This document shows positions 1-64,000 of a stretch of DNA of 64,000 nucleotides, piece by piece. The notes below the pieces were generated by a model. That model was given only the letters and a program-made list of their open reading frames with translations. It was not told the origin of the DNA and made no database searches. The translations under genes and the position numbers were made by a program. Source of the stretch: Curvibacter lanceolatus ATCC 14669 (GTDB lineage Bacteria > Pseudomonadota > Gammaproteobacteria > Burkholderiales > Burkholderiaceae_C); the NCBI RefSeq assembly GCF_000381265.1, contig NZ_KB906253.1, forward strand, positions 682,001 through 746,000. The letters are read 5' to 3'. Numbering within the stretch: position 1 is the first letter of the stretch; every line of letters begins with the position of its first letter.

Positions 1-226
1 GCACGCCGCCCTGGCTCAAGGCCTGCACGCGCCGGCGGGCTCGGGCAAGATCCAGCGGGTGGGTGAAATCACTGTAAGAGCGCCCCAGCACCTGATCGGC
101 CTGTTCGGCCTCCAGCAGCACCAGGCAGGCGGGGTTGGCATGAACAATCTGGCCCGACACGGCCACCACGGCGGGGGTCGGCAGGGCGTCCAGAGTGTCG
201 GTGTGCAGTTCCGGGGAATGCGGCAT
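1..226 (-). CDS. PAS-domain sensor protein, N-terminal fragment (runs off left edge)
   Basis: The first 75 codons of a protein read leftward; the rest lies outside the window. The residues resemble the start of a PAS fold: 'PTPAVVAVSGQIVHANPACL' followed by 'EQADQVLGRSYSDF' matches the usual PAS pattern of a question-like strand, an N-P dipeptide and a 'hLG.s..d' loop. PAS domains sense redox state, light or small molecules and usually precede a histidine kinase, GGDEF/EAL or sigma-54 effector, which cannot be seen here. The ATG at 226 follows an in-frame TAA about 70 bases upstream, so no longer start is likely. The Shine-Dalgarno sequence is weak. Confidence 0.75.
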   Translation of the reverse strand, partial: MPHSPELHTDTLDALPTPAVVAVSGQIVHANPACLVLLEAEQADQVLGRSYSDFTHPLDLARARRRVQALSQGGV

Positions 227-305
227 GGAAGCTCTGGAAAAGGGGCAGTTGGAAAACCGGTAATCGTTATTTTTGACAACCTTGTCTGCAATTTAGCACC
301 ACCTT

Positions 306-363
306 GGCCCTTTCGGGCCTGGGGGTTTTCCATTTGCCTGCTCCCGGGGCCAGACTTGGCCCC
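306..363. terminator. Two adjacent hairpins between the PAS and methyltransferase genes
   Basis: Two perfect inverted repeats lie in the 150-base gap: GGCCC/GGGCC around a TTTC loop (306-319) and GGGGCCA/TGGCCCC around a four-base loop (346-363). They lie just past the stop of the leftward methyltransferase gene and could end its transcript. Neither is followed by a clean T-tract, so a canonical intrinsic terminator is not certain. Confidence 0.35.
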
Positions 364-377
364 ATGCCGGTCAGTCT

Positions 378-1418
378 TTACACCGACTTTGCGTCGTCAG
401 CGGTGGCCGTCGGGGTGTCTGCCGGTGCAGCCCGGTACACCAGCACCTTCAAGGATCGGTCTTCGTTGGTGTCGGCAAAAACCGCCGGGTTGGCCACCCG
501 TTGCTCAAAGACCAGGCTGGGCGCCAGTTCGCGCATCTGGCCTTGCAGAAAATCCAGCCCCAGGGTGGGCGAGTTCAGGCACAGCAAGGCGCGGCCGTCA
601 GGGGCCAGCAGGTCGGGCAGGCGGCGCATCAGCCGGGCGTAGTCCTTGGTGGCCACAAAACTGCCCTTCTGGTGCGTGGGCGGGTCGACGACGATCAGGT
701 CATACGGCCCGGCCCGGTTGATCTTGCCCCAGGTGGTGAAGATGTCGTGGGCCAGAAAGCTGGCCCCGGTGTCCAGCCCGTTGAGGCGGTGGTTCTGCTG
801 GCCGATGGCAATGGCGCCGGAACTCATGTCCACGTTCACCACCTGGCGCGCCCCGGCCTGCAGGGCCACCACTGAAAATGCACAGGAGTAGGCAAACAGG
901 TTCAGCACCTTGGGGGCGCGCAGGCCATTGGGGTGGGGGTGGGCCAGCAGGTGCTCGCGCACCCAGCGCCGGCCTTCGGCCATGTCCAGGAACAGGCCGT
1001 GGTTCTGCCCCTTGAGCACGTGCACCCGGTACTGCGCGCCGCGTTCGCTCACCACATGCGGCTCGGGCACGTTGCCCGCCATCAGACGGGTTTCGGCTCG
1101 GCCTTCCAGGCGCTGCTGGAACACCCAGTTCAGCGGCTGCCCGGGGGCGATCTGCGCCCAGCGGGCCTGCAGGGCGGTCTGCAGCGTGGCCAGTTCCGAA
1201 TCGGACGCGGGCAGAAAGCTGGTCACCACCCACACGGGCGGGTAGGCGTCCAGCGTCCATTGCTCGCAGCCCGGGTAGCGGCCGCCCCGGCCGTGGAACA
1301 GGCGTTGGGCGTCTTGGGGCATGTCCATCGAGGCGATGGTGTCGAGCAGGGCTTGCATGGAGGGGAGATCGTGGGGGTGGAACTGCTTGGGCAAGGCGAC
1401 GCCCGGAAGGGGGCACAT
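378..1418 (-). CDS. RlmI-like class I SAM-dependent methyltransferase
   Basis: Predicted cytosolic SAM-dependent RNA methyltransferase of the RlmI/RlmK (23S rRNA m5C1962) type. Visible motifs are the SAM-binding loop 'NLFAYSCAFSVVALQAGA' near residues 173-190, the acidic strand end 'VVNVDMS', and 'VVDPPTHQKGSF' near residues 243-254, which is the DPP catalytic-loop signature of this superfamily. At about 346 residues it is shorter than E. coli RlmI (about 396), and no N-terminal PUA domain is obvious, so the exact target base is unproven. The start is uncertain: ATGs at 1463, 1418 and 1358 are all in frame with weak ribosome sites. The one at 1463 would overlap the divergent acetyltransferase gene, so 1418 is preferred. 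Confidence 0.8.
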   Translation of the reverse strand: MCPLPGVALPKQFHPHDLPSMQALLDTIASMDMPQDAQRLFHGRGGRYPGCEQWTLDAYPPVWVVTSFLPASDSELATLQTALQARWAQIAPGQPLNWVFQQRLEGRAETRLMAGNVPEPHVVSERGAQYRVHVLKGQNHGLFLDMAEGRRWVREHLLAHPHPNGLRAPKVLNLFAYSCAFSVVALQAGARQVVNVDMSSGAIAIGQQNHRLNGLDTGASFLAHDIFTTWGKINRAGPYDLIVVDPPTHQKGSFVATKDYARLMRRLPDLLAPDGRALLCLNSPTLGLDFLQGQMRELAPSLVFEQRVANPAVFADTNEDRSLKVLVYRAAPADTPTATADDAKSV

Positions 1419-1452
1419 CTTAGCGTGGGCCGACACGGCAGAATCTGCAGCC

Positions 1453-2106
1453 ATGAACCCCACGCCGATTCCTCCTGTCCCAGCGGCTCAGCCGCCTGCA
1501 CCCGCACCCTTCCAACTGCTGACCACCCTGCAGGGGCCGCGCATCCGCCTGCGCCCCTTGCAGGCCGATGATGGCCCGGCCCTGTTGAAGGCCGCCGCCG
1601 ATGGCGAGTTGTGGCAATTGCCCTTCACGGTGGTGCCGTCGGCCGACACGGTGCACACCTACCTGGCCGAGGCCCTGGCCGGGCGCGAGGCGGGCACCGT
1701 GATGCCTTTTGCCACCGAGCTGGTGGCCACCGGCGAGGTGATCGGCACCACCCGGTTCTGGAAGATCCACCGCCGGCACCGCAAACTGGAGATCGGCGCC
1801 ACCTGGCTGGCCGCGCGCTGGCAGCGCAGCTTTGCCAACACCGAGGCCAAGTACCTGCTGCTGCGCCATGCGTTCGAGGTGATGCAGTGCGTGCGCGTGC
1901 AACTGACCACCGACGAGATCAACCAGCGTTCGCGCGCCGCCATCCTGCGCCTGGGCGCGGTGCAGGAGGGCATCGTGCGGCACGAACGCATCATGCCCGA
2001 CGGGCGCAAGCGCAACTCGGTGCGCTTCAGCATCATCGATGACGAGTGGCCCCAGGTGCAGCAGGCCCTGCGGGAGCGGCTGGTGGCGGGCGGTGGCCAG
2101 ATCTGA
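1453..2106 (+). CDS. GNAT family N-acetyltransferase (RimJ/RimL-like)
   Basis: A 217-residue acetyl-CoA-dependent N-acetyltransferase. After a Pro-rich N-terminus (to about residue 22), 'GPRIRLRPLQADDGPALLKA' is the typical first strand and helix of the RimJ/RimL subgroup. 'GEVIGTTRFWKI' and 'LEIGATWLAARWQRSFANTE' give the beta4/beta5 core and the acetyl-CoA region, and 'INQRSRAAILRLGAVQEG' is the conserved C-terminal helix motif. Members acetylate protein N-termini, amino acids or small metabolites, and the substrate cannot be read from sequence. The gene is divergent from the methyltransferase; the ATG at 1453 is chosen because family homology begins shortly after it. Confidence 0.85.
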   Translation: MNPTPIPPVPAAQPPAPAPFQLLTTLQGPRIRLRPLQADDGPALLKAAADGELWQLPFTVVPSADTVHTYLAEALAGREAGTVMPFATELVATGEVIGTTRFWKIHRRHRKLEIGATWLAARWQRSFANTEAKYLLLRHAFEVMQCVRVQLTTDEINQRSRAAILRLGAVQEGIVRHERIMPDGRKRNSVRFSIIDDEWPQVQQALRERLVAGGGQI

Positions 2107-2158
2107 GCGGCCAGATGTGTGCGGCCGGGTGTGAGTGGGCAGGCCGGAGCGCGCTGCG

Positions 2159-2929
2159 TCAGTCGCTGCGCCCGCCCAGAAACTCAATGCCCGTGCGCCG
2201 CACCAGCTCGGCGTAGCTGATGGGGGCCGACACGCGCTCGCCGGCCTGGTTGCGCTGCCAGTGGGCCCAGGCCTTGCCGGTGTGGGCGTCGTAGACCAGC
2301 TTGTACAGGTAGGCCGGCACCCGCACGCCACGTGGGCCGATGCGTTCGCTGCCGGGCTCGAACACCGGGCCTGTGATCACGAACACGTCGCCCTGGGCGC
2401 GCAAGGCATAGCGGCGGGTGTCCTTTTCGATCTTGGCCCAGGGGCCGCTGTTGTTCTGGCTGTTCTGCGGCACCATGTTGGCCAGCGAAAAGCTTTGCGC
2501 CATGGCGCTGGGCGTGGGCATGTCACCGGCCGGGGCCATGTGCCCGCGTGAGTAGCCCGAGCCTTTGTAGTCTTCCAGCTCGGCGCGTTCGCCGCGCGGC
2601 AGGCGGGCGTCGGCAAAGAACTTGTCGGCCCGCTTCTCGTCGGCGTCCTCGATGCGCTGGCGGTTCAGGCGCTCGGCCACGAACACCGGGGTGCGGGTTT
2701 CGCCGCTGTGCAGCACGGCAAACGCCTCGTAACACAGCTCGCGCAAACCTCGCGCTGCTGGCACCTGGGGCGGATGACCGCCGGCAAAGAACTGAGGGCA
2801 TTCGGCAAAGCGCGTGGGCAGAGCCTGGGTTGGGGGGGCGGCCCAGCCAGAGGTTTGAGGGGCCAGGAATGCGGTGCTGACGGCGGCACAGGCGACAAAG
2901 CGGCGCAACCAGGGCGCCATCGGAGACAT
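2159..2929 (-). CDS. Secreted DNA/RNA non-specific endonuclease (NucA/EndoG family)
   Basis: A roughly 256-residue beta-beta-alpha-metal nuclease with a signal peptide (basic 'PWLRRF', then a hydrophobic core ending near 'SGWAAP'), so it probably acts in the periplasm or outside the cell. The catalytic segment reads 'YSRGHMAPAGDM': the general-base His of the DRGH motif is kept while the first Asp is Ser. The metal-binding Asn helix is 'MVPQNSQNNSGPWAKIE'. 'FVITGPVFEPGSERIG' is the standard late strand. These features fix the family well. Likely roles are DNA scavenging or cleavage of extracellular nucleic acid. It lies 78 bases downstream of a membrane-protein gene on the same strand. Confidence 0.9.
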   Translation of the reverse strand: MSPMAPWLRRFVACAAVSTAFLAPQTSGWAAPPTQALPTRFAECPQFFAGGHPPQVPAARGLRELCYEAFAVLHSGETRTPVFVAERLNRQRIEDADEKRADKFFADARLPRGERAELEDYKGSGYSRGHMAPAGDMPTPSAMAQSFSLANMVPQNSQNNSGPWAKIEKDTRRYALRAQGDVFVITGPVFEPGSERIGPRGVRVPAYLYKLVYDAHTGKAWAHWQRNQAGERVSAPISYAELVRRTGIEFLGGRSD

Positions 2930-3007
2930 GAAATGCACGGAAACTACAAAGCCAAAGCGCTCGATTGGAGCACGGCCAAAGCGTCACAAAGTGCAAAACA
3001 GGTGAAT

Positions 3008-3694
3008 TTACGGGGTGTGTTGTTCGGGCCTTGAGGGCGCTTGTTTCACCAGGGCCATCAGCACCAGACCCGGCAGCAGAAAGCCCAGGCCGACCAGCGT
3101 GCCATGGCCCAGGTGGGCCCAGGGCTCGGGCCACGCGGCCATCCAGCGCATGGGCGAGAGCCAGGGGTTCAGGCCCATCCACAGCGCGGCCACCAGGGCG
3201 CAGGGCCAGCGCCAGTCGGCACCATGCTGGCGGGCCTGTTGCCAGGCCAGCCCGATCAGGCACAGCACCAGGCCGCCCTCCAGCCACCAGGCCCAGGGGC
3301 CCAGGCGGGCCCACAGGCCGGCGCCCAGGTGCTGCTCAGCGTACGGAAACAGGGCCAGATCGTGGTTGTGCACCGGCCAGTCGGCCACCCAATGCGACAG
3401 CGCCGCCACCAGACCCCAGGCCGCCAGCGCCCGGCTGCGGCGCCAGCACAGCAGGCCCCAGGCGCCGGACCACAGCCCGGCCGCCAGCAAGGAGTGGTCC
3501 CAGTCGATGAAGCGCAGGTCGAAGTACAGGTAGGGGCCGGCCGCCAGGTTGGGGCTGACCTGGTCCCAGCCCAGCACGATGAACAGGCCGTTGAGCATGT
3601 CCAGCAGGCCCACCCCCAGCAGGACGGGCCAGGCCGGCTGCCGCGGGATGCGGCTTTGCAAGGCCAGGCCGATGGCGAAGTGTCCGGCGTACAT
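3008..3694 (-). CDS. Polytopic membrane protein, possibly YdjM-like metal-dependent hydrolase
   Basis: A 228-residue integral membrane protein with about six hydrophobic segments separated by short polar loops. It carries an N-terminal 'GHFAIGLAL', a conserved-looking 'FIDWDHSLLAAG' loop and 'LSHWVADWPVHNHDLALF'. His/Asp pairs placed this way resemble the membrane-bound metal-dependent hydrolase (YdjM/DUF457) superfamily, but this is a motif-level guess. It starts 28 bases after the stop of the GMC oxidoreductase-hydrolase fusion on the same strand, so it is probably the third gene of that operon and may act on the same membrane lipid or sterol-like substrate. Confidence 0.7.
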   Translation of the reverse strand: MYAGHFAIGLALQSRIPRQPAWPVLLGVGLLDMLNGLFIVLGWDQVSPNLAAGPYLYFDLRFIDWDHSLLAAGLWSGAWGLLCWRRSRALAAWGLVAALSHWVADWPVHNHDLALFPYAEQHLGAGLWARLGPWAWWLEGGLVLCLIGLAWQQARQHGADWRWPCALVAALWMGLNPWLSPMRWMAAWPEPWAHLGHGTLVGLGFLLPGLVLMALVKQAPSRPEQHTP

Positions 3695-3722
3695 GGGCTC
3701 GGTCGGGCTTGGAGGGGGCCGC

Positions 3723-6700
3723 TCAGGGGTGTCGGTTCAGCTCGGCGATGAGCTGCGGGAACACCTCGGCGGCCGCGTTCTTGCCGATGAACAGGTCCAT
3801 GTGGGCGTAGTCCTTGAAGAGCTGTCGGCTGTACAGGCCGGGGTCGTTGTGCTCGCTCAGCCAGGCCAGGGTGCGCAGGCTGGTCTCGGGCAGGAACAAC
3901 TGGTTGCGGGCCCCCGCAATGAAGTGGATGGGCAGGGCCAGGTGGCGCGCCCGCTCGGGGCTCAGGTAGCGCTCGTGCCCCAGCGGGTCCACCACATGGC
4001 CTTTTTGCATGATCAGGCTCAGTTGGTCGAAGGGCCGCAGCGACACCGGCCCCACCATGCGTGCCAGGGCGGTGTGGGTGGCGTGGTTGAGCTGGTCGTG
4101 CCGGTACGAGGGCCCCATGATGGCAAACAGGCGGCGGCACACCGGGTTCTTGCAGGCCTCGCCTTCGGGCACGGGCACGCCCCAGAGCACGGCGTCCAGC
4201 TGGCTGTCGAAGTCCGTGCCACCGGGCACGAAGTCGACATGGCCGCCGAACTCGGGCATGTTCTGCAGCAGGCGCGACACCCCCAGCTCGCTTTTCAGAT
4301 CGTTGAGCCAGTTGGTGATGGGGTGCAGCGTGAGCTGCGAGGCGATCACCGAGCGCACGCCGGGCATGCCCTCCAGCAAGGCCATCAGCAGCGTCATCGA
4401 ACCCACGCAATGCGCGATCACCTGCAGGTCGGGCCGGCCGGTTTGGGCCAGCACATGGCGCACGGCGGCGGGCCAGTCATGGCGGGCGATGTCGCTGATC
4501 GTGTAGGGCTGCAGCGGGCTGCCCGAGTCGATGCTGCCGCGGTAGTCGAGCAGCCACACATCGAAGCCGTCGCGGCACAAGGCCTCGACCAGGTTCTCGT
4601 CCACCGTGTCAGTGGCAAACGAGGAGGTCCGGATCGAAAAGCCCGGCGCCAGGATCACCGGGCCCTTCTGACCTGGGTAGCGGGTCAGGCGGATCGAAAA
4701 GCCATCGTCCAGCGGCACGCTGTGCACCACCGGGGCCGGCGCCTTCAAAGGCCGCCCGGCCCATTGGGGCAGGGCCTTGCCCGGAAAGTCGTTGAGGCAG
4801 GAGAGCAGGCCCCCATAGGCCTGGAACACCGTCATGCCGAAGAAGCCCGCAAACTGCTCCAGGTACAGCAGGTGGATGGTGTCCAGCAGCCCGGGCTGGT
4901 GGGCCTGGATTTGCCGGGCCAGGGGCGTGACGGCCTCCAGCTTCAGCGTGGTCAGCTGCTTGAGCAGGTCGTCCAGTGCCAGCGAGGCGATGCCCTGGGC
5001 CAGCAGGGTGCCACCGGGCTGGTCGCGCACCTCCACGAACAGCGTGGTCAGGTCTTGCCAACTCGAGGAGCTGGCGGTCTGGTGCAGGCGCTTGTGGCCG
5101 CGCAGGTGGAACTGGCCACGCCCTTGCGCGCGCTCCAGCGTCATGTCGTACACCATGAGCCAGGTCTCCACCTGCTGCTCGTCGGTGCACAGCAGCTGGA
5201 AGCGCCCCTGGCGCACCACCATGGGCTCGGGGTCCAGGGCGTGGCAATGCACCTGGCCGTCGATGTCGGCGGGGTGGTCTTCGTGGGTGTTGAGTTGGTG
5301 AAGGTCCTGGGTGTGCACCAACAGCTCCAGGCTCAAAGTCTGGCCGCGGCGGCGCCCCCAGGCGCGGGCGATCTCGAAGTCGTGGATCAGCCCGCCGGGC
5401 CCGTTCTGCTGCAGGGCTTCGGTGCTCACCCAGCCGGCCATGCGCTCGGAAAACGAGAAGGCCGGGCTCAGCAGCTGCGGAAAGCGTGCGATTGCGGCTT
5501 TCAACACCGCGGCGCCTTCTGCCTTGGCCCAGTCGAGCACGCCGTCTTCCAGGGGCTGGATCAGCTCGTGCATCAAAGTGTGGCCGGCTTGTTGAAGAGC
5601 GTGCTCGGCGGTCTGCAGTTCCTCTTGCACAGCGTTTTTCAGGCGCGCCCAGAGGCTTTCGGAGTCCTCCGGTGCCTCGGCTGCGGCCGGTGGGGTGGCA
5701 GGGTGGGCAGGGGTGGCACCCCACTGGATGGTCCAGCCGCGCTGGTCGGCCAGGCGCTGGCAGGCGCGCTCGGCCACGGCGGTGATGGTCAGCAGCGGGT
5801 TGACCCCCACCGCGGCGGGGATCACCGCGCCGTCGCACACGTACAGGCCCTCATGCACGGCCTCGCCCTGCGTACCGGCAAAGACCTGGCACTGGTGGTT
5901 GACCACGCCGTGCGACGCATCGTCGCCCATGGCGCAGCCCCCGAGCGGGTGCACCGTGACCAGCTTCTGGCCCATGCCCTCGGTCCACAGCGGGTTGGCG
6001 ATGAACTGGCCCTGGATGCCCTCACTGGCGCGGCGCAGCCACTGGTTGTCGTGCTCGATGACGGGGGATCGCCCGGCATGGGGCCAATCGATGCGCAGGC
6101 GGTCGTCATGCAGTTTCAACTGGCCCTGGGCGTCGTCCAGGCTCATCACCAGAAAGGTCTGGGTGCGGTCCACCGCGCCGCGGTAGGCCATGTCGGCCAG
6201 TTGGCCGGGGTCTTGCTGGACGGCCTCGCCGATGGCCTTGGCATCGAGCAGCTTGCGCTTGCCGTCCTCCGCGCCGTATTCGAAGGCGGTGTTGAGCTGG
6301 GCCGATGCAAAGAACAGGGCCGGGGCCAGCGCCAGGGCCAGCGCGCCCGGGATCACGCCTTCTTCGATCACCAGGCGGTCCTTGGGGTCGGGCTCCTGGC
6401 GCAGGTCGATCACGCCGGTGATGCAGGGGCCGGGCAGGGCGCCTTCCACCGGCTTGCGCTGGCCCAGGCCCACCCCGTGCAGGCCTGGCACGTCGGCCAC
6501 TGGGGGTTCACGCAAAGCCAGTTCGTCCGGGTCTTCGCCTTGGTCGTCGTCGGCCGTGGTGGCCTGCGCAGCCTCGGCCGCCTGAGGCGACCAGCCCGCG
6601 TCATACGCCAGGCCCAGCACATCGCCATTGCCCGAAAACGAGGCGCCCAGCCGGTCTGACAGGGGCAGGCCGTGCTGGCGCGAGCGCAGCAGGATCTCGG

Positions 6701-7541
6701 TGGAGCCCAGGCTGCCGGCGCCCAGCACCACCACATCGGCCAGCACGCTGCGCAGGGCGGTCTCCTGCTGGGCGGTGGGGCGGTAGTGCACGCGCCAGCG
6801 CGTGCCCTCGCGGCTCACGTGGCTCACGCTCACGCCGGTGAACAGGCTGGCGCCATGGCGCTCGGCATCGGGCAGGTAGTTCATCTGCACCGTGTTCTTG
6901 GCGCCCACGTTGCAGCCGCTGGTGCAGTCGCCGCAATCGTTACAGGCCGGCTGGGCGACGCCGAAGGGGTTGACCCGGTCTTCAAAGGTGACGTTGATCG
7001 GCACCCGCTTGAAAGGCTTGTCGAGGTGGCTGGCCGACTGCCGCAGGGCGGCCAGCTTGGCTGGGGTGGGGCGGTCCAGCGGGTAGGTGCGAGGCTCCAG
7101 GGTGGCCCGGGCCCGCTGCAGGTAGGGGGCCAGCAGCTCAGGGTCGTCCCGGAAGGGTTGGGGCCAGGCCGGGCTGCGCAGCAGCTCGGGGTCGGCCTCG
7201 AGTGACACGTTGGCGTTGATCAGCGAGGTGCCGCCCAGCCCATTGCCCACCATGGCCAGCATGTCGGCGTGCACATGCAGCTGGTACAGCCCGGTGGGCG
7301 AGCCGAGGGTCTGGGCGGCGGTGTCCACGCGCATGGCGCCCCGCGCCTGGTTGAGCGAGGCCGGAAACTCGCCGGGCAGGTGCTCCAGGCCGCGTTCCAG
7401 CAGGGCCACCTGGCGGCCCGCACGCGCCAGGCGCGAGGCCGCCACGCCGGCCCCATAGCCCGAGCCCACCACCACCACCTCATACGAGGGCTTTATGGCG
7501 GCCAGGCCCTGGCCAATGTCTTGGGCAATCCTGCGCATCAT
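3723..7541 (-). CDS. GMC oxidoreductase fused to an alpha/beta hydrolase
   Basis: A 1272-residue two-enzyme fusion. Residues 1-600 are an FAD-dependent GMC (cholesterol-oxidase-like) oxidoreductase: 'VVVGSGYGAGVAAS' at 23-36 binds FAD, 'GNGLGGTSLINANV' follows at 99-112, four cysteines (200, 203, 206, 210) lie in 'CNDCGDCTSGCNVGAKN', 'VTVHPLGGCAMGDD' is at 528-541, and 'GVNPLLTITAVAE' is the terminal GMC motif. An acidic linker (about 318-350) sits inside this domain. Residues about 935-1272 are an alpha/beta hydrolase whose nucleophile elbow is 'IAHCVGS', placing Cys1045 where esterases have Ser, as in polyhydroxyalkanoate synthases. His1247 in 'DYAHMDL' suits the catalytic His, and the acid position reads Asn ('GARNQLFLPE'). 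The middle segment (600-930) is unassigned. The start ATG overlaps the upstream gene's stop as ATGA behind a good AAAGGAG site, so the two are translationally coupled. Confidence 0.9.
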   Translation of the reverse strand: MMRRIAQDIGQGLAAIKPSYEVVVVGSGYGAGVAASRLARAGRQVALLERGLEHLPGEFPASLNQARGAMRVDTAAQTLGSPTGLYQLHVHADMLAMVGNGLGGTSLINANVSLEADPELLRSPAWPQPFRDDPELLAPYLQRARATLEPRTYPLDRPTPAKLAALRQSASHLDKPFKRVPINVTFEDRVNPFGVAQPACNDCGDCTSGCNVGAKNTVQMNYLPDAERHGASLFTGVSVSHVSREGTRWRVHYRPTAQQETALRSVLADVVVLGAGSLGSTEILLRSRQHGLPLSDRLGASFSGNGDVLGLAYDAGWSPQAAEAAQATTADDDQGEDPDELALREPPVADVPGLHGVGLGQRKPVEGALPGPCITGVIDLRQEPDPKDRLVIEEGVIPGALALALAPALFFASAQLNTAFEYGAEDGKRKLLDAKAIGEAVQQDPGQLADMAYRGAVDRTQTFLVMSLDDAQGQLKLHDDRLRIDWPHAGRSPVIEHDNQWLRRASEGIQGQFIANPLWTEGMGQKLVTVHPLGGCAMGDDASHGVVNHQCQVFAGTQGEAVHEGLYVCDGAVIPAAVGVNPLLTITAVAERACQRLADQRGWTIQWGATPAHPATPPAAAEAPEDSESLWARLKNAVQEELQTAEHALQQAGHTLMHELIQPLEDGVLDWAKAEGAAVLKAAIARFPQLLSPAFSFSERMAGWVSTEALQQNGPGGLIHDFEIARAWGRRRGQTLSLELLVHTQDLHQLNTHEDHPADIDGQVHCHALDPEPMVVRQGRFQLLCTDEQQVETWLMVYDMTLERAQGRGQFHLRGHKRLHQTASSSSWQDLTTLFVEVRDQPGGTLLAQGIASLALDDLLKQLTTLKLEAVTPLARQIQAHQPGLLDTIHLLYLEQFAGFFGMTVFQAYGGLLSCLNDFPGKALPQWAGRPLKAPAPVVHSVPLDDGFSIRLTRYPGQKGPVILAPGFSIRTSSFATDTVDENLVEALCRDGFDVWLLDYRGSIDSGSPLQPYTISDIARHDWPAAVRHVLAQTGRPDLQVIAHCVGSMTLLMALLEGMPGVRSVIASQLTLHPITNWLNDLKSELGVSRLLQNMPEFGGHVDFVPGGTDFDSQLDAVLWGVPVPEGEACKNPVCRRLFAIMGPSYRHDQLNHATHTALARMVGPVSLRPFDQLSLIMQKGHVVDPLGHERYLSPERARHLALPIHFIAGARNQLFLPETSLRTLAWLSEHNDPGLYSRQLFKDYAHMDLFIGKNAAAEVFPQLIAELNRHP

Positions 7542-9058
7542 GGCCGGGCTCCTTTCTGGTAGGGGTGGGCCATGGACCGGGCATTGAGCGCCGCCGCGGC
7601 CAGGGCTTCCAGCTTGTCGCGGGCGCAGCCCGAGAAGGCGGCCCAATCCGCTGCGGTGGCCGCGACCGCCGCTTGCAGGGCGCCCAGCAAGGGGTTGTGC
7701 CGGTCGCGGAAGTTCTGCAGGCCCTCGGCCCGCACCGGGGCCATCTGCGAGGCCACGGGGTCGTTGAACAGGCGCAGGGCGGCCACATCCATGGCGTCGC
7801 TGATGAACACGGCCGAGGCCCCCTGGGTGAAGGTCATGGTGGGCTGGTCCAGCACCCAGCCGCCGGTGTTGTAGACGGCCACCGGCTGGTTCAGGCCCTC
7901 GATGACCAGCTCTTGCTGGAAGGGCTTGTGGGTGTGCCCATAGACAAAGGACAGATCGAAGTCGGGCAGGGCGGGGTGGGCCGCGGGGTCGGGGCGCAAA
8001 GCCTGTTGCAGGTCGTACAGGGCCGGCCCGCCGATGAAGGCGCGCAGGTTCTTCAGGTCGTCGGGGGGCAGCACATCGAGAAAGTTGTTGCGCTGACCCT
8101 GGGCATTGCGCGTCAGGGTGAGCTCGATCAGCGCTCCCACCAGTTGCCGCAGCGTGATGCCCTGGTACAGCGGCATGCTGCCGCTGAAGCCGAGCTGGCT
8201 CGCCACCCGGTCCAGCAGGCGTTCGCGGAACTGGTCGGCATAGGCATGCGAAGCGCCGGCATTGTTCATGACCTGGTACAGCGAGAAGGCCTCGCGCCCG
8301 GTGTCGCCGGCGCTGCCCAGGTCGGACCACAGAAAGTCGACCCAGGCACCGTTTTCCTCTTCCAGGGTCTCGGCGCTCAGGTCGCCCATCGTTTGCCCCG
8401 ACATCAGGCCATTGATGGTGCTCATCAGGCGGTAGGTCGGGTCGATGTAGTGGCCATGGTGCAGCACCACGCCGCGTTGGCGGTCGGGCGTCAGCAGGCA
8501 CAGGTTGGGGTAGGCGATGTGCACGCGGGCCAGGGGTTCATCGGGCAGGTGCCGGCGCAGGATGGCCGTCAGCATGTCGCACGGGATCTCGGAGCCCGGG
8601 GGGCGGTCGCGGTACTCCGAGTGGTCGATCAGGTCGTCATGGATCTGGCCCTGGCGCAAGGCCTCGACGAACAAGGTGTCCTGGGCCATGCGCCACAGGT
8701 GGTGGTCGTGGTTGCCGGGCACCAGCAGCATGGTGGGGGCCAGCACCGGCTCCTGGCCGGGGGGGAACAGGGCCTCGACAAACTGGGTGAACACCCGGGC
8801 CACCTGCCCCATGGGCGAGATGCCCAGGTCCAGGATGTCGCCCAGCAGCACCAGGGTGGGCGGCGTGGGGGCCAGGCCCTGGGCCTGGGCCGCCTGGGCC
8901 ATGTGGCGCAGCGTGCGCCGCAGCGACGAGGCAAAGTGCAGCAGCGTGGGGCTGGGGTGGGCGGCGTCGAACTCGCCGGCCGCATTCAGCTGCGTGAGGG
9001 TGCTGTCCGGGGCCCCGAGGTGGAGGTCCGACACGCAGACGTAGCGCACAGTGGTCAT
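7538..9058 (-). CDS. Calcineurin-like metallophosphoesterase
   Basis: A 506-residue cytosolic metallophosphoesterase with every dimetal-site motif: 'VSDLHLG' (D11, H13), 'LLGDILDLG' (D74), 'PGNHDHH' (N116, H117), 'LHHGHY' (H201/H203) and 'YGHTHKP' (H375, H377). The stretch between motifs four and five (about 205-370) is long and lacks known signatures, so the substrate (nucleotide, phospholipid headgroup or phosphoester) is unknown. It is the first gene of an operon; its TGA overlaps the start of the GMC-hydrolase fusion. Fixed stoichiometry with that fusion suggests removal of a phosphate from a substrate before or after oxidation and ester cleavage, which is inference. Confidence 0.88.
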   Translation of the reverse strand: MTTVRYVCVSDLHLGAPDSTLTQLNAAGEFDAAHPSPTLLHFASSLRRTLRHMAQAAQAQGLAPTPPTLVLLGDILDLGISPMGQVARVFTQFVEALFPPGQEPVLAPTMLLVPGNHDHHLWRMAQDTLFVEALRQGQIHDDLIDHSEYRDRPPGSEIPCDMLTAILRRHLPDEPLARVHIAYPNLCLLTPDRQRGVVLHHGHYIDPTYRLMSTINGLMSGQTMGDLSAETLEEENGAWVDFLWSDLGSAGDTGREAFSLYQVMNNAGASHAYADQFRERLLDRVASQLGFSGSMPLYQGITLRQLVGALIELTLTRNAQGQRNNFLDVLPPDDLKNLRAFIGGPALYDLQQALRPDPAAHPALPDFDLSFVYGHTHKPFQQELVIEGLNQPVAVYNTGGWVLDQPTMTFTQGASAVFISDAMDVAALRLFNDPVASQMAPVRAEGLQNFRDRHNPLLGALQAAVAATAADWAAFSGCARDKLEALAAAALNARSMAHPYQKGARP

Positions 9059-9119
9059 GGGCAGTTTCGCTCCTGTATCTGGTGGCCGATCCTGATCAGC
9101 CGGGGGCTGCAGGGGGCTG

Positions 9120-10973
9120 TCAAAGCCCGGGTGGAATCACAGGTTCATTCAACTGGCGCCAGTCCCAGAACGCCTCCACGGGCATGGCCTTGGCGACATA
9201 CCAGCCTTGCACGTATTCGCAGCCCAGGCGTTTCACGATGGCCCATTCCTCGGCGGTCTCCACCCCCTCGGCCACGATGCTCAGGCCCATGCGGTGGGCC
9301 AGCGAGCAGATCGAATCGAGCAGCACTTCGGCGGCGCTGCCCTCCTGCACGCCTTTGACAAAGGAGCGGTCCACCTTGAGCTCTTGCACGGGCATCTTCT
9401 GCAGGTAGGCCAGCGATGAGTACCCGGTGCCGAAATCGTCGATGGACAGGCTGAAGCCGGCCTGCCGCAAGGCGTACAGGTGCTTGAGGGCGGTGTCCGG
9501 GTCATCCATCACGCTGCTCTCCGTGACCTCGAAGCGGATGTCTCGCGGATCGGCATGCAGGCGGGCCGCCAGTTCCTGCGCCTGACGACCCAGGCGGTCG
9601 TCGCGCAGATCGCTGGCGCTGATATTCACCGAGATCTGAATCGGCCGCCCCGCCACCCGCTGCTGGGCGCAGACCAACAAGGCCTTTTTGAGCATCCATT
9701 CGGTCAGCATGCGGATGCTGCCCGTCTGCTCGGCAAACGGAATGAATTCACTGGGGGGCACCAGGCCCCGTTCGGGGTGACGCCAGCGGATCAGGGCTTC
9801 GGCCGACTCGATGCTGCCGTCCGCGATGCGGACCTTGGGTTGCAGGTGCATTTCCAACTGGTTTTGTGTGACAGCGTCCTTGAGCTTGGACAGCAGGCTC
9901 AGGTCGGCCCGCGAATTCAGCTCCATGCTGTCGGAGAAGGTCAGCCAGTCGGCATTGACCCGCTGTGCCGCATGGGTGGCGATGGCCGCGGCGCGGATCA
10001 GGTGCTGCATGCTCTGCCCATGCCGGGGCGCCACCGCCACGCCCACGGTGAAGCTGATGTCCACGGGCTCGCCCATCACATTCAGGGGCTCGGCAAAGCG
10101 GGTCCGCACCTCTTCGATCAGGTCGGAGGTGTCGGCATGGCTGGAGGCCAGCAGACAGAACTGCGAGGCATGGAGCCGACCCACCTTGACCTCGGGGATG
10201 CTGTGCAGGCGTCGAGCTGCCTCGATCAGCACGGCATCGCCAAATTCATAGCCCAGCGCATCGTTGATGGCCTTGAAGCGGTCCAGGTCCAGCACCAGCA
10301 CCAAGGGGTCATTGCCCTGGCGCAGGTGGGCATCGCCATCGGCCCGGATCCCTTCACGATTGGGCAACTGGGTCAGGCTGTCGGTGATGGCTTTCTGGTG
10401 TTCGTATTCCGACTGCTGTTGGTGCTCCATCATCCGGCACACGTTGAGCAGCAGCACCCCACCGAAGAACAGGCTGGCCGCCAGGGTCAGCAAGGCGTGG
10501 GGCTGAACATGCCCGTGCCACGCGTACAGCACGGAACCCAGACTCAGGACCAGAAAAACGCCATAGATGCGGGGCCTGGCGGACAACACCGTCACCGTGA
10601 CCGCTGCCCAGCCCACCACCAGGGCTGACAGCAGCGCCAGGTCGATGATGTCCAGAGCGCTGGAGAACAAGGGCAGGCAGGACACCGCCAGCGCGCCTGT
10701 GATGGTGTTGATGGCCGCCATGGCATCCAGCGTGCCCGGCGTGGGCCCCTGGCGGCTCAGATGCACGTGGTAGTACCACTGCCGCAACAGGTAGCCGCAG
10801 GCCACCACGGCATACCAGGCGCCGTATGCCGGCCATCCCACGCGCTCGACCAGGGTGAAGCCGAAAAGGCCGCACAGGCTCAAGGCCGCCAGCGTGCCCA
10901 ATCGGGATTGAGAGACCAGGATTTCGACTCGTCTCACCGTCAGGTCGTCGGCAATTTCGCGCAAAATCGGCAT
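9120..10973 (-). CDS. Membrane-anchored GGDEF-EAL protein, probable c-di-GMP phosphodiesterase
   Basis: 617 residues. Five or six hydrophobic segments (about 25-178) form a membrane sensor, followed by a GGDEF domain (about 190-350) and an EAL domain (about 355-610). The GGDEF signature itself is lost, reading 'HASQF' at 268-272, so cyclase activity is very unlikely. The EAL domain keeps its key residues: 'EALIRW' (E392), 'VNISASDL', 'FEVTESSVM', 'IDDFGTGYSSL' (D512, D513), 'LKVDRSFVKG' (K533) and 'IVAEGVETAEE'. It therefore probably hydrolyses c-di-GMP, with the degenerate GGDEF domain as a GTP-sensing or dimerising module. It is monocistronic. The ATG at 10973 is the first methionine of a typical short cytosolic leader. 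Confidence 0.93.
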   Translation of the reverse strand: MPILREIADDLTVRRVEILVSQSRLGTLAALSLCGLFGFTLVERVGWPAYGAWYAVVACGYLLRQWYYHVHLSRQGPTPGTLDAMAAINTITGALAVSCLPLFSSALDIIDLALLSALVVGWAAVTVTVLSARPRIYGVFLVLSLGSVLYAWHGHVQPHALLTLAASLFFGGVLLLNVCRMMEHQQQSEYEHQKAITDSLTQLPNREGIRADGDAHLRQGNDPLVLVLDLDRFKAINDALGYEFGDAVLIEAARRLHSIPEVKVGRLHASQFCLLASSHADTSDLIEEVRTRFAEPLNVMGEPVDISFTVGVAVAPRHGQSMQHLIRAAAIATHAAQRVNADWLTFSDSMELNSRADLSLLSKLKDAVTQNQLEMHLQPKVRIADGSIESAEALIRWRHPERGLVPPSEFIPFAEQTGSIRMLTEWMLKKALLVCAQQRVAGRPIQISVNISASDLRDDRLGRQAQELAARLHADPRDIRFEVTESSVMDDPDTALKHLYALRQAGFSLSIDDFGTGYSSLAYLQKMPVQELKVDRSFVKGVQEGSAAEVLLDSICSLAHRMGLSIVAEGVETAEEWAIVKRLGCEYVQGWYVAKAMPVEAFWDWRQLNEPVIPPGL

Positions 10974-11038
10974 GGATCTATCAGATTTTGTATTTTGGCG
11001 CGATCAAACCTGACGTTTGTCGTGGTTTTTGCGCTGCT

Positions 11039-11053
11039 GTTACCTAATGTAAC
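11039..11053. promoter_or_regulatory. GTTAC-N5-GTAAC inverted repeat upstream of the GGDEF-EAL gene
   Basis: A perfect 5+5 base inverted repeat with a five-base spacer, centred about 70 bases upstream of the GGDEF-EAL start in an AT-rich leader. A related arm pair, CTGTTAC/GTAACAG, occurs upstream of the glycine-zipper gene (35928-35955). The regulator is unknown. Confidence 0.35.
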
Positions 11054-11188
11054 CAAAACGGGGATCAGCGTGTGACTTTCCCGGTTGGCTTTCAAACAAG
11101 CGCGCGCAGGTGTTGGCACCTGCTGCCAATCGGCCCCAGGCGCAGGGTGTTGGGCGCGGGGGCCAGGGCGGGGGGGCTGGGCGCTGAT

Positions 11189-11368
11189 CTAAGGTGTCGG
11201 TGGCTGGCGTGCCTGCCAGGCCCGCAGGGCCTGGCGGTACTCGTCCATGGCCAGATCGTGCAGGTCGAAGATGCAGGGGTCACAGCCATTGCCGCAACAG
11301 GCCTCGAGTTCAGGCTGCACGGGCGGTGTGGGCATCGGGTCGTTGTCAGGGGGCTGTGGGCTGGGCAT
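11189..11368 (-). CDS. Small Oxidored-like domain protein
   Basis: A 59-residue protein with a Pro-rich N-terminus and the core 'ELEACCGNGCDPCIFDLHDL' followed by 'MDEYRQALRAW'. The CCGNGCxPC block and the acidic helix match the 'Oxidoreductase-like' N-terminal domain (PF09791), found alone in many beta- and gammaproteobacteria and fused to reductases in eukaryotes. Four closely spaced cysteines suggest metal or Fe-S binding, but no biochemical role is established. It lies downstream of the MFS remnant and is read in the same direction. Confidence 0.8.
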   Translation of the reverse strand: MPSPQPPDNDPMPTPPVQPELEACCGNGCDPCIFDLHDLAMDEYRQALRAWQARQPPTP

Positions 11369-11412
11369 GGTGACGATTTTCGCGCAGCCGCACAGGCCTT
11401 GCTGGCGCAGGG

Positions 11413-11700
11413 TCAGGGCCGCGAAACCTGCAATGCATCGCGGAACCCCCACTGGCTCAGGGTGCTGGCCCCGACCAGCACCGTGGCCATCGCCAGGGCG
11501 GGGTCGTGGCCCAGCCCGACCGCGGCGGTGCACAGGGCGCCCACCACCCTCTGGATGGCGCCATACAGCCCCGCGGCCGAGCCTACCAGGTCGGGGTGCA
11601 CGCTCAGGGTGCGGGTCAGGGTGTGAGTCAGTGCGGCGGGGCTGGTCATGCCGGCGCCCACGTTGAACACCAGCCGCAGGCCAGCGCAACCGCCCTGGGC
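11413..11700 (-). pseudogene. C-terminal remnant of a Bcr/CflA-type MFS drug exporter
   Basis: About 95 codons resembling the last two or three transmembrane helices of Bcr/CflA drug-resistance MFS transporters: 'LRLVFNVGAGMTSPAALT', 'HPDLVGSAAGLYGAIQRV' (the family's G-x-A-S/A-G-x-x-G helix) and a terminal hydrophobic helix. The remaining 300 or so residues are absent; the preceding DNA is the end of the polyprenyl-synthase-like gene. No ribosome site or good start is visible. It is most likely a deletion relic. Confidence 0.7.
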
Positions 11701-11721
11701 CTGCGACGGGTGCGCGGGCGC

Positions 11722-12537
11722 TCAACCGAGGGCGGTCGCGTCCAGCAGTGCCTGCCGATAGGGTGATTCAGGCAGCACGCTCAAGCCTTGCCGGGCCTGG
11801 GCCAGCGCCGCCTGGGCTTGGGCCAGGGCGGCGCTCAGGGCCGTCTTGCTCAGTTGCGTTGGCCGGGCGGGCGTGGGGGCTTCGGCATGGCTTTCGCGGC
11901 TCAGTTGCCACACCAGGCCCCAGCTTTGGCCATAGGCGGCCAGGGCGGCCTCCACCTCGGGCGGTGCCGCGGCCAGGATGGCCGCGCAACGCGCCCCGGC
12001 CTCGAACAGCGAGGCGGTTCGGGCCCGGGTGATGCGCAGGTGCTGCTGGCCGGTCTCATCGGCCGTGGCGGGTGCATCCGCGGCCTGGTAGGTCTGTTGG
12101 TACATCACCGAGCCCTCGGCCACCTGGTTGGTGGCGTCGGCCAGCACGCGCAGCACGCGCATGTCGCCCAGCTCGACGATGGCCCGGAAGGCGCCGGTGT
12201 AGAGCAGGTCGCCCAGCAGCACGCTGGGGGCATTGCCCAGGCCCGCGGGGGCTTCTGCCGTGGGCAGGTCCACCTCATGGTGCAGCGCCAGGGCGGCGTG
12301 GATCAGTTCAACGGCCGCGGCCAGCACCTGCTGGCGCGCGCCGCTGTCCCCCAAAGCCTGGGCGCAAACCAGCGCCAGTGCCGGGCGCACGCGCTGTTCT
12401 GGCGAATGGGCGATGTGCTGCGCAGCGTAGGCAATCAGGGCCACCTCGGTGTTGAGGCGCTGCTGGATCAGCGTGCCGACCTGGGCCAGATCGGCATCAA
12501 TCAGGGCAAGAAAAGAACTCGGGATGGGGGCTTGCAT
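11722..12537 (-). CDS. Polyprenyl-synthase-like protein lacking both Asp-rich motifs
   Basis: A 271-residue all-helical protein clearly related to octaprenyl diphosphate synthase (IspB): 'QRVRPALALVCAQALG', 'AAVELIHAALALHHEVD', 'GNAPSVLLGDLLYTGAFRA', 'NQVAEGSVMYQQ' and 'ARTASLFEAGARCAAILA' align in order with IspB. Both catalytic metal sites are destroyed. The first, normally DDxxD, reads 'HHEVD' (residues 86-90), and the second, normally QLIDDLLD, reads 'QLSRESH' (211-217). The C-terminus is also about 40 residues short. It should be unable to bind the Mg-diphosphate substrate, so it may be a non-catalytic partner of a true synthase or a decaying paralogue. The frame is intact, which favours retained function. 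The start ATG at 12537 has a weak ribosome site. Confidence 0.8.
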   Translation of the reverse strand: MQAPIPSSFLALIDADLAQVGTLIQQRLNTEVALIAYAAQHIAHSPEQRVRPALALVCAQALGDSGARQQVLAAAVELIHAALALHHEVDLPTAEAPAGLGNAPSVLLGDLLYTGAFRAIVELGDMRVLRVLADATNQVAEGSVMYQQTYQAADAPATADETGQQHLRITRARTASLFEAGARCAAILAAAPPEVEAALAAYGQSWGLVWQLSRESHAEAPTPARPTQLSKTALSAALAQAQAALAQARQGLSVLPESPYRQALLDATALG

Positions 12538-12689
12538 GGTGACGGGTTCGGCAGGGGCAGGTGCAGCCAACCACCCTTGCGGGCCGGTGGAGCACCCTGA
12601 TCCGGCGCAGGGTTTGCCGGCGAGTGTAGGGGAACTCGGCGGGCCCGCCGGGCAGACAGGTGCAATGACCCGTTACAGCGCTGCGCGCA

Positions 12690-13034
12690 TCAGGTCGGGG
12701 CATCGCCGTGCAAGGCCTGCAACTGCTGCAGTTGGCGGCGCAAACGGGTCACCTCTTCGATCAGGTCGACCGTCAAGGCGGCCAGTTGGGGATCGGCGTC
12801 AAAGGTGGCTTCCAGGTGGGCAATGCGGCGCGCGCGCACAAAGGTCTGGCTGCTGAAGCGCCAGGCCTGCTCAGGTGGGTCGGTCTGCAACACGCCGGTT
12901 TCGACCCGCACACGCACCCAGTCCGGGCTCTGGCGGCAGGCCTGGGCCAGGGCCTCCAGATCGAAGGCATCGTCTGGCAGCAACTCGGCATCCAGCACAT
13001 GGCTTGTGTGAGGGCTTTGGGGGGCTGGGTTCAT
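12690..13034 (-). CDS. cbpM: Chaperone modulator CbpM
   Basis: A 114-residue CbpM-like protein: an N-terminal MerR-like helix-turn-helix region ('DDAFDLEALAQACRQSPDWV', 'VRVETGVLQ') and a C-terminal coiled coil ('DLIEEVTRLRRQLQQLQAL'). In E. coli CbpM binds the J-domain of CbpA and blocks its co-chaperone and DNA-binding activities. It starts two bases after the stop of cbpA on the same strand, the expected operon order, which supports the assignment strongly. Confidence 0.88.
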   Translation of the reverse strand: MNPAPQSPHTSHVLDAELLPDDAFDLEALAQACRQSPDWVRVRVETGVLQTDPPEQAWRFSSQTFVRARRIAHLEATFDADPQLAALTVDLIEEVTRLRRQLQQLQALHGDAPT

Positions 13035-13036
13035 GG

Positions 13037-14011
13037 TCAGGCTCCGTGGGGCTGGCGAGGGTTGAAGCCCGGGCAGGCCTGGGCCAGGGCGGTGTAGGCG
13101 GCACGGGCCGCGTCGGTGTCGGCCGGGGGCAGGGCCAGGTCCAGCGTCAGGTACAGGTCACCGGGGGGGTGGCCGGGGATGCCACGTTCTTTCAGGCGCA
13201 GCTTGCGGCCGCGGCGCCAGCCGGCGGGCACCTGCACCTCCAGCTCGCCGCCCGGGGTGGTCACCGTGATGCTGGTGCCCAGGGTCGCCTCCCAGGGCGC
13301 CAACAGCAGGGTCTGGTGCACATCGCGGCCTTCGGCATGCCAGCGCGCGTCGGGCTTGAAGCCGACTTCGAGCAACAGGTCGCCGGGTGGGCCACCGGCC
13401 AGGCCCGGGCTGCCCTGGCCGGCCAGGCGGATGTGCTGGCCCTCGCGCACGCCCTGGGGAATCTTCACCTCCAGATGCCGTTCTTCGCGCACCAGGTGGC
13501 CGGCTTCGTTCAGGCGCCCGGCCTGCAGCGTGATGGTGCGCAGGGCCCCGGTGTAGGCGTCGACCAGATCCAGTTCGATGCTGGCGTGGTGGTCGTTGCC
13601 ACGCTGCGCCTGCGGTCGGGCGCCGCCCATGCCGGCCGTGCCCCGACCTTGCCGGCTGGCACGGGCCGAACGGCCGAACAGTTGCTCGAAGAAGTCGCTG
13701 TGCTCGCCTTCCAGGTCGTCGGCGCCGCCCGAGAACTCGTAGCCGCTGTCCCAGTGGGGTGGGGGCTGGTAGGCCTGGCCCGCACGGCTGGCCTGAGGCT
13801 GGTTGGCCAGGGTGTCGTAGGCGGCGCGTTTTTCGGGGTCGGACAGCACGGCGTTGGCCTCGTTGAGCTCGGCCATGCGGCTGGCCGCATCGGGCTCTTT
13901 GCTGACATCGGGGTGGTACTGGCGGGCCTTCTTGCGAAACGCTTTCTTGATCTCGTCCGCGGTGGCGTTCTTGCCCACCCCCAATTGCTGGTAGTAGTCC
14001 TTGAATTCCAT
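13037..14011 (-). CDS. cbpA: Curved-DNA-binding J-domain co-chaperone CbpA
   Basis: A 324-residue class II DnaJ homologue. J-domain residues 5-70 contain the HPD motif (33-35) that stimulates DnaK ATPase. A G/F- and Q-containing linker (about 75-140) follows, then two C-terminal beta-barrel domains ('ITLQAGRLNEAGHLVREERH', 'VKIPQGVREGQHIRLAGQG', 'LTLDLALPP') and no zinc-finger domain, as in CbpA. It delivers substrates to DnaK and binds curved DNA in stationary phase. The start is the ATG at 14011 ('MEFKDYYQQLGV'), where family homology begins. It is co-transcribed with cbpM. Confidence 0.93.
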   Translation of the reverse strand: MEFKDYYQQLGVGKNATADEIKKAFRKKARQYHPDVSKEPDAASRMAELNEANAVLSDPEKRAAYDTLANQPQASRAGQAYQPPPHWDSGYEFSGGADDLEGEHSDFFEQLFGRSARASRQGRGTAGMGGARPQAQRGNDHHASIELDLVDAYTGALRTITLQAGRLNEAGHLVREERHLEVKIPQGVREGQHIRLAGQGSPGLAGGPPGDLLLEVGFKPDARWHAEGRDVHQTLLLAPWEATLGTSITVTTPGGELEVQVPAGWRRGRKLRLKERGIPGHPPGDLYLTLDLALPPADTDAARAAYTALAQACPGFNPRQPHGA

Positions 14012-14405
14012 GCCCGGGCCTTTGCGAAGCTGCGTCAAAGGCCCACCCTAATCCAATGGGGGGCAGTTTGTCTGTACCTGGCGCAAGGTTTGGCCATGGC
14101 GGTGCGTGGCGGCCCGCCCGAAGTGGGCAGTTGTGACCCTGCTCAGCCACAGGGCGGGCCCCGCGGGCTTGATCCGCGACAAAAACATGCCTGGCCCGCG
14201 GCCCCGATTTTTTGCGTTTCCTCAAGCCTTGGAGATCTGGCCGGAATCACTTTTTCTTATCTGAAAAGGGTCGTAACCGGCTGCCGCGCCAGCGCTAGAT
14301 TCGGCTCGAACCGGTGGCGGGCAGCCCATCAGAAGGCCCGCCCCCCACCGGTGAGAACCCCTTGTTGAACCCCACGTGGAACAGACAACCGACTGAGCGA
14401 ACACC
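14012..14405. other. 394-base intergenic region between cbpA and the TauD-like gene
   Basis: No coding region is supported. It must hold the divergent promoters of cbpA and the dioxygenase. The only structure noticed is an imperfect inverted repeat, CTTTTTC/GAAAAGG with a six-base spacer at 14250-14269, in an AT-rich patch about 140 bases before the dioxygenase start. It could be a regulator site, but nothing identifies the protein. Confidence 0.4.
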
Positions 14406-15317
14406 ATGAGCTTTTACCAAGACTTCAACGACAAACAGGCCATCGAAGCCTGGCACGCACTGCCCCGCGCGCCCTACAAAACCTTCAAGCTGACGCGCCT
14501 GGCGCCCACGATCGGTGCCGAGATCCATGGCGTGGACCTGTCGCGCGACATCCCTGACGTGCAATTCGCCGAAATCCGCCGTGCCATCGGAGAAAACCTG
14601 GTGCTGGCTTTCCGCGGCCAGACGCTGGATCTGGAGTCGCACAAGCGTTTTGCGCGCCGCTTCGGCACCCTGCACCGCCATCTGCTCGCCAAGAGCCGCG
14701 CCGTGGCCGGCGGCACCGACGACCCCGAGGTGTTGGCCTGGCGCACCGGGCCGCAGTCGCGCTTCACGGCGGGCGACGCCTGGCACCATGATGTGTCGTG
14801 CGACGCCAACCCGATCTGGGGCTCGTTCCTGCACGTCACGCGGCTGCCCGAGTCGGGTGGCGGCGACACGGCCTTTGCCAACCTGGTGCTGGCCTATGAG
14901 TCGCTGTCGGCCCCCTACAAGGCCTTTCTCGACGGCCTGACGGCTGTGCACGACGGCTCCACCGCCTGGACGGCCGGCTACGGCACCCAGCCCGAGCCGG
15001 GCAAGACCTTTCCGGCCACCGAGCACCCGGTGGTGGCCCGCCACCCGTTCACCGGGCAGAAGTTTCTGTACGTGAACGAGGCCTTCACCTCGCACATCGT
15101 GCAGCTCAGCCGCCAGGAAAGTCAGTCTGTGCTGCAGCACTTGTACCGCCACATCGAACGCAATCTGACCTTCCAGGTGCGTGTGCGGTGGGAGCCGGGA
15201 ACTTTGCTGTTCTGGGACAACTGGGCCACCCAGCACCATGCCGTGTGGGACTACTTCCCCGAAGAGCGCTGGGGCGAACGCGTGTCGGCCTACCTGGACC
15301 ACGGCCCCAAGGCCTGA
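14406..15317 (+). CDS. TauD/TfdA-family Fe(II)/2-oxoglutarate dioxygenase
   Basis: A 303-residue cytosolic dioxygenase coupling 2-oxoglutarate decarboxylation to substrate hydroxylation. Iron ligands are visible as the HxD motif in 'AWHHDVSCD' (H127, D129) and the distal His in 'DNWATQHHAVWDYFP' (277/278). 'RWGERVSA' supplies the Arg that binds 2-oxoglutarate. 'LPESGGGDTAFANL' and the N-terminal 'IGAEIHGVDLS' are standard TauD/TfdA signatures. Members act on taurine, alkylsulfonates, phenoxyacetates or other carboxylates, and the substrate here is unknown. It lies 58 bases upstream of an exported aminotransferase on the same strand, possibly one transcript. Confidence 0.92.
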   Translation: MSFYQDFNDKQAIEAWHALPRAPYKTFKLTRLAPTIGAEIHGVDLSRDIPDVQFAEIRRAIGENLVLAFRGQTLDLESHKRFARRFGTLHRHLLAKSRAVAGGTDDPEVLAWRTGPQSRFTAGDAWHHDVSCDANPIWGSFLHVTRLPESGGGDTAFANLVLAYESLSAPYKAFLDGLTAVHDGSTAWTAGYGTQPEPGKTFPATEHPVVARHPFTGQKFLYVNEAFTSHIVQLSRQESQSVLQHLYRHIERNLTFQVRVRWEPGTLLFWDNWATQHHAVWDYFPEERWGERVSAYLDHGPKA

Positions 15318-15375
15318 GCGGCCGCAGCGCCGTCCGTCATGGGCATGACACGGCCTGCCCCTAGGCTGGTGCCCC

Positions 15376-16749
15376 ATGAAAGACAGCCCATTGCCCATGA
15401 ACAACACCCCGGTCACCCCTTTCCAGCGCCAGCGCCGTGGCCTGATGGCTTCAGCAGGCGCCTTGGGCGCCCTGGTGGCCGGTGCCGCCAAGGCCCAGGT
15501 GAGCCCGCCGCCGGCGCCCGAGGCTTCAGCCGCCGACAGTTTGACGGTGCCGCGCCCCCTGCAAGATCCCGCCAGCCTGGCCCGTGACGAGGCCCACTGG
15601 GCCCGCGTGGCCGCGCTGTTTCCGGTGGACCGCAGCGTGGTGAACTTCGAGAACGGCTACTTCGGCATGATGGGCCGGCCCGTGGCACAGGCCTATCACC
15701 GCCACGTCGATGAGATCAATCGCCGGGGCTCGGTGTTTGTTCGTGGCCAGTACGACGCGGGCGAAGCCACTCGCGTGCGTGATCGTGTGGCCCTGGAGCT
15801 GGGCGCCAAGCCGCAAGAGGTGGCGCTGACCCGGGGGGCCACCGAGGCGCTGCAAAACCTCATCACCAACTACCGGCGCCTGCAGCCGGGCGATGTGGCC
15901 CTGTATGCCGATCTGGATTACGACAGCATGCAGTACGCCATGAACTACCTGCGTCAGCGCCGCGGCGCCGAGGTGGTGCGCATCAGTCTGCCCGAGCCGG
16001 CCAGCTATCAGGGCGTGATCGATGCTTACGCGCGGGCCTTCGAGCAGCATCCCAAGACCCGTTTGCTGCTGCTGACCCATGTCAGCCACCGCACCGGGCT
16101 CTTGTTGCCGGTGGCCGAGATCTGCCGCCTGGCACGGGCCCGTGGCATCGACGTGATCGTGGATGCGGCCCATTCCTGGGGCCAGATCGATTTCAAGGTG
16201 GAGTCGCTGGGCGCCGATTTTGTGGGCTTCAACCTGCACAAATGGATGGGCGCGCCCCTGGGCGTGGGCTGCCTGTACATCAAGGAGGGCCGGCTGGATG
16301 ACATCGACCGGGCGTTTGAAGACGGTGACTACCCGGCCCACGATGTGCGCTCGCGCGTGCACACCGGCACCACCAACATCGCCAATGTGCTGAGCGTGCC
16401 CGTGGCGCTGGACCTGCACCAGGCCCTGGGCCCGGCCCACAAGGAGGCCCGCTTGCGCCACCTGCGCGATCTGTGGGTGGCGCCCCTGCTGGGGCTGTCG
16501 AAACTGCAGATCCTGACCCCGCAAGACCCACGCCTGTACGCCGGCATCACCTCGATCCGCTTGCGCGGCCAGACCAGCCGCGAGGACAACCTGCGCCTGG
16601 CCAAGCGTTTGAAGGATGAGTTTGGCCTGTTCACCGTGCGCCGCGGGGGCGTGGCGGCGGGGGACTGCGTGCGCATTTCACCGGCCTTGTTCACCTCGGC
16701 CGAAGACACGGCGCGGCTGGTCGAGGCCCTGAAGGTGATCGCGGCCTGA
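15376..16749 (+). CDS. Tat-exported class V aminotransferase (isopenicillin-N-epimerase-like)
   Basis: A 457-residue PLP enzyme. The N-terminus carries 'FQRQRRGLMASAGALGALVA', which looks like a twin-arginine signal with a hydrophobic core and an AKA cleavage region. Export of a folded PLP enzyme to the periplasm would fit Tat. The catalytic fold shows 'RGATEALQNLI' (phosphate binding), 'VDAAHSWGQI' (Asp263 for the pyridine nitrogen, His266) and 'FNLHKWMGAPLG' with Schiff-base Lys289. It belongs to the CsdA/NifS-like class V group near isopenicillin-N epimerases; the substrate is unknown. ATGs at 15376 and 15397 both keep the Tat motif. Confidence 0.9.
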   Translation: MKDSPLPMNNTPVTPFQRQRRGLMASAGALGALVAGAAKAQVSPPPAPEASAADSLTVPRPLQDPASLARDEAHWARVAALFPVDRSVVNFENGYFGMMGRPVAQAYHRHVDEINRRGSVFVRGQYDAGEATRVRDRVALELGAKPQEVALTRGATEALQNLITNYRRLQPGDVALYADLDYDSMQYAMNYLRQRRGAEVVRISLPEPASYQGVIDAYARAFEQHPKTRLLLLTHVSHRTGLLLPVAEICRLARARGIDVIVDAAHSWGQIDFKVESLGADFVGFNLHKWMGAPLGVGCLYIKEGRLDDIDRAFEDGDYPAHDVRSRVHTGTTNIANVLSVPVALDLHQALGPAHKEARLRHLRDLWVAPLLGLSKLQILTPQDPRLYAGITSIRLRGQTSREDNLRLAKRLKDEFGLFTVRRGGVAAGDCVRISPALFTSAEDTARLVEALKVIAA

Positions 16750-16767
16750 AAGGGATGGCCCGCGCAA

Positions 16768-17031
16768 TCAGTCGCCTTGCTGCCCGGCGCGGCGCTGCTC
16801 GCGCAGCATGAACAGGTACAGGCTTTCGACCTTTTCACGCGCCCAGGGCGTCTTGCGCAGAAAGGTCAGGCTTGATTTGATGCTCGGGTTGAGCGCAAAG
16901 CAGCGGATGGGCACCAGGTGGGCCAGCTCGTCCCAGCCATAGAAGTCAACCAGCGCGGTGACGATGGCCTCCAGGGTCAGCCCATGCAAAGGGTTGTGGC
17001 GCTGGGCTGGAGGGGCAGGGGGCGTGGACAT
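16768..17031 (-). CDS. VF530-family small DNA-binding-like protein
   Basis: An 87-residue protein whose core '[20 protein letters not shown]', followed by '[20 protein letters not shown]', matches the VF530 (DUF2132) family almost throughout. The fold resembles small DNA-binding proteins, but no function is demonstrated. The start is the ATG at 17031, after which a short Pro-rich leader precedes the conserved region. It is convergent with the aminotransferase gene. Confidence 0.85.
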
Positions 17032-17119
17032 GGCGGCATCTGGGTGGGCTGCGGGGCTGCTGAGCTTAACCCAGGGCTGAGCCCCCTGTGGCGGCTTTGG
17101 CCTGATGTGCCCATGCGGC

Positions 17120-18172
17120 TCACTTGTTGCCGGCGTCTTCATAAAACTTCAGGATCGGCGGGTCAAAGCGTTGGTGATCGAGCTGCCACAGGCCCAGGGG
17201 GCCGCGCAAAGGCGGCACCTGCACCTCGCTGCCCGTGGGCACCTGAGCCCAGTACTCGGGGGCCTTGGTGAAGCGCAGGGTCGGCAAGCCCTGGCGGGCA
17301 TCCACCGGGCTCAGGTGAACCACCCGATCGACCACGCGGTAGGCGTACCAGGTGGATGGCCCTTTCGCCAGCACCTGATCAACCCGCTTGAGCGCTGGCA
17401 GCGCCGCCATGGTCAAGGCGCCGGTCACAAACAGGGCCAGCACCAGCGACTCTTGCACCGGCACCTTGCCAGCCAGCAACCGGCGGTAGCTGAACAAGCC
17501 CACCCCGACCAGCGCAGCCCCAGCGGCCACCAGCAGGGCCGGGCTGCTGAGCAGCCGTGCCACCTGGGATTCAATCAGCTCGTAGTCGTTGAACACATAG
17601 GTGTCCAGCAGTGAGAACAGCAGCAGCGCCAGGAACACCACCACGGCGGTCAGCGAAAAACGGTTCTTCTCCAGCGAAAAATCTGTGCCTGCGCCCGTCG
17701 GCAACGCAAAGCCTGGAGAGACCGAACGCACCCTGTCGGCCAGGGCCTCGCGCGAGGCCCTGGGGTTGGCGAGGGTTTCTGCACACACCAGGAGCGGGCC
17801 GGTAGGGGCATCGATCTGCACCCAGGCCAGGTTGGCCGTGCGCCACGGATGGGGGGCCAGCCAGGTGAGCGTGGCCGGCTCCTTGCTCACGACCTGTTCA
17901 AAGTCTTCCTGGGCGCCATACCAGCGGCCCTTGAGTCGAACGGTATGCCCCTCATCGATCAACACCCCCAGGGCTTGCTGCGGGCTTCGCTTGGGCCAGG
18001 ACTTCAGAAACTCCACGCGGGCCAGGCCGACGCGCCAAAACCGCCTGCCCCCCAGCGCCTCCACCATCCTCTGCTGGTGCTTCTTCAACTTTCGATGTCG
18101 CCTGAACTGGTGCAGGGCCAGCAGCAGTTGCAGAAAAAGGATCAGCGCCAATCCGATATTGAACAGATTCAT
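17120..18172 (-). CDS. Membrane protein of unknown function
   Basis: A 350-residue protein not recognised as a named family. There is an N-terminal hydrophobic anchor (about 2-20, '[20 protein letters not shown]'), a basic stretch, and a soluble region (about 40-175) with Trp-rich strands. Three further hydrophobic segments follow (about 186-207, 225-250, 260-285, read as '[18 protein letters not shown]', '[19 protein letters not shown]', '[19 protein letters not shown]'), then a soluble C-terminus. It looks like an inner-membrane protein with two cytosolic or periplasmic faces. The ATG at 18172 is chosen because GGGAGGG lies directly upstream. It is divergent from the inositol-phosphatase gene. 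Confidence 0.75.
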
Positions 18173-18347
18173 GCTGCTACCCTCCCTCTTGATGTTTTGT
18201 AGCGGTTCAGACCCCAGGCCGGCATGTCGCCCGCAGAGGCCCGTGAACCGCACTTTACCCAAGGACGGCGCACCATGACGGCGGCGCGCAGCACCAGGCT
18301 GCGTACCCTGGCCTGGGCGCTGATCGGGGCCAGTTCAGAGGAATTCA

Positions 18348-19163
18348 ATGATTGAAGAAGTCGCACAACTGATGCGCCAAGCTGCGCGCCAGGCCATCCT
18401 GCCCCGCTTCCGCGCGCTGCGGGCGGAAGACATCGAGGAGAAATCGCCCGGTGAAACCGTGACCGCCGCCGACCGCGAGGCCGAGGCCTTGTTGACCGCC
18501 GGGCTGCTGGCCCTGCTGCCCAGCGCGCAGGTGATGGGCGAAGAGGCCACATCGATGCAGGCCGAGCGCAGGAGCGATGCGGCCGCGGTCTCCGAACTCT
18601 GGGTGGTCGACCCTTTGGACGGCACGGCCAATTTTGTGGCCGGCAGCCCGCTGTTTGCCGTGATGGTGGCCTTGATCCGCGACGGCGAAACGGTGATGAG
18701 CTGGATGCTCGACCCCTTGACCGACACCCTGGCCTTTGCCGAAAAAGGGGCCGGGGCCTACCTGGGCGGCCAGCGCGTGCACACACGGCAGACCCCGCTG
18801 CCGCTCAGCGAACTTCGTGGGGCCATCTTCACCCGCTTCCTGCCCTCTGCCTTGAAGGGCCACATCGAGGCCCGCGCCGGCGACCTGGGCGCCGTCTTGC
18901 CGGGCATGCGCTGCTCCGGCCACGAGTACCCTGCGATCGCCCAGGGGCTGCAGAATTTCGTGCTGTTCTGGCGCACCGAACCCTGGGACCACGCGCCCGG
19001 GGCCTTGTTCATGTCCGAGGCCGGGGCACATGTGGCGCGGCCTGATGGCTCGCCGTATCGGCCTTTGGACGGTGGCCAGGGCCTGCTGGTGGCCGACAAT
19101 CAGCAAAACTGGAACACGCTGGCGCAGCAGCTGCTGTGCCCAGGCCCAGACGTGGCCGCTTGA
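18348..19163 (+). CDS. Inositol monophosphatase family protein
   Basis: A 271-residue Mg-dependent, lithium-sensitive-type phosphatase. Metal motifs are present: 'MGEEATS' (E65/E66), 'VVDPLDGTANFVAG' (D88, D91) and 'PWDHAPGALFMSEAGA', where Asp214 is the third metal site although the common WDxAAG reads WDHAPG. Bacterial members (SuhB, CysQ, HisN-like) hydrolyse inositol phosphates, 3'-phosphoadenosine phosphates or histidinol phosphate. The sequence alone does not choose among them. It is monocistronic. Confidence 0.9.
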   Translation: MIEEVAQLMRQAARQAILPRFRALRAEDIEEKSPGETVTAADREAEALLTAGLLALLPSAQVMGEEATSMQAERRSDAAAVSELWVVDPLDGTANFVAGSPLFAVMVALIRDGETVMSWMLDPLTDTLAFAEKGAGAYLGGQRVHTRQTPLPLSELRGAIFTRFLPSALKGHIEARAGDLGAVLPGMRCSGHEYPAIAQGLQNFVLFWRTEPWDHAPGALFMSEAGAHVARPDGSPYRPLDGGQGLLVADNQQNWNTLAQQLLCPGPDVAA

Positions 19164-19179
19164 TCGAACCGCCGGCCGA

Positions 19180-19497
19180 TCAGACCAAGGGCCGGAAGCT
19201 GAACAGGCGAGCGCTTGGCGCCCCCTTGCCAGCTGAGGCATGAGCCGCCGCAGTACCGCGACCGCGCCGCTCCACAAAAGCAGGGGCCACGCCCTGCCTC
19301 AGGTCATAGGCCTGTCTTTTTTCGGGGTCGGACAACACGGCATAGGCCTGGTTGACGCGCGCCAGACGGTGGCCACTCTCTGGGGCCTCCGGGTGCTTGT
19401 CGGGGTGAAGCTGTTGGGCCAGGCATCGGTACGCGGCCCGGATCACCGGGCTGCTGGCCCGGGGGCTGACCTGAAGCGTTTCGTACAAGGAATTCAT
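19180..19497 (-). CDS. Minimal J-domain protein
   Basis: A 105-residue protein that is almost entirely one J-domain (residues 1-70: 'LYETLQVSPRASSPVIRAAY', HPD at 31-33, 'YAVLSDPEKRQAYDL') plus a short basic tail without a recognisable client domain. Such single-domain J proteins act as DnaK ATPase stimulators with unknown clients. It is convergent with the phosphatase gene. Together with cbpA it makes two J-proteins within 6 kb. Confidence 0.85.
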   Translation of the reverse strand: MNSLYETLQVSPRASSPVIRAAYRCLAQQLHPDKHPEAPESGHRLARVNQAYAVLSDPEKRQAYDLRQGVAPAFVERRGRGTAAAHASAGKGAPSARLFSFRPLV

Positions 19498-19637
19498 GGG
19501 ACCTTCGCGGGGAAGCAGCCCTGCCAGCAACCCTGCCAGTAGCGACCGACTGAGTGCAGTGAACCCCATTGAGCCTGGGCAGTCTGTGCATTGGCAGACA
19601 TGGGTCCGCAAGCCCTGCGCCCCCTCGATGGGCTGGT

Positions 19638-19967
19638 CTAATGACGGAACAGGCGGATCACGCCGATCACCAGCAGCACGCCCGCAATAGGCAGCACCCA
19701 CCAGATCAAACCCAGCATCGAAGCGCCTCCCTGCAGGCTGAAGGCCACAAGCCCCAGGGCCACGCCGCCCATCCCCAACCCCAGAAACAGGAACCGCCCC
19801 ACCTTCGGCGAGGCATCGCCGAACATCTCTTCGTCAGAGTCGCCCATGCGCATGGCCAGCAGCCCAAAGGGGACCAGCGTGAGCAACACGGCCCACTTGG
19901 GCGCGTCGAGCCTGGTCCCCAACCAGGGCAGCAGCGCCAGGGCGATGAGCCACAGGATCTTGGTCAT
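19638..19967 (-). CDS. Small polytopic membrane protein
   Basis: A 109-residue hydrophobic protein with four predicted helices (about 3-18, 24-40, 60-78, 85-105) and a short acidic loop 'MGDSDEEMFGDASPKVG' between the second and third. No named family is recognised. Its start overlaps the stop of the upstream gene as ATGA, so the two are translationally coupled and may form one complex. Confidence 0.7.
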   Translation of the reverse strand: MTKILWLIALALLPWLGTRLDAPKWAVLLTLVPFGLLAMRMGDSDEEMFGDASPKVGRFLFLGLGMGGVALGLVAFSLQGGASMLGLIWWVLPIAGVLLVIGVIRLFRH

Positions 19968-20188
19968 GCGGGTTGCCGTGCTGGGCCGGGCTCAGGGCTG
20001 CCTGGCTGCGGTCGGCCCAAGATGGGCAAGTTGAAGACAAGGACCGCCGCCGCCAAAAAAACCATCACGGGCGCCAGCATCAAAGCCAGGGGCCCCAGAA
20101 AGGTTTCGGCCAACTGATGCTGCCCCGCGTGCCAGATCACGGCCGAGGCGGCCAGCGCGATGAGGGCAAAGATCCGTCGAAGCGACAT
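19964..20188 (-). CDS. Small two-helix membrane protein
   Basis: A 74-residue protein with a basic start 'MSLRRIF', two hydrophobic helices (about 6-22 and 33-53) separated by a short polar turn, and a Pro-rich tail. It is not recognised. The ATG at 20188 is preferred over an upstream alternative because the basic, hydrophobic start is typical of inner-membrane insertion. It is the first gene of the coupled two-gene operon with the protein at 19638-19967. Confidence 0.65.
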   Translation of the reverse strand: MSLRRIFALIALAASAVIWHAGQHQLAETFLGPLALMLAPVMVFLAAAVLVFNLPILGRPQPGSPEPGPARQPA

Positions 20189-20794
20189 GGGGTGGGGTGA
20201 GGGCAGGTCAGCCGAAGGCATCAGTTTACGGTGGCTGTCATAGCGCGGGGGCTAGAGCAATTGGTCAGGCGGCACTGCGCGCCAATTGGACATTGAGTGC
20301 GTCGATGAGCACAAAACGATCCAAGAAATGGGTCCATCGAACAAGCGCTGGCCCTTGGCTTGATCGGCAAAGTGCCCTGGTAGGATGGCTGAGAACGGCC
20401 AGTAGCTGCCAGTAGCTGCCAATTGTTGAGTTGGCTGCAGAGCCGATTCCGCTTAGCAGCTCGGCACTGTCGTTGAATCGAATGGGCGAAAGCCGCCAGT
20501 GGCTGAGTTGAGCGGTGTCTGCGAGCGGCCGGTTCGGGCCGAATCTCGCCGGCAAGTGCTTGGTGTCGCCAGATCCCTTTGAAAGCGTCGTACCCATACA
20601 ACCATGGTCGGGCACGGGGTGAACGCGCAGTAGCAGTACCAGCCGTCAAGCTCGTAAGGCTCCAACTCGCTGGTTCCCGATGCGGGAGGTGTCAATCAAC
20701 TGCAGCGAGGGCGGTGCCGGGCGAGCCCGGGCGCCGAAGGGGGAGCTGATCGTGGGGAATTTCCCGTTGGGATGATCCCCTTGTCTTGTGCCGC
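20189..20794. other. 606-base AT-richer region without a supported gene
   Basis: Short open frames exist on both strands but none has codon use or homology I recognise; they are broken by stops and look decayed. Local features are a tandem GTAGCTGCCA pair at 20402-20421 and a CCGGGC/GCCCGG inverted repeat near 20719. Base composition falls here relative to the flanking genes, marking the left edge of the AT-richer block that runs to about 25.2 kb. Confidence 0.45.
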
Positions 20795-22564
20795 TTAGAA
20801 CGACTCCCAGCTGTCGTTGTCAACATGCGTGCCGGTGGCCTTGGCCGAGCTGGTTGCTGTCGTGGCTGTTGGATGGGCCAATGCCAACTTCGGTGCCTTT
20901 TTCACAGACTTCAGGCTTGTGGTATTGGATGAGCCAGTCGCTGTTTGAGGACGTGCTGCTGCCTTTGATGCCGGAGCTTGAGCGCTGCGATGTTGAACTC
21001 CGCTCAATTTGAAGACGGACACTGCAGCGACCAACTGTGCCGATTGGTGCTCCAGGCTTTGCGCTGCAGCGGCGCTTTCTTCCACCAACGCCGCGTTTTG
21101 CTGCGTGGTTTGATCGAGCTGGTTGATGGCTTGGCCAATTTGGGTCACGCCGGAGCTCTGCTCCGAACTGGCGGAGCTGATCTCGCCGACGATATCGCTG
21201 ACGCGTGTGATCGCTGCGACGACCTCCTCCATGGTCTGACCGGCTTGGTCCACCAGGATCGAGCCCTGCTCGACTTGATCCACACTCGCACCAATGAGTG
21301 ACTTGATCTCTTTGGCAGCCTCGGCGGAGCGTCCTGCCAGGCTTCTAACCTCAGAGGCGACCACTGCAAAGCCACGACCCTGCTCCCCGGCACGAGCCGC
21401 CTCGACCGCAGCGTTCAAGGCCAGGATATTGGTCTGAAATGCGATGCTGTCGATGACGCCAATGATGTCTCCGATCTTCTTGGAGCTGTCATTGATGCCC
21501 TTCATGGTCTCCACAACCTGCGCAACCACCGAGCCACCCTTGCTGGCCACCTCCGAGGCGTTCAGTGCCAGCTGATTGGCCATCTTCGCGTTGTCCGCAT
21601 TGTGGCGGACCGTGGTTCCAAACTGGTCCATGGTGGCAGCTGTCTGTTGCAGCGCGCTGGCCTGCTCTTCTGTTCGTTGGCTCAGATCGGTGTTGCCGAC
21701 CGAGATTTCCGAGGAGCCCGTTGCGATGGAGTCCGCCGCGCCACGCACTTGGGCAACTATCTTCACCAGATTTTGTTGCATGACCCCAAGGGAGGCCAGC
21801 ACACTGCCAGGGTGAGCGGCCTCAATTCCGGTCACCGGGCTCAAATCGCCACTGGCAACTCGCTCTGCGGCTTCGCTCAGCAATCCTGGTTCAGCACCCA
21901 GGGCGCTTGTCAAACTGCGCACGATCAACATACCAGCGACCACCGCAGCGGCAAGGGCCAAAAGGCATGCGGCGCTAAGCCAATTGCGCTGGCTGTTGTA
22001 GTGGGCCTCTGCTTCCTTGATCATCGCGGCCGACCGCTGTGCAGTCACATCGGCATATGCATTGGTTTTTTCGATCAGTGATGCCAGCAATGGGCGGCAT
22101 TCGTCGTTCATCTTGGCGATGGCTTCGTCACGCTTGTTTTGCAAAGCAAGCTGCACGATCGCCAACGCCACCGGCCCGTATGCCTGTTCAACCTTGTCGA
22201 TTTCAGCGACCAAGGCTTTGACATTGCTTGGGATATCAGGGTTAACCACCATTTCTTTCAATTTTGCGAGATCCTTTTGTACCTGCTCATGCGCCCTGGT
22301 GACAGCTGCTTTTTCAACTTCCAGGTCGGCTGGCTTGGTCACCAGCACCAGGTTGCGCGCGGCAATGGCCCGAGCATCGACCTCGGAGTGAATGCGGCTT
22401 GCGAGAGTGGCTCGGACATTGACGCCATTCACATACGACTCAAAGGCCAGGTTCGCGTCCTGCAATGCATTGAGCGCTACGCCAGCCACGACAAGGACTA
22501 GCAGGGCCAAGCCACCAAAGGCGGCAGACAACTTGGCACGAACCGACATATTTTGAAAGGACAT
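20795..22564 (-). CDS. Methyl-accepting chemotaxis protein with C-terminal CheR/CheB tether
   Basis: A 589-residue transmembrane chemoreceptor. TM1 is near 15-34, a four-helix-bundle-like periplasmic ligand domain spans about 35-190, TM2 lies near 194-214, a HAMP segment follows, then the long signalling coiled coil. The conserved tip ('[20 protein letters not shown]', then '[15 protein letters not shown]') is at about 373-407. The protein ends '...NDSWESF', an NWETF-like pentapeptide that recruits the adaptation enzymes CheR and CheB. The ligand is unknown. The start is the ATG at 22564 with GAGGTG upstream. The gene is AT-richer than neighbours such as the IMPase gene. Confidence 0.95.
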
Positions 22565-22589
22565 TTCGGCACCTCGACTTGATAGATTT

Positions 22590-22630
22590 CGAGGAATTTT
22601 TGATCGAAGTGACACTTGTGTCAAATCTAT
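22590..22630 (-). promoter_or_regulatory. Probable sigma-70 promoter with overlapping palindromic operator for the chemoreceptor
   Basis: Read on the minus strand, TTGACA is followed after 17 bases by AAAAAT, about 30 bases before the chemoreceptor start. The perfect inverted repeat TGACAC-TT-GTGTCA (22610-22623) overlaps the -35 box, a classic position for a repressor. No flagellar sigma-28 promoter was seen. Confidence 0.5.
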
Positions 22631-22639
22631 CATAAGTCC

Positions 22640-23307
22640 AGTGTGATGCTCTGGTATGCACTTTTGCCCATAAATGTGTGCTACCGAACACACGTGATTG
22701 TCTTGTGATGAATGTTGTGCTGGAGGCCTTTGTGATGCTCTGGGTGGCCCTTGCGGGACCAAGCATCAAATCCCCAACTGCCACGGCATACGTTTTGGTT
22801 GGGTTCCAGCTTTCTCTGGCTCGGTGTTGATCTTGTCGGACCAGAACAAGGTCGTGCCATACGGTGCTGACGATAGGCCGAAGTAGGGGTTTTCCCAGCA
22901 TGAGGCACCGAGATCTCAAGTTGGGCTGGCTCGGCCTTGATCCACGGCGCGCCGTCGAGACCCCGCCACGCCCTCGGTCTTGGTAGACCAATTTTTGACG
23001 GCCCTGCCGACCCCGGGCAGTGCAAGGCCTGGCGCTACCCAGCGGCCCATTTTTTGGCCAAGTTAGAGACGGGATTTGGCGGGGTCTTCCTTGTACGTTA
23101 GAGCGATATCACCCGCATGCATGTTGGAGGCGTCTAGCATGGGGTAACCACTCAGCAGGCTTTCGGCCAACTGCAGCGGAGGACGGCAATGGGCCCAGAG
23201 CAGTCAGTCGGCTATCTACAGAAGCGGTCCTTCTCGCAATTTAGCGTTGAGCTATGAATGCGAAATTCGGGGCATTTCACTTCACCTAGAAGGCCTTCTT
23301 GTTGGCC
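22640..23307. other. Gene-free stretch of roughly 670 bases
   Basis: No reading frame here is convincing on either strand. Small frames are interrupted, lack ribosome sites and show no familiar residues. The stretch lies between a monocistronic chemoreceptor and a TetR gene inside the AT-richer block and may contain decayed mobile or gene sequence. A TGTGTG/ACACAC imperfect inverted repeat is present at about 22674-22692. Confidence 0.45.
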
Positions 23308-23892
23308 TTACGCAGGTAGAGTTGCTTGGGGCCCGAGCAAAGCATGTTCCGTCCCTGCGGCAATCTGATCCGAGAACTCACGGCTGAAAACCGCTCGTGC
23401 AAGCGTGACCGCACCCACCAGCGAAGACAGGGCGGCACAAGCAGCCTCCATGTCTTGCGGCGCATTTGGTGAGTCGGGACCATCTACGACTGCCTGTGCG
23501 ACGTCGCGTAAAGCATCCTCGAAAGTTGTGCGCGAGGCTTCGTCTGATCGAGACACCTCTATCGGCATCGTCTGCAACGTGCAACTTTCTGACAAGTCGC
23601 AGGTTCGCTTGGCGCTGAGGTAAAAGCGCACAAATTCCGGCCACCAAGCGTGTCCGTGTTGTTCTTGGAAGTACAGCACCCCGCCCCTCAATTCGGCCAT
23701 GCCCAGTGCGACCGATTCCCGAAATGCTTGGGCCTTTGAGTCGAAATGAACGTAGAAGGCGCCGGAGGTCACCCCTGCTTCTTTTGCAAGGCCGTCTACC
23801 CCTATCCCACCGAAGCCTGCCTTGCGAAACCCGCGCCCTGCGCCCTGCAGGAGTTGCTGCCGCGTCTGCGACTTCTGTTCTGACCTCGACAC
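23308..23892 (-). CDS. TetR family transcriptional repressor
   Basis: A 194-residue TetR regulator. The N-terminal helix-turn-helix (about 10-55) reads 'TRQQLLQGAGRGFRKAGFGG' then 'VDGLAKEAGVTSGAFYVHF', the canonical A-GV-xGxxYxHF recognition helix. The C-terminal helices form a ligand pocket with few conserved residues. It is divergent from a tautomerase gene with a strong inverted repeat in the 144-base gap, so it almost certainly represses that gene and itself, released by a small electrophile or aromatic compound (inference). Confidence 0.92.
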   Translation of the reverse strand: MSRSEQKSQTRQQLLQGAGRGFRKAGFGGIGVDGLAKEAGVTSGAFYVHFDSKAQAFRESVALGMAELRGGVLYFQEQHGHAWWPEFVRFYLSAKRTCDLSESCTLQTMPIEVSRSDEASRTTFEDALRDVAQAVVDGPDSPNAPQDMEAACAALSSLVGAVTLARAVFSREFSDQIAAGTEHALLGPQATLPA

Positions 23893-23939
23893 GATGAACT
23901 CCTTCGACCTGTGAAGTTGAAGATTGTAGTTGTCAGAAC

Positions 23940-23971
23940 ACGATCGTTATGTAATATTAAATAACGGTCGT
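23940..23971. promoter_or_regulatory. Nested palindromic operator between tetR and the tautomerase gene
   Basis: An inverted repeat, ACGATCGTTAT / ATAACGGTCGT, with 11-base arms, one mismatch and a ten-base AT-only spacer that includes TAATAT, probably a -10 box. The left arm also contains the self-complementary ACGATCGT. Size, symmetry and position between divergent genes fit a TetR dimer-pair operator. Confidence 0.7.
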
Positions 23972-24036
23972 TACTTGAAATGCCATGCGGAGACGCAGCG
24001 TATGGGTCGACGCCGTTCTTTCTAGTTGGAGTACCT

Positions 24037-24453
24037 ATGCCACTTACGCTCACCCTTACCGAGGGCGTTCTTCCCGAGGGTCAGGAAAAAGTCGCCTTCA
24101 GTCGCCTGTCCGATGCCATGCTCAAGTGGCACGGCCTGGCTGGAAATAAGGCGATGACACCGAATATCGTTGGCTCGATCCACGTCCTGCCGAGGGAGCA
24201 TACGTATTCGGGATCACAGGAAGCTTCTGTGGCCTTCATTGAATGGAAGGTCCCGTCCTTCGCGTTCGCTAGCCGTGAGATTCAAGTCGGCTACATCGAA
24301 GAGGCCACGAACATCATTCATGAACTGTCTGGCACGCTTCACCCGAAGGAACGCATATGGGTCAATGTGGTACACGCGGTGGATGGGGCTTGGGGGATTG
24401 CAGGGATGGCCCTCAACAATGCGCAACTCAGCGCGGGGGGTGTTCCGGCCTGA
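24037..24453 (+). CDS. Tautomerase superfamily protein
   Basis: A 138-residue protein beginning 'MPLTLTLTEG', which exposes the catalytic Pro at position 2 after methionine removal, the hallmark of 4-oxalocrotonate tautomerase, MSAD and MIF relatives. Length matches the double beta-alpha-beta (MIF/MSAD-like) branch. 'GYIEEATNIIHELSG' and 'PKERIWVNVVHAVDGAWGI' fit the second half. Substrates are unsaturated keto acids or halo-acrylates. The ATG at 24037 has TTGGAG nine bases upstream and is the only start that puts Pro second. It is likely controlled by the divergent TetR. Confidence 0.82.
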   Translation: MPLTLTLTEGVLPEGQEKVAFSRLSDAMLKWHGLAGNKAMTPNIVGSIHVLPREHTYSGSQEASVAFIEWKVPSFAFASREIQVGYIEEATNIIHELSGTLHPKERIWVNVVHAVDGAWGIAGMALNNAQLSAGGVPA

Positions 24454-24531
24454 GACATCTGGGGGCCGCAACGAGGTCGCCAGATTCGGGACGACCGCGT
24501 TGAGGCCTCCTCACAACTCAGTGAGACCAAT

Positions 24532-24927
24532 ATGCAACTCTCGAACTATCTTTTCTTCACCACTGACTGTGACCAAGCCTTGGCTTTTTATGCGCAATGC
24601 GGCCTTGGCCATGTTGTCGAGATCCTGCGCTACGGAGTAGACGGCATGCCGGTAAGAAACGAGGCTATGCGTGGGAAGGTCATGCATGCCAAGTTCCAAG
24701 GACCTGCTCTGCACTTTTATGCCTCGGACAATGACGACGCGGAACCGATGCGGGGTTCTGCACACTTATTGGCAATGGACGACCGCGACTCCACACGCGA
24801 ACTCTTCCACGCGCTGAGTGCTGGCGGGACCATCACAACTCCCTTGGGCATCCAACCCTGGGGGGACTATTACGGCAAATTGACCGATCGATTTGGTGTT
24901 CAGTGGATGCTGAACTGCGCTGAGTGA
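24532..24927 (+). CDS. VOC/glyoxalase-fold protein (PhnB-like)
   Basis: A 131-residue single-domain protein of the vicinal-oxygen-chelate superfamily, PhnB-like subgroup: 'LFFTTDCDQALAFYAQCGLG' is the first beta-alpha-beta unit and 'WGDYYGKLTDRFGVQWMLN' the typical C-terminal strand pair. Members bind divalent metal and act as glyoxalases, dioxygenases or antibiotic-binding proteins; metal ligands cannot be assigned confidently. It lies 78 bases after the tautomerase gene on the same strand, suggesting a TetR-controlled detoxification pair. Confidence 0.85.
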   Translation: MQLSNYLFFTTDCDQALAFYAQCGLGHVVEILRYGVDGMPVRNEAMRGKVMHAKFQGPALHFYASDNDDAEPMRGSAHLLAMDDRDSTRELFHALSAGGTITTPLGIQPWGDYYGKLTDRFGVQWMLNCAE

Positions 24928-25229
24928 GATCGCGCGCTGCGCTAGCGGAGCATGGCCGTTCCGGGCATGGTCTGCTTCGCGTAGTCCGAAGGTCGTCCGC
25001 AGTCAATCGGGATTTTGAAGGGCAGATATCGGATCAATCGTCGACCGGCGCAGTGCTTGATCTGAATGGAACAGCATTTATGGTCACTCACGGCAGTTGG
25101 CAATCCCCTTGACTGTACCGCGGATCCAACGAGTTCGATGGTTTGGATTTTGTCGTTGGCGCAGCGTGCACAACAGGCCTGACACAAGGCCCAGGCTGGA
25201 GCCCCCGGCCCCAGCCAGCCCCCCCCACC
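24928..25229. other. 302-base gene-free gap at the right edge of the AT-richer block
   Basis: No coding region, RNA gene or terminator recognised. Composition shifts back to high GC at about 25.15 kb. A short stretch near 25120-25180 contains scattered tRNA-like tetranucleotides but does not fold as a tRNA by inspection. Confidence 0.4.
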
Positions 25230-26306
25230 TCAACGCTCAATCGTCTTGTTCCAACGGCTGTTCCACCCCGGGCGCTGCTCATTGATGGCGTCCCAGTCGA
25301 CGGTCACGGCGTTTTTCATGTAGCCATTGATCAGCTTGACCTGCTCAACCCCATTGCCCACCACGGGGGCCTTGGGGTTGGTGGGGATCTGGTCGCCAAA
25401 CTGCAGCACATTGGCCTGGGCCAGGGGCGAGAGCAGGAACTCGGCCAGCTTCTGGGCCAGTTCGGGTTCGCTGTTCTTGGCGATCACGCACTGGGCCACC
25501 ATCAGCACCACCGAGCCCTCTTTGGGTTGGGCGTATTCGACCGGGATGCCCTTGGCCTTCAGGCCGGCCACGCCGGTGGGGGTGAGCGGGAACAGCGCGG
25601 CCTCGCCGGTCTGCACCATCTCGGAGATCTTGGCCGAGCTGGGGATGTACTCGAGCACATTGGGGCCGATGGTGTTGGGCCAGGCCTTGAAGCCGGGTTC
25701 GACGTTTTTGTCGGTGCCGCCCTGGATGCGGTTGAACATCAAGAAGCCGTGCAGGCCGAAGGTGGACGACGGCATGGATTGGAACACCACCTTGCCCTTG
25801 TACTTGGGGTCGGCCAGGTCCATCCACGAGGTGGGGGCGGCCCAGCCTTTTTCGGTGAACATCTTCTTGTTGTAGGCCAGCCCGGTCATGCCCAGGCTCA
25901 CGCCGGTGGCCATGTCATTCTTCAGGCGGGCGGCGGGGTAGATGTCTTTCAGCACCGGGGTGTCGCGCTGCTTTTCGCACAGGCCCATGTTGATGGCCCG
26001 CACCATGATGCCGTCGTCCAGAAACATCACATGCATCTGCGGCTTGTCCTTGTTGGCCTGGGCCTTGGCCAGGATGTCGGACGAAGTGCCGGGCACCACC
26101 ACCACCTTGGCGCCATAGGCCTTTTCGAAGGCCGGGAACACATACTGGGTGTAGGCCTTCTCCATCTGCCCCCCGTTCATGCCGATGTACAGGGTTTTGG
26201 TCTGGGCCAGGGCGTTGCTGCCCAGGGCGGCGCTGGCGCACAGGGCGGCGCTGGCCCAGGCCAGGCGGCTGAAACGACGTGCTGGCACGGAGGGGGTGGT
26301 TTTCAT
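25230..26306 (-). CDS. ABC transporter periplasmic substrate-binding protein (PotD/AfuA type)
   Basis: A 358-residue secreted receptor with a signal peptide ending near 'SNALAQT'. 'TLYIGMNGGQMEKAYTQYVF', 'PAFEKAYGAKVVVVPGTSS', 'GLAYNKKMFTEKGWAAPTSW' and 'ADPKYKGKVVF' follow the class of bacterial extracellular solute-binding proteins (SBP_bac family 1/6) serving polyamine, iron or opine importers. It is the last gene of a seven-gene minus-strand operon whose two permeases and ATPase are encoded upstream. In this setting it probably binds the amine or opine oxidised by the adjacent flavoenzymes. The ATG at 26306 begins a typical signal peptide. Confidence 0.9.
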   Translation of the reverse strand: MKTTPSVPARRFSRLAWASAALCASAALGSNALAQTKTLYIGMNGGQMEKAYTQYVFPAFEKAYGAKVVVVPGTSSDILAKAQANKDKPQMHVMFLDDGIMVRAINMGLCEKQRDTPVLKDIYPAARLKNDMATGVSLGMTGLAYNKKMFTEKGWAAPTSWMDLADPKYKGKVVFQSMPSSTFGLHGFLMFNRIQGGTDKNVEPGFKAWPNTIGPNVLEYIPSSAKISEMVQTGEAALFPLTPTGVAGLKAKGIPVEYAQPKEGSVVLMVAQCVIAKNSEPELAQKLAEFLLSPLAQANVLQFGDQIPTNPKAPVVGNGVEQVKLINGYMKNAVTVDWDAINEQRPGWNSRWNKTIER

Positions 26307-26362
26307 GCTGTGGTCCTTGTTGGCTAGGGGGTGAAAGAAAAGGGGACGAGGTGAACGGGGCT

Positions 26363-27502
26363 TCAAGAGCGGCTTGGCTCGGTGGGCTGGAAGCGGGCGA
26401 TGTCAAAGCCGTCAAGCGGCGTGCTGCTGCGGCCCTGCAGGGCCAGTTCGGCCAGCACCTCGCCGGCGGCAGGGCCGATCTGGAAGCCCGCCCCGGCAAA
26501 GCCGAAACCATGCCACAGGCCGCTGCGCTGCTGGCTCGCGCCCAGCACGGGTTGGCGGTCGGGCAGGTAGCCTTCGGTGCCGCTCCAGGTGCGGATGATG
26601 TGGGCGCCGCGCAGTGCGGGCAGCAGCTCGACGGCCTGCTGGCTCAGCTTCAGCAGGGCCTCGCTGCTGCTGCGCGCGCGTTGGCCGTCCAGCGCCAGGC
26701 CCGAGCCGCCGCCCAGCACAAAATTGCCGCGCCGAACCTGCCGACCGTAGATGCCACCGCCTTCCACGCCCAGGCTGACCGGGGCAAAAAAGGGCAGGGG
26801 CTCGGTCACGGCCATGGCCGGGTGGCCCGACACCAGGGGCACCGCCTCGCCAAATTGGGCGGCCAACTGGCCCGCCCAGGCCCCGGCGCAGTTGATCAGC
26901 TGGGGCGCGCGCAGGCGCCAGCTGGCCTGCCCGTCGGGGCCGGCTTCGGCCACAAAGCGCTGGCCATCGTGGGCCAGGGCCAGCAGCGGGGTGCGTTCCA
27001 GCACGTGGGCCCCGGCGCGCTCGGCCGCGCGGGCAAAGGCCGGCGACACCAGGCGGGGGTTGGCCTGGCCGTCTTCGGGGCACAGCGAGCCGCCCACCGC
27101 CACCTCGCCCAGCCAGGGCCAGCGGCGGCGCACTTCGGCGCGGCCCAGCACCTGCAGGCCCAGGTCAAAGGCGGCGCTTTGCTCGCGGTAGCGCTCCAGC
27201 GAGGCCAGGTCGGCCTCGCTGCGGGCCAGCTTGAGGTGGCCGCTGCGCTGGTATTCGCCGTTGATGCCGATCAGCTCGGGCAGGCGCCCCCAGATGCCGT
27301 GGGCGCGCTGGGCCAGGGGCAGTTGGTTCAAGGGGCGGCCCTGGCGCCGCACGCCGCCAAAGTTGACGCCGCTGGAGCGCGATCCACACAGGTCGCGCTC
27401 GATCAGCACCACTTTGCTGCCGCTGCGGGCCAGCGCCAGCGCGGCCGAGCTGCCCACAATGCCGCCCCCCACCACTAGCACATCGCAATCAAGGGTTTGC
27501 AT
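26363..27502 (-). CDS. FAD-dependent amine/D-amino-acid oxidoreductase (DAO family), beta-type subunit
   Basis: A 379-residue DAO-fold flavoprotein. The dinucleotide motif 'VVVGGGIVGSSAALALARSG' begins at residue 9, and 'SSGVNFGGVRRQGR' and the C-terminal 'IRTWSGTEGYLPDRQPVLG' plus 'FAGAGFQIGPAAGE' are DAO signatures. Related proteins are the small FAD subunits of opine oxidases, HcnC and heteromeric D-amino-acid or proline dehydrogenases, which oxidise C-N bonds. It overlaps the upstream gene as TGATG, implying coupled synthesis with the larger subunit. No membrane segment. Confidence 0.9.
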   Translation of the reverse strand: MQTLDCDVLVVGGGIVGSSAALALARSGSKVVLIERDLCGSRSSGVNFGGVRRQGRPLNQLPLAQRAHGIWGRLPELIGINGEYQRSGHLKLARSEADLASLERYREQSAAFDLGLQVLGRAEVRRRWPWLGEVAVGGSLCPEDGQANPRLVSPAFARAAERAGAHVLERTPLLALAHDGQRFVAEAGPDGQASWRLRAPQLINCAGAWAGQLAAQFGEAVPLVSGHPAMAVTEPLPFFAPVSLGVEGGGIYGRQVRRGNFVLGGGSGLALDGQRARSSSEALLKLSQQAVELLPALRGAHIIRTWSGTEGYLPDRQPVLGASQQRSGLWHGFGFAGAGFQIGPAAGEVLAELALQGRSSTPLDGFDIARFQPTEPSRS

Positions 27503-28941
27503 CAGTCGTTCTCCGGGGCGGTGCCCTCGGCACCGGGGCTGGCGTAAGCCATCAGGGGCAGGGGTTTGATGGGGGCCTGGGCGCGCAGCCGGCCCACCTG
27601 TTCGATGGGCTGGCCGCTGGCGTGGGCCAGGATCTCGGCGGCGGCCAGGCCACACATTCGGCCCTGGCAGCGGCCCATGCCCACGCGGCTGAGGGCCTTG
27701 AGCCGGTTCAGCTCAGGGGCGCCGGTGTCTTTGACCTGTTGGCGCAGCTCGCCTGCGGTGATGTTTTCGCAGCGGCACACCACCAGTTCATCGGGGGCCT
27801 GGGCTGCCCAATCGGTGGGGAAGGGGAAGGCGGTCTCCAGCCCCTGGCGAAAACGTGCAATGCCCGCCAGCTTGGCATCGAGCGCGCGGCTGCGCGGGCT
27901 CGGGGCCAGGCCCTGGCGGTCTTCCAGCAGCGCCAGGGCGGCACGTTCGCCGGCCCATTCGGCCGCATCGGCGCCCTGGATGCCGGCGCCGTCGCCAGCC
28001 AGGTACACACCGGCCACGCTGCTGCGCCCGGCGGCATCGCGCACCGGCAGGTGGGATCGGTTCAGGGCGTTGAATTCAAAGCGGCAGTCCAGCAGGTCGG
28101 CCAGCTGGGTTTCGGAGCGCAGGGCATAGCCCAGCGCCAGGCCGTCGGCCGCGGTGCTGTGCTCGCGGCCCTGGCGGTCGCGCCAGCGCAGGCCTTCGAC
28201 GCGCTCGCGGCCCAGCACCTGCAGCGGCTGCACGCCCCAGTGCACCGGCACCCCATGGGCCAGCAGCCAGGCCAGAAAGTACTGGCCCTTGGCCAGGGTG
28301 GCGGGCTGGTTCAGCAGGGCCGGCAGGGCGGCGATCTTGCCGGCCCAGCCGGCCGTGTCCAGCACCCCGGCCACCTGCACGCCATGGGCGCGGCCGGCTT
28401 GGGCGATCTGGTAGGCCACCAGGTAGAGCAGGGGGCCGGTGCCGGTCAGCAGCACGCGCTGGCCGATGGTGCAGCCCTGGTATTTCAAGGCCACCTGGGC
28501 CCCGCCCAGGGTGTAGACGCCGGGCAGTGTCCAGCCCGGCAGGGGCAGCACGCGGTCGGTGGCGCCGGTGGCCACGATGAGCTGCGACCAGGCCAGGCGC
28601 TGGCTGCGCTCGCCTTGCAGCACATCCAGCCAGCCGGGGCCGGCGTTCCACACCAGTTGCTCGGGCCGGTAGTCCACCTGGGGCAACAGGGCCAGCCAGG
28701 CCTCGTGCACGGCGCGGGCGCGCCCGGCCTCGAAGCCATACAGCGCCTCGGGCGGGCGTGAAAAGCCGGGCGGGGGCTGGCGGTAGATCTGGCCGCCGCC
28801 GCGCGCGGCCTCGTCGATCAGGATGGGCCGCAGGCCATGGGCGACCAGGGTCTGGGCGGCGCGGATGCCGGCGGGGCCGGCGCCCACGATCACCGCTGGG
28901 GTGTCGGCAGGGGCCTTGTCGGGGGCTTGGGGTGTGTTCAC
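27502..28941 (-). CDS. FAD/NAD(P)-binding oxidoreductase with [2Fe-2S] domain (HcnB/OoxA-like subunit)
   Basis: A 479-residue disulfide-reductase-fold flavoprotein: FAD motif 'VGAGPAGIRAAQTL' near 19-32, second GxG motif 'LLTGTGPLLYLVAYQIAQAG', and 'VAGVYLAGDGAGIQGADAA' near the C-terminal third. It ends in a BFD-like [2Fe-2S] domain with Cys389, Cys391, Cys425 and Cys430 ('CRCENITAGE', 'GRCQGRMCG'). This architecture is that of the alpha subunit of opine oxidase, HcnB or hydroxyproline dehydrogenase. The start is a GTG overlapping the upstream stop (GTGA), and the stop overlaps the next start. Confidence 0.9.
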   Translation of the reverse strand: MNTPQAPDKAPADTPAVIVGAGPAGIRAAQTLVAHGLRPILIDEAARGGGQIYRQPPPGFSRPPEALYGFEAGRARAVHEAWLALLPQVDYRPEQLVWNAGPGWLDVLQGERSQRLAWSQLIVATGATDRVLPLPGWTLPGVYTLGGAQVALKYQGCTIGQRVLLTGTGPLLYLVAYQIAQAGRAHGVQVAGVLDTAGWAGKIAALPALLNQPATLAKGQYFLAWLLAHGVPVHWGVQPLQVLGRERVEGLRWRDRQGREHSTAADGLALGYALRSETQLADLLDCRFEFNALNRSHLPVRDAAGRSSVAGVYLAGDGAGIQGADAAEWAGERAALALLEDRQGLAPSPRSRALDAKLAGIARFRQGLETAFPFPTDWAAQAPDELVVCRCENITAGELRQQVKDTGAPELNRLKALSRVGMGRCQGRMCGLAAAEILAHASGQPIEQVGRLRAQAPIKPLPLMAYASPGAEGTAPEND

Positions 28942-29261
28942 AGCGGGCTCTCCTCGGCCTGGGTCAGCACGCTCAGGCCGGGGCTGACCAGGGTGCTGCA
29001 GGCGCGCAGGCGCTGGCCTTGCGCGGTGCGCACCCAGCAATCCTGGCAGGCCCCCATCAGGCAGAAGCCGGCACGCGGCTGGCCGCTGAATTCGTTGTGG
29101 CGCAGGGCGGCCTGGTGCTGCAGGATGGCGGTCAGCACGGTGTCCCCGGCCAGGGCCTGCACGGGCTGGCCGTCCACCAGCAGGGTCAGCGGGGTGCGGC
29201 CGGTTTCGGCCACGCGGTGCAGCAGGCCGAGGCCGGCTTTCTTCAGGGCATGGGGGTTCAT
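28938..29261 (-). CDS. (2Fe-2S)-binding small subunit (Fer2_4, HcnA-like)
   Basis: A 107-residue plant-ferredoxin-type domain with cluster ligands Cys67, Cys72, Cys75 and Cys88 in 'GFCLMGACQDCWV...RACST'. It is the gamma subunit of the adjoining heterotrimeric amine dehydrogenase and would pass electrons from the flavin subunits to the respiratory chain, so these enzymes need not make peroxide. Its start overlaps the permease stop and its stop overlaps the next start: four-base overlaps on both sides. Confidence 0.92.
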   Translation of the reverse strand: MNPHALKKAGLGLLHRVAETGRTPLTLLVDGQPVQALAGDTVLTAILQHQAALRHNEFSGQPRAGFCLMGACQDCWVRTAQGQRLRACSTLVSPGLSVLTQAEESPL

Positions 29262-30112
29262 CGGTGGCCTCCGACCAGCACTTTGTCGAGCCCGTACAGG
29301 CGGTCCAGCACCAGCATGGCCACGGCGGTCAGGCCCACCATCAGGGCCGACACGGCGGCCATCAGCGGGTCGATCGACTCGGTGGCATACATGTACATGC
29401 GCACCGGCAGGGTGACGGTGGACGGCGAAGTGACAAAGATCGACAGCGTGACCTCGTCAAAACTGTTGATGAAGGCCAGCAGCCAGCCGCCGCTCACCCC
29501 GGGTAGGATCATGGGCAGGGTGACGCGCACAAAGCTGCGCCAGGGCGAGGCCCCCAGCGACAGGGCGGCCTGTTCGATGCTGCGGTCAAAGCCCACCAGC
29601 GAGGCCAGCACCAGGCGCAGCACATAGGGCGTCACCACCAGGGCATGCGCCAGCAACAAAAAGCCGAAGCTGCCGGCCGCGCCCACCAGGCTGGACAGGC
29701 GCAGCAAGGCCACGCCCAGCACCAGGTGAGGAATGATCAGCGGAGACAGGAACAGCGCGTTGATCAGCTCCCGCCCGCGAAAGCTGTAGCGCGTGAGCGC
29801 CAGGCCGGCGGGCACGGCCAGCACGGTGGACAGCGTGGCCGAGCCCAGGGCCAGCCACAGGCTGTTCCAGAACGAAGACACGAAGTCGGGGTGCTCGAAC
29901 ACGGCCTTGAACCAGCGCAGCGACAGGCCGTGGCGCGGCAGGGTCAGGGTGTTTTCGGGCGTGAAGGCCACCACGCACACGATCAGCAGCGGGGCCAGCA
30001 TGAAGCTCACCACCAGGGCATTGAACAGCAGGGCCAGGGGGCCGTTGCGTCCGGGCACACGCGCCGATGCGGGGGCGGAAGGCGAGGTGGATGTTGTTGC
30101 AGTTGCGCTCAT
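29258..30112 (-). CDS. ABC transporter inner-membrane permease (PotC type)
   Basis: A 284-residue permease with six hydrophobic helices and the EAA coupling loop 'QAALSLGASPWRSFVRVTLP', as in PotC-class permeases of polyamine/opine importers. A low-complexity Ser/Ala/Pro leader precedes the first helix (about 25-45). It is paired with the PotB-type permease encoded just upstream (seven bases apart) and overlaps the ferredoxin-like gene by four bases. The ATG at 30112 is chosen because the alternative upstream start lies inside the previous gene. Confidence 0.92.
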   Translation of the reverse strand: MSATATTSTSPSAPASARVPGRNGPLALLFNALVVSFMLAPLLIVCVVAFTPENTLTLPRHGLSLRWFKAVFEHPDFVSSFWNSLWLALGSATLSTVLAVPAGLALTRYSFRGRELINALFLSPLIIPHLVLGVALLRLSSLVGAAGSFGFLLLAHALVVTPYVLRLVLASLVGFDRSIEQAALSLGASPWRSFVRVTLPMILPGVSGGWLLAFINSFDEVTLSIFVTSPSTVTLPVRMYMYATESIDPLMAAVSALMVGLTAVAMLVLDRLYGLDKVLVGGHR

Positions 30113-30119
30113 GTCTGGT

Positions 30120-30964
30120 TTACCCCAAGGCTTTCTGGTAGCGGCGCTCAACCAGGCGGTTGTAGCTCAGCATCACGATCAGGTTGGCCACCAACAGGGT
30201 CAGGGCCACCGCCGCGCCCTGGGGCCAGTTCAATTCATGCAGGTACTCGTCGTAGACGATGGTGGCCACCATCTTGAGCCGGCGCCCGCCCAGCAGCCCC
30301 GGGATGGCGAACGAGCTGGCCGACAGGCCGAACACGATCAGGCTGCCCGACAGGATGCCGGGCATCACCTGCGGCAGCACGATGCGGCGCACGATGGTGA
30401 AGGGGCTGGCCTGCAGTGAGGCGGCGGCGTGCTCCACGCTGGGGTCGAGCTTTTGCAAGGAGGTCCAGACCGGGATCACCATGAAGGGCAGCATCACGTG
30501 CACCAGGGCGATCACCACCGCGGCCTCGGTGTACAGCAGCTTGACCCGGCCCAGGCCCAGGGCCATCAGGGCCTGGTTGATCAGCCCCTCAGGGCCCAGC
30601 AGCATCGACCAGCCAAAGGCCCGCACCACCACCGACACCAGCAGCGGCGCCAGCACCACCAGCAGCAGAATCGAGCGCCAGGGGCTGCCCATGCGGCTCA
30701 GCACATAGGCCTGGGGGGCGCCCACCAGCATGCAGATCAGGGTGGTCAGCCCGGCCACCCAGAAGGTGCGCCAGAAGATGCCCAGGTAATAGCTGTCGCT
30801 GAACAGGTGGGTGTAGTGGGCCAGCGTGTACTCGCCCTCTTTCACCCCGGTGGCGTAGTCAAAGCCGTTGAACGACAGCACGGCGGTCAGCAGCAGCGGG
30901 GTGATCAGCAGCGTGGCAAACAGGCACAGCGCGGGCGCGCTGAGCAGCCAGGGGATGGGCTTTT

Positions 30965-30968
<4 letters not shown>
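30120..30968 (-). CDS. ABC transporter inner-membrane permease (PotB type)
   Basis: A 282-residue permease: a short basic start 'MKKPIPWLL', six helices, and the EAA loop 'HAAASLQASPFTIVRRIVLP'. 'LSFNGFDYATGVKEGEYTLA' is the usual periplasmic loop after helix 1. It forms the heterodimeric channel with the PotC-type protein and docks the ATPase encoded by the preceding gene, whose stop overlaps this start as ATGA. Confidence 0.92.
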
Positions 30969-32056
<1,088 letters not shown>

Positions 32057-32139
32057 CGTCAAAGCCTTTCAGCAGATGCCGGGGGGCATCGGCGTCGATG
32101 AAGAGGGGGAGCTGGAAAGTCGTTCGTTCTTTTTTCAAT

Positions 32140-32212
32140 CTATTGCAATAGCCGGGCCTGAAACAATGGGATATTCCATTAATCAGAAGATATTTATAAA
32201 ATATTCCGTTAA
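32140..32212. promoter_or_regulatory. IclR-type operator region: perfect 12-base palindrome plus two phased repeats
   Basis: The 205-base divergent gap is very AT-rich. It holds a perfect palindrome CTATTGCAATAG (32140-32151) and two copies of ATATTCCRTTAA (32171-32182 and 32201-32212) exactly 30 bases apart, about three helical turns. The first copy lies in a wider AATGG/CCATT inverted repeat. Phased half-sites between a regulator and the operon it faces suit an IclR dimer pair. Confidence 0.6.
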
Positions 32213-32261
32213 ATGAAATAAATGGGGATGATGGCCCCAAGTCCATTCCAGCGAGGTGAAG

Positions 32262-33113
32262 ATGGCAGAAGCAGAAACCGGCACAGGCGGTGTGCAGCGG
32301 GTGTTTGCGGTGATCCGCGCGCTGACCCGGGTGCCCCCGGAAGGTGCACGGGTCACCCATTTGGCGCAAAGCGTCGGCCTGACCCAGGCCACCACGCACC
32401 GATTGCTGCAGGCCCTGGTGGCCGAAGGCATGGTCGAGCAGGACGGGCGCAGCAAGCTGTACCGCCTGAGCGTCGATTTTTTTGCCCTGGCCGCCCAGGC
32501 CGGCAACACCGGCGGGCTGCGCGCCCTGTGCCGCCCGGCCTTGCTGCGCTTGTGCGCCAGCCTGGGCGACACCTTGTTCCTGCTGGTGCGCAGCGGCTTT
32601 GATGCGGTGTGCCTGGACCGGGCCGAGGGCCCGTTTCCGATCCGCTCGTTCACGGGTGACATCGGCGGGCGGGTGGCCCTGGGGGTGGGGCAGGGCGCGC
32701 TGGCCATCCTGGCCTTCCTGCCCGAAGAAGAGCGCGAAGAGGTGATCCGCTTCAACCTGTCGCGGGTGCGCGAGTTCGGGGTGTACGACGAGGTGTACCT
32801 GCGCACCGAGGTCGAGCGGGTGCGCCAACTGGGCTATGCCGGTCGCAACACCGGCTTGCTCGATGGCATGGCCGGGGTGGCCGTGCCGGTGCTGGGCTCG
32901 GATGGCCGGGCCGTGGCCGCCCTCAGCGTGGGCACGATTGCCGACCGCCTCAACCCCGAGCGCCTGCCCACCGTGGTGGCCCTGCTGCAACGCGAGGCGG
33001 CCCAGATCGGCCCGCGCATCAACCCCTTCGACCCGGTGCTGCGCCGCCCCTCACAAAGCCTGGCCGAGCCCTGGTCGGAGCCGGTGGCCCCAGAGTCCGG
33101 TGCCACCCCTTGA
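32262..33113 (+). CDS. IclR family transcriptional regulator
   Basis: A 283-residue regulator. The N-terminal winged helix (about 10-70) has 'RVTHLAQSVGLTQATTHRLL' as the helix-turn-helix. The C-terminal effector domain has 'LRALCRPALLRLCASLGDTL', 'GGRVALGVGQGALAILAFLP' and 'GMAGVAVPVLGSDGRAVAAL', as in IclR. It probably senses a carboxylic or amine-derived intermediate and controls the divergent importer/dehydrogenase operon and perhaps the downstream aldehyde dehydrogenase gene. ATG 32262 with GAGGTGA is chosen over the GTG six bases earlier. Confidence 0.92.
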   Translation: MAEAETGTGGVQRVFAVIRALTRVPPEGARVTHLAQSVGLTQATTHRLLQALVAEGMVEQDGRSKLYRLSVDFFALAAQAGNTGGLRALCRPALLRLCASLGDTLFLLVRSGFDAVCLDRAEGPFPIRSFTGDIGGRVALGVGQGALAILAFLPEEEREEVIRFNLSRVREFGVYDEVYLRTEVERVRQLGYAGRNTGLLDGMAGVAVPVLGSDGRAVAALSVGTIADRLNPERLPTVVALLQREAAQIGPRINPFDPVLRRPSQSLAEPWSEPVAPESGATP

Positions 33114-33159
33114 TGCATCATCAGAATGATAGGCTGTTGATTCAGGTAGGGTGTGGCCT

Positions 33160-33186
33160 GACTTGATGCCCAGAAGGAATCAAGTC
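33160..33186. promoter_or_regulatory. Inverted repeat upstream of the aldehyde dehydrogenase gene
   Basis: Perfect eight-base arms GACTTGAT/ATCAAGTC around an 11-base spacer, centred about 85 bases before the aldehyde dehydrogenase start. It is AT-balanced and lacks a strong stem or T-tract, so an operator is more likely than a terminator of the IclR gene. Confidence 0.5.
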
Positions 33187-33257
33187 TTTCGCAAACGTCG
33201 ATAGGCAGGGCGCGCGGTTTGCGCGATAGTGCGGCCTTCCGAGCCCCTCCCCGAAAG

Positions 33258-34838
33258 ATGTCCATGAGCAGCACCCCCAGCCAGTCCACCCCTTCCACCC
33301 CCTTGTCCAGCGGCTTTCCGCCGGCGCCGCAAGAGCTGGACCGCCTGATGGGCGCCCTGGGCGTGGCACCCAGCCAGTACCGCCAGGCCGGTGGCCTGCC
33401 GGTGCGCTCGCCCATCACCGGCGAGGTGATGGCCCAACTGCCTTTGCAACAGGCCGCCGATGTGGCGGCCGTGGTCGGCCAGGCCCAGCAAGCCTTTCTG
33501 GCCTGGCGTGAAACCCCGGCCCCGCGCCGCGGCGAGCTGGTGCGCCTGATCGGCGAAGAGCTGCGCACGCACAAGGCCTTGCTGGGCCAGCTGGTCACGC
33601 TTGAAGTGGGCAAAAGCCCCTCCGAAGGCGAGGGTGAGGTGCAGGAGATGATCGACATCTGCGACTTCGCAGTGGGCCTGTCGCGCCAGCTGCACGGCCT
33701 GACCATCGCCACCGAGCGCCCCGGCCACCGCATGATGGAAACCTGGCACCCGCTGGGCGTGTGCGGGGTGATTTCGGCCTTCAACTTCCCGGTGGCCGTG
33801 TGGTCCTGGAACGCGGCGCTGGCTTTGGTCTGTGGCAACGCGGTGGTCTGGAAGCCCTCTGAGAAAACCCCGCTGACCGCACTGGCCACCCAGGCCATCG
33901 TGCAGCGCGCCGTGGCCCGCTTCGGCGGCGCGCCTGAGGGCCTGCTGCCCTTGCTGCTGGGCGAGCGCGAGGTGGGCGCCGCCCTGGTGGACGACCTGCG
34001 CGTGGCCCTGGTGTCGGCCACCGGCTCCACCGCCATGGGCCGTGCCGTGGGCCCCAAGCTGGCCGCCCGCTTTGCCCGCGCCATCCTCGAGCTGGGGGGC
34101 AACAACGCCGCCATCGTGGCCCCCAGCGCCGACCTCGATCTGGCGCTGCGCGGCATCGCCTTCGCCGCCATGGGCACCGCCGGCCAGCGCTGCACCACGT
34201 TGCGCCGCCTGTTTGTGCACGATTCGGTTTATGAAGCCCTGGTGCCGCGCCTGATCAAGGCCTACGCCAGTGTGCGCGTGGGCGACCCGCGCGAAGACGG
34301 CGTGCTGGTGGGCCCGCTGATCGATGCGGCCGCCCTGGCGGCCATGCAGCAAGCCTTGCAACAGGCCCGTGCCTTGGGCGCCAAGGTGCACGGCGGCGAG
34401 CGTGTGCTGACCGAAGCGGGCGAGTCGGCCTGCTACGCCCGCCCGGCCTTGGTGGAAATGCCGGCCCAGAGCGGCCCGATGCTGCACGAAACCTTTGCCC
34501 CCATCCTGTACGTGCAGCGCTACACCGAGCTGGACGAGGCGATTGCGCTGAACAACGCGGTGGGGGCCGGCCTGTCGTCCTCGATTTTCACGCTGGACCT
34601 GCGCGAGGCCGAGCGCTTCATGTCAGCCGTGGGCTCGGACTGCGGCATTGCCAACGTCAACATCGGGCCCAGCGGCGCTGAAATCGGTGGCGCCTTTGGC
34701 GGCGAGAAGGAAACCGGCGGTGGTCGTGAGGCGGGCTCGGACAGCTGGAAGGCCTATATGCGCCGCGCCACCAACACCATCAACTACTCGCGTGAACTGC
34801 CCCTGGCTCAGGGCGTGAAGTTCGACGTGGAGGGGTGA
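33258..34838 (+). CDS. amaB: ALDH7-type aldehyde dehydrogenase, probable piperideine-6-carboxylate dehydrogenase
   Basis: A 526-residue NAD-dependent aldehyde dehydrogenase. Catalytic Cys312 lies in 'GTAGQRCTTLRR', general-base Glu278 in 'ILELGGNNAA', and oxyanion Asn176 in 'SAFNFPVAVWSWN'. The C-terminal 'NVNIGPSGAEIGGAFGGEKE' followed by 'TGGGREAGSDSWKAYMRR' is characteristic of ALDH7/AmaB, which converts piperideine-6-carboxylate (2-aminoadipate semialdehyde) to 2-aminoadipate in lysine and pipecolate catabolism. Assignment to the ALDH7 group is strong; the exact substrate is inferred. Its neighbours are an IclR regulator and an amine dehydrogenase operon, which would supply such an aldehyde/imine. 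Starts at 33258 or 33264 are equivalent. Confidence 0.88.
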   Translation: MSMSSTPSQSTPSTPLSSGFPPAPQELDRLMGALGVAPSQYRQAGGLPVRSPITGEVMAQLPLQQAADVAAVVGQAQQAFLAWRETPAPRRGELVRLIGEELRTHKALLGQLVTLEVGKSPSEGEGEVQEMIDICDFAVGLSRQLHGLTIATERPGHRMMETWHPLGVCGVISAFNFPVAVWSWNAALALVCGNAVVWKPSEKTPLTALATQAIVQRAVARFGGAPEGLLPLLLGEREVGAALVDDLRVALVSATGSTAMGRAVGPKLAARFARAILELGGNNAAIVAPSADLDLALRGIAFAAMGTAGQRCTTLRRLFVHDSVYEALVPRLIKAYASVRVGDPREDGVLVGPLIDAAALAAMQQALQQARALGAKVHGGERVLTEAGESACYARPALVEMPAQSGPMLHETFAPILYVQRYTELDEAIALNNAVGAGLSSSIFTLDLREAERFMSAVGSDCGIANVNIGPSGAEIGGAFGGEKETGGGREAGSDSWKAYMRRATNTINYSRELPLAQGVKFDVEG

Positions 34839-34888
34839 TCGCCTGGGCGACTGGCCTGGTGAGTCATCACGGGCCAGGTGGGCGAGAC

Positions 34889-34904
34889 AGGTCTGATGAG
34901 ACCT
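34889..34904. terminator. Hairpin between convergent aldehyde dehydrogenase and DUF2845 genes
   Basis: Perfect six-base arms AGGTCT/AGACCT with a GATG loop, overlapping the stop of the leftward DUF2845 gene. No T-tract on either side, so termination is plausible but weakly supported. Confidence 0.35.
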
Positions 34905-35226
34905 ATCGGGCCCGGTCGCCGTAACGCACTTCCTTGAGGGCGCCGCTCTCAAAGCGCAGCACGGTCATGAACTGCCCATAGCCCGGGTTGTAGAGCAGCT
35001 CTTCCACCTTTTCGCAGGGGGCAGCCGCATTCTGGGCCGGGGGGCGCGCCGGGTCGGCGGGCTTGCAGAAGCTGTCGGTGGCCAGGGGCTGGCCACATTT
35101 CTGCAGCACATCAAGCTTGCTCATGCCGAGCTGGGTGAAGTCGTTGCCGCATTTCAGTGACTGGGCTGCAGTCACCAGGGGCAGCGCAGCCATCAGTGCG
35201 CTGGCGAAAATGGCAGAGATTTTCAT
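34903..35226 (-). CDS. DUF2845 family periplasmic protein
   Basis: A 107-residue exported protein. A clear signal peptide ('MKISAIFASALMAALPLVTA', cleavage near AAQ) is followed by 'LKCGNDFTQLGMSKLDVLQK' and 'CGQPL', the CG...G.s..eV...CG.P pattern of DUF2845, and a C-terminal 'YNPGYGQFMTVLRFESGALK'. Two Cys pairs suggest disulfides in the periplasm. No function is established for the family. It is monocistronic. Confidence 0.82.
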   Translation of the reverse strand: MKISAIFASALMAALPLVTAAQSLKCGNDFTQLGMSKLDVLQKCGQPLATDSFCKPADPARPPAQNAAAPCEKVEELLYNPGYGQFMTVLRFESGALKEVRYGDRAR

Positions 35227-35293
35227 GGGTGGATTATCTGGGCCAGATCAGCAGGTATTCCGCGGCACGCCCTGCGAATTTAAAAGCGTTTTA

Positions 35294-35887
35294 TCAGGGG
35301 CGAACAATCGATTTATTCGATTTTTTGACCGTGTCACCCACCTTGAAACCCGGGTCGTTCTGAAACTCATAGCGCTGCGAGCTGTTGCCGTTGAATCGGG
35401 CGGTAACCACCCAGATCTTGTGGCTCTTGACCTTCTTCTCGACCTCGCGGCCCGCGTAGGCGCCACCCGCCGCACCGGCCACGGTGGCCAGGTCCTTGCC
35501 AAAGCCGCCCCCCACCTGGTGGCCCAGCACCGCACCGGCCACGCCGCCCGCGATCAGGCCCAAGGCGCTGCCTTCGCCCTCGCGCTCGATCTGGCTGACC
35601 GAGCTGACCGTGCCGCAATCGGGGCAGCCCGCCGGGCCTGCATGCTCGGGCGCTGTCACCGGCTGGCTGGCCTTGAGGGTGGCCAAGGCCTGGTCGTATT
35701 CGGTCTTGGCGTCGCGCTTGCATTGCATGCGGCTGTCGGCGCTGGTCTCGCTGGCGCAGATCTGCAAGTCTTGCTTGTAACGGTTCTTGGCTTGTTGTGC
35801 GTCGGCAGGTGCCTGGGGTTGGGCCTGGGCCGCAGAGGCCAAGGCCACGGCGCTCAACAAGAAGGGAAGCAGAAAGGATGGGCGCAT
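35294..35887 (-). CDS. Glycine-zipper 2TM-domain envelope protein
   Basis: A 197-residue protein with a signal peptide ending near 'AQAQP', a region with four conserved-looking cysteines, and a glycine-zipper segment 'ALGLIAGGVAGAVLGHQVGG' continuing 'GFGKDLATVAGAAGGAYAG' (about 108-147). This is the Rick_17kDa/SlyB-like domain that inserts into or spans the outer membrane region. The C-terminal 'FNGNSSQRYEFQNDPGFKVG' continues with 'DTVKK', a short beta domain typical of SlyB-like proteins. It probably contributes to envelope integrity. Confidence 0.82.
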   Translation of the reverse strand: MRPSFLLPFLLSAVALASAAQAQPQAPADAQQAKNRYKQDLQICASETSADSRMQCKRDAKTEYDQALATLKASQPVTAPEHAGPAGCPDCGTVSSVSQIEREGEGSALGLIAGGVAGAVLGHQVGGGFGKDLATVAGAAGGAYAGREVEKKVKSHKIWVVTARFNGNSSQRYEFQNDPGFKVGDTVKKSNKSIVRP

Positions 35888-35927
35888 GATGACCTCACAA
35901 AATGATTTGAATCTTACGCTTACATGC

Positions 35928-35955
35928 CTGTTACTATCAATTTGGAATGTAACAG
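35928..35955. promoter_or_regulatory. CTGTTAC-N14-GTAACAG inverted repeat upstream of the glycine-zipper gene
   Basis: Perfect seven-base arms separated by 14 AT-rich bases, 41-68 bases upstream of the start at 35887. The arms resemble the GTTAC/GTAAC pair upstream of the GGDEF-EAL gene, hinting at a shared regulator. Spacing differs between the two. Confidence 0.4.
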
Positions 35956-36064
35956 TAAGTATGTCTCGCGATCACATATCACCCGCCTGAACGCCTTGGC
36001 TGGGAATCCCTTCAGGCCCTGCAGGAATATCGGGATTCAAACCTTTTGCCGGTGGCTGAATCCG

Positions 36065-36994
36065 TCAAACTAGCCAGGGGTCCAGTTCCGGGTCGCCAAA
36101 CTCGGTCTGCAGAAACTCCAGAAAGGCCTGGACCTTGCGCGGCACATGCTTGCGCCCCGCGTAGCCCGCCCACACCTGCCAGCGCTCGCCAATCCACTGC
36201 GGCAGCACGCGCACCAAGGCGCCGCTGCGGATGTAGGGCTGGGCGTGCACCGACAGCATGCCGACCAGCCCCAGGCCTTGCAGCGCGGCGTGGTAGAGCG
36301 CTTCAGAGCTGTTGGAGTGAAATTTGGCCGGCCCGGGGCGGAACTCGAAGTGCTGGGGTTCGGCCGGGTCGATCGAGGCCAGCAAGAAGGCATGCGGTAA
36401 GTCCTTGCCAGTGGGAATCAGGCACTCGTGCCGCACCAGGTCCGCGGGGTGGTTGGGGGCCGGGTGGATCTTCAGGTATTGGGGCGACGCGCACAGAACC
36501 CCCGAGGTCATGCCCAGCTTGCGGGCCACAAAGTCCCCGTCCGACAGGCCGTTGCGCGAGAACAGCATGGTGATGTCTGACTCCAGGTCCGGCGACTCCA
36601 GCTGGCGTTCGGTGGTGTTGATCTCCACTTCGAGCTTGGGGTAGAGCCGCTGCAGGCGCGAGATGCGCGGGATCAACTGGGTGGCGGCAAAGTCCAATGA
36701 CGAGCGCACCTTCAACACCCCGCTGGGCAGGCGCCCGCTGGTGCTGACCTCGTCGTTGGCGGCATCGAGGGCGTCGATCACCGGGCGGATTCGGGCCGCG
36801 TAAACCTCGCCAGCCTCGGTCAGCGACAAGGTGCGCGTGGTGCGCTGAAGCAGCCGGGTGTTGAGGGTCTTCTCCAAGTCCTGGATCAGGCGCGTCACCT
36901 TGGCGGGCGAGGTGTCGAGTGACCGTGCAGCAGCGGCAAATCCGCCCAGGTCGATGACGGCCAGCAAGGCGCGCAAAGAGTCGAGTTGGTTCAT
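36065..36994 (-). CDS. LysR family transcriptional regulator
   Basis: A 309-residue LysR protein: N-terminal winged helix ('GGFAAAARSLDTSPAKVTRL', 'NTRLLQRTTRTLSLTEAG') and a periplasmic-binding-like effector domain from about residue 90. 'GVLKVRSSLDFAATQLIPRI' and the 'RALVRVLPQW'-like C-terminus belong to the CrgA/DsdC-like subgroup. It has no obvious divergent partner: the next gene leftward is a glycine-zipper gene in the same orientation and rightward another LysR, so its target cannot be inferred by position. Confidence 0.92.
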   Translation of the reverse strand: MNQLDSLRALLAVIDLGGFAAAARSLDTSPAKVTRLIQDLEKTLNTRLLQRTTRTLSLTEAGEVYAARIRPVIDALDAANDEVSTSGRLPSGVLKVRSSLDFAATQLIPRISRLQRLYPKLEVEINTTERQLESPDLESDITMLFSRNGLSDGDFVARKLGMTSGVLCASPQYLKIHPAPNHPADLVRHECLIPTGKDLPHAFLLASIDPAEPQHFEFRPGPAKFHSNSSEALYHAALQGLGLVGMLSVHAQPYIRSGALVRVLPQWIGERWQVWAGYAGRKHVPRKVQAFLEFLQTEFGDPELDPWLV

Positions 36995-37203
36995 GGCGAT
37001 CGGTGGTTGGCCGGCACCGGATCACCCAGGCCGCGGGCCTATTGTGGCTCAGCCCTTGTTGCCACGCAGCGCAGGCGCAGCGGCTTGCAGCACGGCATCC
37101 GGTGCGGCCTGAGGGGCTGAACTTCAGATGCTTGCGGCTGGGCACAGGGCTGAGGCCGAGCAGGCCCTTGCCCGTGACAGGGACGGCCTCTGCGCCGCGG
37201 GCC

Positions 37204-38115
37204 TCAACCCGGCCGGCCCAGCGCCTCCAGCAGATGCTCCAGAAAGGCCTTGGCGGCGCGGGGCAGGGTGCGGCCTGCCAGCGTCTGCACCTCGAAATGG
37301 CGTTCGTTCATTTCGCGGTCGCGCAAGGGGATGCCCACCACCTCGCCGCGCCGCAGGCGTTCGCGCAAGGCCAGTTCACCATTGAGGGTGATGCCGCCAC
37401 CCGAGCGCACAAAAGACAGGCAGGGGTCGAGCCGGTCGCATTCAAACACCGCCTCGAAATCCAGGCCCTGGCGGCTGCAGCTGATGTCGAACAGCTGGCG
37501 CAAGGTCGAGTCCGGCCCGGGCAGCGCCACGGCATGGCCCACCAACTGGGCCAGCGACAGCTGGCCGCGGCCGGCCAGCGGGTGCTCGGGGTGCAGCACG
37601 GCAATGATGGGCGAGGGGTGGCGCAGCGCCACGCTGATGCCACGCTCGGACACCGTGCTCACGGTGATGCCGATGTCCACCTCGCCCTGGCGCACTTTTT
37701 CGGGCACGTCGGCCTGCCGGCTCACCTGCAGGCCGAAGCGGATGCCCTGGTACTGGCGCTGAAAATCAACGATCAGGCCGGGCACGAACTCAGCAGCAAA
37801 GCCCTCGGTGCAGGCCAGTCGCACCACGCCGCTTTTCAGGCCGCGCAGCGACTGGATCTCGTCGGCCACCCGCTCGATGTCCTGCCAGGCACGGCGCGCA
37901 TGCGTGGCCAGCAACTCGCCCGCCGCATTGGGCACCATGCCGCGGGCGCGCCGCTCGAACAGCAGGGTGTCCAGCTCGGCCTCCAGCCGCGCGATGTGCC
38001 GGCTCACCGCCGAGGGCGCCACATTGAGGCGGGCTGCCGCCTCGGTCACCGAGCCGGTCTGCACCACCTCCAGAAAGTAGCGCAAGGAGGTGTCTTGCAG
38101 GGCTTGGTGGTTCAT
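37204..38115 (-). CDS. LysR family transcriptional regulator
   Basis: A 303-residue LysR regulator beginning 'MNHQALQDTSLRYFLEVVQT' with the helix-turn-helix 'GSVTEAAARLNVAPSAVSRH' and effector domain 'GVVRLACTEGFAAEFVPGLI'. It resembles the GbpR/CynR-like group. An alternative ATG 15 bases upstream (38130) is possible. It is divergent from a lipoprotein gene; an ATTG-N5-CAAT box in the gap could be its site. 88 bases of that leader separate the box from the regulator start. Confidence 0.92.
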   Translation of the reverse strand: MNHQALQDTSLRYFLEVVQTGSVTEAAARLNVAPSAVSRHIARLEAELDTLLFERRARGMVPNAAGELLATHARRAWQDIERVADEIQSLRGLKSGVVRLACTEGFAAEFVPGLIVDFQRQYQGIRFGLQVSRQADVPEKVRQGEVDIGITVSTVSERGISVALRHPSPIIAVLHPEHPLAGRGQLSLAQLVGHAVALPGPDSTLRQLFDISCSRQGLDFEAVFECDRLDPCLSFVRSGGGITLNGELALRERLRRGEVVGIPLRDREMNERHFEVQTLAGRTLPRAAKAFLEHLLEALGRPG

Positions 38116-38200
38116 GGCGGGACGGTTCATCGGATCACGGGGCGAAGTTCGGGGCAGGGGGCAAGCCTGACAGCTTGATCAGGCGCTTGCGATCAACAGA

Positions 38201-38213
38201 ATTGCAACTCAAT
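38201..38213. promoter_or_regulatory. LysR-type box ATTG-N5-CAAT
   Basis: A perfect four-base inverted pair with a five-base spacer within the gap between the divergent LysR and DUF2799 genes. It fits the T-N11-A class of LysR recognition boxes. Short enough to occur by chance. Confidence 0.4.
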
Positions 38214-38326
38214 GTATCTGATCTCCTATCATCGGCGCGGGGGGTGAGGCCTGACGGGGCTCGCACACACCGATACATCGATCGAGCCCAGCGGGCCGAG
38301 CAACCATCCTAGGAGGAGAAATACCC

Positions 38327-38884
38327 ATGAAGCATATGAAGCCCATGAAGAAGTTGATGTTTTGGCTGGCCATCGCGGCCTTGGGCCTGTTGGCCAGTTG
38401 CTCCACCATGAGCGTGGAAGAGTGCAAGCTGGCCCGCTGGAACGATGTGGGCCTGCGCGATGGCATGGCCGGCGAGCCGCTGTCCAAGCTCAACGACCTG
38501 TCCAAGGACTGTGCCGAAGCCAAGGTGGTGGTGGACACCCGGGCCTACATGGCCGGACGCGATCAAGGGCTGTACAGCTACTGCCAATTGCCCAATGCGA
38601 CCCGTCTGGGCTTGGACGGCAAGTACTACAACGGCGTCTGCCCGGCGGCCATCGATGGGGAGTTTCGACGCCGCGTCAACGTGGGGCGCGAGGTGCGCGA
38701 TTCGCGTGAACAGGTGCGCAGCCTGGACAACCGGCGCATTGATCTGGAAAACAAGCTGCGCAATGCCGGCAGCGATGACGCCCGCAAGAAGCTGCGTGAT
38801 GACCTGTCGGACAACGACCGCAACCTGCGCCGCGCCCGCGACCGGGTGCGCGACGCCGAATACAACCTGGACCGCGTGCGCTGA
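38327..38884 (+). CDS. DUF2799 family lipoprotein
   Basis: A 185-residue lipoprotein. The signal peptide has a lipobox 'LLAS-C' (Cys at 25), so the mature protein is lipid-anchored in the envelope. 'CKLARWNDVGLRDGMAGEPL', 'CQLPNATRLGLDGKYYNGVC' and the preceding 'RDQGLYSYC' match DUF2799. The last 65 residues are a highly charged coiled coil ('RRIDLENKLRNAGSDDARKK'). A perfect AGGAGG lies upstream of the ATG, predicting strong translation. No function is known. Confidence 0.88.
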   Translation: MKHMKPMKKLMFWLAIAALGLLASCSTMSVEECKLARWNDVGLRDGMAGEPLSKLNDLSKDCAEAKVVVDTRAYMAGRDQGLYSYCQLPNATRLGLDGKYYNGVCPAAIDGEFRRRVNVGREVRDSREQVRSLDNRRIDLENKLRNAGSDDARKKLRDDLSDNDRNLRRARDRVRDAEYNLDRVR

Positions 38885-39016
38885 GCCACGGCGCCATGGC
38901 GCCTGGTGGGTTGCGTAATTCGCAACGCAGGTTTGTTTGGATTGCCGTTGCTGGAAGATGCAGGCCTGCCTAACATGGCCTGGAACAACCCTTTCAAGTC
39001 GTCTGGAGCCTGTGCC

Positions 39017-40018
39017 ATGAAGCTGTCCTTTTCTCCTGTCCTGAACCGCCGTTCCACCCTGAACACCCTGGGCCTGGCGGCATGGGCCTTGTGTGCCGGC
39101 ATGGCGGGTGCTGAAGCGGTCTACCCCGCCCACCCGATCACGCTGGTGGTGCCTTTCCCACCGGGAGGCAGCACCGACGTGGTGGCGCGCGCCATTGCGC
39201 CCAAGCTGGGTGAGCGCCTGGGCGCCACCATCGTGGTCGACAACCGGCCTGGGGCGGGCACCGCCATCGGCGCGGCCTATGTGGCCAAGGCCGCCCCGGA
39301 CGGCTACACCTTGCTCATGGGCGCGGGCTCCACGCTCACGCTGAACCCCGCCGTGCGCAAGAACCTGCCCTATGACCCGGTCAAGAGCTTCGAGCCTGTC
39401 GGCATGATCACCCGGGCCGGCCTGGTGCTGCTGGCCAATGCCCAGTTGCCGGTGCAGAACCTGGCCGAGCTGAAGACCGCGATCAAAGTCGCGCCCGACA
39501 AGTATTCGTACGCCTCGTTTGGCGCCGGCACCAGCTCCCACTTCGTGGCAGAAATGGCCTTCTACGCCATGGGCCTCAAGGTCACCCACATCCCCTACAA
39601 GGGCAGCGCCCCCGCCATGACCGACCTGCTGGGCGGCCAGGTGCCGCTGGCCTTTGACACGGTCACGGCCACCTTGCCCCAGCTCAAGACCGGCAAGATC
39701 CGCGCCATCGCCGTGGCCTCGCCCAAGCGCCTGCCCACCTTGCCCAATGTGCCCACCTTTGCCGAGTCGGGCTACCCCGATGTGAAACTTGAATCCTGGC
39801 TCATGCTGCTGGCACCGCGCGGGGCCCCCGCACCGGTCAAGGCCAAGTTGCAAAAAGCGCTGAGCGACACCCTGGCCGACCCGGGCGTGCGCAAGGCGTT
39901 GAACGACCAGGGGCTGGAGCCCAGTTTCTCCACCGCGGCCGAGGCCAGTGCCCTGATCGAAACTGAACTGCCGCTGATGCGCGCCACCGCTGCACGCGCC
40001 AACATCCAGGCCGATTGA
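39017..40018 (+). CDS. TctC/Bug-family periplasmic tricarboxylate-type receptor
   Basis: A 333-residue Bug protein. A signal peptide (ending near 'MAGAEA') is followed by 'YPAHPITLVVPFPPGGSTDV', the conserved ligand-loop start, 'VVDNRPGAGTAIGAAYVAKA', 'PDGYTLLMG' and 'HIPYKGSAPAMTDLLGGQV'. These receptors bind carboxylates and related acids through backbone contacts and either feed TctAB transporters or act as sensors. No TctAB genes are in this window. It lies 37 bases upstream of an amidase gene, suggesting that it captures an amide or its acid. ATG 39017 begins the signal peptide. Confidence 0.93.
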   Translation: MKLSFSPVLNRRSTLNTLGLAAWALCAGMAGAEAVYPAHPITLVVPFPPGGSTDVVARAIAPKLGERLGATIVVDNRPGAGTAIGAAYVAKAAPDGYTLLMGAGSTLTLNPAVRKNLPYDPVKSFEPVGMITRAGLVLLANAQLPVQNLAELKTAIKVAPDKYSYASFGAGTSSHFVAEMAFYAMGLKVTHIPYKGSAPAMTDLLGGQVPLAFDTVTATLPQLKTGKIRAIAVASPKRLPTLPNVPTFAESGYPDVKLESWLMLLAPRGAPAPVKAKLQKALSDTLADPGVRKALNDQGLEPSFSTAAEASALIETELPLMRATAARANIQAD

Positions 40019-40055
40019 GGCCTCTGTCCGTTGTTCACGACCTGGACCCCTGCCC

Positions 40056-41597
40056 ATGACCGCATCTTCTTCTGCTGACCTTGTCACCCGCTCTGCCGTC
40101 GAATTGCGCGAGCTGATCGCGCAACGCCAGATATCGCCCGTCGAACTGCTCGAGGCCTGCATCGAGCGCATCGAGACCGTCAACCCCAGCATCAACGCCG
40201 TCACCGCCAAGTGCTATGACCGCGCCCGGGTCGAGGCCCGCGCGGCCGAGCAGGCCGTGCTGCGCGGCGAGCCCCTGGGCCTGTTGCACGGCCTGCCCCT
40301 GGGCGTGAAGGATCTGGAGCCCACGGCCGGGCTGCTGAGCACCTTCGGTTCGCCCAACTACCGCAACAACATTCCAGCGCAAGACATCGAGTTGGTGGCC
40401 CGGCTGCGCCGTGCCGGCGCCATCGTTGCCGGCAAGACCAATGTGCCCGAGATGGGGGCCGGCGCCAATTCGCGCAACCCGGTGTGGGGCGCCACGGGCA
40501 ACCCCTTCAACCCGCAGCTGAATGCGGGTGGGTCCTCCGGTGGCTCGGCCGCTGCCCTGGCCACCGACATGCTGCCGGTATGCACCGGCTCGGACACCGG
40601 GGGCTCGTTGCGCATCCCCGCGGCCAAGTGCGGTGTGGTGGGCCTGCGCCCCTCGCCCGGCGTGGTGCCCAGCGTGCGCAAGCTGCTGGGCTGGACACCG
40701 ATCTCGGTGGTCGGCCCCATGGGGCGCACGGTGGACGATGCCTGCCTGCAGATGGCGGCCTCGGCCGGCATGCACCCGGGCGATCCGCTGAGCTACCCGC
40801 TCGACCCCTTGAGTTTTCTGCGCCCCACTATGGGCGATCTGGGCCGCCTGCGCGTGGCCTACAGCACCGACCTGGGCTCGTGCGATGTGGACCCGGTCAT
40901 CCGCGCCACCTTCCTGGCCAAGATCGAGGCCATGCGACACCTGTTTGCCCGCTGCGACGAGGTGAACCTGGAGCTGGGCGATGTGCACCGCTGCTTTGAC
41001 GTGCTGCGCGCCGAGGCCTTTGTGGCCGGCACGCGTGAGGCCTACGAGCGCGACCCCGCCAGCCTGGGCCCCAACCCGCGCGCCAACTATGAGATCGGCA
41101 TGCGCATGAGCCTGCTCGACAGCGCCTGGGCCCAGGCCGAGCAGACCCGCATCCTGAACCGCTTCCAGGCCGTGTACGCCGACTACGACCTGCTGCTCAC
41201 GCCCACCACGCCGGTGTCGCCCTTCCCCTGGACGCTGCCGCACGCGGACATGATCGATGGCAAGGCCCAGGCCAACTACTACCGCTGGCTGGCCCTGACC
41301 TATGTGATCACCCTCACCACCCACCCGGCCATCAGCCTGCCTTGCGGCACCGACCCGATGGGCATGCCCTTCGGGCTGCAGGTGGTGGGCCGTTTCCGCG
41401 GTGATCTGGCGCTGCTCTCGGCCTCGCGTGCCCTGGAGCAGGCCTTTGCGGGCTCGCCCGTGCTGCGCCGCCCGCTGCCCGATCTGGCCGCGCTCAAGCC
41501 GCCGGTGCCCGCGCTGGACAGCATCGTGACGCACCCGCCCCAGGTGCCGCACACGGCCGAAGCGGGCCGGTCTGGCGCGGCGCAGTCAGTGGTCTGA
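40056..41597 (+). CDS. Amidase-signature family amidase
   Basis: A 513-residue amidase with the Ser-cisSer-Lys triad: Lys85 in 'LGVKDLE', Ser160 in 'NAGGSSGGSAAALAT' and nucleophile Ser184 in 'GSDTGGSLRIPAAKCG'. It hydrolyses carboxamides to acid and ammonia; members include GatA-like, aryl-acid and urethane amidases. The C-terminal extension (about 475-513) is unremarkable. No signal peptide, so it is cytosolic. Co-transcription with the Bug receptor upstream suggests it processes the imported amide. Confidence 0.93.
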   Translation: MTASSSADLVTRSAVELRELIAQRQISPVELLEACIERIETVNPSINAVTAKCYDRARVEARAAEQAVLRGEPLGLLHGLPLGVKDLEPTAGLLSTFGSPNYRNNIPAQDIELVARLRRAGAIVAGKTNVPEMGAGANSRNPVWGATGNPFNPQLNAGGSSGGSAAALATDMLPVCTGSDTGGSLRIPAAKCGVVGLRPSPGVVPSVRKLLGWTPISVVGPMGRTVDDACLQMAASAGMHPGDPLSYPLDPLSFLRPTMGDLGRLRVAYSTDLGSCDVDPVIRATFLAKIEAMRHLFARCDEVNLELGDVHRCFDVLRAEAFVAGTREAYERDPASLGPNPRANYEIGMRMSLLDSAWAQAEQTRILNRFQAVYADYDLLLTPTTPVSPFPWTLPHADMIDGKAQANYYRWLALTYVITLTTHPAISLPCGTDPMGMPFGLQVVGRFRGDLALLSASRALEQAFAGSPVLRRPLPDLAALKPPVPALDSIVTHPPQVPHTAEAGRSGAAQSVV

Positions 41598-41792
41598 GGC
41601 AGGCCGGAGTTGCTCAGCCTGGGTTTTTCCGTCATGTCGAGCATGGCATTCGATGGCTTGCCTGGTTTCTGGCTAAAATCGCAAAAACCCGGGGCTGGCT
41701 TGGCATCGCACAGCACCTTGCTTTTGTTTGCACCTACCTTTTTTTCATCCGCTAAATAGCCAAGTCATTTTCCTGTCGGGAATTCTGGTGGA

Positions 41793-41815
41793 AATGGGCG
41801 CACGATGCGCCCATT
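41793..41815. promoter_or_regulatory. Strong hairpin or operator at the LuxR-gene leader
   Basis: Perfect ten-base complementary arms (core ATGGGCGCA / TGCGCCCAT) around a three-base CGA loop. It overlaps an in-frame ATG at 41805 and lies 35 bases before the ATG at 41850. It can act as a DNA palindrome for a dimeric regulator or as an RNA stem-loop in the leader. Confidence 0.55.
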
Positions 41816-41849
41816 CCCAATTTCAAAGCGGCATTTCATTCGATTGCAC

Positions 41850-42590
41850 ATGCCTGCCACAGAACATCATTTGATTGCCACGATCTCTCAGTTGTCCAAA
41901 GCAACTGACTTGGCGGCGGTGCGTGGTTTGTTGATGCAAATAGCCCACATGCTCCCTGTCGATCGACTGGATCTGATGGTCGAGTACTGGGCGGTTTCCG
42001 GTGAGGCCCGGCGTTTGTGGTTTTCAAACGTCGATGATGGGCGTTCAAGCGTGGTCAATGTGCCAGACATCGACTTCATCTTCGGCGCTGGATCCCGGCA
42101 GGAACTGACGCAGGCCGAGCCCTCGGAATCGGCCCGCCTGGGCCCCTCCACCGACTTCCAGACCTTCGACCTTCCTGAGGGGGTGCGTGTCAAGACACGG
42201 CAGGTCATGGAGTTTCCTGCGGGCGTCGGCCTGCCGCATCGGTTGGTCCTGTCGCTGACGCAGGAGGATGGCTCGGCGTCGACCGAGGCGGCGTTGACCA
42301 ATGCGTCGCGCCTGATTCTGGCGGCCAGTCGAATTTCTCTGATGCGCATTTTCAAGGCGGCACTGGAGCATGTCAAAGACCAGACGCTGACCCCGCGCGA
42401 ACTTGAATGCCTGAAATGGGCTGCTCTGGGTAAAACCGGGGCCGACACAGCCAAAATCTTGACGGTGTCCGAAGCCACGGTGGCGTTTCACCTCAAAAAC
42501 GCCATTTCTAAAATGCATGCGGCGTCCAAGGCGCATGCCGTCGCTCTGGCGCTGTCGCGCGGTTGGATCGATTTACGGGGCTTCCATTGA
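41850..42590 (+). CDS. LuxR-type (FixJ-like HTH) transcriptional regulator
   Basis: A 246-residue protein. The C-terminal helix-turn-helix (about 182-240) reads 'LTPRELECLKWAALGKTGAD', then 'TVSEATVAFHLKNAISKMHA', typical of LuxR/FixJ DNA-binding domains (ELECLxWxAxGKTxxx). The N-terminal 170 residues resemble autoinducer-binding domains in size only; invariant acyl-homoserine-lactone residues are not evident, so it may be a LuxR solo binding another ligand. The start at 41850 is preferred because the alternative at 41805 lies inside a strong hairpin. It is monocistronic. Confidence 0.88.
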   Translation: MPATEHHLIATISQLSKATDLAAVRGLLMQIAHMLPVDRLDLMVEYWAVSGEARRLWFSNVDDGRSSVVNVPDIDFIFGAGSRQELTQAEPSESARLGPSTDFQTFDLPEGVRVKTRQVMEFPAGVGLPHRLVLSLTQEDGSASTEAALTNASRLILAASRISLMRIFKAALEHVKDQTLTPRELECLKWAALGKTGADTAKILTVSEATVAFHLKNAISKMHAASKAHAVALALSRGWIDLRGFH

Positions 42591-42646
42591 AAATGCCTGA
42601 TCAAACCGTCTACTGATTCAAGCGGGGTGCCGATGGCTCATATTTG

Positions 42647-42672
42647 ATGACGGAATGGATGATTTTCGTCAT
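42647..42672. terminator. ATGACG/CGTCAT inverted repeat downstream of the LuxR gene
   Basis: Six-base arms with partial extension around a 14-base centre, about 60 bases after the LuxR stop. No T-tract, so either a weak terminator or a binding site. Nothing else is recognised in the 195-base gap. Confidence 0.3.
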
Positions 42673-42785
42673 AAGTGATCTGATGCGGGTGAGCTTGGCA
42701 GCACCGATCTGGCCGGGTCATCGGTGAAGGGCTTGTGCAGTCGTGTGTGAAAGCGGTCTCCGTGACGCTCTCTTGACTCAGTGCC

Positions 42786-43187
42786 TTACCACCGCAAAGC
42801 GCCGCAATCCGGGCCTGATGCCGTGCGTGCGCCCGATTGATTGAGGGTCAGCGTACAACGCAGGCCGTTCAGGGCTGTTGCCGTCAGGGTATAGGCCTGC
42901 GGGGTGGATTGCAGGGAAAAGCGAAAGGCCGGCCCCGGCGCTACGCCCACAGGGGGGGTGGTCCGGTCGGTGCTCAGGTCCGGAAAGTCCATCAGCACAT
43001 GACTGGGGTACCGTTGCGTCTGTTGGTAACCACGCTCCAACACCTCACTGAGGGCGACCAGGTATTGGGCAGACATTTCGACACGGCTGCGCGGGGTCTG
43101 GGCGTGCAGCGTCGGCAAGGCAACCACCAAGAGCATGCCCGTGATGGCCAGTGCCAACAGCCCCTCAATCAAGGTAAACACATTCAA
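42786..43187 (-). CDS. Type IV pilin/pseudopilin-like protein with atypical start and missing Gly(-1)
   Basis: 133 residues resembling PilE-like minor pilins. The N-terminal 'FTLIEGLLALAITGMLLVVA' has the invariant Glu at +5 and the hydrophobic helix used for membrane storage and filament packing, 'SRVEMSAQYLVALSEVLERG' follows, and two C-terminal cysteines ('RCTLTLNQSG', 'PDCGALRW') can form the D-loop disulfide. Two things are odd. The residue before Phe1 is Val instead of the Gly needed by prepilin peptidase, and no ATG exists between the upstream in-frame TGA and the motif; TTG at 43187 or the later GTG must serve. It is either decaying or a non-processed pseudopilin. No other pilus gene is nearby. 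Confidence 0.6.
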   Translation of the reverse strand: MNVFTLIEGLLALAITGMLLVVALPTLHAQTPRSRVEMSAQYLVALSEVLERGYQQTQRYPSHVLMDFPDLSTDRTTPPVGVAPGPAFRFSLQSTPQAYTLTATALNGLRCTLTLNQSGARTASGPDCGALRW

Positions 43188-43336
43188 CCCTTTCAGTCCG
43201 GCTCAAAAGGGGGGATAGACACAGCACGTGGATGAACATTCTTGGTGATGGGATCGGGTAACGGCGGTTGACTTGGGGGGCATGCAAGCGCCTGAACGGT
43301 GAGGCGAACCGATTCTTGACGAACTGGGGATGGTCG

Positions 43337-43358
43337 CAACTATCACTTTCGATAGTGG
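43337..43358. promoter_or_regulatory. Operator-like palindrome, copy 1
   Basis: Arms CAACTATC and GATAGTGG (one mismatch to perfect symmetry) around six bases. The outer sequence CGCAACTATCA recurs inverted in copy 2, 131 bases away centre to centre. Regulator unknown. Confidence 0.55.
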
Positions 43359-43467
43359 ATGTCTGGCGAAGATGCGCTAAAACTGACCCAAGGCTTGATC
43401 TGCTTGATCTGGGGCATGGAGGCAGATGTCCCCCGCAAAAGCTGATGAAGCTCGACACGCAGGCCTT

Positions 43468-43489
43468 CAACCATCAATTTTGATAGTTG
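43468..43489. promoter_or_regulatory. Operator-like palindrome, copy 2
   Basis: Arms CAACCATCAA and TTGATAGTTG (one mismatch) around two T residues, about 100 bases upstream of the hypothetical gene at 43590. Stronger symmetry than copy 1 and inverted relative to it. Confidence 0.6.
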
Positions 43490-43589
43490 CGTACTGGTGC
43501 TTCTGCCTGTGACACTTATTTGATAAGCGGTTCGAATGAGCGCCAAAAGGGGCGGCATCGGTGCCAATCAAAAAAAGGGTAGGAATGTC

Positions 43590-43934
43590 ATGAAATCAGT
43601 GGGCCTAGAAGTCAAGTTCCTGGATTCGGTCATGTCGGAGGAAGATGACGCCGAGGTGATCAGCCGCCTGGACGACAGCTTTCACCGCGGAGACCGTCGC
43701 GCAGAGTCTTTTGTCGCAGAGCACTTTGTGACCAGCGAAATCAACCAGTACGACTCGGATCTGATGACGGTTGAGCCCCAACCCGTGGGCGGGTGGGAGA
43801 TGGCCAAGCCGCCGTCTGAGAGGTCTTACAACCGACGAAAGGTCAATCGCAGGCGAGCACGCGCTCCCGTGGCGGCCCCCCAGCCTTGGTGGAGACGCGT
43901 GTTTGCCTGGTGGCCTGGTCAGCGCCAGGCCTGA
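43590..43934 (+). CDS. Hypothetical protein, basic C-terminus
   Basis: A 114-residue soluble protein not recognised as any family. The N-terminal half is acidic ('SVMSEEDDAEVISRLDDSFH'), the C-terminal quarter strongly basic and Trp-rich ('SYNRRKVNRRRARAPVAAPQ', 'WWRRVFAWWPGQRQA'). This resembles a nucleic-acid- or membrane-surface-binding tail. The ATG at 43590 follows AGGAATGTC, a usable ribosome site. It lies downstream of the paired palindromes, which may control it. Confidence 0.6.
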   Translation: MKSVGLEVKFLDSVMSEEDDAEVISRLDDSFHRGDRRAESFVAEHFVTSEINQYDSDLMTVEPQPVGGWEMAKPPSERSYNRRKVNRRRARAPVAAPQPWWRRVFAWWPGQRQA

Positions 43935-43972
43935 CCCATCTGAGGGCCGCATCGGGGGCGGCCAAGGCCTTC

Positions 43973-43979
43973 AGCTAAA
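43973..43979 (+). promoter_or_regulatory. Possible -10 element for the queE-queD operon
   Basis: CTAAAAT lies about 70 bases upstream of the leader ORF and 185 upstream of queE. The same 'GCTAAAATC' context occurs at about 41670. A matching -35 box is not evident, so this is a weak call. Confidence 0.35.
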
Positions 43980-44046
43980 ATCCCGCCTCTTGCCGCCCCG
44001 GCCAAGGTTCATGTCGTTCACGCCCGGGGCCATGTAGAGGAACACC

Positions 44047-44166
44047 ATGTTCAAAACCTCGTTGCCGCACGCTGTGCGGCTGCCTGTCGTTTTCCGTCGC
44101 CCGCCTTCCGAAGTTCTCCCTGTTCAGCTTCTCTCCCAGCACGCATGCGCCAAGGGGGCCGCATGA
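44047..44166 (+). CDS. Leader ORF translationally coupled to queE
   Basis: A 39-codon frame starting ATG at 44047 behind AGAGGA and ending in a TGA that overlaps the queE ATG as ATGA. The peptide starts 'MFKTSLPHAVRLPVVFRRPP' and is basic. No family is recognised. The ribosome site and exact overlap suggest that ribosomes finishing this ORF reinitiate at queE, so it may regulate queE translation. The peptide itself may have no function. Confidence 0.5.
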   Translation: MFKTSLPHAVRLPVVFRRPPSEVLPVQLLSQHACAKGAA

Positions 44167-44795
44167 GCTATGCCGTGAAGGAAATTTTCTACACCTTGCA
44201 AGGTGAAGGCCTGCGCGCTGGCCGGCCCGCGGTGTTCTGCCGCTTTGCGGGCTGCAACCTGTGGAGCGGGCGTGAAGCCGACCGCGCCACGGCCGTGTGC
44301 CGTTTCTGCGATACCGACTTTGTGGGCACTGATGGCACCTTGGGCGGCAAGTTCGCCGATGCCCAGGCCCTGGCCACGCTGATCGCGGCCCAATGGCCCG
44401 AAGGGCAGGGCCACCGCTATGTGGTGCTGACCGGGGGCGAGCCCCTGCTGCAGGTCGATGAGGCCCTGACCCAGGCCTTGCACGCTGAAGGCTTTGAGAT
44501 CGCGGTGGAAACCAATGGCAGCCTGCCCGCCCCGCCGGCCATCGACTGGATCTGCGTCAGCCCCAAGGCCGGCGCACCCTTGGTGCAGCGCAGCGGCCAC
44601 GAGCTCAAGCTGGTCTACCCGCAGCCCGGCCTCGACCCGGCCGAGCTGCAGGCGCTGGACTTCGAGCATTTTCTGCTGCAGCCCATGGACAACCCCGAGC
44701 AGCGCGCCAACACCCGCGCCTGCATCGCCTACTGCCAGGCCCAGCCCCGCTGGCGCCTGTCGGTGCAAACCCACAAAGTTCTGGACATCCGATGA
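44163..44795 (+). CDS. queE: 7-carboxy-7-deazaguanine synthase QueE
   Basis: A 210-residue radical-SAM enzyme converting 6-carboxy-tetrahydropterin to 7-carboxy-7-deazaguanine, the ring contraction step on the path to preQ0, queuosine and DNA deazaguanines. The cluster motif is the CX14CX2C variant (Cys31, Cys46, Cys49), known from Burkholderia QueE, instead of the usual CX3CX2C. 'VVLTGGEPLLQ' is the SAM-binding GGE motif. Mg is required in characterised members. It overlaps queD by four bases (ATGA), giving a coupled two-gene unit. Confidence 0.95.
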   Translation: MSYAVKEIFYTLQGEGLRAGRPAVFCRFAGCNLWSGREADRATAVCRFCDTDFVGTDGTLGGKFADAQALATLIAAQWPEGQGHRYVVLTGGEPLLQVDEALTQALHAEGFEIAVETNGSLPAPPAIDWICVSPKAGAPLVQRSGHELKLVYPQPGLDPAELQALDFEHFLLQPMDNPEQRANTRACIAYCQAQPRWRLSVQTHKVLDIR

Positions 44796-45211
44796 GCCCC
44801 ACCCCTGCAAGCCCTGCCACCCCCTTCCCACGCACGGGCGCGGTGTTCGAGTTGTCGCAGCGCTTTTTCTTTGACGCGGCCCACACCCTGCAACGCCAGA
44901 TCGAGGCCGAAGGCAGCCGCCGCATCCATGGCCACACCTACCACGCCGAGGTGCATGTGAGCGGCGCCCCCGACCCGGCCACCGGCATGGTGGTGGATCT
45001 GGGCTTGGTGCGGGCCGAGATCGCCCGCCTGCGCGAGCAACTCGACCACCACTTTCTTGACGAGGTGCCCGGTCTGGGCCCTGCCACGCTGGAAAACCTG
45101 TGCCTGTTCATCGGCCGCCAACTTGCCCCGGTGCTGCCCCAGCTCAGCGCCATCACGGTGGAGCGCCAGGCGGTGGGTGACCGTTGCACCCTGCGCTGGG
45201 CAGCCGCCTGA
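44792..45211 (+). CDS. queD: 6-carboxytetrahydropterin synthase family protein QueD with Cys-to-Ser change
   Basis: A 139-residue 6-pyruvoyl-tetrahydropterin-synthase-fold enzyme that in QueD converts dihydroneopterin triphosphate to 6-carboxy-tetrahydropterin, the substrate of QueE. Zinc ligands are kept (His31 in 'FFFDAAHTL', His46 and His48 in 'SRRIHGHTYHAE'), as is 'LDHHFLDEVPGL'. The catalytic Cys of the CxxxHGH motif is Ser42 here. An N-terminal Pro/Thr-rich extension of about 15 residues precedes the fold. Its pairing with queE makes a deazaguanine role near-certain, but how it works without the Cys is unclear. Confidence 0.9.
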   Translation: MSPTPASPATPFPRTGAVFELSQRFFFDAAHTLQRQIEAEGSRRIHGHTYHAEVHVSGAPDPATGMVVDLGLVRAEIARLREQLDHHFLDEVPGLGPATLENLCLFIGRQLAPVLPQLSAITVERQAVGDRCTLRWAAA

Positions 45212-46177
45212 TCAGCTGGCCGGCCGCCACACCGGCGAATCGGCGATACGCACCTTGCGCGGAATGATCTGGGCCTGGCTGAAGGCATCGGCAATGCGCT
45301 GCTGCTCGGCCAGGGCTTCGGCGTCGGGTGGCTGCACCTGGTAGCTGCGGCGCTGGTTGGCCACCTCGACGGTGGCCGCGTCCAGACCGATCACCGGGGC
45401 ATGCCATTCGGCCGCCTGATTGGGGTTGTGCTTGATCCAGTTGCCGGCGCGCTGCAGCTCGCCATACACCAGCCCCAGCACATCGGGGCGGCGCTGGGCG
45501 TAGGGTGTGGCCGCCAGGTAGAAGCGCCGGTAGGCCGACAGCCGGGTGCCGTCGACCAGGATGCGGGCGCCCGACTGGCGCTGCACGGCCGCCAGGAAGG
45601 GGTCCCAGATCACCCAGGCTGCCACCTTGCCGGTCTCGAAGGCGGCGCGGGCGTCGGCCGGGCTGAGGTAGGCCGGCTCGATGTCCTGGATGCTCAGGCC
45701 GTTGCGCGCCAGCGCCTCCAGCAGCAGGTAATGGGCCCCTGCGCCTTTGGCAAAGGCCACCTTCTGGCCCTTGAGCTGGGCCACGCTGGTCACGGGCGAG
45801 TCCTTGCGCACCACGATGGCCTGGGCCTGGGGCGAGGGGGTCTCGATCGCGTAGTAGGTCAGCTGTGCGCCGGCGGCCAGTGCAAACGCCGGCACGGCAT
45901 CGGCCACGTCGGCACTCAGGTCGATGGCGCCCACATTCAAGGCCTCCAGCAGGGGCAGGCCCGAGTTGAACTCATGCCATTGCACGCTCACATTCCAGGG
46001 CGCCAGTGCCTTCTCCAACACGCCCTTGGACTTCAGGTAGATCATCAGGGTGGATGACTTCTGGTAGCCGATGCGCAGGCGATCGGCTTCAGCGGCCTGC
46101 AAAGGGTTCAGCAACAAGGCGCCGGGCAAGGCCAGGCCAGCCTGCAAGAGGCGGCGTCGGGTCGGGGTGTCGGTCAT
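45212..46177 (-). CDS. Aliphatic-sulfonate-type ABC substrate-binding protein (SsuA-like)
   Basis: A 321-residue receptor with a Tat-like signal 'PTRRRLLQAGLALPGALLL'. 'RIGYQKSSTLMIYLKSKGVL', 'VQWHEFNSGLPLLEALNVGA', 'DLSADVADAVPAFALAAGA' and 'KVAFAKGAGAHYLLLEALA' match the SsuA branch of sulfonate-binding proteins. It is the last gene of the AraC-linked operon and the second of two receptors in it. Its end abuts the queD stop, convergent with no gap. ATG 46177 is chosen; the frame extends six bases further only to a TTG. Confidence 0.9.
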   Translation of the reverse strand: MTDTPTRRRLLQAGLALPGALLLNPLQAAEADRLRIGYQKSSTLMIYLKSKGVLEKALAPWNVSVQWHEFNSGLPLLEALNVGAIDLSADVADAVPAFALAAGAQLTYYAIETPSPQAQAIVVRKDSPVTSVAQLKGQKVAFAKGAGAHYLLLEALARNGLSIQDIEPAYLSPADARAAFETGKVAAWVIWDPFLAAVQRQSGARILVDGTRLSAYRRFYLAATPYAQRRPDVLGLVYGELQRAGNWIKHNPNQAAEWHAPVIGLDAATVEVANQRRSYQVQPPDAEALAEQQRIADAFSQAQIIPRKVRIADSPVWRPAS

Positions 46178-46338
46178 GGGCAAAGAGGCGTGTGGGCGGT
46201 GGGGGCAGGCTGTGGCAGAGGTTCTGCCACGCTGGCTTGTGAGGCTAGCCTAGCCGCCTGGGGGCCTCCTGCATGCGCCCATTTCGCCATTGCAAGCGCG
46301 CTGCGCGCATAAGCGCAGCGCGCCTGGCCCGGCCTGCG

Positions 46339-47109
46339 TCACTGTTGCGCCGGTCCGGCGTGGGTCCAGCGCCCGATCAGGGTGCGGGCCAGGGTGTCGA
46401 GGGCAAAGCCCAGCGCGCCGATCACGACGATGGCGGCCGTCAGCTCCTGGTAGGCCAGGCGATCGCGGGCATCGAGAATGAAGTAGCCCAGGCCTGACGA
46501 GACCCCCAGCATCTCGGCCGGCACCAACACGATCCAGGCCACCCCCAGGGCCAGGCGAAAGCCCGTGAGCACATGGGCCAGGATGCCCGGCAGCACCACG
46601 CGGCTGATCAGCTCCCAGCGGGTGGCCGAGAGGCTGGCAGCCAGTTGCAGCCAGTGCCGGTCGAGGGCGGCCACACCGGCGGCGGTGTTCAGCACAATGG
46701 GCCAGACCCCGGCGAACACCAGCAAAAACACCACCGCGCCATTGCCCAGGCCCAGCGCCATCACGGCCAGCGGCATCCACGACAGGGGCGACACCATGCG
46801 CAGAAACTGGAACAGCGTGCCCGTGATGCGGGCAAAGCGGGGCGAGAGCCCACTCAGCAGGCCCAGCGGCAGCCCGATCAGCAAAGCGCCCGCCAAGGCC
46901 ATGCCGATGCGCTGCAGGCTGGTGCCGATGTGGCCCCAGAAGCTGGCCTCGCCCAGAAGGGCCACCAGGGTGCTCAGGCCGGCCTGCGGCGAAAACGCCT
47001 GGTTGATGGCCTCGACATCCGACAGATGGCCAGCCCCGACTTGCCACAGCACGCCCGCCCCGGCAAAGCCCAGCAAGGGCCAGCCCAAGCGCGTCAACCA
47101 GGCCTTCAT
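46339..47109 (-). CDS. ABC transporter permease (SsuC/TauC/NrtB type)
   Basis: A 256-residue inner-membrane permease with six helices and the EAA loop 'LAASLSATRWELISRVVLPG'. 'GVAWIVLVPAEMLGVSSGLG' is the conserved family stretch after the loop, as in sulfonate, taurine and nitrate permeases. It overlaps the upstream receptor gene by four bases. The homodimer would work with the TauB-like ATPase encoded upstream. Confidence 0.93.
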   Translation of the reverse strand: MKAWLTRLGWPLLGFAGAGVLWQVGAGHLSDVEAINQAFSPQAGLSTLVALLGEASFWGHIGTSLQRIGMALAGALLIGLPLGLLSGLSPRFARITGTLFQFLRMVSPLSWMPLAVMALGLGNGAVVFLLVFAGVWPIVLNTAAGVAALDRHWLQLAASLSATRWELISRVVLPGILAHVLTGFRLALGVAWIVLVPAEMLGVSSGLGYFILDARDRLAYQELTAAIVVIGALGFALDTLARTLIGRWTHAGPAQQ

Positions 47110-48347
47110 GCGCCCAGCATCTCACGGCGGGTGAAGTCGGCACTCAGGCCGAAGGCGGGCAGGCCGCCCACGCTTTGCAGCGCCTGGCGCACAAAGCGGT
47201 CGTCCACCAGGTCGCGGGCCACAAAGCTGGGGTCGAGCGCCTGCAGGAAGCGGGTGTCGCCTTCCACCGTGGTCTCGCGCAGCGAGCGCACCAGCTGCTC
47301 GGTGTACGACGGATAGGGGTAGGGCTGAAAGTCGATGCGGCGCTGGTTCCAGCCCTTGTTCTTGACGATGCCGGCCTTCTCGTACTCGCTGTAGTCGGTG
47401 GCCGCCAGCACTTTGGACAGCACGGGCAGGGCGTGCGGTGTGTACTTGCCCTCGCCGGTGTTGGACAGCAGCTTGGCCGTCTCCAACTGGTTGTTGCGCG
47501 TCCAGAGCTGGGCCTTGACCAGGGCGTTGGTCACGCGCTGGGCCCACTCGGGGCGTTCGACCAGATCACGCTCGGCCAGCGTCACCAGGCAGCAGGCGTG
47601 GTTCTTCCAGACATCGCCCACAAAGCGCAGCACATGGCCCACCTTGAGGTTCTCGGCCGCGGCATTGAAGGGCTCGGCCACGATGAAGCCCGCCACCGAA
47701 CGTGCGGCCAGGGCCGACACCATCTCGGCGGGCGGCAGCACCACCAGGTTCACCTGGCCTGGCTTGAGCGCCTCGCCGCGCGGGCGGTTGACGGCGGTCA
47801 GGCCATGCTGGCGCAGCAGCTGCTGCAGCACGATGTTGTGGATCGAATACCAGAACGGGATCGCCACCGTCTTGCCCTCGAGCTGGGCCACCGACTGGAT
47901 ATCGTTGGCCACCGTCAGGGCCGAGCCGTTGACGTGGTTCCAGGCCACCACGCGGGCCGGGAACTTGCTCCCGTAGCGCACCCACAGGGTGGTGGGCGAC
48001 AGCAGGTGCACCACGTTCACCTGCCCCGCAATGAAGGCCTCCACCAGCTGGGCCCACGAGCGGAACAGGCGCGGCGCCTCGGTGCGCAGGCCTTCGGCCT
48101 CGAACAGGCGGCGCTGGTGGGCCACCAGCAGCGGGGTGGCATCGGTGATGGGCAGGTAGCCGATGCGCACCGGCTGGTCGTCGCCCTTGAAGGCCTGGGC
48201 CCGGGCGTCACCGGCGCTCAACAAGGGGGCGACCACACTGGCGCTGGTCAGCGCGCCCAGGCGCAACAGGTCGCGTCGGGTCATGCCGCAGCCGCAGTCG
48301 GCGCTGGCGCACAGGTGCTGGTAGTTCGGGCGTGGGTCGAGGTTCAT
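47106..48347 (-). CDS. Second ABC substrate-binding protein (NrtA/CmpA-like, Tat signal)
   Basis: A 413-residue receptor with a Tat motif 'MTRRDLLRLGALTSASVVAP'. Its core 'PVRIGYLPITDATPLLVAHQ', 'SWAQLVEAFIAGQVNVVHLL' and 'KTVAIPFWYSIHNIVLQQLL' follow the NrtA/CmpA and SsuA-like family (NMT1/SBP_bac). It is larger than the SsuA-like partner and carries two Cys near the N-terminus ('CASADCGCG'), which could be a lipid or Fe-S feature or merely signal-region residues. Two different receptors sharing one permease suggests more than one substrate. Confidence 0.9.
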   Translation of the reverse strand: MNLDPRPNYQHLCASADCGCGMTRRDLLRLGALTSASVVAPLLSAGDARAQAFKGDDQPVRIGYLPITDATPLLVAHQRRLFEAEGLRTEAPRLFRSWAQLVEAFIAGQVNVVHLLSPTTLWVRYGSKFPARVVAWNHVNGSALTVANDIQSVAQLEGKTVAIPFWYSIHNIVLQQLLRQHGLTAVNRPRGEALKPGQVNLVVLPPAEMVSALAARSVAGFIVAEPFNAAAENLKVGHVLRFVGDVWKNHACCLVTLAERDLVERPEWAQRVTNALVKAQLWTRNNQLETAKLLSNTGEGKYTPHALPVLSKVLAATDYSEYEKAGIVKNKGWNQRRIDFQPYPYPSYTEQLVRSLRETTVEGDTRFLQALDPSFVARDLVDDRFVRQALQSVGGLPAFGLSADFTRREMLGA

Positions 48348-48382
48348 GGTCAATCAGTGTGGAAGTGGGTGGGCGGGGCGCG

Positions 48383-49189
48383 TCAGTGCGCGGCCCGCAG
48401 GTCTTGCAGGGCGGCCAGGATGTCCAGGCGCAGCCGGGTCAGTTCGGCAGGGTGTTGCAGGCGCGGGCGGCTCAGGCCCACGGCCCATTCGCGCACCAGG
48501 CGGGCCGGTTCACCGGGGTGGCCGCCCATCAGCACGATGCGGTCGGCCACCAGCAGGGCCTCGTCGATGTCGTGGGTGACCAGCAAGGCGGCGCTGTGCC
48601 AGCGGTGCACCACCTCGACCAGCAGGTCTTGCAACTCGGTGCGGGTGATGGCGTCGACCGCCGAGAAGGGCTCGTCGGCCAGCAGCAGGGCTGGCTCGCG
48701 CGCCAGGGCGCGGGCCAGCGCCACGCGCTGCGCCATGCCACCCGACAGCTGGTTGGGGTACAGCCCGCCTTTGCCGGCCAGGCCGACGGCGGCCAGCGCA
48801 TCGCTGATGCGGCGTTCGCGTTCGGGCCGGCTGGTGGCGGGCTGGTGTTTGAAATCAAGCCCGAAGCCCACATTGGCCTGCACATTCAGCCAGGGCAGCA
48901 GGCTGGGCTGCTGGAACACCACCACCGCCCTGGGGTGCGGTTGGGTCAGGGGCTGGCCCATGAACTCGACGCGCCCTTCATGCGGCGGCTCCAGGCCTGC
49001 GATGGCGCGCAGCAAGGTGGATTTGCCGCAGCCGCTGCCGCCCAGCAGGCAGACGATTTCACGCGGGGCGATCTGCAAGTCCAGCGGGCCGAACACCGGC
49101 ACGGGCCGGCCGGGCCAGCGGCGACTCAGGCCCTGGGCGCGGAGGGCGGTTTCGGCGGTGGCGGCACTGGGTTGGACAGCGGTGCTCAT
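48383..49189 (-). CDS. ABC transporter ATP-binding protein (SsuB/TauB-like)
   Basis: A 268-residue ATPase: Walker A 'GGSGCGKST', Q-loop 'VVFQQPSLLPWLNV', signature 'LSGGMAQRVALARALA', Walker B 'PALLLADEPFSAVDA', switch 'LLVTHDIDEAL'. The 'LPWLNV...NVGFGL' stretch is typical of SsuB/TauB/NrtD. No C-terminal regulatory domain. It drives import with the permease encoded at 46339-47109. It starts eight bases after the flavoprotein gene and is separated by 35 bases from the receptor gene. Confidence 0.94.
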   Translation of the reverse strand: MSTAVQPSAATAETALRAQGLSRRWPGRPVPVFGPLDLQIAPREIVCLLGGSGCGKSTLLRAIAGLEPPHEGRVEFMGQPLTQPHPRAVVVFQQPSLLPWLNVQANVGFGLDFKHQPATSRPERERRISDALAAVGLAGKGGLYPNQLSGGMAQRVALARALAREPALLLADEPFSAVDAITRTELQDLLVEVVHRWHSAALLVTHDIDEALLVADRIVLMGGHPGEPARLVREWAVGLSRPRLQHPAELTRLRLDILAALQDLRAAH

Positions 49190-49197
49190 GGCGGGTG

Positions 49198-50334
49198 TCA
49201 CGCGGTCGCCACGGCGGGTGCCGCCGGTGTGTTCGGTGCGGCCTGGGCACGTTGGCGCGCCAGTTCGGCCTGCAACTGGGTCAGGCTGGGCGTGACCACG
49301 GGCACAAAGGCGGCTTCGAGCCAGCGGCGGGCAAAGCCCGGGGCCTGGCCTTGCAGGTAGGCGCGGCCCCCGGTGGCCTGCAGCTCCAGCTGCACGGCGG
49401 TCTGCACCAGGCCGGCCAGGGCGATGCGCAGCTCGAACAGGGGCGCGGCCTGGGTGGCGTACTGGCCTGAGGCCACGCCCGCCTGCAGGGCCGCGGTGGC
49501 CTGGTTCAGTTCGTGCTCCAGCGCCTGCAAGGGGGCCTGCAAGCTGGTGCGCGGGCCACAGGCCGCGCGGCTGGCGGCCAGGGCCGCACGGGCCAGCCCG
49601 ATCGACATGCCGCATTGCATGCCCAGGAAGTGAGGGCGGATGCGGCGCAGGTAGTCAGGGCCATGGCGGGCCAACACCTGATCGGCCGGCAAGACCACAT
49701 CCTGCAGCTTGAGCGCGGCCGTGCGGCTGTCGCGCAAGGCCACCAGACCGAGATCGGGCGTGCGTTGCACGCCGGTGCGCCCGCTTTCGATGGCCACCAC
49801 GGCCGGGGGCTGGCCCGCGCCCATGTCCACGGCGGCGGCCACCACAAAGCCACGGGGTTGCAAATTGGTCACCCAGGGCAGGCCGCCGTTCAGGCGCAGG
49901 CTGCCGGGCTGCTCGGGGTCGGTGTCAGTGTCGGGTTTGGCCTGGATCTGCAACTGCTCGATCTGCGACAGGAACTTCATCGCATTCGACAGCCCGGTGG
50001 CACCGGCCAACTCGCCCGTCAGCAAGGCGGGCAGCCAGCGCTCGCGCGGGGCCGGGCTGTCGCTGTTCACCACGTAATCGATGAAGGTGCGCTGGCCCCA
50101 GAACACAAAGGCGGCGGTCAGCGAGTGTTCGGCCACCTGGGCGATGGCCTCGATGGCGTCGCCGATGGTGCCATCGGCTCCACCGATGGCGCTGGGCACG
50201 CCCAGGCGCAGCAGGCCGGCCTGACCCAGGCGGGGCAGCAGCTCATCGGCCGGGCCTTGGCCCTGGTCGAGCGCATCGGCGTGTTGTTGCAGCCAGTTCA
50301 GCAAGGGTTCGGCCAGCAGGCGTTGGGTGCTCAT
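49198..50334 (-). CDS. Acyl-CoA-dehydrogenase-fold flavoprotein (SfnB/DszC-like)
   Basis: 378 residues with the acyl-CoA dehydrogenase fold: an N-terminal helical domain ('ELLPRLGQAGLLRLGVPSAI', 'GGADGTIGDAIEAIAQVAEH'), a central beta-barrel ('GLPWVTNLQPRGFVVAAAVD') and a C-terminal four-helix bundle. The catalytic Glu of true acyl-CoA dehydrogenases is not evident, as in SfnB and the flavin-dependent monooxygenase DszC, which use reduced FMN. In an operon with a sulfonate-type importer a desulfurising or C-H-oxidising monooxygenase is plausible. The start overlaps the CMD gene stop (ATGA). Confidence 0.82.
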   Translation of the reverse strand: MSTQRLLAEPLLNWLQQHADALDQGQGPADELLPRLGQAGLLRLGVPSAIGGADGTIGDAIEAIAQVAEHSLTAAFVFWGQRTFIDYVVNSDSPAPRERWLPALLTGELAGATGLSNAMKFLSQIEQLQIQAKPDTDTDPEQPGSLRLNGGLPWVTNLQPRGFVVAAAVDMGAGQPPAVVAIESGRTGVQRTPDLGLVALRDSRTAALKLQDVVLPADQVLARHGPDYLRRIRPHFLGMQCGMSIGLARAALAASRAACGPRTSLQAPLQALEHELNQATAALQAGVASGQYATQAAPLFELRIALAGLVQTAVQLELQATGGRAYLQGQAPGFARRWLEAAFVPVVTPSLTQLQAELARQRAQAAPNTPAAPAVATA

Positions 50335-50891
50335 GCGTTCAGGGCTCTGGGTCGGAAGGCTTGCAGCTCGGGGTTGATTGGCGAGCGGCCCAGGTTGTTG
50401 GCAAAGTTGCACAGCGTGGCCAGGCTGACCCCCAGGACCACTTCCAGGGCCTGGGCCGGTTCGAAGCCGGCGGCCACGAAGTCGGCCAGGGCGCCATCGC
50501 CCACATTGCCACGCGAGGCGATCACCTCGGCGGTGAAACGGGCCACGGCGTCCAGGCGGGTGTTGCCGGTGCTGCCGCCCAGCTGCAGTTGCTGCACGGT
50601 GGCCTTGTCCAACTGCGCCTTCTTGAGCGCCACAGCGGTGTGACCGGCCACGCAGAACTCGCAGCCATGCAGGCGCGCGGCGGTGATCTGCACCACCTCG
50701 CGCTCGGCCAGGCTCAGGCTGGCGCGGGCGTTCAGGCCCGACACGGTGAAGTAGGTCTCGAGGGCTGCGGGTGCATTGGCCAGCACCCCGATCAGGTTGG
50801 GCAGAAAGCCGTTGTTGTTCAGGGCTTGTTGCACCCACGGGCGGCTGGCTTCGGGGGCGGTTTCGAGGGTGTGCAGGGGCAGACGGGTCAT
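50331..50891 (-). CDS. Carboxymuconolactone decarboxylase/AhpD-family protein
   Basis: A 186-residue AhpD-like protein with the redox motif 'LHGCEFCVAGHTAVALKKAQ': CxxC plus the His six residues after the first Cys, the AhpD disulfide/proton-relay signature. Such proteins reduce peroxides with thiols. Helices are consistent with the CMD fold. It is first in the operon with the flavoprotein and importer, and may detoxify peroxide formed when the flavoprotein reacts with oxygen. The ATG at 50891 is where family homology starts; a longer form from 50963 has an implausible N-terminus. Confidence 0.87.
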   Translation of the reverse strand: MTRLPLHTLETAPEASRPWVQQALNNNGFLPNLIGVLANAPAALETYFTVSGLNARASLSLAEREVVQITAARLHGCEFCVAGHTAVALKKAQLDKATVQQLQLGGSTGNTRLDAVARFTAEVIASRGNVGDGALADFVAAGFEPAQALEVVLGVSLATLCNFANNLGRSPINPELQAFRPRALNA

Positions 50892-50991
50892 GGCTTGAAG
50901 GAGGTCGAGAGGGATGAGGGCTGTTATGCCGATACCGAATTGTCTACCGTTTGTTACCTCCATCGTCCCTTCAGGCGTCCAGCTTTGATGC

Positions 50992-51924
50992 TCAAGCGTC
51001 TCGGATGGCGGCCAGCAGGCGGCCCTGGTCGCGCCGTTGGTAGCCGCCGGGGTGTTGGCCCATCACCTTTTTGAAGGCACGCGAAAACGCCGCATACGAC
51101 TGGTAGCCCACGGCCTGGGCCGTGCGGGCCAGGTTGGCCCCCCGGTCGATCTGGCGCGCTGCCAGTTGCATGCGCAGGCTGGCCAGGAACTGGGCCGGGC
51201 TTTGCCCGCAGGCCTGGGTGAACACCCGGAAGAACCGGGCGCGCGACATGTGCACGTGGCGGGCCATGGTGTCGGCCGTCCAGTCCAGCTCGGGCTGGCG
51301 CATCAGGGCGTCGAGCAGAGGCAGCAGGGCGGGTTCGCTGACCAGCGACCACAGGCCCTGGGCCGCCTGGCTGCGCGCATGCTGGCGCAGCACCTGGAAG
51401 AAGATCAGCTCGATCAGCCGCCGTGCCACCGGCGAGTCGCCCTGCAGCGCCGGGTGGGGCGCCTGGTGGGCCTCGGCCAGCAGCAGGGTGAACAAGGCAT
51501 CGAGCTGGTTGGCGGGGGCACTGTCGGCGCGCACCACCAGTTGGGCCGGCAGGGTGCCGAGCAACAACTGGCTGTAGGCGCCCTTGAATTCAAAAAAGCC
51601 GCAGGCCAGGCCGGTACCGGCTTCGGTCGCATCGCGCAGGCTCTGCATGGCGGGCGAGGGCTGACGGGGGGTGTCCGGCGTGGGGTTGGGTGACAGGTGG
51701 TGGGCCTGGTCCTGCAGCAGAAACACCCCGTCGCGGGGCCCCAGGTGCAAGCTGGGCAGGCCGGGCCGGTGCAGGTGGCAGTGGCCGTGCAGCACCAGGT
51801 GAAAGCTGGCCCGCTGGTGGCCTGCGGTGGAGGCCGTCCAGGGCCCGCAGTACTGGCCCACATGCAGATCGAAACCCTGCCACTCCAGGCCGCTGAGCAA
51901 TTGCTCCACGCTTTGGTCCAGCAT
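50992..51924 (-). CDS. AraC family transcriptional regulator (Cupin_6 sensor domain)
   Basis: A roughly 310-residue regulator. The N-terminal half is a cupin-type AraC-binding domain ('FHLVLHGHCHLHRPGLPSLH', 'GPRDGVFLLQDQAHHL'). The C-terminal double helix-turn-helix has 'TADTMARHVHMSRARFFRVF', 'QACGQSPAQFLASLRMQLAA' and 'ARTAQAVGYQSYAAFSRAFK'. It lies 100 bases upstream of the CMD gene in the same orientation, so it is the likely activator of that operon. ATGs at 51972 and 51924 are both open; neither has a good ribosome site, and 51924 is where homology starts. Confidence 0.92.
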   Translation of the reverse strand: MLDQSVEQLLSGLEWQGFDLHVGQYCGPWTASTAGHQRASFHLVLHGHCHLHRPGLPSLHLGPRDGVFLLQDQAHHLSPNPTPDTPRQPSPAMQSLRDATEAGTGLACGFFEFKGAYSQLLLGTLPAQLVVRADSAPANQLDALFTLLLAEAHQAPHPALQGDSPVARRLIELIFFQVLRQHARSQAAQGLWSLVSEPALLPLLDALMRQPELDWTADTMARHVHMSRARFFRVFTQACGQSPAQFLASLRMQLAARQIDRGANLARTAQAVGYQSYAAFSRAFKKVMGQHPGGYQRRDQGRLLAAIRDA

Positions 51925-52133
51925 GGACGTGCCGGTGCGTGTGACGGGGGCGTGAGGGGCAGTGTGGGGCATGGGGCGCGTGCGCCGAGGCGCAGGCCAG
52001 AAGCTATTCCTGGCTGCTGCGCGGGCGGCATGCCCGCGATTGTCAGCAGCCCAGGCTGCCTGCGTTGTTCAAAAAACGCATAAGCAAGCACGAAAAATGG
52101 CCCGACCCATGTCCAGGCCCCATCGCCCGCTCT

Positions 52134-52679
52134 TTACAGGTCGTGGTTGTAGGCCAGCATGAAGCCCGCCGTGCCCAACAGGTTGATCTGGATCGCATCG
52201 CGGTTGCCCAGGCGGTAGCCCAGTGCCGGGATCAGGCCCGGCGAAAAGCCGTGGTAGTTGAGCGGCACCTTGTCGTTGTAAGGCGGCAGGTAGCCATAGA
52301 TCACGCCCACGCTGAGCTTGGCGTAGAGGGCCGGGTGCGCTGCCCAGGGCTCCCACTGCCAGCCCCGGTAGGCATAGGCGGCGGGCTGGCCAAAGGAATT
52401 GCGGAACAGGCTCACGCCCGTGAAGCTGCCCTCGGGCCCAGAGCGCTCCAGGCCGGCCAGGTAGACGTGGCGGTGGGCGGGGTCGTCGTGCCAGTGCTGG
52501 GTGAAGGGCGATAGGCTCAGCGTCCACTGGCCGGGCTGCACTCTGGCGGCTGGTGCAGGTTCGGCGGCGGGTTGGCCGGATTGAGCGGCGGCCGTGCCCG
52601 CGAGGGTGAGCGCCCAGGCCACGGTGCAGGCCCAGATTTGAGCCCGCAGGCGACAGGTTGTTGGAAGTGAGACAGACAT
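52134..52679 (-). CDS. Exported outer-membrane-like beta protein of unknown function
   Basis: A 181-residue protein with a signal peptide (ending near 'AGTAAAQS') and a mature part rich in alternating aromatic strands: 'WTLSLSPFTQHWHDDPAHRH', 'VYLAGLERSGPEGSFTGVSL', 'KLSVGVIYGYLPPYNDKVPL', 'FSPGLIPALGYRLGNRDAIQ', ending in an aromatic/leucine strand 'GFMLAYNHDL'. The layout resembles a small eight-stranded barrel such as PagP, but PagP catalytic residues were not identified, so no enzyme is named. The ATG at 52679 has no Shine-Dalgarno; a perfect 16-base palindrome sits 8 bases upstream. Confidence 0.7.
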   Translation of the reverse strand: MSVSLPTTCRLRAQIWACTVAWALTLAGTAAAQSGQPAAEPAPAARVQPGQWTLSLSPFTQHWHDDPAHRHVYLAGLERSGPEGSFTGVSLFRNSFGQPAAYAYRGWQWEPWAAHPALYAKLSVGVIYGYLPPYNDKVPLNYHGFSPGLIPALGYRLGNRDAIQINLLGTAGFMLAYNHDL

Positions 52680-52687
52680 GGCCGGGG

Positions 52688-52703
52688 CCCGCAAGCTTGC
52701 GGG
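52688..52703. promoter_or_regulatory. Perfect 16-base palindrome in the leader of the 52134-52679 gene
   Basis: CCCGCAAGCTTGCGGG reads the same on both strands and lies 8 bases before the start codon where a ribosome site would be expected. As RNA it would form a tight hairpin; as DNA it is an operator candidate. Confidence 0.5.
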
Positions 52704-52707
52704 CAGC

Positions 52708-52734
52708 AAAGAAAAAAGCCCCTGAAAAGGGGCT
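52708..52734 (-). terminator. Intrinsic terminator of the 52835-53809 receptor gene
   Basis: Read on the minus strand, AGCCCC/GGGGCT arms enclose a six-base loop and are followed by a run of six T then CTTT. This is a canonical rho-independent terminator about 100 bases past the receptor gene's stop. Confidence 0.85.
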
Positions 52735-52834
52735 GGTCGAGTGTATCGGTGGCCTGGGCTCCTTCGGGTCCGGCAGGCGGCCACCCTGGCAATGCGACGG
52801 TAAAGTTCTGTGAGAAGTCGGTGAACTTGTAGCA

Positions 52835-53809
52835 TCAATCGAGGGTGACGTCTGCCTCTTTGACCACTTTGGCCCAACGCGGCAGCTCCTTGCGGATCAG
52901 GGCGGCGAGGGGCTCGGGCCCGATCTTCAGGGGCTCGCAGCCGATGCCGGCCAGTTTCTCGCGCACATCGGGCGCGTCCAGCACCTGGCCGATGGCGGCC
53001 TGCAACTGGGCCACGATGGCCTTGGGCGTGCCAGCCGGTGCAAAGACCCCGTACCAAGGGGTGTAGCCCAGGTTTTTCACGGTCTCACCCACGGTGGGCA
53101 CCTCGGGCAGGGCGGCAATGCGTTTTTCGTTGACCACGGCCAGCACCTTGAGTTTGCCGCCCTTGATGAAGGCGATCGACGAGGGCAGGCTTTGCACCGA
53201 GACCTGCACCGTGCCCCCCACCAGATCGGTTACCGCCGCCGAAGCGCCCTTGTAGGGCACATGGGTCATGTCGATGCCGGCGGCCTTGCCCAGCATTTCG
53301 CCGAACAGGTGGTTGACGGTGCCATTGCCCGCCGAGGCGATGTTGATCTTGCCGGGCGCGGCCTTGGCGGCCGTGATCAGCTCGGCGATGTTGTTGGGCG
53401 CGAAATGGTTGTTGGCCACCACCACATAGCCCGACGAGGCCACGGTACCCACGGGTTCGAAGTCTTTCAAGGGGTCAAAGCCGGTGGACTTGTACAGCGC
53501 CGGGTTGATCACGTAGGCGCTGTCGGCCGTCAGCAGCAAGGTGTAACCATCGGGCTTGGCCCGGGCGGTGGCCGCGGTGCCGATATTGCCCCCGGCGCCG
53601 GGGCGGTTGTCGACAATGAACTGCTGGCCCAGTGTCTCCGACAGTTTCTGCGCCACGATGCGGGCGATCGCGTCGTTGGCCCCGCCAGCCACCTGAGGCA
53701 CGACCAGGGTCACGGGCTTGCTGGGGTACTTGCTGTCTTGCGCCAGGGCTGGTGCGCTGGCGGCCGCCAGGGCGAGCAGGGTCAGTGCAGTTCTGCGGGG
53801 GATGGGCAC
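52835..53809 (-). CDS. TctC/Bug-family periplasmic receptor
   Basis: A 324-residue Bug protein: signal peptide 'PIPRRTALTLLALAAASAPA', then 'YPSKPVTLVVPQVAGGANDA', 'FIVDNRPGAGGNIGTAATAR', 'PDGYTLLLTAD' and 'HVPYKGASAAVTDLVGGTVQ'. Start is GTG 53809 preceded by AAGGAAA. The ligand is probably a carboxylic acid. A strong terminator follows it, so it is monocistronic. TctAB partners are not in this window. Confidence 0.93.
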   Translation of the reverse strand: MPIPRRTALTLLALAAASAPALAQDSKYPSKPVTLVVPQVAGGANDAIARIVAQKLSETLGQQFIVDNRPGAGGNIGTAATARAKPDGYTLLLTADSAYVINPALYKSTGFDPLKDFEPVGTVASSGYVVVANNHFAPNNIAELITAAKAAPGKINIASAGNGTVNHLFGEMLGKAAGIDMTHVPYKGASAAVTDLVGGTVQVSVQSLPSSIAFIKGGKLKVLAVVNEKRIAALPEVPTVGETVKNLGYTPWYGVFAPAGTPKAIVAQLQAAIGQVLDAPDVREKLAGIGCEPLKIGPEPLAALIRKELPRWAKVVKEADVTLD

Positions 53810-53870
53810 GGAGTGTTTCCTTCTGAGGGGGCTGGCCGAGATTCTAGCCAGCATGCCAGGCGACGCCTGA

Positions 53871-53909
53871 ACACAAAAATAGGCCGCCAGAAAGAGACTT
53901 CTGGCGGCC
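53871..53909 (-). terminator. Strong intrinsic terminator downstream of the aldo/keto reductase unit
   Basis: Perfect 11-base arms GGCCGCCAGAA/TTCTGGCGGCC around a six-base loop, followed on the minus strand by TATTTTTGT. It ends the transcript of the reductase and the small membrane ORF read from the right. Confidence 0.88.
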
Positions 53910-54095
53910 ATCAGGAAGGTCCGGTCTGTGGGCCGGACATAGCTCACCCCCGCGAGCCATTCGGTGCTGAAGAGGTGAAACCCGGTTGGCTGGTCCGTGG
54001 GGTTCAACTCATCGTTGCTTGGGTTCTACTGTCGCATCAAGCTGGGCTTGCGTGAACGAAGGAGCTTGCATAACGATAGTCAGAGATCACTCGCA

Positions 54096-54281
54096 TCACC
54101 CCCCGGGCGCGCCCGGCATGATCAGGAAGCCCATGATCAGAAACAGGGCGCTGACCAGCAGCACCGCAATGCCCAGGGCCTGAGCCAGGTCGAGCCAGAG
54201 GCTGGCGTCGTCATGGCTGAGGGCGGGTTCGTCGTGCAGGGGCAAGTGGGGTGCCGTCACGGCGTGGAGGGTCTGGGTCAT
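54096..54281 (-). CDS. Small single-helix membrane protein (putative)
   Basis: A 61-residue frame with a soluble acidic N-terminal half and one hydrophobic helix (about 36-56, 'ALGIAVLLVSALFLIMGFLI') ending 'MPGAPGG'. It has no recognised family and a poor ribosome site. Support comes from its position: it lies 40 bases after the aldo/keto reductase stop and upstream of that unit's terminator. The helix pattern and codon use look real. Confidence 0.5.
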   Translation of the reverse strand: MTQTLHAVTAPHLPLHDEPALSHDDASLWLDLAQALGIAVLLVSALFLIMGFLIMPGAPGG

Positions 54282-54321
54282 GGTCGTGGTCTGTGATGGG
54301 GCTGGCAGTGTGGCGGTGGTT

Positions 54322-55365
54322 TCAAGCCCAGTCGGTCGAGGGCTTTTCCCAGAGGTTGATGCCGCCTTCCACCGCGTGTTGGTCGATCTCGGCCAGTTCG
54401 GCCGGGCTCAGCGGGGCGTGGCTCAGGGCGGCCACGTTCTCGCGCACTTGTTCGGCGGTGCTGGCGCCGATCAGGGCCGAGGTGACCCGCGGGTCGCGCA
54501 GCGTCCAGCTCAGGGCCAGCTGGGCCAGGCTTTGGCCGCGTCGGCGGGCGATCTCGCGCAGGGCGCGGGCGCGGGCCAGGTTGGCTTCCGAAAGGTGGGC
54601 CGCCTTGAGCGACTGCCCGCCCGGGCGGTTGATGCGGGCATTGGCCGGCGTGCCGTCGAGGTACTTGTCGGTCAGCAGGCCTTGGGCCAGCGGCGTGAAG
54701 GCGATCACGCCGGCGCCGAGGTCATCGGTGGCGGCCAGCAGGTCTTTCTCGATCCAGCGGTTGAAGAGGTTGTAGGCCGGTTGGTGGATCAGCAGCGGCA
54801 CCTTCCAGCTTTGCAGCAGGGCGGCGATCTCGCGGGTCTTGCTGGCTGAGTAGGACGACACGCCCACATACAAGGCCTTGCCCTGTTGCACGGCCTGGGC
54901 CAGGGCCGAGGCGGTTTCTTCGAGGGGGGTGTGCTGGTCGAAACGGTGCGAGTAGAAGATGTCCACGTAGTCCAGGCCCAGGCGCTGCAGGCTCTGATCC
55001 AGGCTCGCCAGCACGTGCTTGCGGCTGCCGCCGCCCTGGCCATAGGGGCCGGGCCACATGTCCCAGCCGGCCTTGCTGGAAATGATCAGCTCGTCGCGGT
55101 AGGGTTTGAAATCTTCACGCAACAGGCGGCCGAAGTTGGTCTCGGCGCTGCCATAGGGCGGGCCGTAGTTGTTGGCCAGGTCGAAGTGGTTGATGCCCAG
55201 GTCGAAGGCGGTGCGCAGCAACTCGCGCTGGGTGCTCAGCGGCGTGGTGTCGCCGAAGTTGTGCCACAGGCCCAAGGAGAGGGCAGGCAGTTGCAGGCCA
55301 CTGCGGCCGGTGCGGCGGTAGGGAATGCGGGTGTAGCGATCGGGCTCGGCAAGGTAGCGGGTCAT
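54322..55365 (-). CDS. Aldo/keto reductase, L-glyceraldehyde-3-phosphate reductase (YghZ-like)
   Basis: A 347-residue NADPH-dependent TIM-barrel reductase closely resembling E. coli YghZ. 'GLQLPALSLGLWHNFGDTTP', 'HFDLANNYGPPYGSAETNFG' (catalytic Asp/Tyr region), 'DELIISSKAGWDMWPGPYGQ', 'YVDIFYSHRFDQHTPLEETA', 'GVIAFTPLAQGLLTDKYLDG' and 'TSALIGASTAEQVRENVAAL' match throughout. It reduces aldehydes such as L-glyceraldehyde 3-phosphate and methylglyoxal, a detoxification role. ATG 55365. It is divergent from the gallate dioxygenase gene. Confidence 0.93.
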   Translation of the reverse strand: MTRYLAEPDRYTRIPYRRTGRSGLQLPALSLGLWHNFGDTTPLSTQRELLRTAFDLGINHFDLANNYGPPYGSAETNFGRLLREDFKPYRDELIISSKAGWDMWPGPYGQGGGSRKHVLASLDQSLQRLGLDYVDIFYSHRFDQHTPLEETASALAQAVQQGKALYVGVSSYSASKTREIAALLQSWKVPLLIHQPAYNLFNRWIEKDLLAATDDLGAGVIAFTPLAQGLLTDKYLDGTPANARINRPGGQSLKAAHLSEANLARARALREIARRRGQSLAQLALSWTLRDPRVTSALIGASTAEQVRENVAALSHAPLSPAELAEIDQHAVEGGINLWEKPSTDWA

Positions 55366-55662
55366 GGGGGTTCTGGGTTGGTGGCGGTCGAACCGCCTGG
55401 GTGCCCAATATAGAAAGCCTGGCCTGGGATGGGGCGAATATTTGGGCGCATGGATAGTCGCTGAATGCATGAAGCCCGCAGCGGGACGGGAGTGCCCGAG
55501 CGGTCGAACTGGCGCAGTGGCCGGGCACACCGATAACCGCCGGGTATCGCGCCTTGGCCCCCGGCATCTTTTCGGCTGGGGCGGGCTTGTCGAGAATCCG
55601 GCCCTCAACTCGGGTCGCCCTGGCAGGTGGCCTGCCCCAGGACCGTCTTCCGAAAGCAGAAC

Positions 55663-56949
55663 ATGGCACAGATCATCGGCGCCATCGCCACCTCGCACAC
55701 CCCCACCATCGGCTTTGCCTTTGACCGCGACAAGCAGCACGACCCGGTGTGGGCCCCCATCTTCGAGGCCTTCAAGCCGGTGCAGCAATGGATCAAAGAT
55801 CGCCAGCCCGATGTGCTGTTTGTGATCTACAACGACCACGTCACCTCGTTCTTCTTCGACCACTACTCGGCCTTTGCCCTGGGCGTGGGCGAGCGCTATG
55901 AGGTGGCCGACGAAGGCGGCGGCGCGCGGGATCTGCCCCCGGTGGGCGGGCATTCGGCCCTGGCCCGCCACGTGGGCCAGTCGCTGGTGGCCGATGAGTT
56001 CGACATGTCGTTCTTCCAGGACAAGCCGCTGGACCACGGCTGCTTCTCCCCCCTGTCGATGCTGTGCCCGCACGAGCCGGCCTGGCCGGTGCAGATCGTG
56101 CCCTTGCAGGTGGGGGTGCTGCAGTTCCCGGTGCCCTCGGCCCGGCGTTGTTACAAGCTGGGCCAGGCCCTGCGCCGAGCCATTGAAAGCTACCCGGAGG
56201 ACCTGAAGGTGGCGGTGGTGGCCACGGGCGGCTTGTCGCACCAGGTGCATGGTGAGCGGGCCGGCTTCAACAACCCGGCCTGGGACCAGCGCTTTCTGGA
56301 CCTGATCGAGCAAGACCCGGAACGCCTGGCCGGCATGACGCAGGCCGAGTTTGCCAGCCTGGGCGGCCTGGAGGGGGCTGAGGTCATCATGTGGCTGATC
56401 ATGCGCGGCGCCTTGTCGGCCCATGTGCGCAAGATTCACCAGAGCTACTACCTGCCCTCGATGACGGGCATTGCCACCGCCATCTATGAAAACCAGGCCT
56501 CACCCGGCCCGGTGGCCGGCGAGGTGGAGCGGCATCGCGCCCACATGGCCAAGGAGCTGGCTGGGGCCGACGGTCTGACGGGCACCTACCCCTTTGACCT
56601 GGCGCGCAGCGTCAAGGCTTACCGTCTGAACCGCTTTCTGCACGAGCTGATCGTGCCGGCACACCGCCAGGCCTTCATGGCTGACCCCGAGGCGGCCTTT
56701 GAGCAGGCCGGCCTGACCGACGAGGAGCGCACGCTGGTGCGCGAGCGCCATTGGCGCGGCCTGATCCATTACGGCGTGATCTTCTTCATGCTGGAGAAGC
56801 TGGGCGCGGTGATCGGGGTGTCCAACCTGCACATCTATGCCGCCATGCGGGGCGAGTCGCTTGAAGACTTCCAGAAAACGCGCAACGCCCCCGGCGCCCT
56901 GTACTCGGTGGCCGGCCAGGACAGCAAGACGCTGAGCTGGAACACCTGA
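55663..56949 (+). CDS. Gallate-type extradiol dioxygenase (LigB-LigA fusion)
   Basis: A 428-residue Fe(II) ring-cleavage dioxygenase. The N-terminal LigB-type catalytic domain (1-280) has His12 ('IATSHTPTIG'), His59 ('NDHVTSFFFDHY') and an acidic ligand around residues 237-240, matching the His12/His59/Glu239 triad of gallate dioxygenase DesB/GalA. 'GLSHQVHGERAGFNNPAWDQ' is the conserved active-site segment. A C-terminal LigA-like domain (about 310-400) is fused, the hallmark of gallate dioxygenases versus two-subunit LigAB. It cleaves gallate to 4-oxalomesaconate. The downstream hydratase and isomerase genes of the gallate path are not adjacent. Confidence 0.92.
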   Translation: MAQIIGAIATSHTPTIGFAFDRDKQHDPVWAPIFEAFKPVQQWIKDRQPDVLFVIYNDHVTSFFFDHYSAFALGVGERYEVADEGGGARDLPPVGGHSALARHVGQSLVADEFDMSFFQDKPLDHGCFSPLSMLCPHEPAWPVQIVPLQVGVLQFPVPSARRCYKLGQALRRAIESYPEDLKVAVVATGGLSHQVHGERAGFNNPAWDQRFLDLIEQDPERLAGMTQAEFASLGGLEGAEVIMWLIMRGALSAHVRKIHQSYYLPSMTGIATAIYENQASPGPVAGEVERHRAHMAKELAGADGLTGTYPFDLARSVKAYRLNRFLHELIVPAHRQAFMADPEAAFEQAGLTDEERTLVRERHWRGLIHYGVIFFMLEKLGAVIGVSNLHIYAAMRGESLEDFQKTRNAPGALYSVAGQDSKTLSWNT

Positions 56950-57013
56950 GCCCGGCCGATTCAAGCCTGAACAAGAACACGGAGACTTCATGCGCCCGCT
57001 CAGCCCCCCGAGG

Positions 57014-57988
57014 TCATGGGGCGAGCGATGCGCCGTCCAGCAGATCAATCGAACGGAACACCCGCTGCAGCATGCCGTCGGATGAGTCCTGGCATTGGCG
57101 CACCTGGGCCATCAGGTGGTGCAGAAAGCGCTCGGCCGGGGCGCTCAAGGGGGCCTGGCGGCGCCGCAGCACGCCGATCTCGCGGGGGGCGAAGCGGGTG
57201 TCCAGGTTCAGCGGCACCAGCAGGCCGTGGGCGCCCTCGCATTCGATCAAGGGCCAGGGCAGCAGGGTGAGCATGTCGGTGCTGGCCACCAGCTTGAGCA
57301 TCAGGGCGGCCGACTGGGCCAGGTGGATGCGCCCGTGCGGTACCGGCAGGCCATGCTGCTCGAACAGGGTGTGGAACATCGCTGCTTCTTCTTGCGGGGC
57401 GTAGTTCAGCAGCCAGCGGGCCTCGCGCAGGGCCTGCATCGAGCGGGCCTGGGCCAGCGGGTGGCCGGCGCGGGCGCCCACGGTCACCTCGTAGCGGAAC
57501 AAGGGCGTGACATGCAGATCGTAGGCGGCACCGGGCTCGGGCAGGCGGCCCAGCAGCAGGTCGAGGGCGCCCTCGCGCAAGCGGGGCAGCGACACGGCAG
57601 AAAGCCCATCGAACAGCTCCAGCCGCACCTGGGGCTGGTCCTGGGTGAAGGCTTGCACCACCCCGGGCAGGATGCTCTGGGCAATCCAGGGCGTGACGCC
57701 CACGCTCAGGCGCTGCACGCTGCCGGCCTGGCGCAGGCTGGCCATCTCGGCCTCGGCGTGGTCCAGTTGATCGGCGATCAGGCGGGCATGGCGCAGCAGG
57801 GCGGCGCCGGCTTCGGTCAGGGCGAGGCCCGAGCTCTGGCGCACGAACAAGGGCATCTGCTGGCCCTCTTCGAGTTCACGCAGGGCCTGGGTGAGGGTGG
57901 CCTGGGTGAGGCCCAGGGAGCGCGCCGCGGCGCGGATGCTGCCTTGGCTGGCAACGGCAATCAGGTAGCGGATTTGGTGCAGTTTCAC
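57014..57988 (-). CDS. LysR family transcriptional regulator (CatM/CbbR-like)
   Basis: A 324-residue LysR protein: 'VKLHQIRYLIAVASQGSIRA' with helix-turn-helix 'AARSLGLTQATLTQALRELE' and an effector domain from 'QRLSVGVTPWIAQSILPGVV'. Start GTG 57988, because homology begins exactly there. It is divergent from the M20 amidohydrolase gene with an inverted repeat between, and convergent with the dioxygenase gene, so control of the amidohydrolase/receptor unit is likely. Confidence 0.92.
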   Translation of the reverse strand: MKLHQIRYLIAVASQGSIRAAARSLGLTQATLTQALRELEEGQQMPLFVRQSSGLALTEAGAALLRHARLIADQLDHAEAEMASLRQAGSVQRLSVGVTPWIAQSILPGVVQAFTQDQPQVRLELFDGLSAVSLPRLREGALDLLLGRLPEPGAAYDLHVTPLFRYEVTVGARAGHPLAQARSMQALREARWLLNYAPQEEAAMFHTLFEQHGLPVPHGRIHLAQSAALMLKLVASTDMLTLLPWPLIECEGAHGLLVPLNLDTRFAPREIGVLRRRQAPLSAPAERFLHHLMAQVRQCQDSSDGMLQRVFRSIDLLDGASLAP

Positions 57989-58064
57989 GGCGAAGACCTC
58001 GGCGCAGGGCAGCAGGGATTGTGCCTGGGCCAGCCGTTCAGCCGACAGATATGGCCTTTCACAG

Positions 58065-58077
58065 CAGGTCAGACCTG
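58065..58077. promoter_or_regulatory. CAGGTC-A-GACCTG palindrome between the LysR and M20 genes
   Basis: A perfect 13-base palindrome centred 80 bases before the amidohydrolase start and flanked by TATGGC direct copies about 30 bases apart (58049 and 58081). Typical position for a LysR recognition site. Confidence 0.55.
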
Positions 58078-58151
58078 TCTTATGGCGACTGGAGCGGGTT
58101 TCTAGACTGCGACCTTTCCCCTCCCGGCTCCGGCCTGAACAGAAAACCCCC

Positions 58152-59375
58152 ATGAGCACTGTCCCCACTCTCGCAGCGTCGGCTGCAGCCGACCCTGTCG
58201 CCCCCGGCATCCGTGCCATCGAGTCCGAGATGGTGGCCTTGCGCCACCACCTGCATGCCCACCCCGAGTTGGCTTTTGAAGAACTGGCCACCAGCGATCT
58301 GGTGGCCGAGCGCCTGGACGAGTGGGGCTATGAGGTGCACCGTGGCCTGGGCGGCACCGGGGTGGTGGGCACCCTGCGCCGAGGCGCTGGCGGGCGCCGC
58401 CTGGGCTTGCGGGCCGACATGGACGCGCTGCCGATCAACGAGAACACGGGGCTGCCCTATGCCAGCCGCCATGCCGGCAAGATGCACGCCTGCGGCCATG
58501 ACGGCCACACGGCCACGCTGCTGGCGGCGGCGCGCCACATGGCCGCAGAGGGCGTGTTCGACGGCACGCTGAACCTGATCTTCCAACCGGCCGAAGAGGG
58601 CCTGGGGGGCGGGCGCCGCATGATCGAAGACGGCCTGTTCGAGCTGTTTCCGTGTGATGCGATCTTTGCGCTGCACAACATGCCGGGCTTTCCGGTGGGG
58701 CAGTTCGGCTTCAAGGCGGGCTCGTTCATGGCCTCGTCCGACACCGTGCTGATCACCGTGAAGGGGCAGGGCGGCCATGGTTCGGCGCCCCATCAGTCGC
58801 GCGACCCGGTGGTGGCGGCGGCCACCCTGATCCTGGCCTTGCAGACCGTGGTGGCGCGCAATGTGGACCCGCGTGACATGGCGGTGGTGAGCGTGGGCGC
58901 CATCCATGCGGGCGATGCCCCGAACGTGATCCCCGAATCGGTCGCGCTCAAGCTGTCGGTGCGGGCCTACCGGCCCGAGGTGCGGGCGCAACTGCGCGAG
59001 CGCATCACCGAGCTGGCCCAGGCCCAGGCGGCGGCCCTGGGCTGCGTGGCCGAGGTGGATTACCACTGGCGCTACCCGGCCCTGGTGAACGACCCGGCCA
59101 GCACTGAGTTCGCCCGCCAGGTGGCGCTGGACTGGCTGGGCCCGCAGGGCGTGATGGAGAACGTGCAGGCGCTGACGGGCAGCGAAGATTTCTCTTTCAT
59201 GCTGGAGCGTTGCCCGGGCAGCTACTTCATCGTGGGCAACGGGGTGGGGGATCACCACGGCAGCGGTGGCTGCATGGTGCACAACCCGGGCTACGACTTC
59301 AACGACGCGATCTTGCCGCTGGCGGCCACCTACTGGGTGCGCCTGGCCGAGCGCTTTTTGGCCACCGCAGCCTGA
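58152..59375 (+). CDS. M20-family amidohydrolase (hippurate/N-acyl-amino-acid hydrolase-like)
   Basis: A 407-residue dizinc peptidase-fold amidohydrolase of the HipO/AbgB group: 'LRHHLHAHPELAFEELATSD', 'LRADMDALPINENTGLPYAS', 'KMHACGHDGHTATLLAAARH' (metal Cys/His), 'FQPAEEGLGGGRRMIEDGLF' (general base Glu), 'HNMPGFPVGQF', and a small dimerisation domain (about 190-300). Members cleave N-acyl or N-aroyl amino acids. Its follower is a Bug receptor 26 bases downstream on the same strand, so they likely form one unit for uptake and hydrolysis of an N-acyl compound. Confidence 0.93.
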   Translation: MSTVPTLAASAAADPVAPGIRAIESEMVALRHHLHAHPELAFEELATSDLVAERLDEWGYEVHRGLGGTGVVGTLRRGAGGRRLGLRADMDALPINENTGLPYASRHAGKMHACGHDGHTATLLAAARHMAAEGVFDGTLNLIFQPAEEGLGGGRRMIEDGLFELFPCDAIFALHNMPGFPVGQFGFKAGSFMASSDTVLITVKGQGGHGSAPHQSRDPVVAAATLILALQTVVARNVDPRDMAVVSVGAIHAGDAPNVIPESVALKLSVRAYRPEVRAQLRERITELAQAQAAALGCVAEVDYHWRYPALVNDPASTEFARQVALDWLGPQGVMENVQALTGSEDFSFMLERCPGSYFIVGNGVGDHHGSGGCMVHNPGYDFNDAILPLAATYWVRLAERFLATAA

Positions 59376-59401
59376 GTCTGCTCTGTACCAGAGGCACCAC
59401 C

Positions 59402-60397
59402 ATGACCATGAATTCGCCCATCTCCCTGAATCGCCGCACGCTGGGCCGCCTGCTGGCCGGCAGCCTGCTGGCCCCCGGACTGTCGGCGCTGGCCCAGCCG
59501 GCCTACCCGGACAAACCCATCAAGATCGTGATCGGCTACCCGCCTGGGGGTTCGGTCGACTATGTCGGCCGCCTGGTGGGCGAGGCCCTGGGGCAACGCC
59601 TGAAAACCCCGGTGGTGATCGACAACCAGGGCGGCGCCGCAGGTGCTATCGCCGCCCAGCGCGTGGTCAGCAGTCCGGCCGACGGTTACACCCTGTTGGT
59701 GGGCTCCAGCAACGAGCTGGTGGCCACCCGCCTGGTCAACCCCGCCCAGCGTTACGACGCCCAGAAGGACATGACCCCGTTGGGCCTGATCGCCACCGCG
59801 CCGGTGCTGCTGGTGGCCGGGCCGCGTGCTGCGGTCAAGACGCTGCCTGAGCTGATCGAGTTGGCGCGGCGCAAGCCTGGCCAGCTCAGCTATGGCAGCT
59901 CGGGCGTGGGCTCGACGCTGCACTTTGCCGGCGAGTTGCTCAAGCAGCGTGCGGGCATTTTCATGACCCACATCCCTTACCGGGGCGTGGCCTCGCTGAC
60001 CAGCGATCTGGCCGGTGGCAATCTGGACCTGGCCATGCTGTCGGTGCCGGCGGCGCTGCCGTTTCTGCAAAGCGGCCGCATCACGGCCCTGGCCTGCACC
60101 GGGGCGCAGCGCCTGGCGGCCCTGCCCAAGGTGCCCACGGTGGGCGAGGTGCCGGCCTTGAAGGGTTATGAGCTCAGCGGCTGGTTTGCGCTGATGGGCC
60201 CGGCCCACCTGCCGCCAGCCATCGCCCAGCGGTTGAGCCAGGCCCTGCAAGAGGTGCTGCAAGACCCGGCGGTGCGCCGCAAGCTGGAGGATGGCGGCAA
60301 TGTGACGGCCACTGGCCGCGAAGACCTGGCCGCGCTGATGGCCCGCGAGACCCGGCAGTACGCGGGGCTGGTGGACTACGCCCACATGCGGGATTGA
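59402..60397 (+). CDS. TctC/Bug-family periplasmic receptor
   Basis: A 331-residue Bug protein co-oriented with the M20 gene. It has a Tat/Sec-like signal with 'LNRRTLGRLLAGSLLAPGLS', then 'YPDKPIKIVIGYPPGGSVDY', 'VVIDNQGGAAGAIAAQRVVS', 'PADGYTLLVGSSNELVATRL' and 'HIPYRGVASLTSDLAGGNLD'. It binds an organic acid or N-acyl amino acid and probably delivers it to a transporter encoded elsewhere. ATG at 59402; a second Met two codons on gives the same mature protein. Confidence 0.93.
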   Translation: MTMNSPISLNRRTLGRLLAGSLLAPGLSALAQPAYPDKPIKIVIGYPPGGSVDYVGRLVGEALGQRLKTPVVIDNQGGAAGAIAAQRVVSSPADGYTLLVGSSNELVATRLVNPAQRYDAQKDMTPLGLIATAPVLLVAGPRAAVKTLPELIELARRKPGQLSYGSSGVGSTLHFAGELLKQRAGIFMTHIPYRGVASLTSDLAGGNLDLAMLSVPAALPFLQSGRITALACTGAQRLAALPKVPTVGEVPALKGYELSGWFALMGPAHLPPAIAQRLSQALQEVLQDPAVRRKLEDGGNVTATGREDLAALMARETRQYAGLVDYAHMRD

Positions 60398-60427
60398 GGC
60401 GCCAGCACCGGTGGTGGTCTGCCGCGC

Positions 60428-61438
60428 TCAATCGGCGCTGATGTGGCGCTCGGCCGCGATCTTCTTGTAGACCGCGTTCTCGAGCGCGATCTCCTGGCCG
60501 AATTCATCCGGGCGGTTGCCCACCACCTGCGAGCCGGTGTCTTCGATCTGGCGGCGCACCTCGGGGGCCGCCAGGGCTTTTTGCACGGCGGCGTGCACCC
60601 GCTTGACGATCTCGGGCGGCAGGCCCTTGGGGCCCACCAGGCCATAGAAGGCCGTGCGGTTCACTTCGTCGAGCTTGAGCTCGGCAAACGTGGGCACCTG
60701 GGGCAATTGGGGCAGTCGCTTGGGGGCGGCCACGGCCAGGGCGGTCAGTCGGCCGCTCTTGATGAAGGGCAGGGCAGAGGGCAGGTTGTCGAACACGATG
60801 GGGATCTGCCCGGCAATCGCGTCGTTGAGCGCCGGGCCCGAGCCCCGGTAAGGCACGTGGGTGAGCGTGAGGCCGCTCTTGCTGGCCATCAGCTCCATCA
60901 ACAGGTGGCCGATCGAGCCGGTGCCGGCCGTGCCGTAGCTGTACCGGTTCGGGTTCTTTTTGACCTCTTCGACAAAGCTGGCAAAGTTCTGCGCCTTGAA
61001 GCCGGGGCTGACCACCAGCACGTTGGGGGTGGCCGCGATGTTGGTGATGGGCGTGAAATCGGTCAGCGGGTTGTAGGGCAGGCGCGGGTTGATGGCCGGA
61101 TTGGTGGCGGTGGTGGACACCGTGGCCACGCCCAGGGTGTAGCCGTCGGGCAGGGCGCGGGCGGCCTCATGGGCCCCGATGGAGCCGCCGCCGCCGCCTT
61201 TGTTGTCGATCACCAGGGGCTGGCCCAGGGCTTCGCCCGTGCGCTGCGAGATGGCGCGGGCCACCAGGTCGGTGGTGCCGCCAGGGGCAAAGGGCACGAT
61301 CAGGCGCACGGGCTTGCTGGGGTAGGGCTCGGCTGCGAAGGCGGGGGCGGCCAGCAGCAAGGCAGCGAGCAAGGTGGTGCTGGTGCGTCGAGTCACTGTG
61401 TCGGAAGTGGTGTGGGAGGTAGTGTGGGAAGGGGGCAT
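60428..61438 (-). CDS. TctC/Bug-family periplasmic receptor
   Basis: A 336-residue Bug protein with an unusual N-terminal Ser/His/Thr repeat ('MPPSHTTSHTTSDTVTRRTS') before the hydrophobic signal core. It continues 'YPSKPVRLIVPFAPGGTTDL', 'VIDNKGGGGGSIGAHEAARA', 'LPDGYTLGVATVSTTATNPA' and 'HVPYRGSGPALNDAIAGQIP'. Convergent with the M20-linked receptor. It lies 69 bases downstream of the hydroxy-acid oxidase gene on the same strand; the two may be co-transcribed, pairing uptake of a 2-hydroxy acid with its oxidation. Confidence 0.93.
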   Translation of the reverse strand: MPPSHTTSHTTSDTVTRRTSTTLLAALLLAAPAFAAEPYPSKPVRLIVPFAPGGTTDLVARAISQRTGEALGQPLVIDNKGGGGGSIGAHEAARALPDGYTLGVATVSTTATNPAINPRLPYNPLTDFTPITNIAATPNVLVVSPGFKAQNFASFVEEVKKNPNRYSYGTAGTGSIGHLLMELMASKSGLTLTHVPYRGSGPALNDAIAGQIPIVFDNLPSALPFIKSGRLTALAVAAPKRLPQLPQVPTFAELKLDEVNRTAFYGLVGPKGLPPEIVKRVHAAVQKALAAPEVRRQIEDTGSQVVGNRPDEFGQEIALENAVYKKIAAERHISAD

Positions 61439-61507
61439 GATTCAGGTCTCCGTGATTGTTGAATGGGGGGCAGGCTGGCTCAGCGGTTGAGGATCAGCGT
61501 TTGTGGT

Positions 61508-62740
61508 TCAGCGTTTGCGGACCAGGGTGTGCGGGCCCAGCTCGCTCAGCTGGTTCACGCCCAGCATGGCCAGGTTGCGGTCCACCTCGTCGCGCAGCAG
61601 GCCGATGGCGTGGCGCACGCCCGCCTCGCCCGCCACGGCCGCGGCGTAGTTGAAGGGCCGGCCCACCAGCACCATGCGTGCGCCCAGGGCCAGGGCCTTG
61701 AGCACGTCGGAGCCGCGGCGAAAGCCGCCATCGATCAGCACCGGGTAGTCGGGCCCCAGGGCCTGGACCACGGCCTCCAGCACCCGCATGGCCGAGGCCG
61801 CGCCGTCGAGTTGGCGCCCGCCGTGGTTGGACAGGATGACGCCATCGGCGCCCGCATCGCGCGCCGCCAGGGCATCGGCCACGCTGAGCACGCCCTTGAC
61901 CACCAGGCGGCCGGGCCAGCGCTGGCGGATGCTTTGCAGGTGCTGCCAGCTGAGGTGGTCACGCGCCGAAAAGTCGCGCAGCACTGTGGACGACACGATG
62001 GGTGCCCCGCGGGTGGCAAACGAGTTCTCGAAATGCGGCATGCCATGGCGCAGCAGGGTGCGGGCGAAGGTGCCCAGCACCCAGCCCGGGCGCAGCGCGC
62101 CATCGAGCGCCAGGCGCAGGCTGGGGCGCAGTGGGGTGGAGAAGCCGGTGCGGATGTTGTTCTCGCGGTTGGCGGAGATGGGGATGTCGACCGTGATCAC
62201 CAGGGTGTCGAAGCCGGCACGGCTCACCCGGTCGATCAGTGCATCGATGCGGGCCTGATCGCCCGGCAGGTAGGCCTGGAACCAGGTGCCAGGGCAGGCC
62301 TGGGCCACGGTCTCCATGGGGATCAGCGAGGTGCCGCTCATGATCGAGGCAATGCCCTCGGCCTGGGCCGCCCGGGCCAGCACCACATCGCCGCGGTAGG
62401 TGGACAGGGCATTGATGCCCATGGGGGCGATCGCAAACGGCGAGCGGTAGCGCTTGCCCCACAGGTCCACGGCCTGGCTGCGCTGTGACACGTCGCGCAG
62501 CACCCGGGTGACAAAGGCGTACTCGTCGAACACCGCGCGGTTGTCGTGCAAGGAGGCGTTGTCTTCGGCCGCGCCAGCGATGTAGCCAAAGATGGGGCGG
62601 GGCAGGCGCCGGCGGGCCGCGGCCTCGAAATCCTGCAAGGACAGCATGCGGCGCAGAACCCGCGGCGGCGTGACAGATGGGATCGAGGATGCAGCGCTGG
62701 CTGGGGCGGCTGGGCTGATGGGGGCAGGCGTGGCGTTCAT
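61508..62740 (-). CDS. FMN-dependent L-2-hydroxy-acid (lactate-type) dehydrogenase/oxidase
   Basis: A 410-residue FMN enzyme of the glycolate oxidase/LldD family. The catalytic His lies in 'GVILSNHGGRQLDG', substrate-binding Arg/Tyr in 'RPIFGYIAGAAEDNASLHDN' and 'FQAYLPGDQAR', and FMN-phosphate loop in 'VLIDGGFRRGSDVLKALALG'. An extra N-terminal Pro/Ala/Ser-rich leader of about 25 residues precedes the fold. It oxidises L-lactate, mandelate or similar 2-hydroxy acids. Divergent from a LysR gene, which is its likely regulator. The ATG at 62740 has AGAAGG upstream. Confidence 0.92.
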   Translation of the reverse strand: MNATPAPISPAAPASAASSIPSVTPPRVLRRMLSLQDFEAAARRRLPRPIFGYIAGAAEDNASLHDNRAVFDEYAFVTRVLRDVSQRSQAVDLWGKRYRSPFAIAPMGINALSTYRGDVVLARAAQAEGIASIMSGTSLIPMETVAQACPGTWFQAYLPGDQARIDALIDRVSRAGFDTLVITVDIPISANRENNIRTGFSTPLRPSLRLALDGALRPGWVLGTFARTLLRHGMPHFENSFATRGAPIVSSTVLRDFSARDHLSWQHLQSIRQRWPGRLVVKGVLSVADALAARDAGADGVILSNHGGRQLDGAASAMRVLEAVVQALGPDYPVLIDGGFRRGSDVLKALALGARMVLVGRPFNYAAAVAGEAGVRHAIGLLRDEVDRNLAMLGVNQLSELGPHTLVRKR

Positions 62741-62841
62741 GGGGGCCTTCTGAACAAAGGAATGAAGCGCACTGTAGGAGCCCCTCTTGGCGAAAGAAAG
62801 CGATATATTCAGAAGAAGTTTGTTCACCAAATTGAAAATAG

Positions 62842-63780
62842 ATGGCCACACCTTCCGTCAAACAACTGGAGGCCTTCTGGTGGGCCGCCACCTGCAGCAA
62901 CTTCAGCACCGCCGCCGAACGCCTGCATTTGTCGGTGTCCTCGCTGTCCAAGCGCATCAGTGAGCTGGAGGGGGTGTTGGGCCAGGCGCTGTTCGATCGC
63001 AGCGGTCACAAGGCCGTGTTGACCGAGGCGGGGCGGCGCCTGCTGCCGGCGGCTTTGGGGGTGCTCAATGCCGTCGCGGATCTGGGGCGCAGCCTGGCAG
63101 AGGCCGGCTCGCTGTCAGGCCACTGCCGTTTTGGCGTGGGCGACTTGTCGGCCCTGACCTGGCTGCCCGCGCTGGTGGCGGCCACCCGGCGGCAGCACCC
63201 CGGCCTCACGCTGGAAGCCTGTGTGGATGTGGGCGGTGTGCTGGAGCACCGCTTGGCCGAAGGCGAGTTGGATTTTGCGGTGATCGCGGGGCGTTCGTCA
63301 CGCAGCGCCCTGGTGTCCCAATCGGTGGGGGCGGCGCGTTTTGCCTGGGCGGTGGCCCCTCATCTGGTCGGCGCGCAAGAGTCGTCGGTGGTGGCGTCGG
63401 CGTCGGTGGCGGGCTTGTTGCAGCGCCACCCCTTGATCACCTTGCCACCCCAGGCCGGCACGACGCGGCTGCTGGACGACTGGCTGTTGGCCCAGGGCCT
63501 GGGCGACCGGCAGGAGCGCATCCTGTGCAACAGCTGGGCCGCGGTGGCCGGCATGTTGCGCGAGGGCGTGGGGGTGGGCTTTCTGCCCGAGGGCTGGATT
63601 GAGGGCCTGGGCCTGCTGCGCCTGCAGGCGCAGCCCGAGTTGGCGGCCTTGCAATATGCGTTTCAGTGGCGGCGGGGCGACGCGCGCAGCCTGGTGCCCG
63701 CCATGCAGGGCTTGGTGAGCGCGGTGATTGACTTCTCTTTGCTGCCCTGCATTGCGGGCCAGGCCCGCCCGCCAGCTTGA
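62842..63780 (+). CDS. LysR family transcriptional regulator
   Basis: A 312-residue LysR regulator: 'VKQLEAFWWAATCSNFSTAA' and 'RLHLSVSSLSKRISELEGVL' give the winged helix, and the C-terminal effector domain ('HCRFGVGDLSALTWLPALVA', 'MLREGVGVGFLPEGWIEGLG') follows. Divergent from the hydroxy-acid oxidase gene across a 101-base AT-rich gap that contains TATATTC. It probably activates that oxidase and its receptor when the acid is present. Confidence 0.92.
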   Translation: MATPSVKQLEAFWWAATCSNFSTAAERLHLSVSSLSKRISELEGVLGQALFDRSGHKAVLTEAGRRLLPAALGVLNAVADLGRSLAEAGSLSGHCRFGVGDLSALTWLPALVAATRRQHPGLTLEACVDVGGVLEHRLAEGELDFAVIAGRSSRSALVSQSVGAARFAWAVAPHLVGAQESSVVASASVAGLLQRHPLITLPPQAGTTRLLDDWLLAQGLGDRQERILCNSWAAVAGMLREGVGVGFLPEGWIEGLGLLRLQAQPELAALQYAFQWRRGDARSLVPAMQGLVSAVIDFSLLPCIAGQARPPA

Positions 63781-63790
63781 TGCGGCGCGC

Positions 63791-64000
63791 TCAGCGCAGC
63801 GCCAGGTTCAGCTGGTCGACCAGTTCGGCCCAATCTGCATCCTGCAAGCGTTGTTCGCGCAGAAAAGTGGCCTGAGATGGGGTCCAGAACGGGGCATCGG
63901 CCAACTCCAGGTCATCGGCCAGCGGTGCATGCAGGCCAATGAAGGTCGCGATGGCGTGGGGATCGGACGGCAGGCCCAGTTGGGCGAACAGATCGGTGAA
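63791..64000 (-). CDS. DUF2789 family protein, C-terminal part (runs off right edge)
   Basis: 69 visible residues: 'FTDLFAQLGLPSDPHAIATF', 'LELADAPFWTPSQATFLREQ', 'DADWAELVDQLNLAL' match the DUF2789 pattern to the natural C-terminus. Only about six N-terminal residues lie beyond the window. Function unknown. Convergent with the LysR gene, 10 bases apart. Confidence 0.82.
   Translation of the reverse strand, partial: FTDLFAQLGLPSDPHAIATFIGLHAPLADDLELADAPFWTPSQATFLREQRLQDADWAELVDQLNLALR

Follow-up and report, generated by a model that had tools for sequence, protein, structure and literature searches.

A GMC oxidoreductase, predicted beta-barrel and Cys-His-Asn hydrolase fused in one polypeptide and often paired with a phosphoesterase

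Introduction

The locus described here encodes a fusion protein in which every domain except one, a predicted beta-barrel, belongs to a known superfamily. Cholesterol oxidases (PDB entries 1b4v, 3gyi and 1coy) have the same fold and the same catalytic His/Asn pair as its GMC half, which differs from them in carrying a four-cysteine motif and in being joined to a barrel and a hydrolase. The lysosomal (6v7n) and gastric (1k8q, 1hlg) acid lipases share with its hydrolase half the fold, a DVWxxxxRG region and the HxD around the catalytic histidine; unlike these lipases, the protein has Cys in place of the nucleophilic Ser, Asn at the acid position, a fused oxidoreductase and no visible signal peptide. 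The PHA synthase PhaC is also an alpha/beta hydrolase with a Cys nucleophile: PMC5509742 gives a Cys291-His477-Asp447 triad and a GxCxG box, and overlays the triad on the gastric lipase 1HLG.

The partner proteins of the fusion resemble calcineurin-like metallophosphoesterases (MPE, PF00149) or the alkaline phosphatase PhoD (2yeq). A described system that associates a lipid-like signal and a kinase is that of Ralstonia, where PhcB is the methyl 3-hydroxymyristate synthase and PhcS its sensor kinase (PMC8578825).

We found no description of the fusion architecture, of its Cys-His-Asn site or of the pairing with phosphoesterases in the open-access full-text literature; the architecture, the strict conservation of this hydrolase site and the repeated pairing appear to be undescribed.

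Loci and genomes considered

Counts over 71 refer to loci in which the GMC and hydrolase parts lie in one open reading frame, and conservation in the hydrolase refers to 75 aligned rows. Split or cut loci (L002/L003, L047, L102, L074 and L094/L095) are not among the 71; L087 is a GMC part only, L093 is an orphan PhoD, and L008–L014 are without a GMC-hydrolase fusion. The set of 149 genomes consists of 22 that have the fusion and 127 others. Among the matches listed, 59 of the 149 genomes have any match, and those in 37 genomes were taken for common GMC or hydrolase genes and stand outside the counts, as do the matching loci of G574; of G884, G892, G998, G1053, G1133 and G1141; of G322, G381, G388 and G499; and a further match in G064, located where its contig C1 begins. 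Nine of the 96 plasmid records were examined (H1–H4, H6–H9 and H15), and the other 87 are outside the counts.

The locus in Curvibacter lanceolatus

The window is a stretch of 64,000 nucleotides of Curvibacter lanceolatus ATCC 14669 (contig NZ_KB906253.1, positions 682,001 to 746,000), whose relevant features are collected in Table 1. The architecture, locus and residue features listed in the initial annotation are confirmed in the sequence, including the coupling of the two main genes: the start of the fusion overlaps the stop of the MPE gene by ATGA.

Table 1. Coordinates of the genes, domains and residues discussed in the text (positions in the window)
Feature	Position	Strand	Description
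MPE, calcineurin-like metallophosphoesterase (P0002)	9058-7538	-	506 aa, 5' gene of the coupled pair
GMC / beta-barrel / alpha/beta hydrolase fusion (P0001)	7541-3723	-	1272 aa
Membrane protein	3694-3008	-	228 aa, five hydrophobic peaks; starts 28 bases past the fusion
DNA/RNA non-specific endonuclease (PF01223)	2938-2159	-	local neighbour, probably unrelated
GGDEF-EAL protein	9120..10973	-	617 aa; 61 bases 5' of the MPE gene, same strand
GMC FAD domain, cholesterol-oxidase-like	5727..7499	-	residues ~15-605; alignment and Foldseek of the L007 model
Four-Cys motif C200-x2-C203-x2-C206-x3-C210	6912..6944	-	ferredoxin-like spacing
Linker, mostly helical, low confidence	5463..5726	-	residues 606-693; low pLDDT
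Eight-stranded antiparallel beta-barrel, predicted	4767..5462	-	residues ~694-925; without Pfam family
Acid-lipase-like alpha/beta hydrolase domain	3732..4736	-	residues ~936-1270; PF00561
Cys1045, nucleophile elbow AHCVGS	4407..4409	-	conservation in hydrolase alignment
Asn1213, triad-acid position	3903..3905	-	conservation in hydrolase alignment
His1247, catalytic His, motif YAHMD / YGHxDC	3801..3803	-	conservation in hydrolase alignment

The fusion is 98% identical, across all its 1272 residues, to a protein from Curvibacter gracilis (L001, which stands for the window protein in our tree), and this full-length conservation rules out a chance or frame artefact. Since the catalytic residues are in addition near-invariant in far remoter relatives, the fusion is more than a chance event. 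Three Pfam families score over their cut-offs: GMC_oxred_N (49.9 bits, cut-off 23), GMC_oxred_C (51.8 bits, cut-off 24.6) and Abhydrolase_1. No N-terminal signal is seen by eye or in a simple hydropathy scan, and the protein may be cytosolic.

The GMC domain

The Pfam scores place the first half of the protein in the GMC family, and the FAD-type GxGxxG motif is present as GSGYGAG at residue 26. His531 (in HPLGGC) and Asn581 (in VGVNP) align with the catalytic His447 and Asn485 of the cholesterol oxidase 1b4v, a numbering that agrees with the mutant titles of the Foldseek structure matches, and the pair is kept in the relatives (70/71 and 71/71, respectively). With the model of the relative L007, Foldseek retrieves 3gyi with an E-value of 1.1e-25 and a TM-score of 0.75 by target length.

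The Cx2Cx2Cx3C cluster that had been noticed in this half holds across the family, its four cysteines being present in 71, 70, 70 and 70 of 71 relatives; 1b4v has no equivalent cysteine within the stretch aligned to it. Judging from its spacing, the motif may be a 4Fe-4S site; every Fer4 match to it is below cut-off in the fusion and the relatives scanned. The acidic insertion of the same half does exist (residues ~331–340), but within the 13 distinct rows listed only the window protein and that of C. gracilis have it.

The middle segment

The 330 residues between the two enzymes had been left unassigned. The structure prediction gives a low-confidence helical linker followed by an eight-stranded barrel that has no Pfam family. 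The linker is mostly missing in the nine relatives other than C. gracilis (alignment A1). A named fold for the barrel was rejected, since the structure searches gave no significant named relative: the best Foldseek E-value is 0.044 and the best Z-score 9.6 (designed barrels score 8.5–8.7).

The hydrolase domain

Two peculiarities of the active site that had been described for this single protein turn out to be family traits. In the aligned hydrolase domains the nucleophile is Cys in 75/75, so that the Ser of acid lipases is absent, and the acid position is Asn in 73/75; the catalytic His is present in 75/75, with Asp at +2 in 74/75. In the PDB the domain matches the acid lipase 6v7n (E 7.6e-5), and the L007 hydrolase model matches the gastric lipase 1k8q in Foldseek (E 2.2e-16). 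The acid lipase family PF04083 has no match in P0001, and the split relative in L047 reaches 19 bits for a cut-off of 27.

The resemblance to PHA synthases that had been pointed out covers the Cys nucleophile and the His; a Cys-His-Asp triad in a GxCxG box is not found, as Asn replaces Asp and the HCxG elbow mostly lacks the first Gly of the box (3/75 rows have it, and the window protein has Ala), and the family models are missed by far (14.1 bits for a cut-off of 365.3 with TIGR01836, 11.3 for 622.65 with TIGR01838). That the protein is a polyester or PHA enzyme, whose Cys hydrolase would (de)polymerise hydroxyacyl chains while the GMC domain oxidises alcohol ends, is therefore very improbable, even if the nucleophile and the weak matches to PhaC models speak for it, as does a Rhizobium leguminosarum plasmid that carries phaC and phaE at a distance of ~6 kb. 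PhaC_N is found in 126/149 genomes and so does not track the fusion.

Substrate class

Because the closest folds are those of cholesterol oxidase and acid lipase, a hydrophobic alcohol or ester is a reasonable substrate, and to this extent the sterol-like ester pathway of the initial annotation stands. An endogenous sterol or hopanoid is disfavoured: PF13243 (E <= 1e-20) is absent from the organism's own genome and from 21/22 fusion genomes, and the nine genomes out of 149 that have it include a single fusion genome (G104). In the absence of a squalene/hopene cyclase, these 21 genomes would make no triterpenoid of their own.

The unit, whose domains resemble cholesterol oxidase and a cholesteryl ester hydrolase, could instead serve the catabolism of exogenous sterols, sterol-ester-like or other ester lipids, the phosphoesterase freeing phosphate or a headgroup. 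The closest solved relatives, cholesterol oxidase and lysosomal acid/gastric lipase, would fit; we nevertheless consider this unlikely, considering that the fusion scores 141.8 bits with the NCBIfam cholesterol oxidase equivalog NF058674 (cut-off 850), that identity in the structural matches of L007 is just ~20%, and that the cyclase is missing from nearly all fusion genomes.

Phosphoesterase partners

The MPE of the window belongs to the calcineurin-like family (PF00149, 29.5 bits, cut-off 21.5) and shares its metal ligands (motifs DxH, GD, GNH, GH and GHxH): D11, H13, D74, N116, H117, H201, H375 and H377 are invariant in 11 aligned partners. It represents a 506-aa subfamily that has no credible sequence relative in the PDB. 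A hydropathy scan reveals no hydrophobic segment.

The co-occurrence of phosphoesterase, GMC and hydrolase is real and recurrent, and at times all three lie in one polypeptide. A calcineurin-superfamily phosphoesterase is adjacent or fused in 54/71 fusion loci, there is none in 15/71, and 2/71 are cut by a contig end; the label "none" is weak for the short flanks of L005, L006, L031, L089 and L090, and distant partners may be missed since the PhoD and MPE profiles are small and were made from a subset of these loci. The MPE side of the tree has 30 rows, of which the 15 loci make up half, and the phosphoesterase is thus not obligatory.

The partner may be a P0002-like MPE, another MPE or a PhoD. 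Two MPE assignments are weak, that of L103 resting on motifs with no Pfam match and that of L097 on its name in RefSeq together with a PF00149 score below cut-off (19.5 of 21.5). One clade has a PhoD in all 39 loci that could be assessed, and in 18 of them it is part of the fusion polypeptide itself; the PhoD of L048 is read from separate ORFs that resemble a frame-shifted gene. The PhoD partner of this clade matches 2yeq by profile (E 1.3e-16) and differs from this phosphatase in being frequently the C-terminal domain of the GMC-hydrolase polypeptide. Among seven PhoD partners scanned with PF09423 (cut-off 27), those of L037, L040, L036, L035 and L100 are over the cut-off, and those of L046 (23.5) and L091 (22.5) are below it, so that the L091 assignment is a sub-cut-off one; the L036 partner has lost apparent metal ligands.

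On the tree, which comes from a fast search, has SH-aLRT as its sole support measure and carries partner labels assigned by hand, phosphoesterases were gained several times; 37 rows drew a warning for unusual composition and L044 one for its long branch, and the changes to PhoD3 and PhoDfus include switches between both states. P0002-like MPEs occur in 5/149 genomes, each time beside a fusion, and a search of 72,556 plasmids with P0002 gave one match, immediately 5' of a fusion, so that in both sets this type is found only beside the fusion. The partner-type PhoD (E <= 1e-30) occurs in 14/149 genomes, 13 of which carry the fusion. Either partner is present in 18/22 fusion genomes vs 1/127 others (Fisher p 1.9e-18, the genomes being non-independent). 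A named example of the linkage comes from Azospirillum oryzae, in which HUE56_RS04420, annotated as "metallophosphoesterase", lies 34 bp before HUE56_RS04425.

PhoD and MPE genes are frequently Pho-regulated, and the neighbours might merely be co-regulated, for example under phosphate starvation, and have no common substrate. The 15 fusion loci that lack such a neighbour would be in line with this. On the contrary, 18 single-polypeptide PhoD fusions, the recruitment of different phosphoesterases and the 4-base overlaps in several loci make co-regulation alone quite improbable. That different phosphoesterases were gained again and again speaks strongly, at the genomic level, for a shared pathway. 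The coupled pair of C. lanceolatus is one case of a widespread, patchy unit, formed by a GMC domain with a four-Cys motif, a predicted barrel and a Cys-His-Asn hydrolase, often with a phosphoesterase.

Hybrid kinase and other neighbours

A polytopic hybrid kinase is linked to the fusion in 33/41 loci of the PhoD clade: in 32 its gene lies immediately 5', in many cases with an overlap, and in one it is fused; the immediate 5' side is free of it in 8/41. One ORF of 2377 aa joins kinase, receiver, GMC, barrel, hydrolase and PhoD. Seven linked kinases were scanned, each of which has 4–6 hydrophobic N-terminal segments. The MPE clade has no kinase beside the fusion: L092 alone among its 11 rows shows one at less than 1 kb, encoded on the opposite strand.

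By analogy with PhcB-PhcS, the enzymes might produce or degrade a lipid-like signal, which the linked kinase would perceive. The linkage in the PhoD clade and the hydrophobic segments of the kinases would suit such a module, as would GGDEF-EAL genes nearby. However, the MPE clade does without the kinase, and two-component pairs beside catabolic enzymes are common; we regard this explanation as rather doubtful.

GGDEF-EAL genes lie near the fusion in the window and in L037, and nSTAND2 or PglZ genes adjoin it in two relatives. Anti-phage defence was considered and discarded, as no PADLOC model matched any of the four window proteins; the L037 kinase matched a candidate-defence model via its ATPase part only. 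The membrane protein, which has no Pfam or NCBIfam match, does closely follow the fusion as had been noted, but it is not a conserved partner: a profile built from the Curvibacter copies matched two of 69 loci, L001 and L003, which are its own sources. The endonuclease was rejected as well, its matches among 17 loci being L001, L003, L016 and, distantly, L012.

Proposed function

We propose, with a probability of about 0.45, that the fusion and the phosphoesterase form a multi-step machine that acts on a hydrophobic molecule, in the cytosol or at the inner face of the inner membrane; the substrate and the order of the reactions are inferred. The phosphoesterase would strip a phosphate or phospho-headgroup to give a free hydroxyl, and the GMC domain would oxidise the exposed alcohol by means of His531/Asn581, as in cholesterol oxidase. 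The electrons would pass via a cluster on the four cysteines and not straight to oxygen, while the barrel would hold the greasy chain. Attack by Cys1045 on an ester or acyl group would give an acyl-thioester, which would undergo hydrolysis or transfer. In the PhoD clade, the kinase coupled to the enzyme would sense the substrate or the product.

A broader version is put forward only tentatively: dephosphorylation, alcohol oxidation and a Cys-His-Asn acyl step, gathered in coupled genes or a single polypeptide, with varied phosphoesterases and one kinase-wired clade, might constitute an undescribed lipid machine that makes or reads a lipid signal.

Significance

The six annotated long plasmid matches (H2–H5, H7 and H9) bear no other name than "alpha/beta fold hydrolase" or "GMC oxidoreductase", and the unit therefore readily escapes notice. 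Its natural forms, coupled, fused or split into GMC-barrel and barrel-hydrolase halves as in L102 and L047, are ready-made constructs for finding the substrate. The recurrent coupling or fusion of these enzymes in scattered bacteria points to an undescribed multi-step pathway, which probably acts on a greasy molecule.

Gene context of the fusion

In the 6.8 Mb host genome, the 1272-residue fusion of a GMC oxidoreductase, a predicted beta-barrel and an alpha/beta hydrolase belongs to a run of genes on one strand. It is 98% identical, over 1272 residues, to its counterpart in Curvibacter gracilis, the nearest named relative here. The small membrane protein that the initial annotation counted as a pathway member is not supported as a conserved one: among 69 loci it is found in Curvibacter only.

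Genes around the fusion in the window, in 5' to 3' order
Gene	Position	Strand	Remarks
GGDEF-EAL protein	10973-9120	-	
Metallophosphoesterase (MPE)	9058-7538	-	PF00149 over Pfam cut-off
1272-residue fusion	7541-3723	-	ATGA overlap with the MPE stop; GMC_oxred_N, GMC_oxred_C and Abhydrolase_1 over Pfam cut-offs
228-residue membrane protein	3694-3008	-	28 bases past the fusion
DNA/RNA non-specific endonuclease	2938-2159	-	

The GGDEF-EAL gene ends 61 bases 5' of the MPE gene, and a receiver-PAS-GGDEF-EAL gene occurs near one locus with a PhoD-type (PF09423) phosphoesterase (L037:2650-5313), which hints at a c-di-GMP connection. Elsewhere in the window, G+C drops to 0.55–0.60 over 20001-26000 (0.65–0.72 over most of the window); a methyl-accepting chemotaxis protein (20795-22762) is encoded inside this stretch.

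Linkage to a phosphoesterase

The fusion is often linked to a phosphoesterase, of either the PF00149 or the PF09423 type, two members of one superfamily. In 71 fetched loci encoding GMC and hydrolase in one ORF (some matching loci were left unfetched and are outside the counts), the partner is an MPE located 5' (13 loci) or 3' (1), a PhoD gene located 3' (22) or a fused PhoD (18), all labelled by hand. The remaining loci comprise 15 without a partner and 2 that are truncated at a contig end.

The tree separates 30 rows from 41. On the smaller side, all members of an 11-row clade that includes Curvibacter have the MPE, 15 rows have no partner, and four have partners of their own: a RefSeq 'metallophosphoesterase' 34 bp upstream in Azospirillum, a 467-residue gene with the motifs 9 bp upstream in Persicobacter, an MPE 3' of the fusion in genome G102, and a PhoD-like gene 55 bp 3' in genome G349. 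The MPE profiles do not match the Azospirillum and Persicobacter genes at E 1e-4, so that these partners appear to have been recruited separately or to be very remote relatives of the MPE. On the larger side, PhoD is linked in 39 of the 39 assessable rows, as a single polypeptide of up to 2377 residues in 18. The starred branches force at least three changes for the 5' MPE, five for the 3' PhoD and five for the fused PhoD, the last two being partly mutual switches; these numbers come from a quick tree, small home-made profiles and partner labels set by hand.

In one locus, the PhoD (L036:3871-5637) has GNE, DDGE and GGAH in place of GDQ, DDHE and GDEH; since the apparent metal ligands are lost, this protein may be catalytically dead. 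A second GMC gene, possibly encoding a heteromeric partner, directly adjoins the fusion in four loci labelled as lacking a phosphoesterase (L005:4088-5434, L015:11417-12979, L085:2312-4045, L098:9105-10523).

The co-occurrence anticipated in the initial annotation is also seen in 149 related genomes. The fusion has a match of some kind in 59, many of them ordinary GMC genes, and we read the unit as present in 22. Five of these have an MPE like that of the window, 13 PhoD and two another PF00149 gene located 3' (G102, G110); in two, none was found (G073, G104). The locus is broken by contig ends in G003, G036 and G037, and G110 encodes GMC and hydrolase separately. Conversely, this type of MPE occurs in five of the 149 genomes, adjoined by the fusion every time, and the partner-type PhoD (E <= 1e-30) in 14, of which 13 have the fusion; the remaining copy, in G020, is a truncated orphan. 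Six further genomes have weaker PhoD matches only (E 1e-17 to 1e-21), away from fusion loci. Overall, one or other of these two types, MPE or PhoD, is present in 18 of the 22 fusion genomes versus 1 of the 127 others (Fisher p 1.9e-18, a guide only, because the genomes are related). Among 72,556 plasmids, one record matches the MPE, from Variovorax, and the gene is directly 5' of a fusion.

Active sites

The Cys nucleophile and the Asn at the acid position, both pointed out in the initial annotation, prove to be family traits, since they are near-invariant across an alignment of 75 hydrolase domains (71 from fusions, 3 stand-alone, one from the window protein): Cys in 75, Asn in 73. The His is present in all 75 and an Asp at His+2 in 74. 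One exception to Asn has Ser (L080); the other (L048) looks frame-shifted, with an end unlike the family and its PhoD carried on in other ORFs. The catalytic set is thus Cys-His-Asn, whereas that of PhaC is Cys-His-Asp, according to PMC5509742.

As to the GMC half, all 71 relatives retain the first of the four Cys and 70 retain each of the other three; His531 is found in 70 and Asn581 in all 71. The acidic insertion noted earlier does exist in the window protein, but among 13 distinct printed alignment rows it does not extend beyond the two Curvibacter proteins. Actinobacterial ChoD proteins share the four-Cys motif. As for the MPE, the calcineurin-type ligand set is complete in 11 of 11 aligned partners.

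Modules and folds

By sequence, the nearest solved proteins are cholesterol oxidase for the GMC half, and lysosomal acid lipase (E 7.6e-5) and gastric lipase for the hydrolase half. For L007, a full-length relative of 1148 residues, the AlphaFold model (mean pLDDT 73.4, pTM 0.50) has cholesterol oxidase as its top Foldseek match (E 1.1e-25) and dog gastric lipase as the first non-GMC fold listed (rank 28, E 2.2e-16).

The middle segment, previously unassigned, was modelled on its own, with the window protein and nine relatives as input (mean pLDDT 66.3): it is predicted to consist of a helical stretch, modelled with low confidence, and then an antiparallel beta-barrel of eight strands, whose core reaches pLDDT 67–92 per ten-residue block. 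No named family emerges for the barrel: its best Foldseek match has E 0.044, and the highest Z score, 9.6, falls among unrelated and designed barrels. Natural module borders are visible from split relatives: GMC / barrel-hydrolase / MPE in G110 (L047), and GMC-barrel / hydrolase on an Arthrobacter plasmid (L102). No description of the GMC-barrel-hydrolase architecture is among the top matches listed from the open-access literature.

Candidate functions

The fusion scores under the NCBIfam cut-offs for PHA synthases and under that of the cholesterol oxidase equivalog. PhaC_N is found in 126 of the 149 genomes, and on a Rhizobium leguminosarum plasmid class III phaC/phaE genes (L099:312-2052) lie about 6 kb from the fusion. 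The sterol or hopanoid substrate considered initially is unlikely to be home-made, since no squalene/hopene cyclase (PF13243, E <= 1e-20) is found in the host genome or in 21 of the 22 fusion genomes.

Other neighbours are more sporadic. DUF6765 (PF20551) adjoins the fusion in three loci (L004:6483-7616, L032:11044-12153, L036:9532-10629); its His/Asp motifs, judged by eye, presumably resemble those of zinc phospholipase C / P1 nuclease proteins, and the open-access literature searched gave no mention of it. Directly 3' of one fusion, a gene (L084:11209-13140) encodes a protein with a RoxA-like cytochrome c domain, a possible partner in electron transfer or isoprenoid oxidation. Genes for nSTAND2 and PglZ, types known from defence islands, adjoin the fusion in two loci (L005:1-657, L006:2-1078); PADLOC models matched none of the window proteins.

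From the modules, active-site residues and linkage, a route can be proposed. The phosphoesterase would free a hydroxyl from a phospho-compound, and the GMC domain would oxidize the alcohol, passing the electrons to a putative cluster bound by the four Cys. A greasy chain may sit in the barrel, and Cys1045 would form an acyl-thioester, to be hydrolysed or transferred.

The alternative that we take most seriously is a module for a signal molecule that is read by a kinase. A hybrid histidine kinase is directly 5' in 32 of the 41 PhoD-side rows, and in one (L035:6201-13334) a single 2377-residue ORF encodes histidine kinase, receiver, GMC, barrel, hydrolase and PhoD. Seven kinases scanned have 4–6 hydrophobic N-terminal segments, and the fused one has two. 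The kinase is divergent in L044 and on the opposite strand less than 2 kb away in L064 and L068; no kinase directly adjoins the fusion in L036, L046, L088, L100 and L104. In the MPE clade, to which the Curvibacter unit belongs, a kinase is found within 1 kb in L092 only, on the opposite strand.
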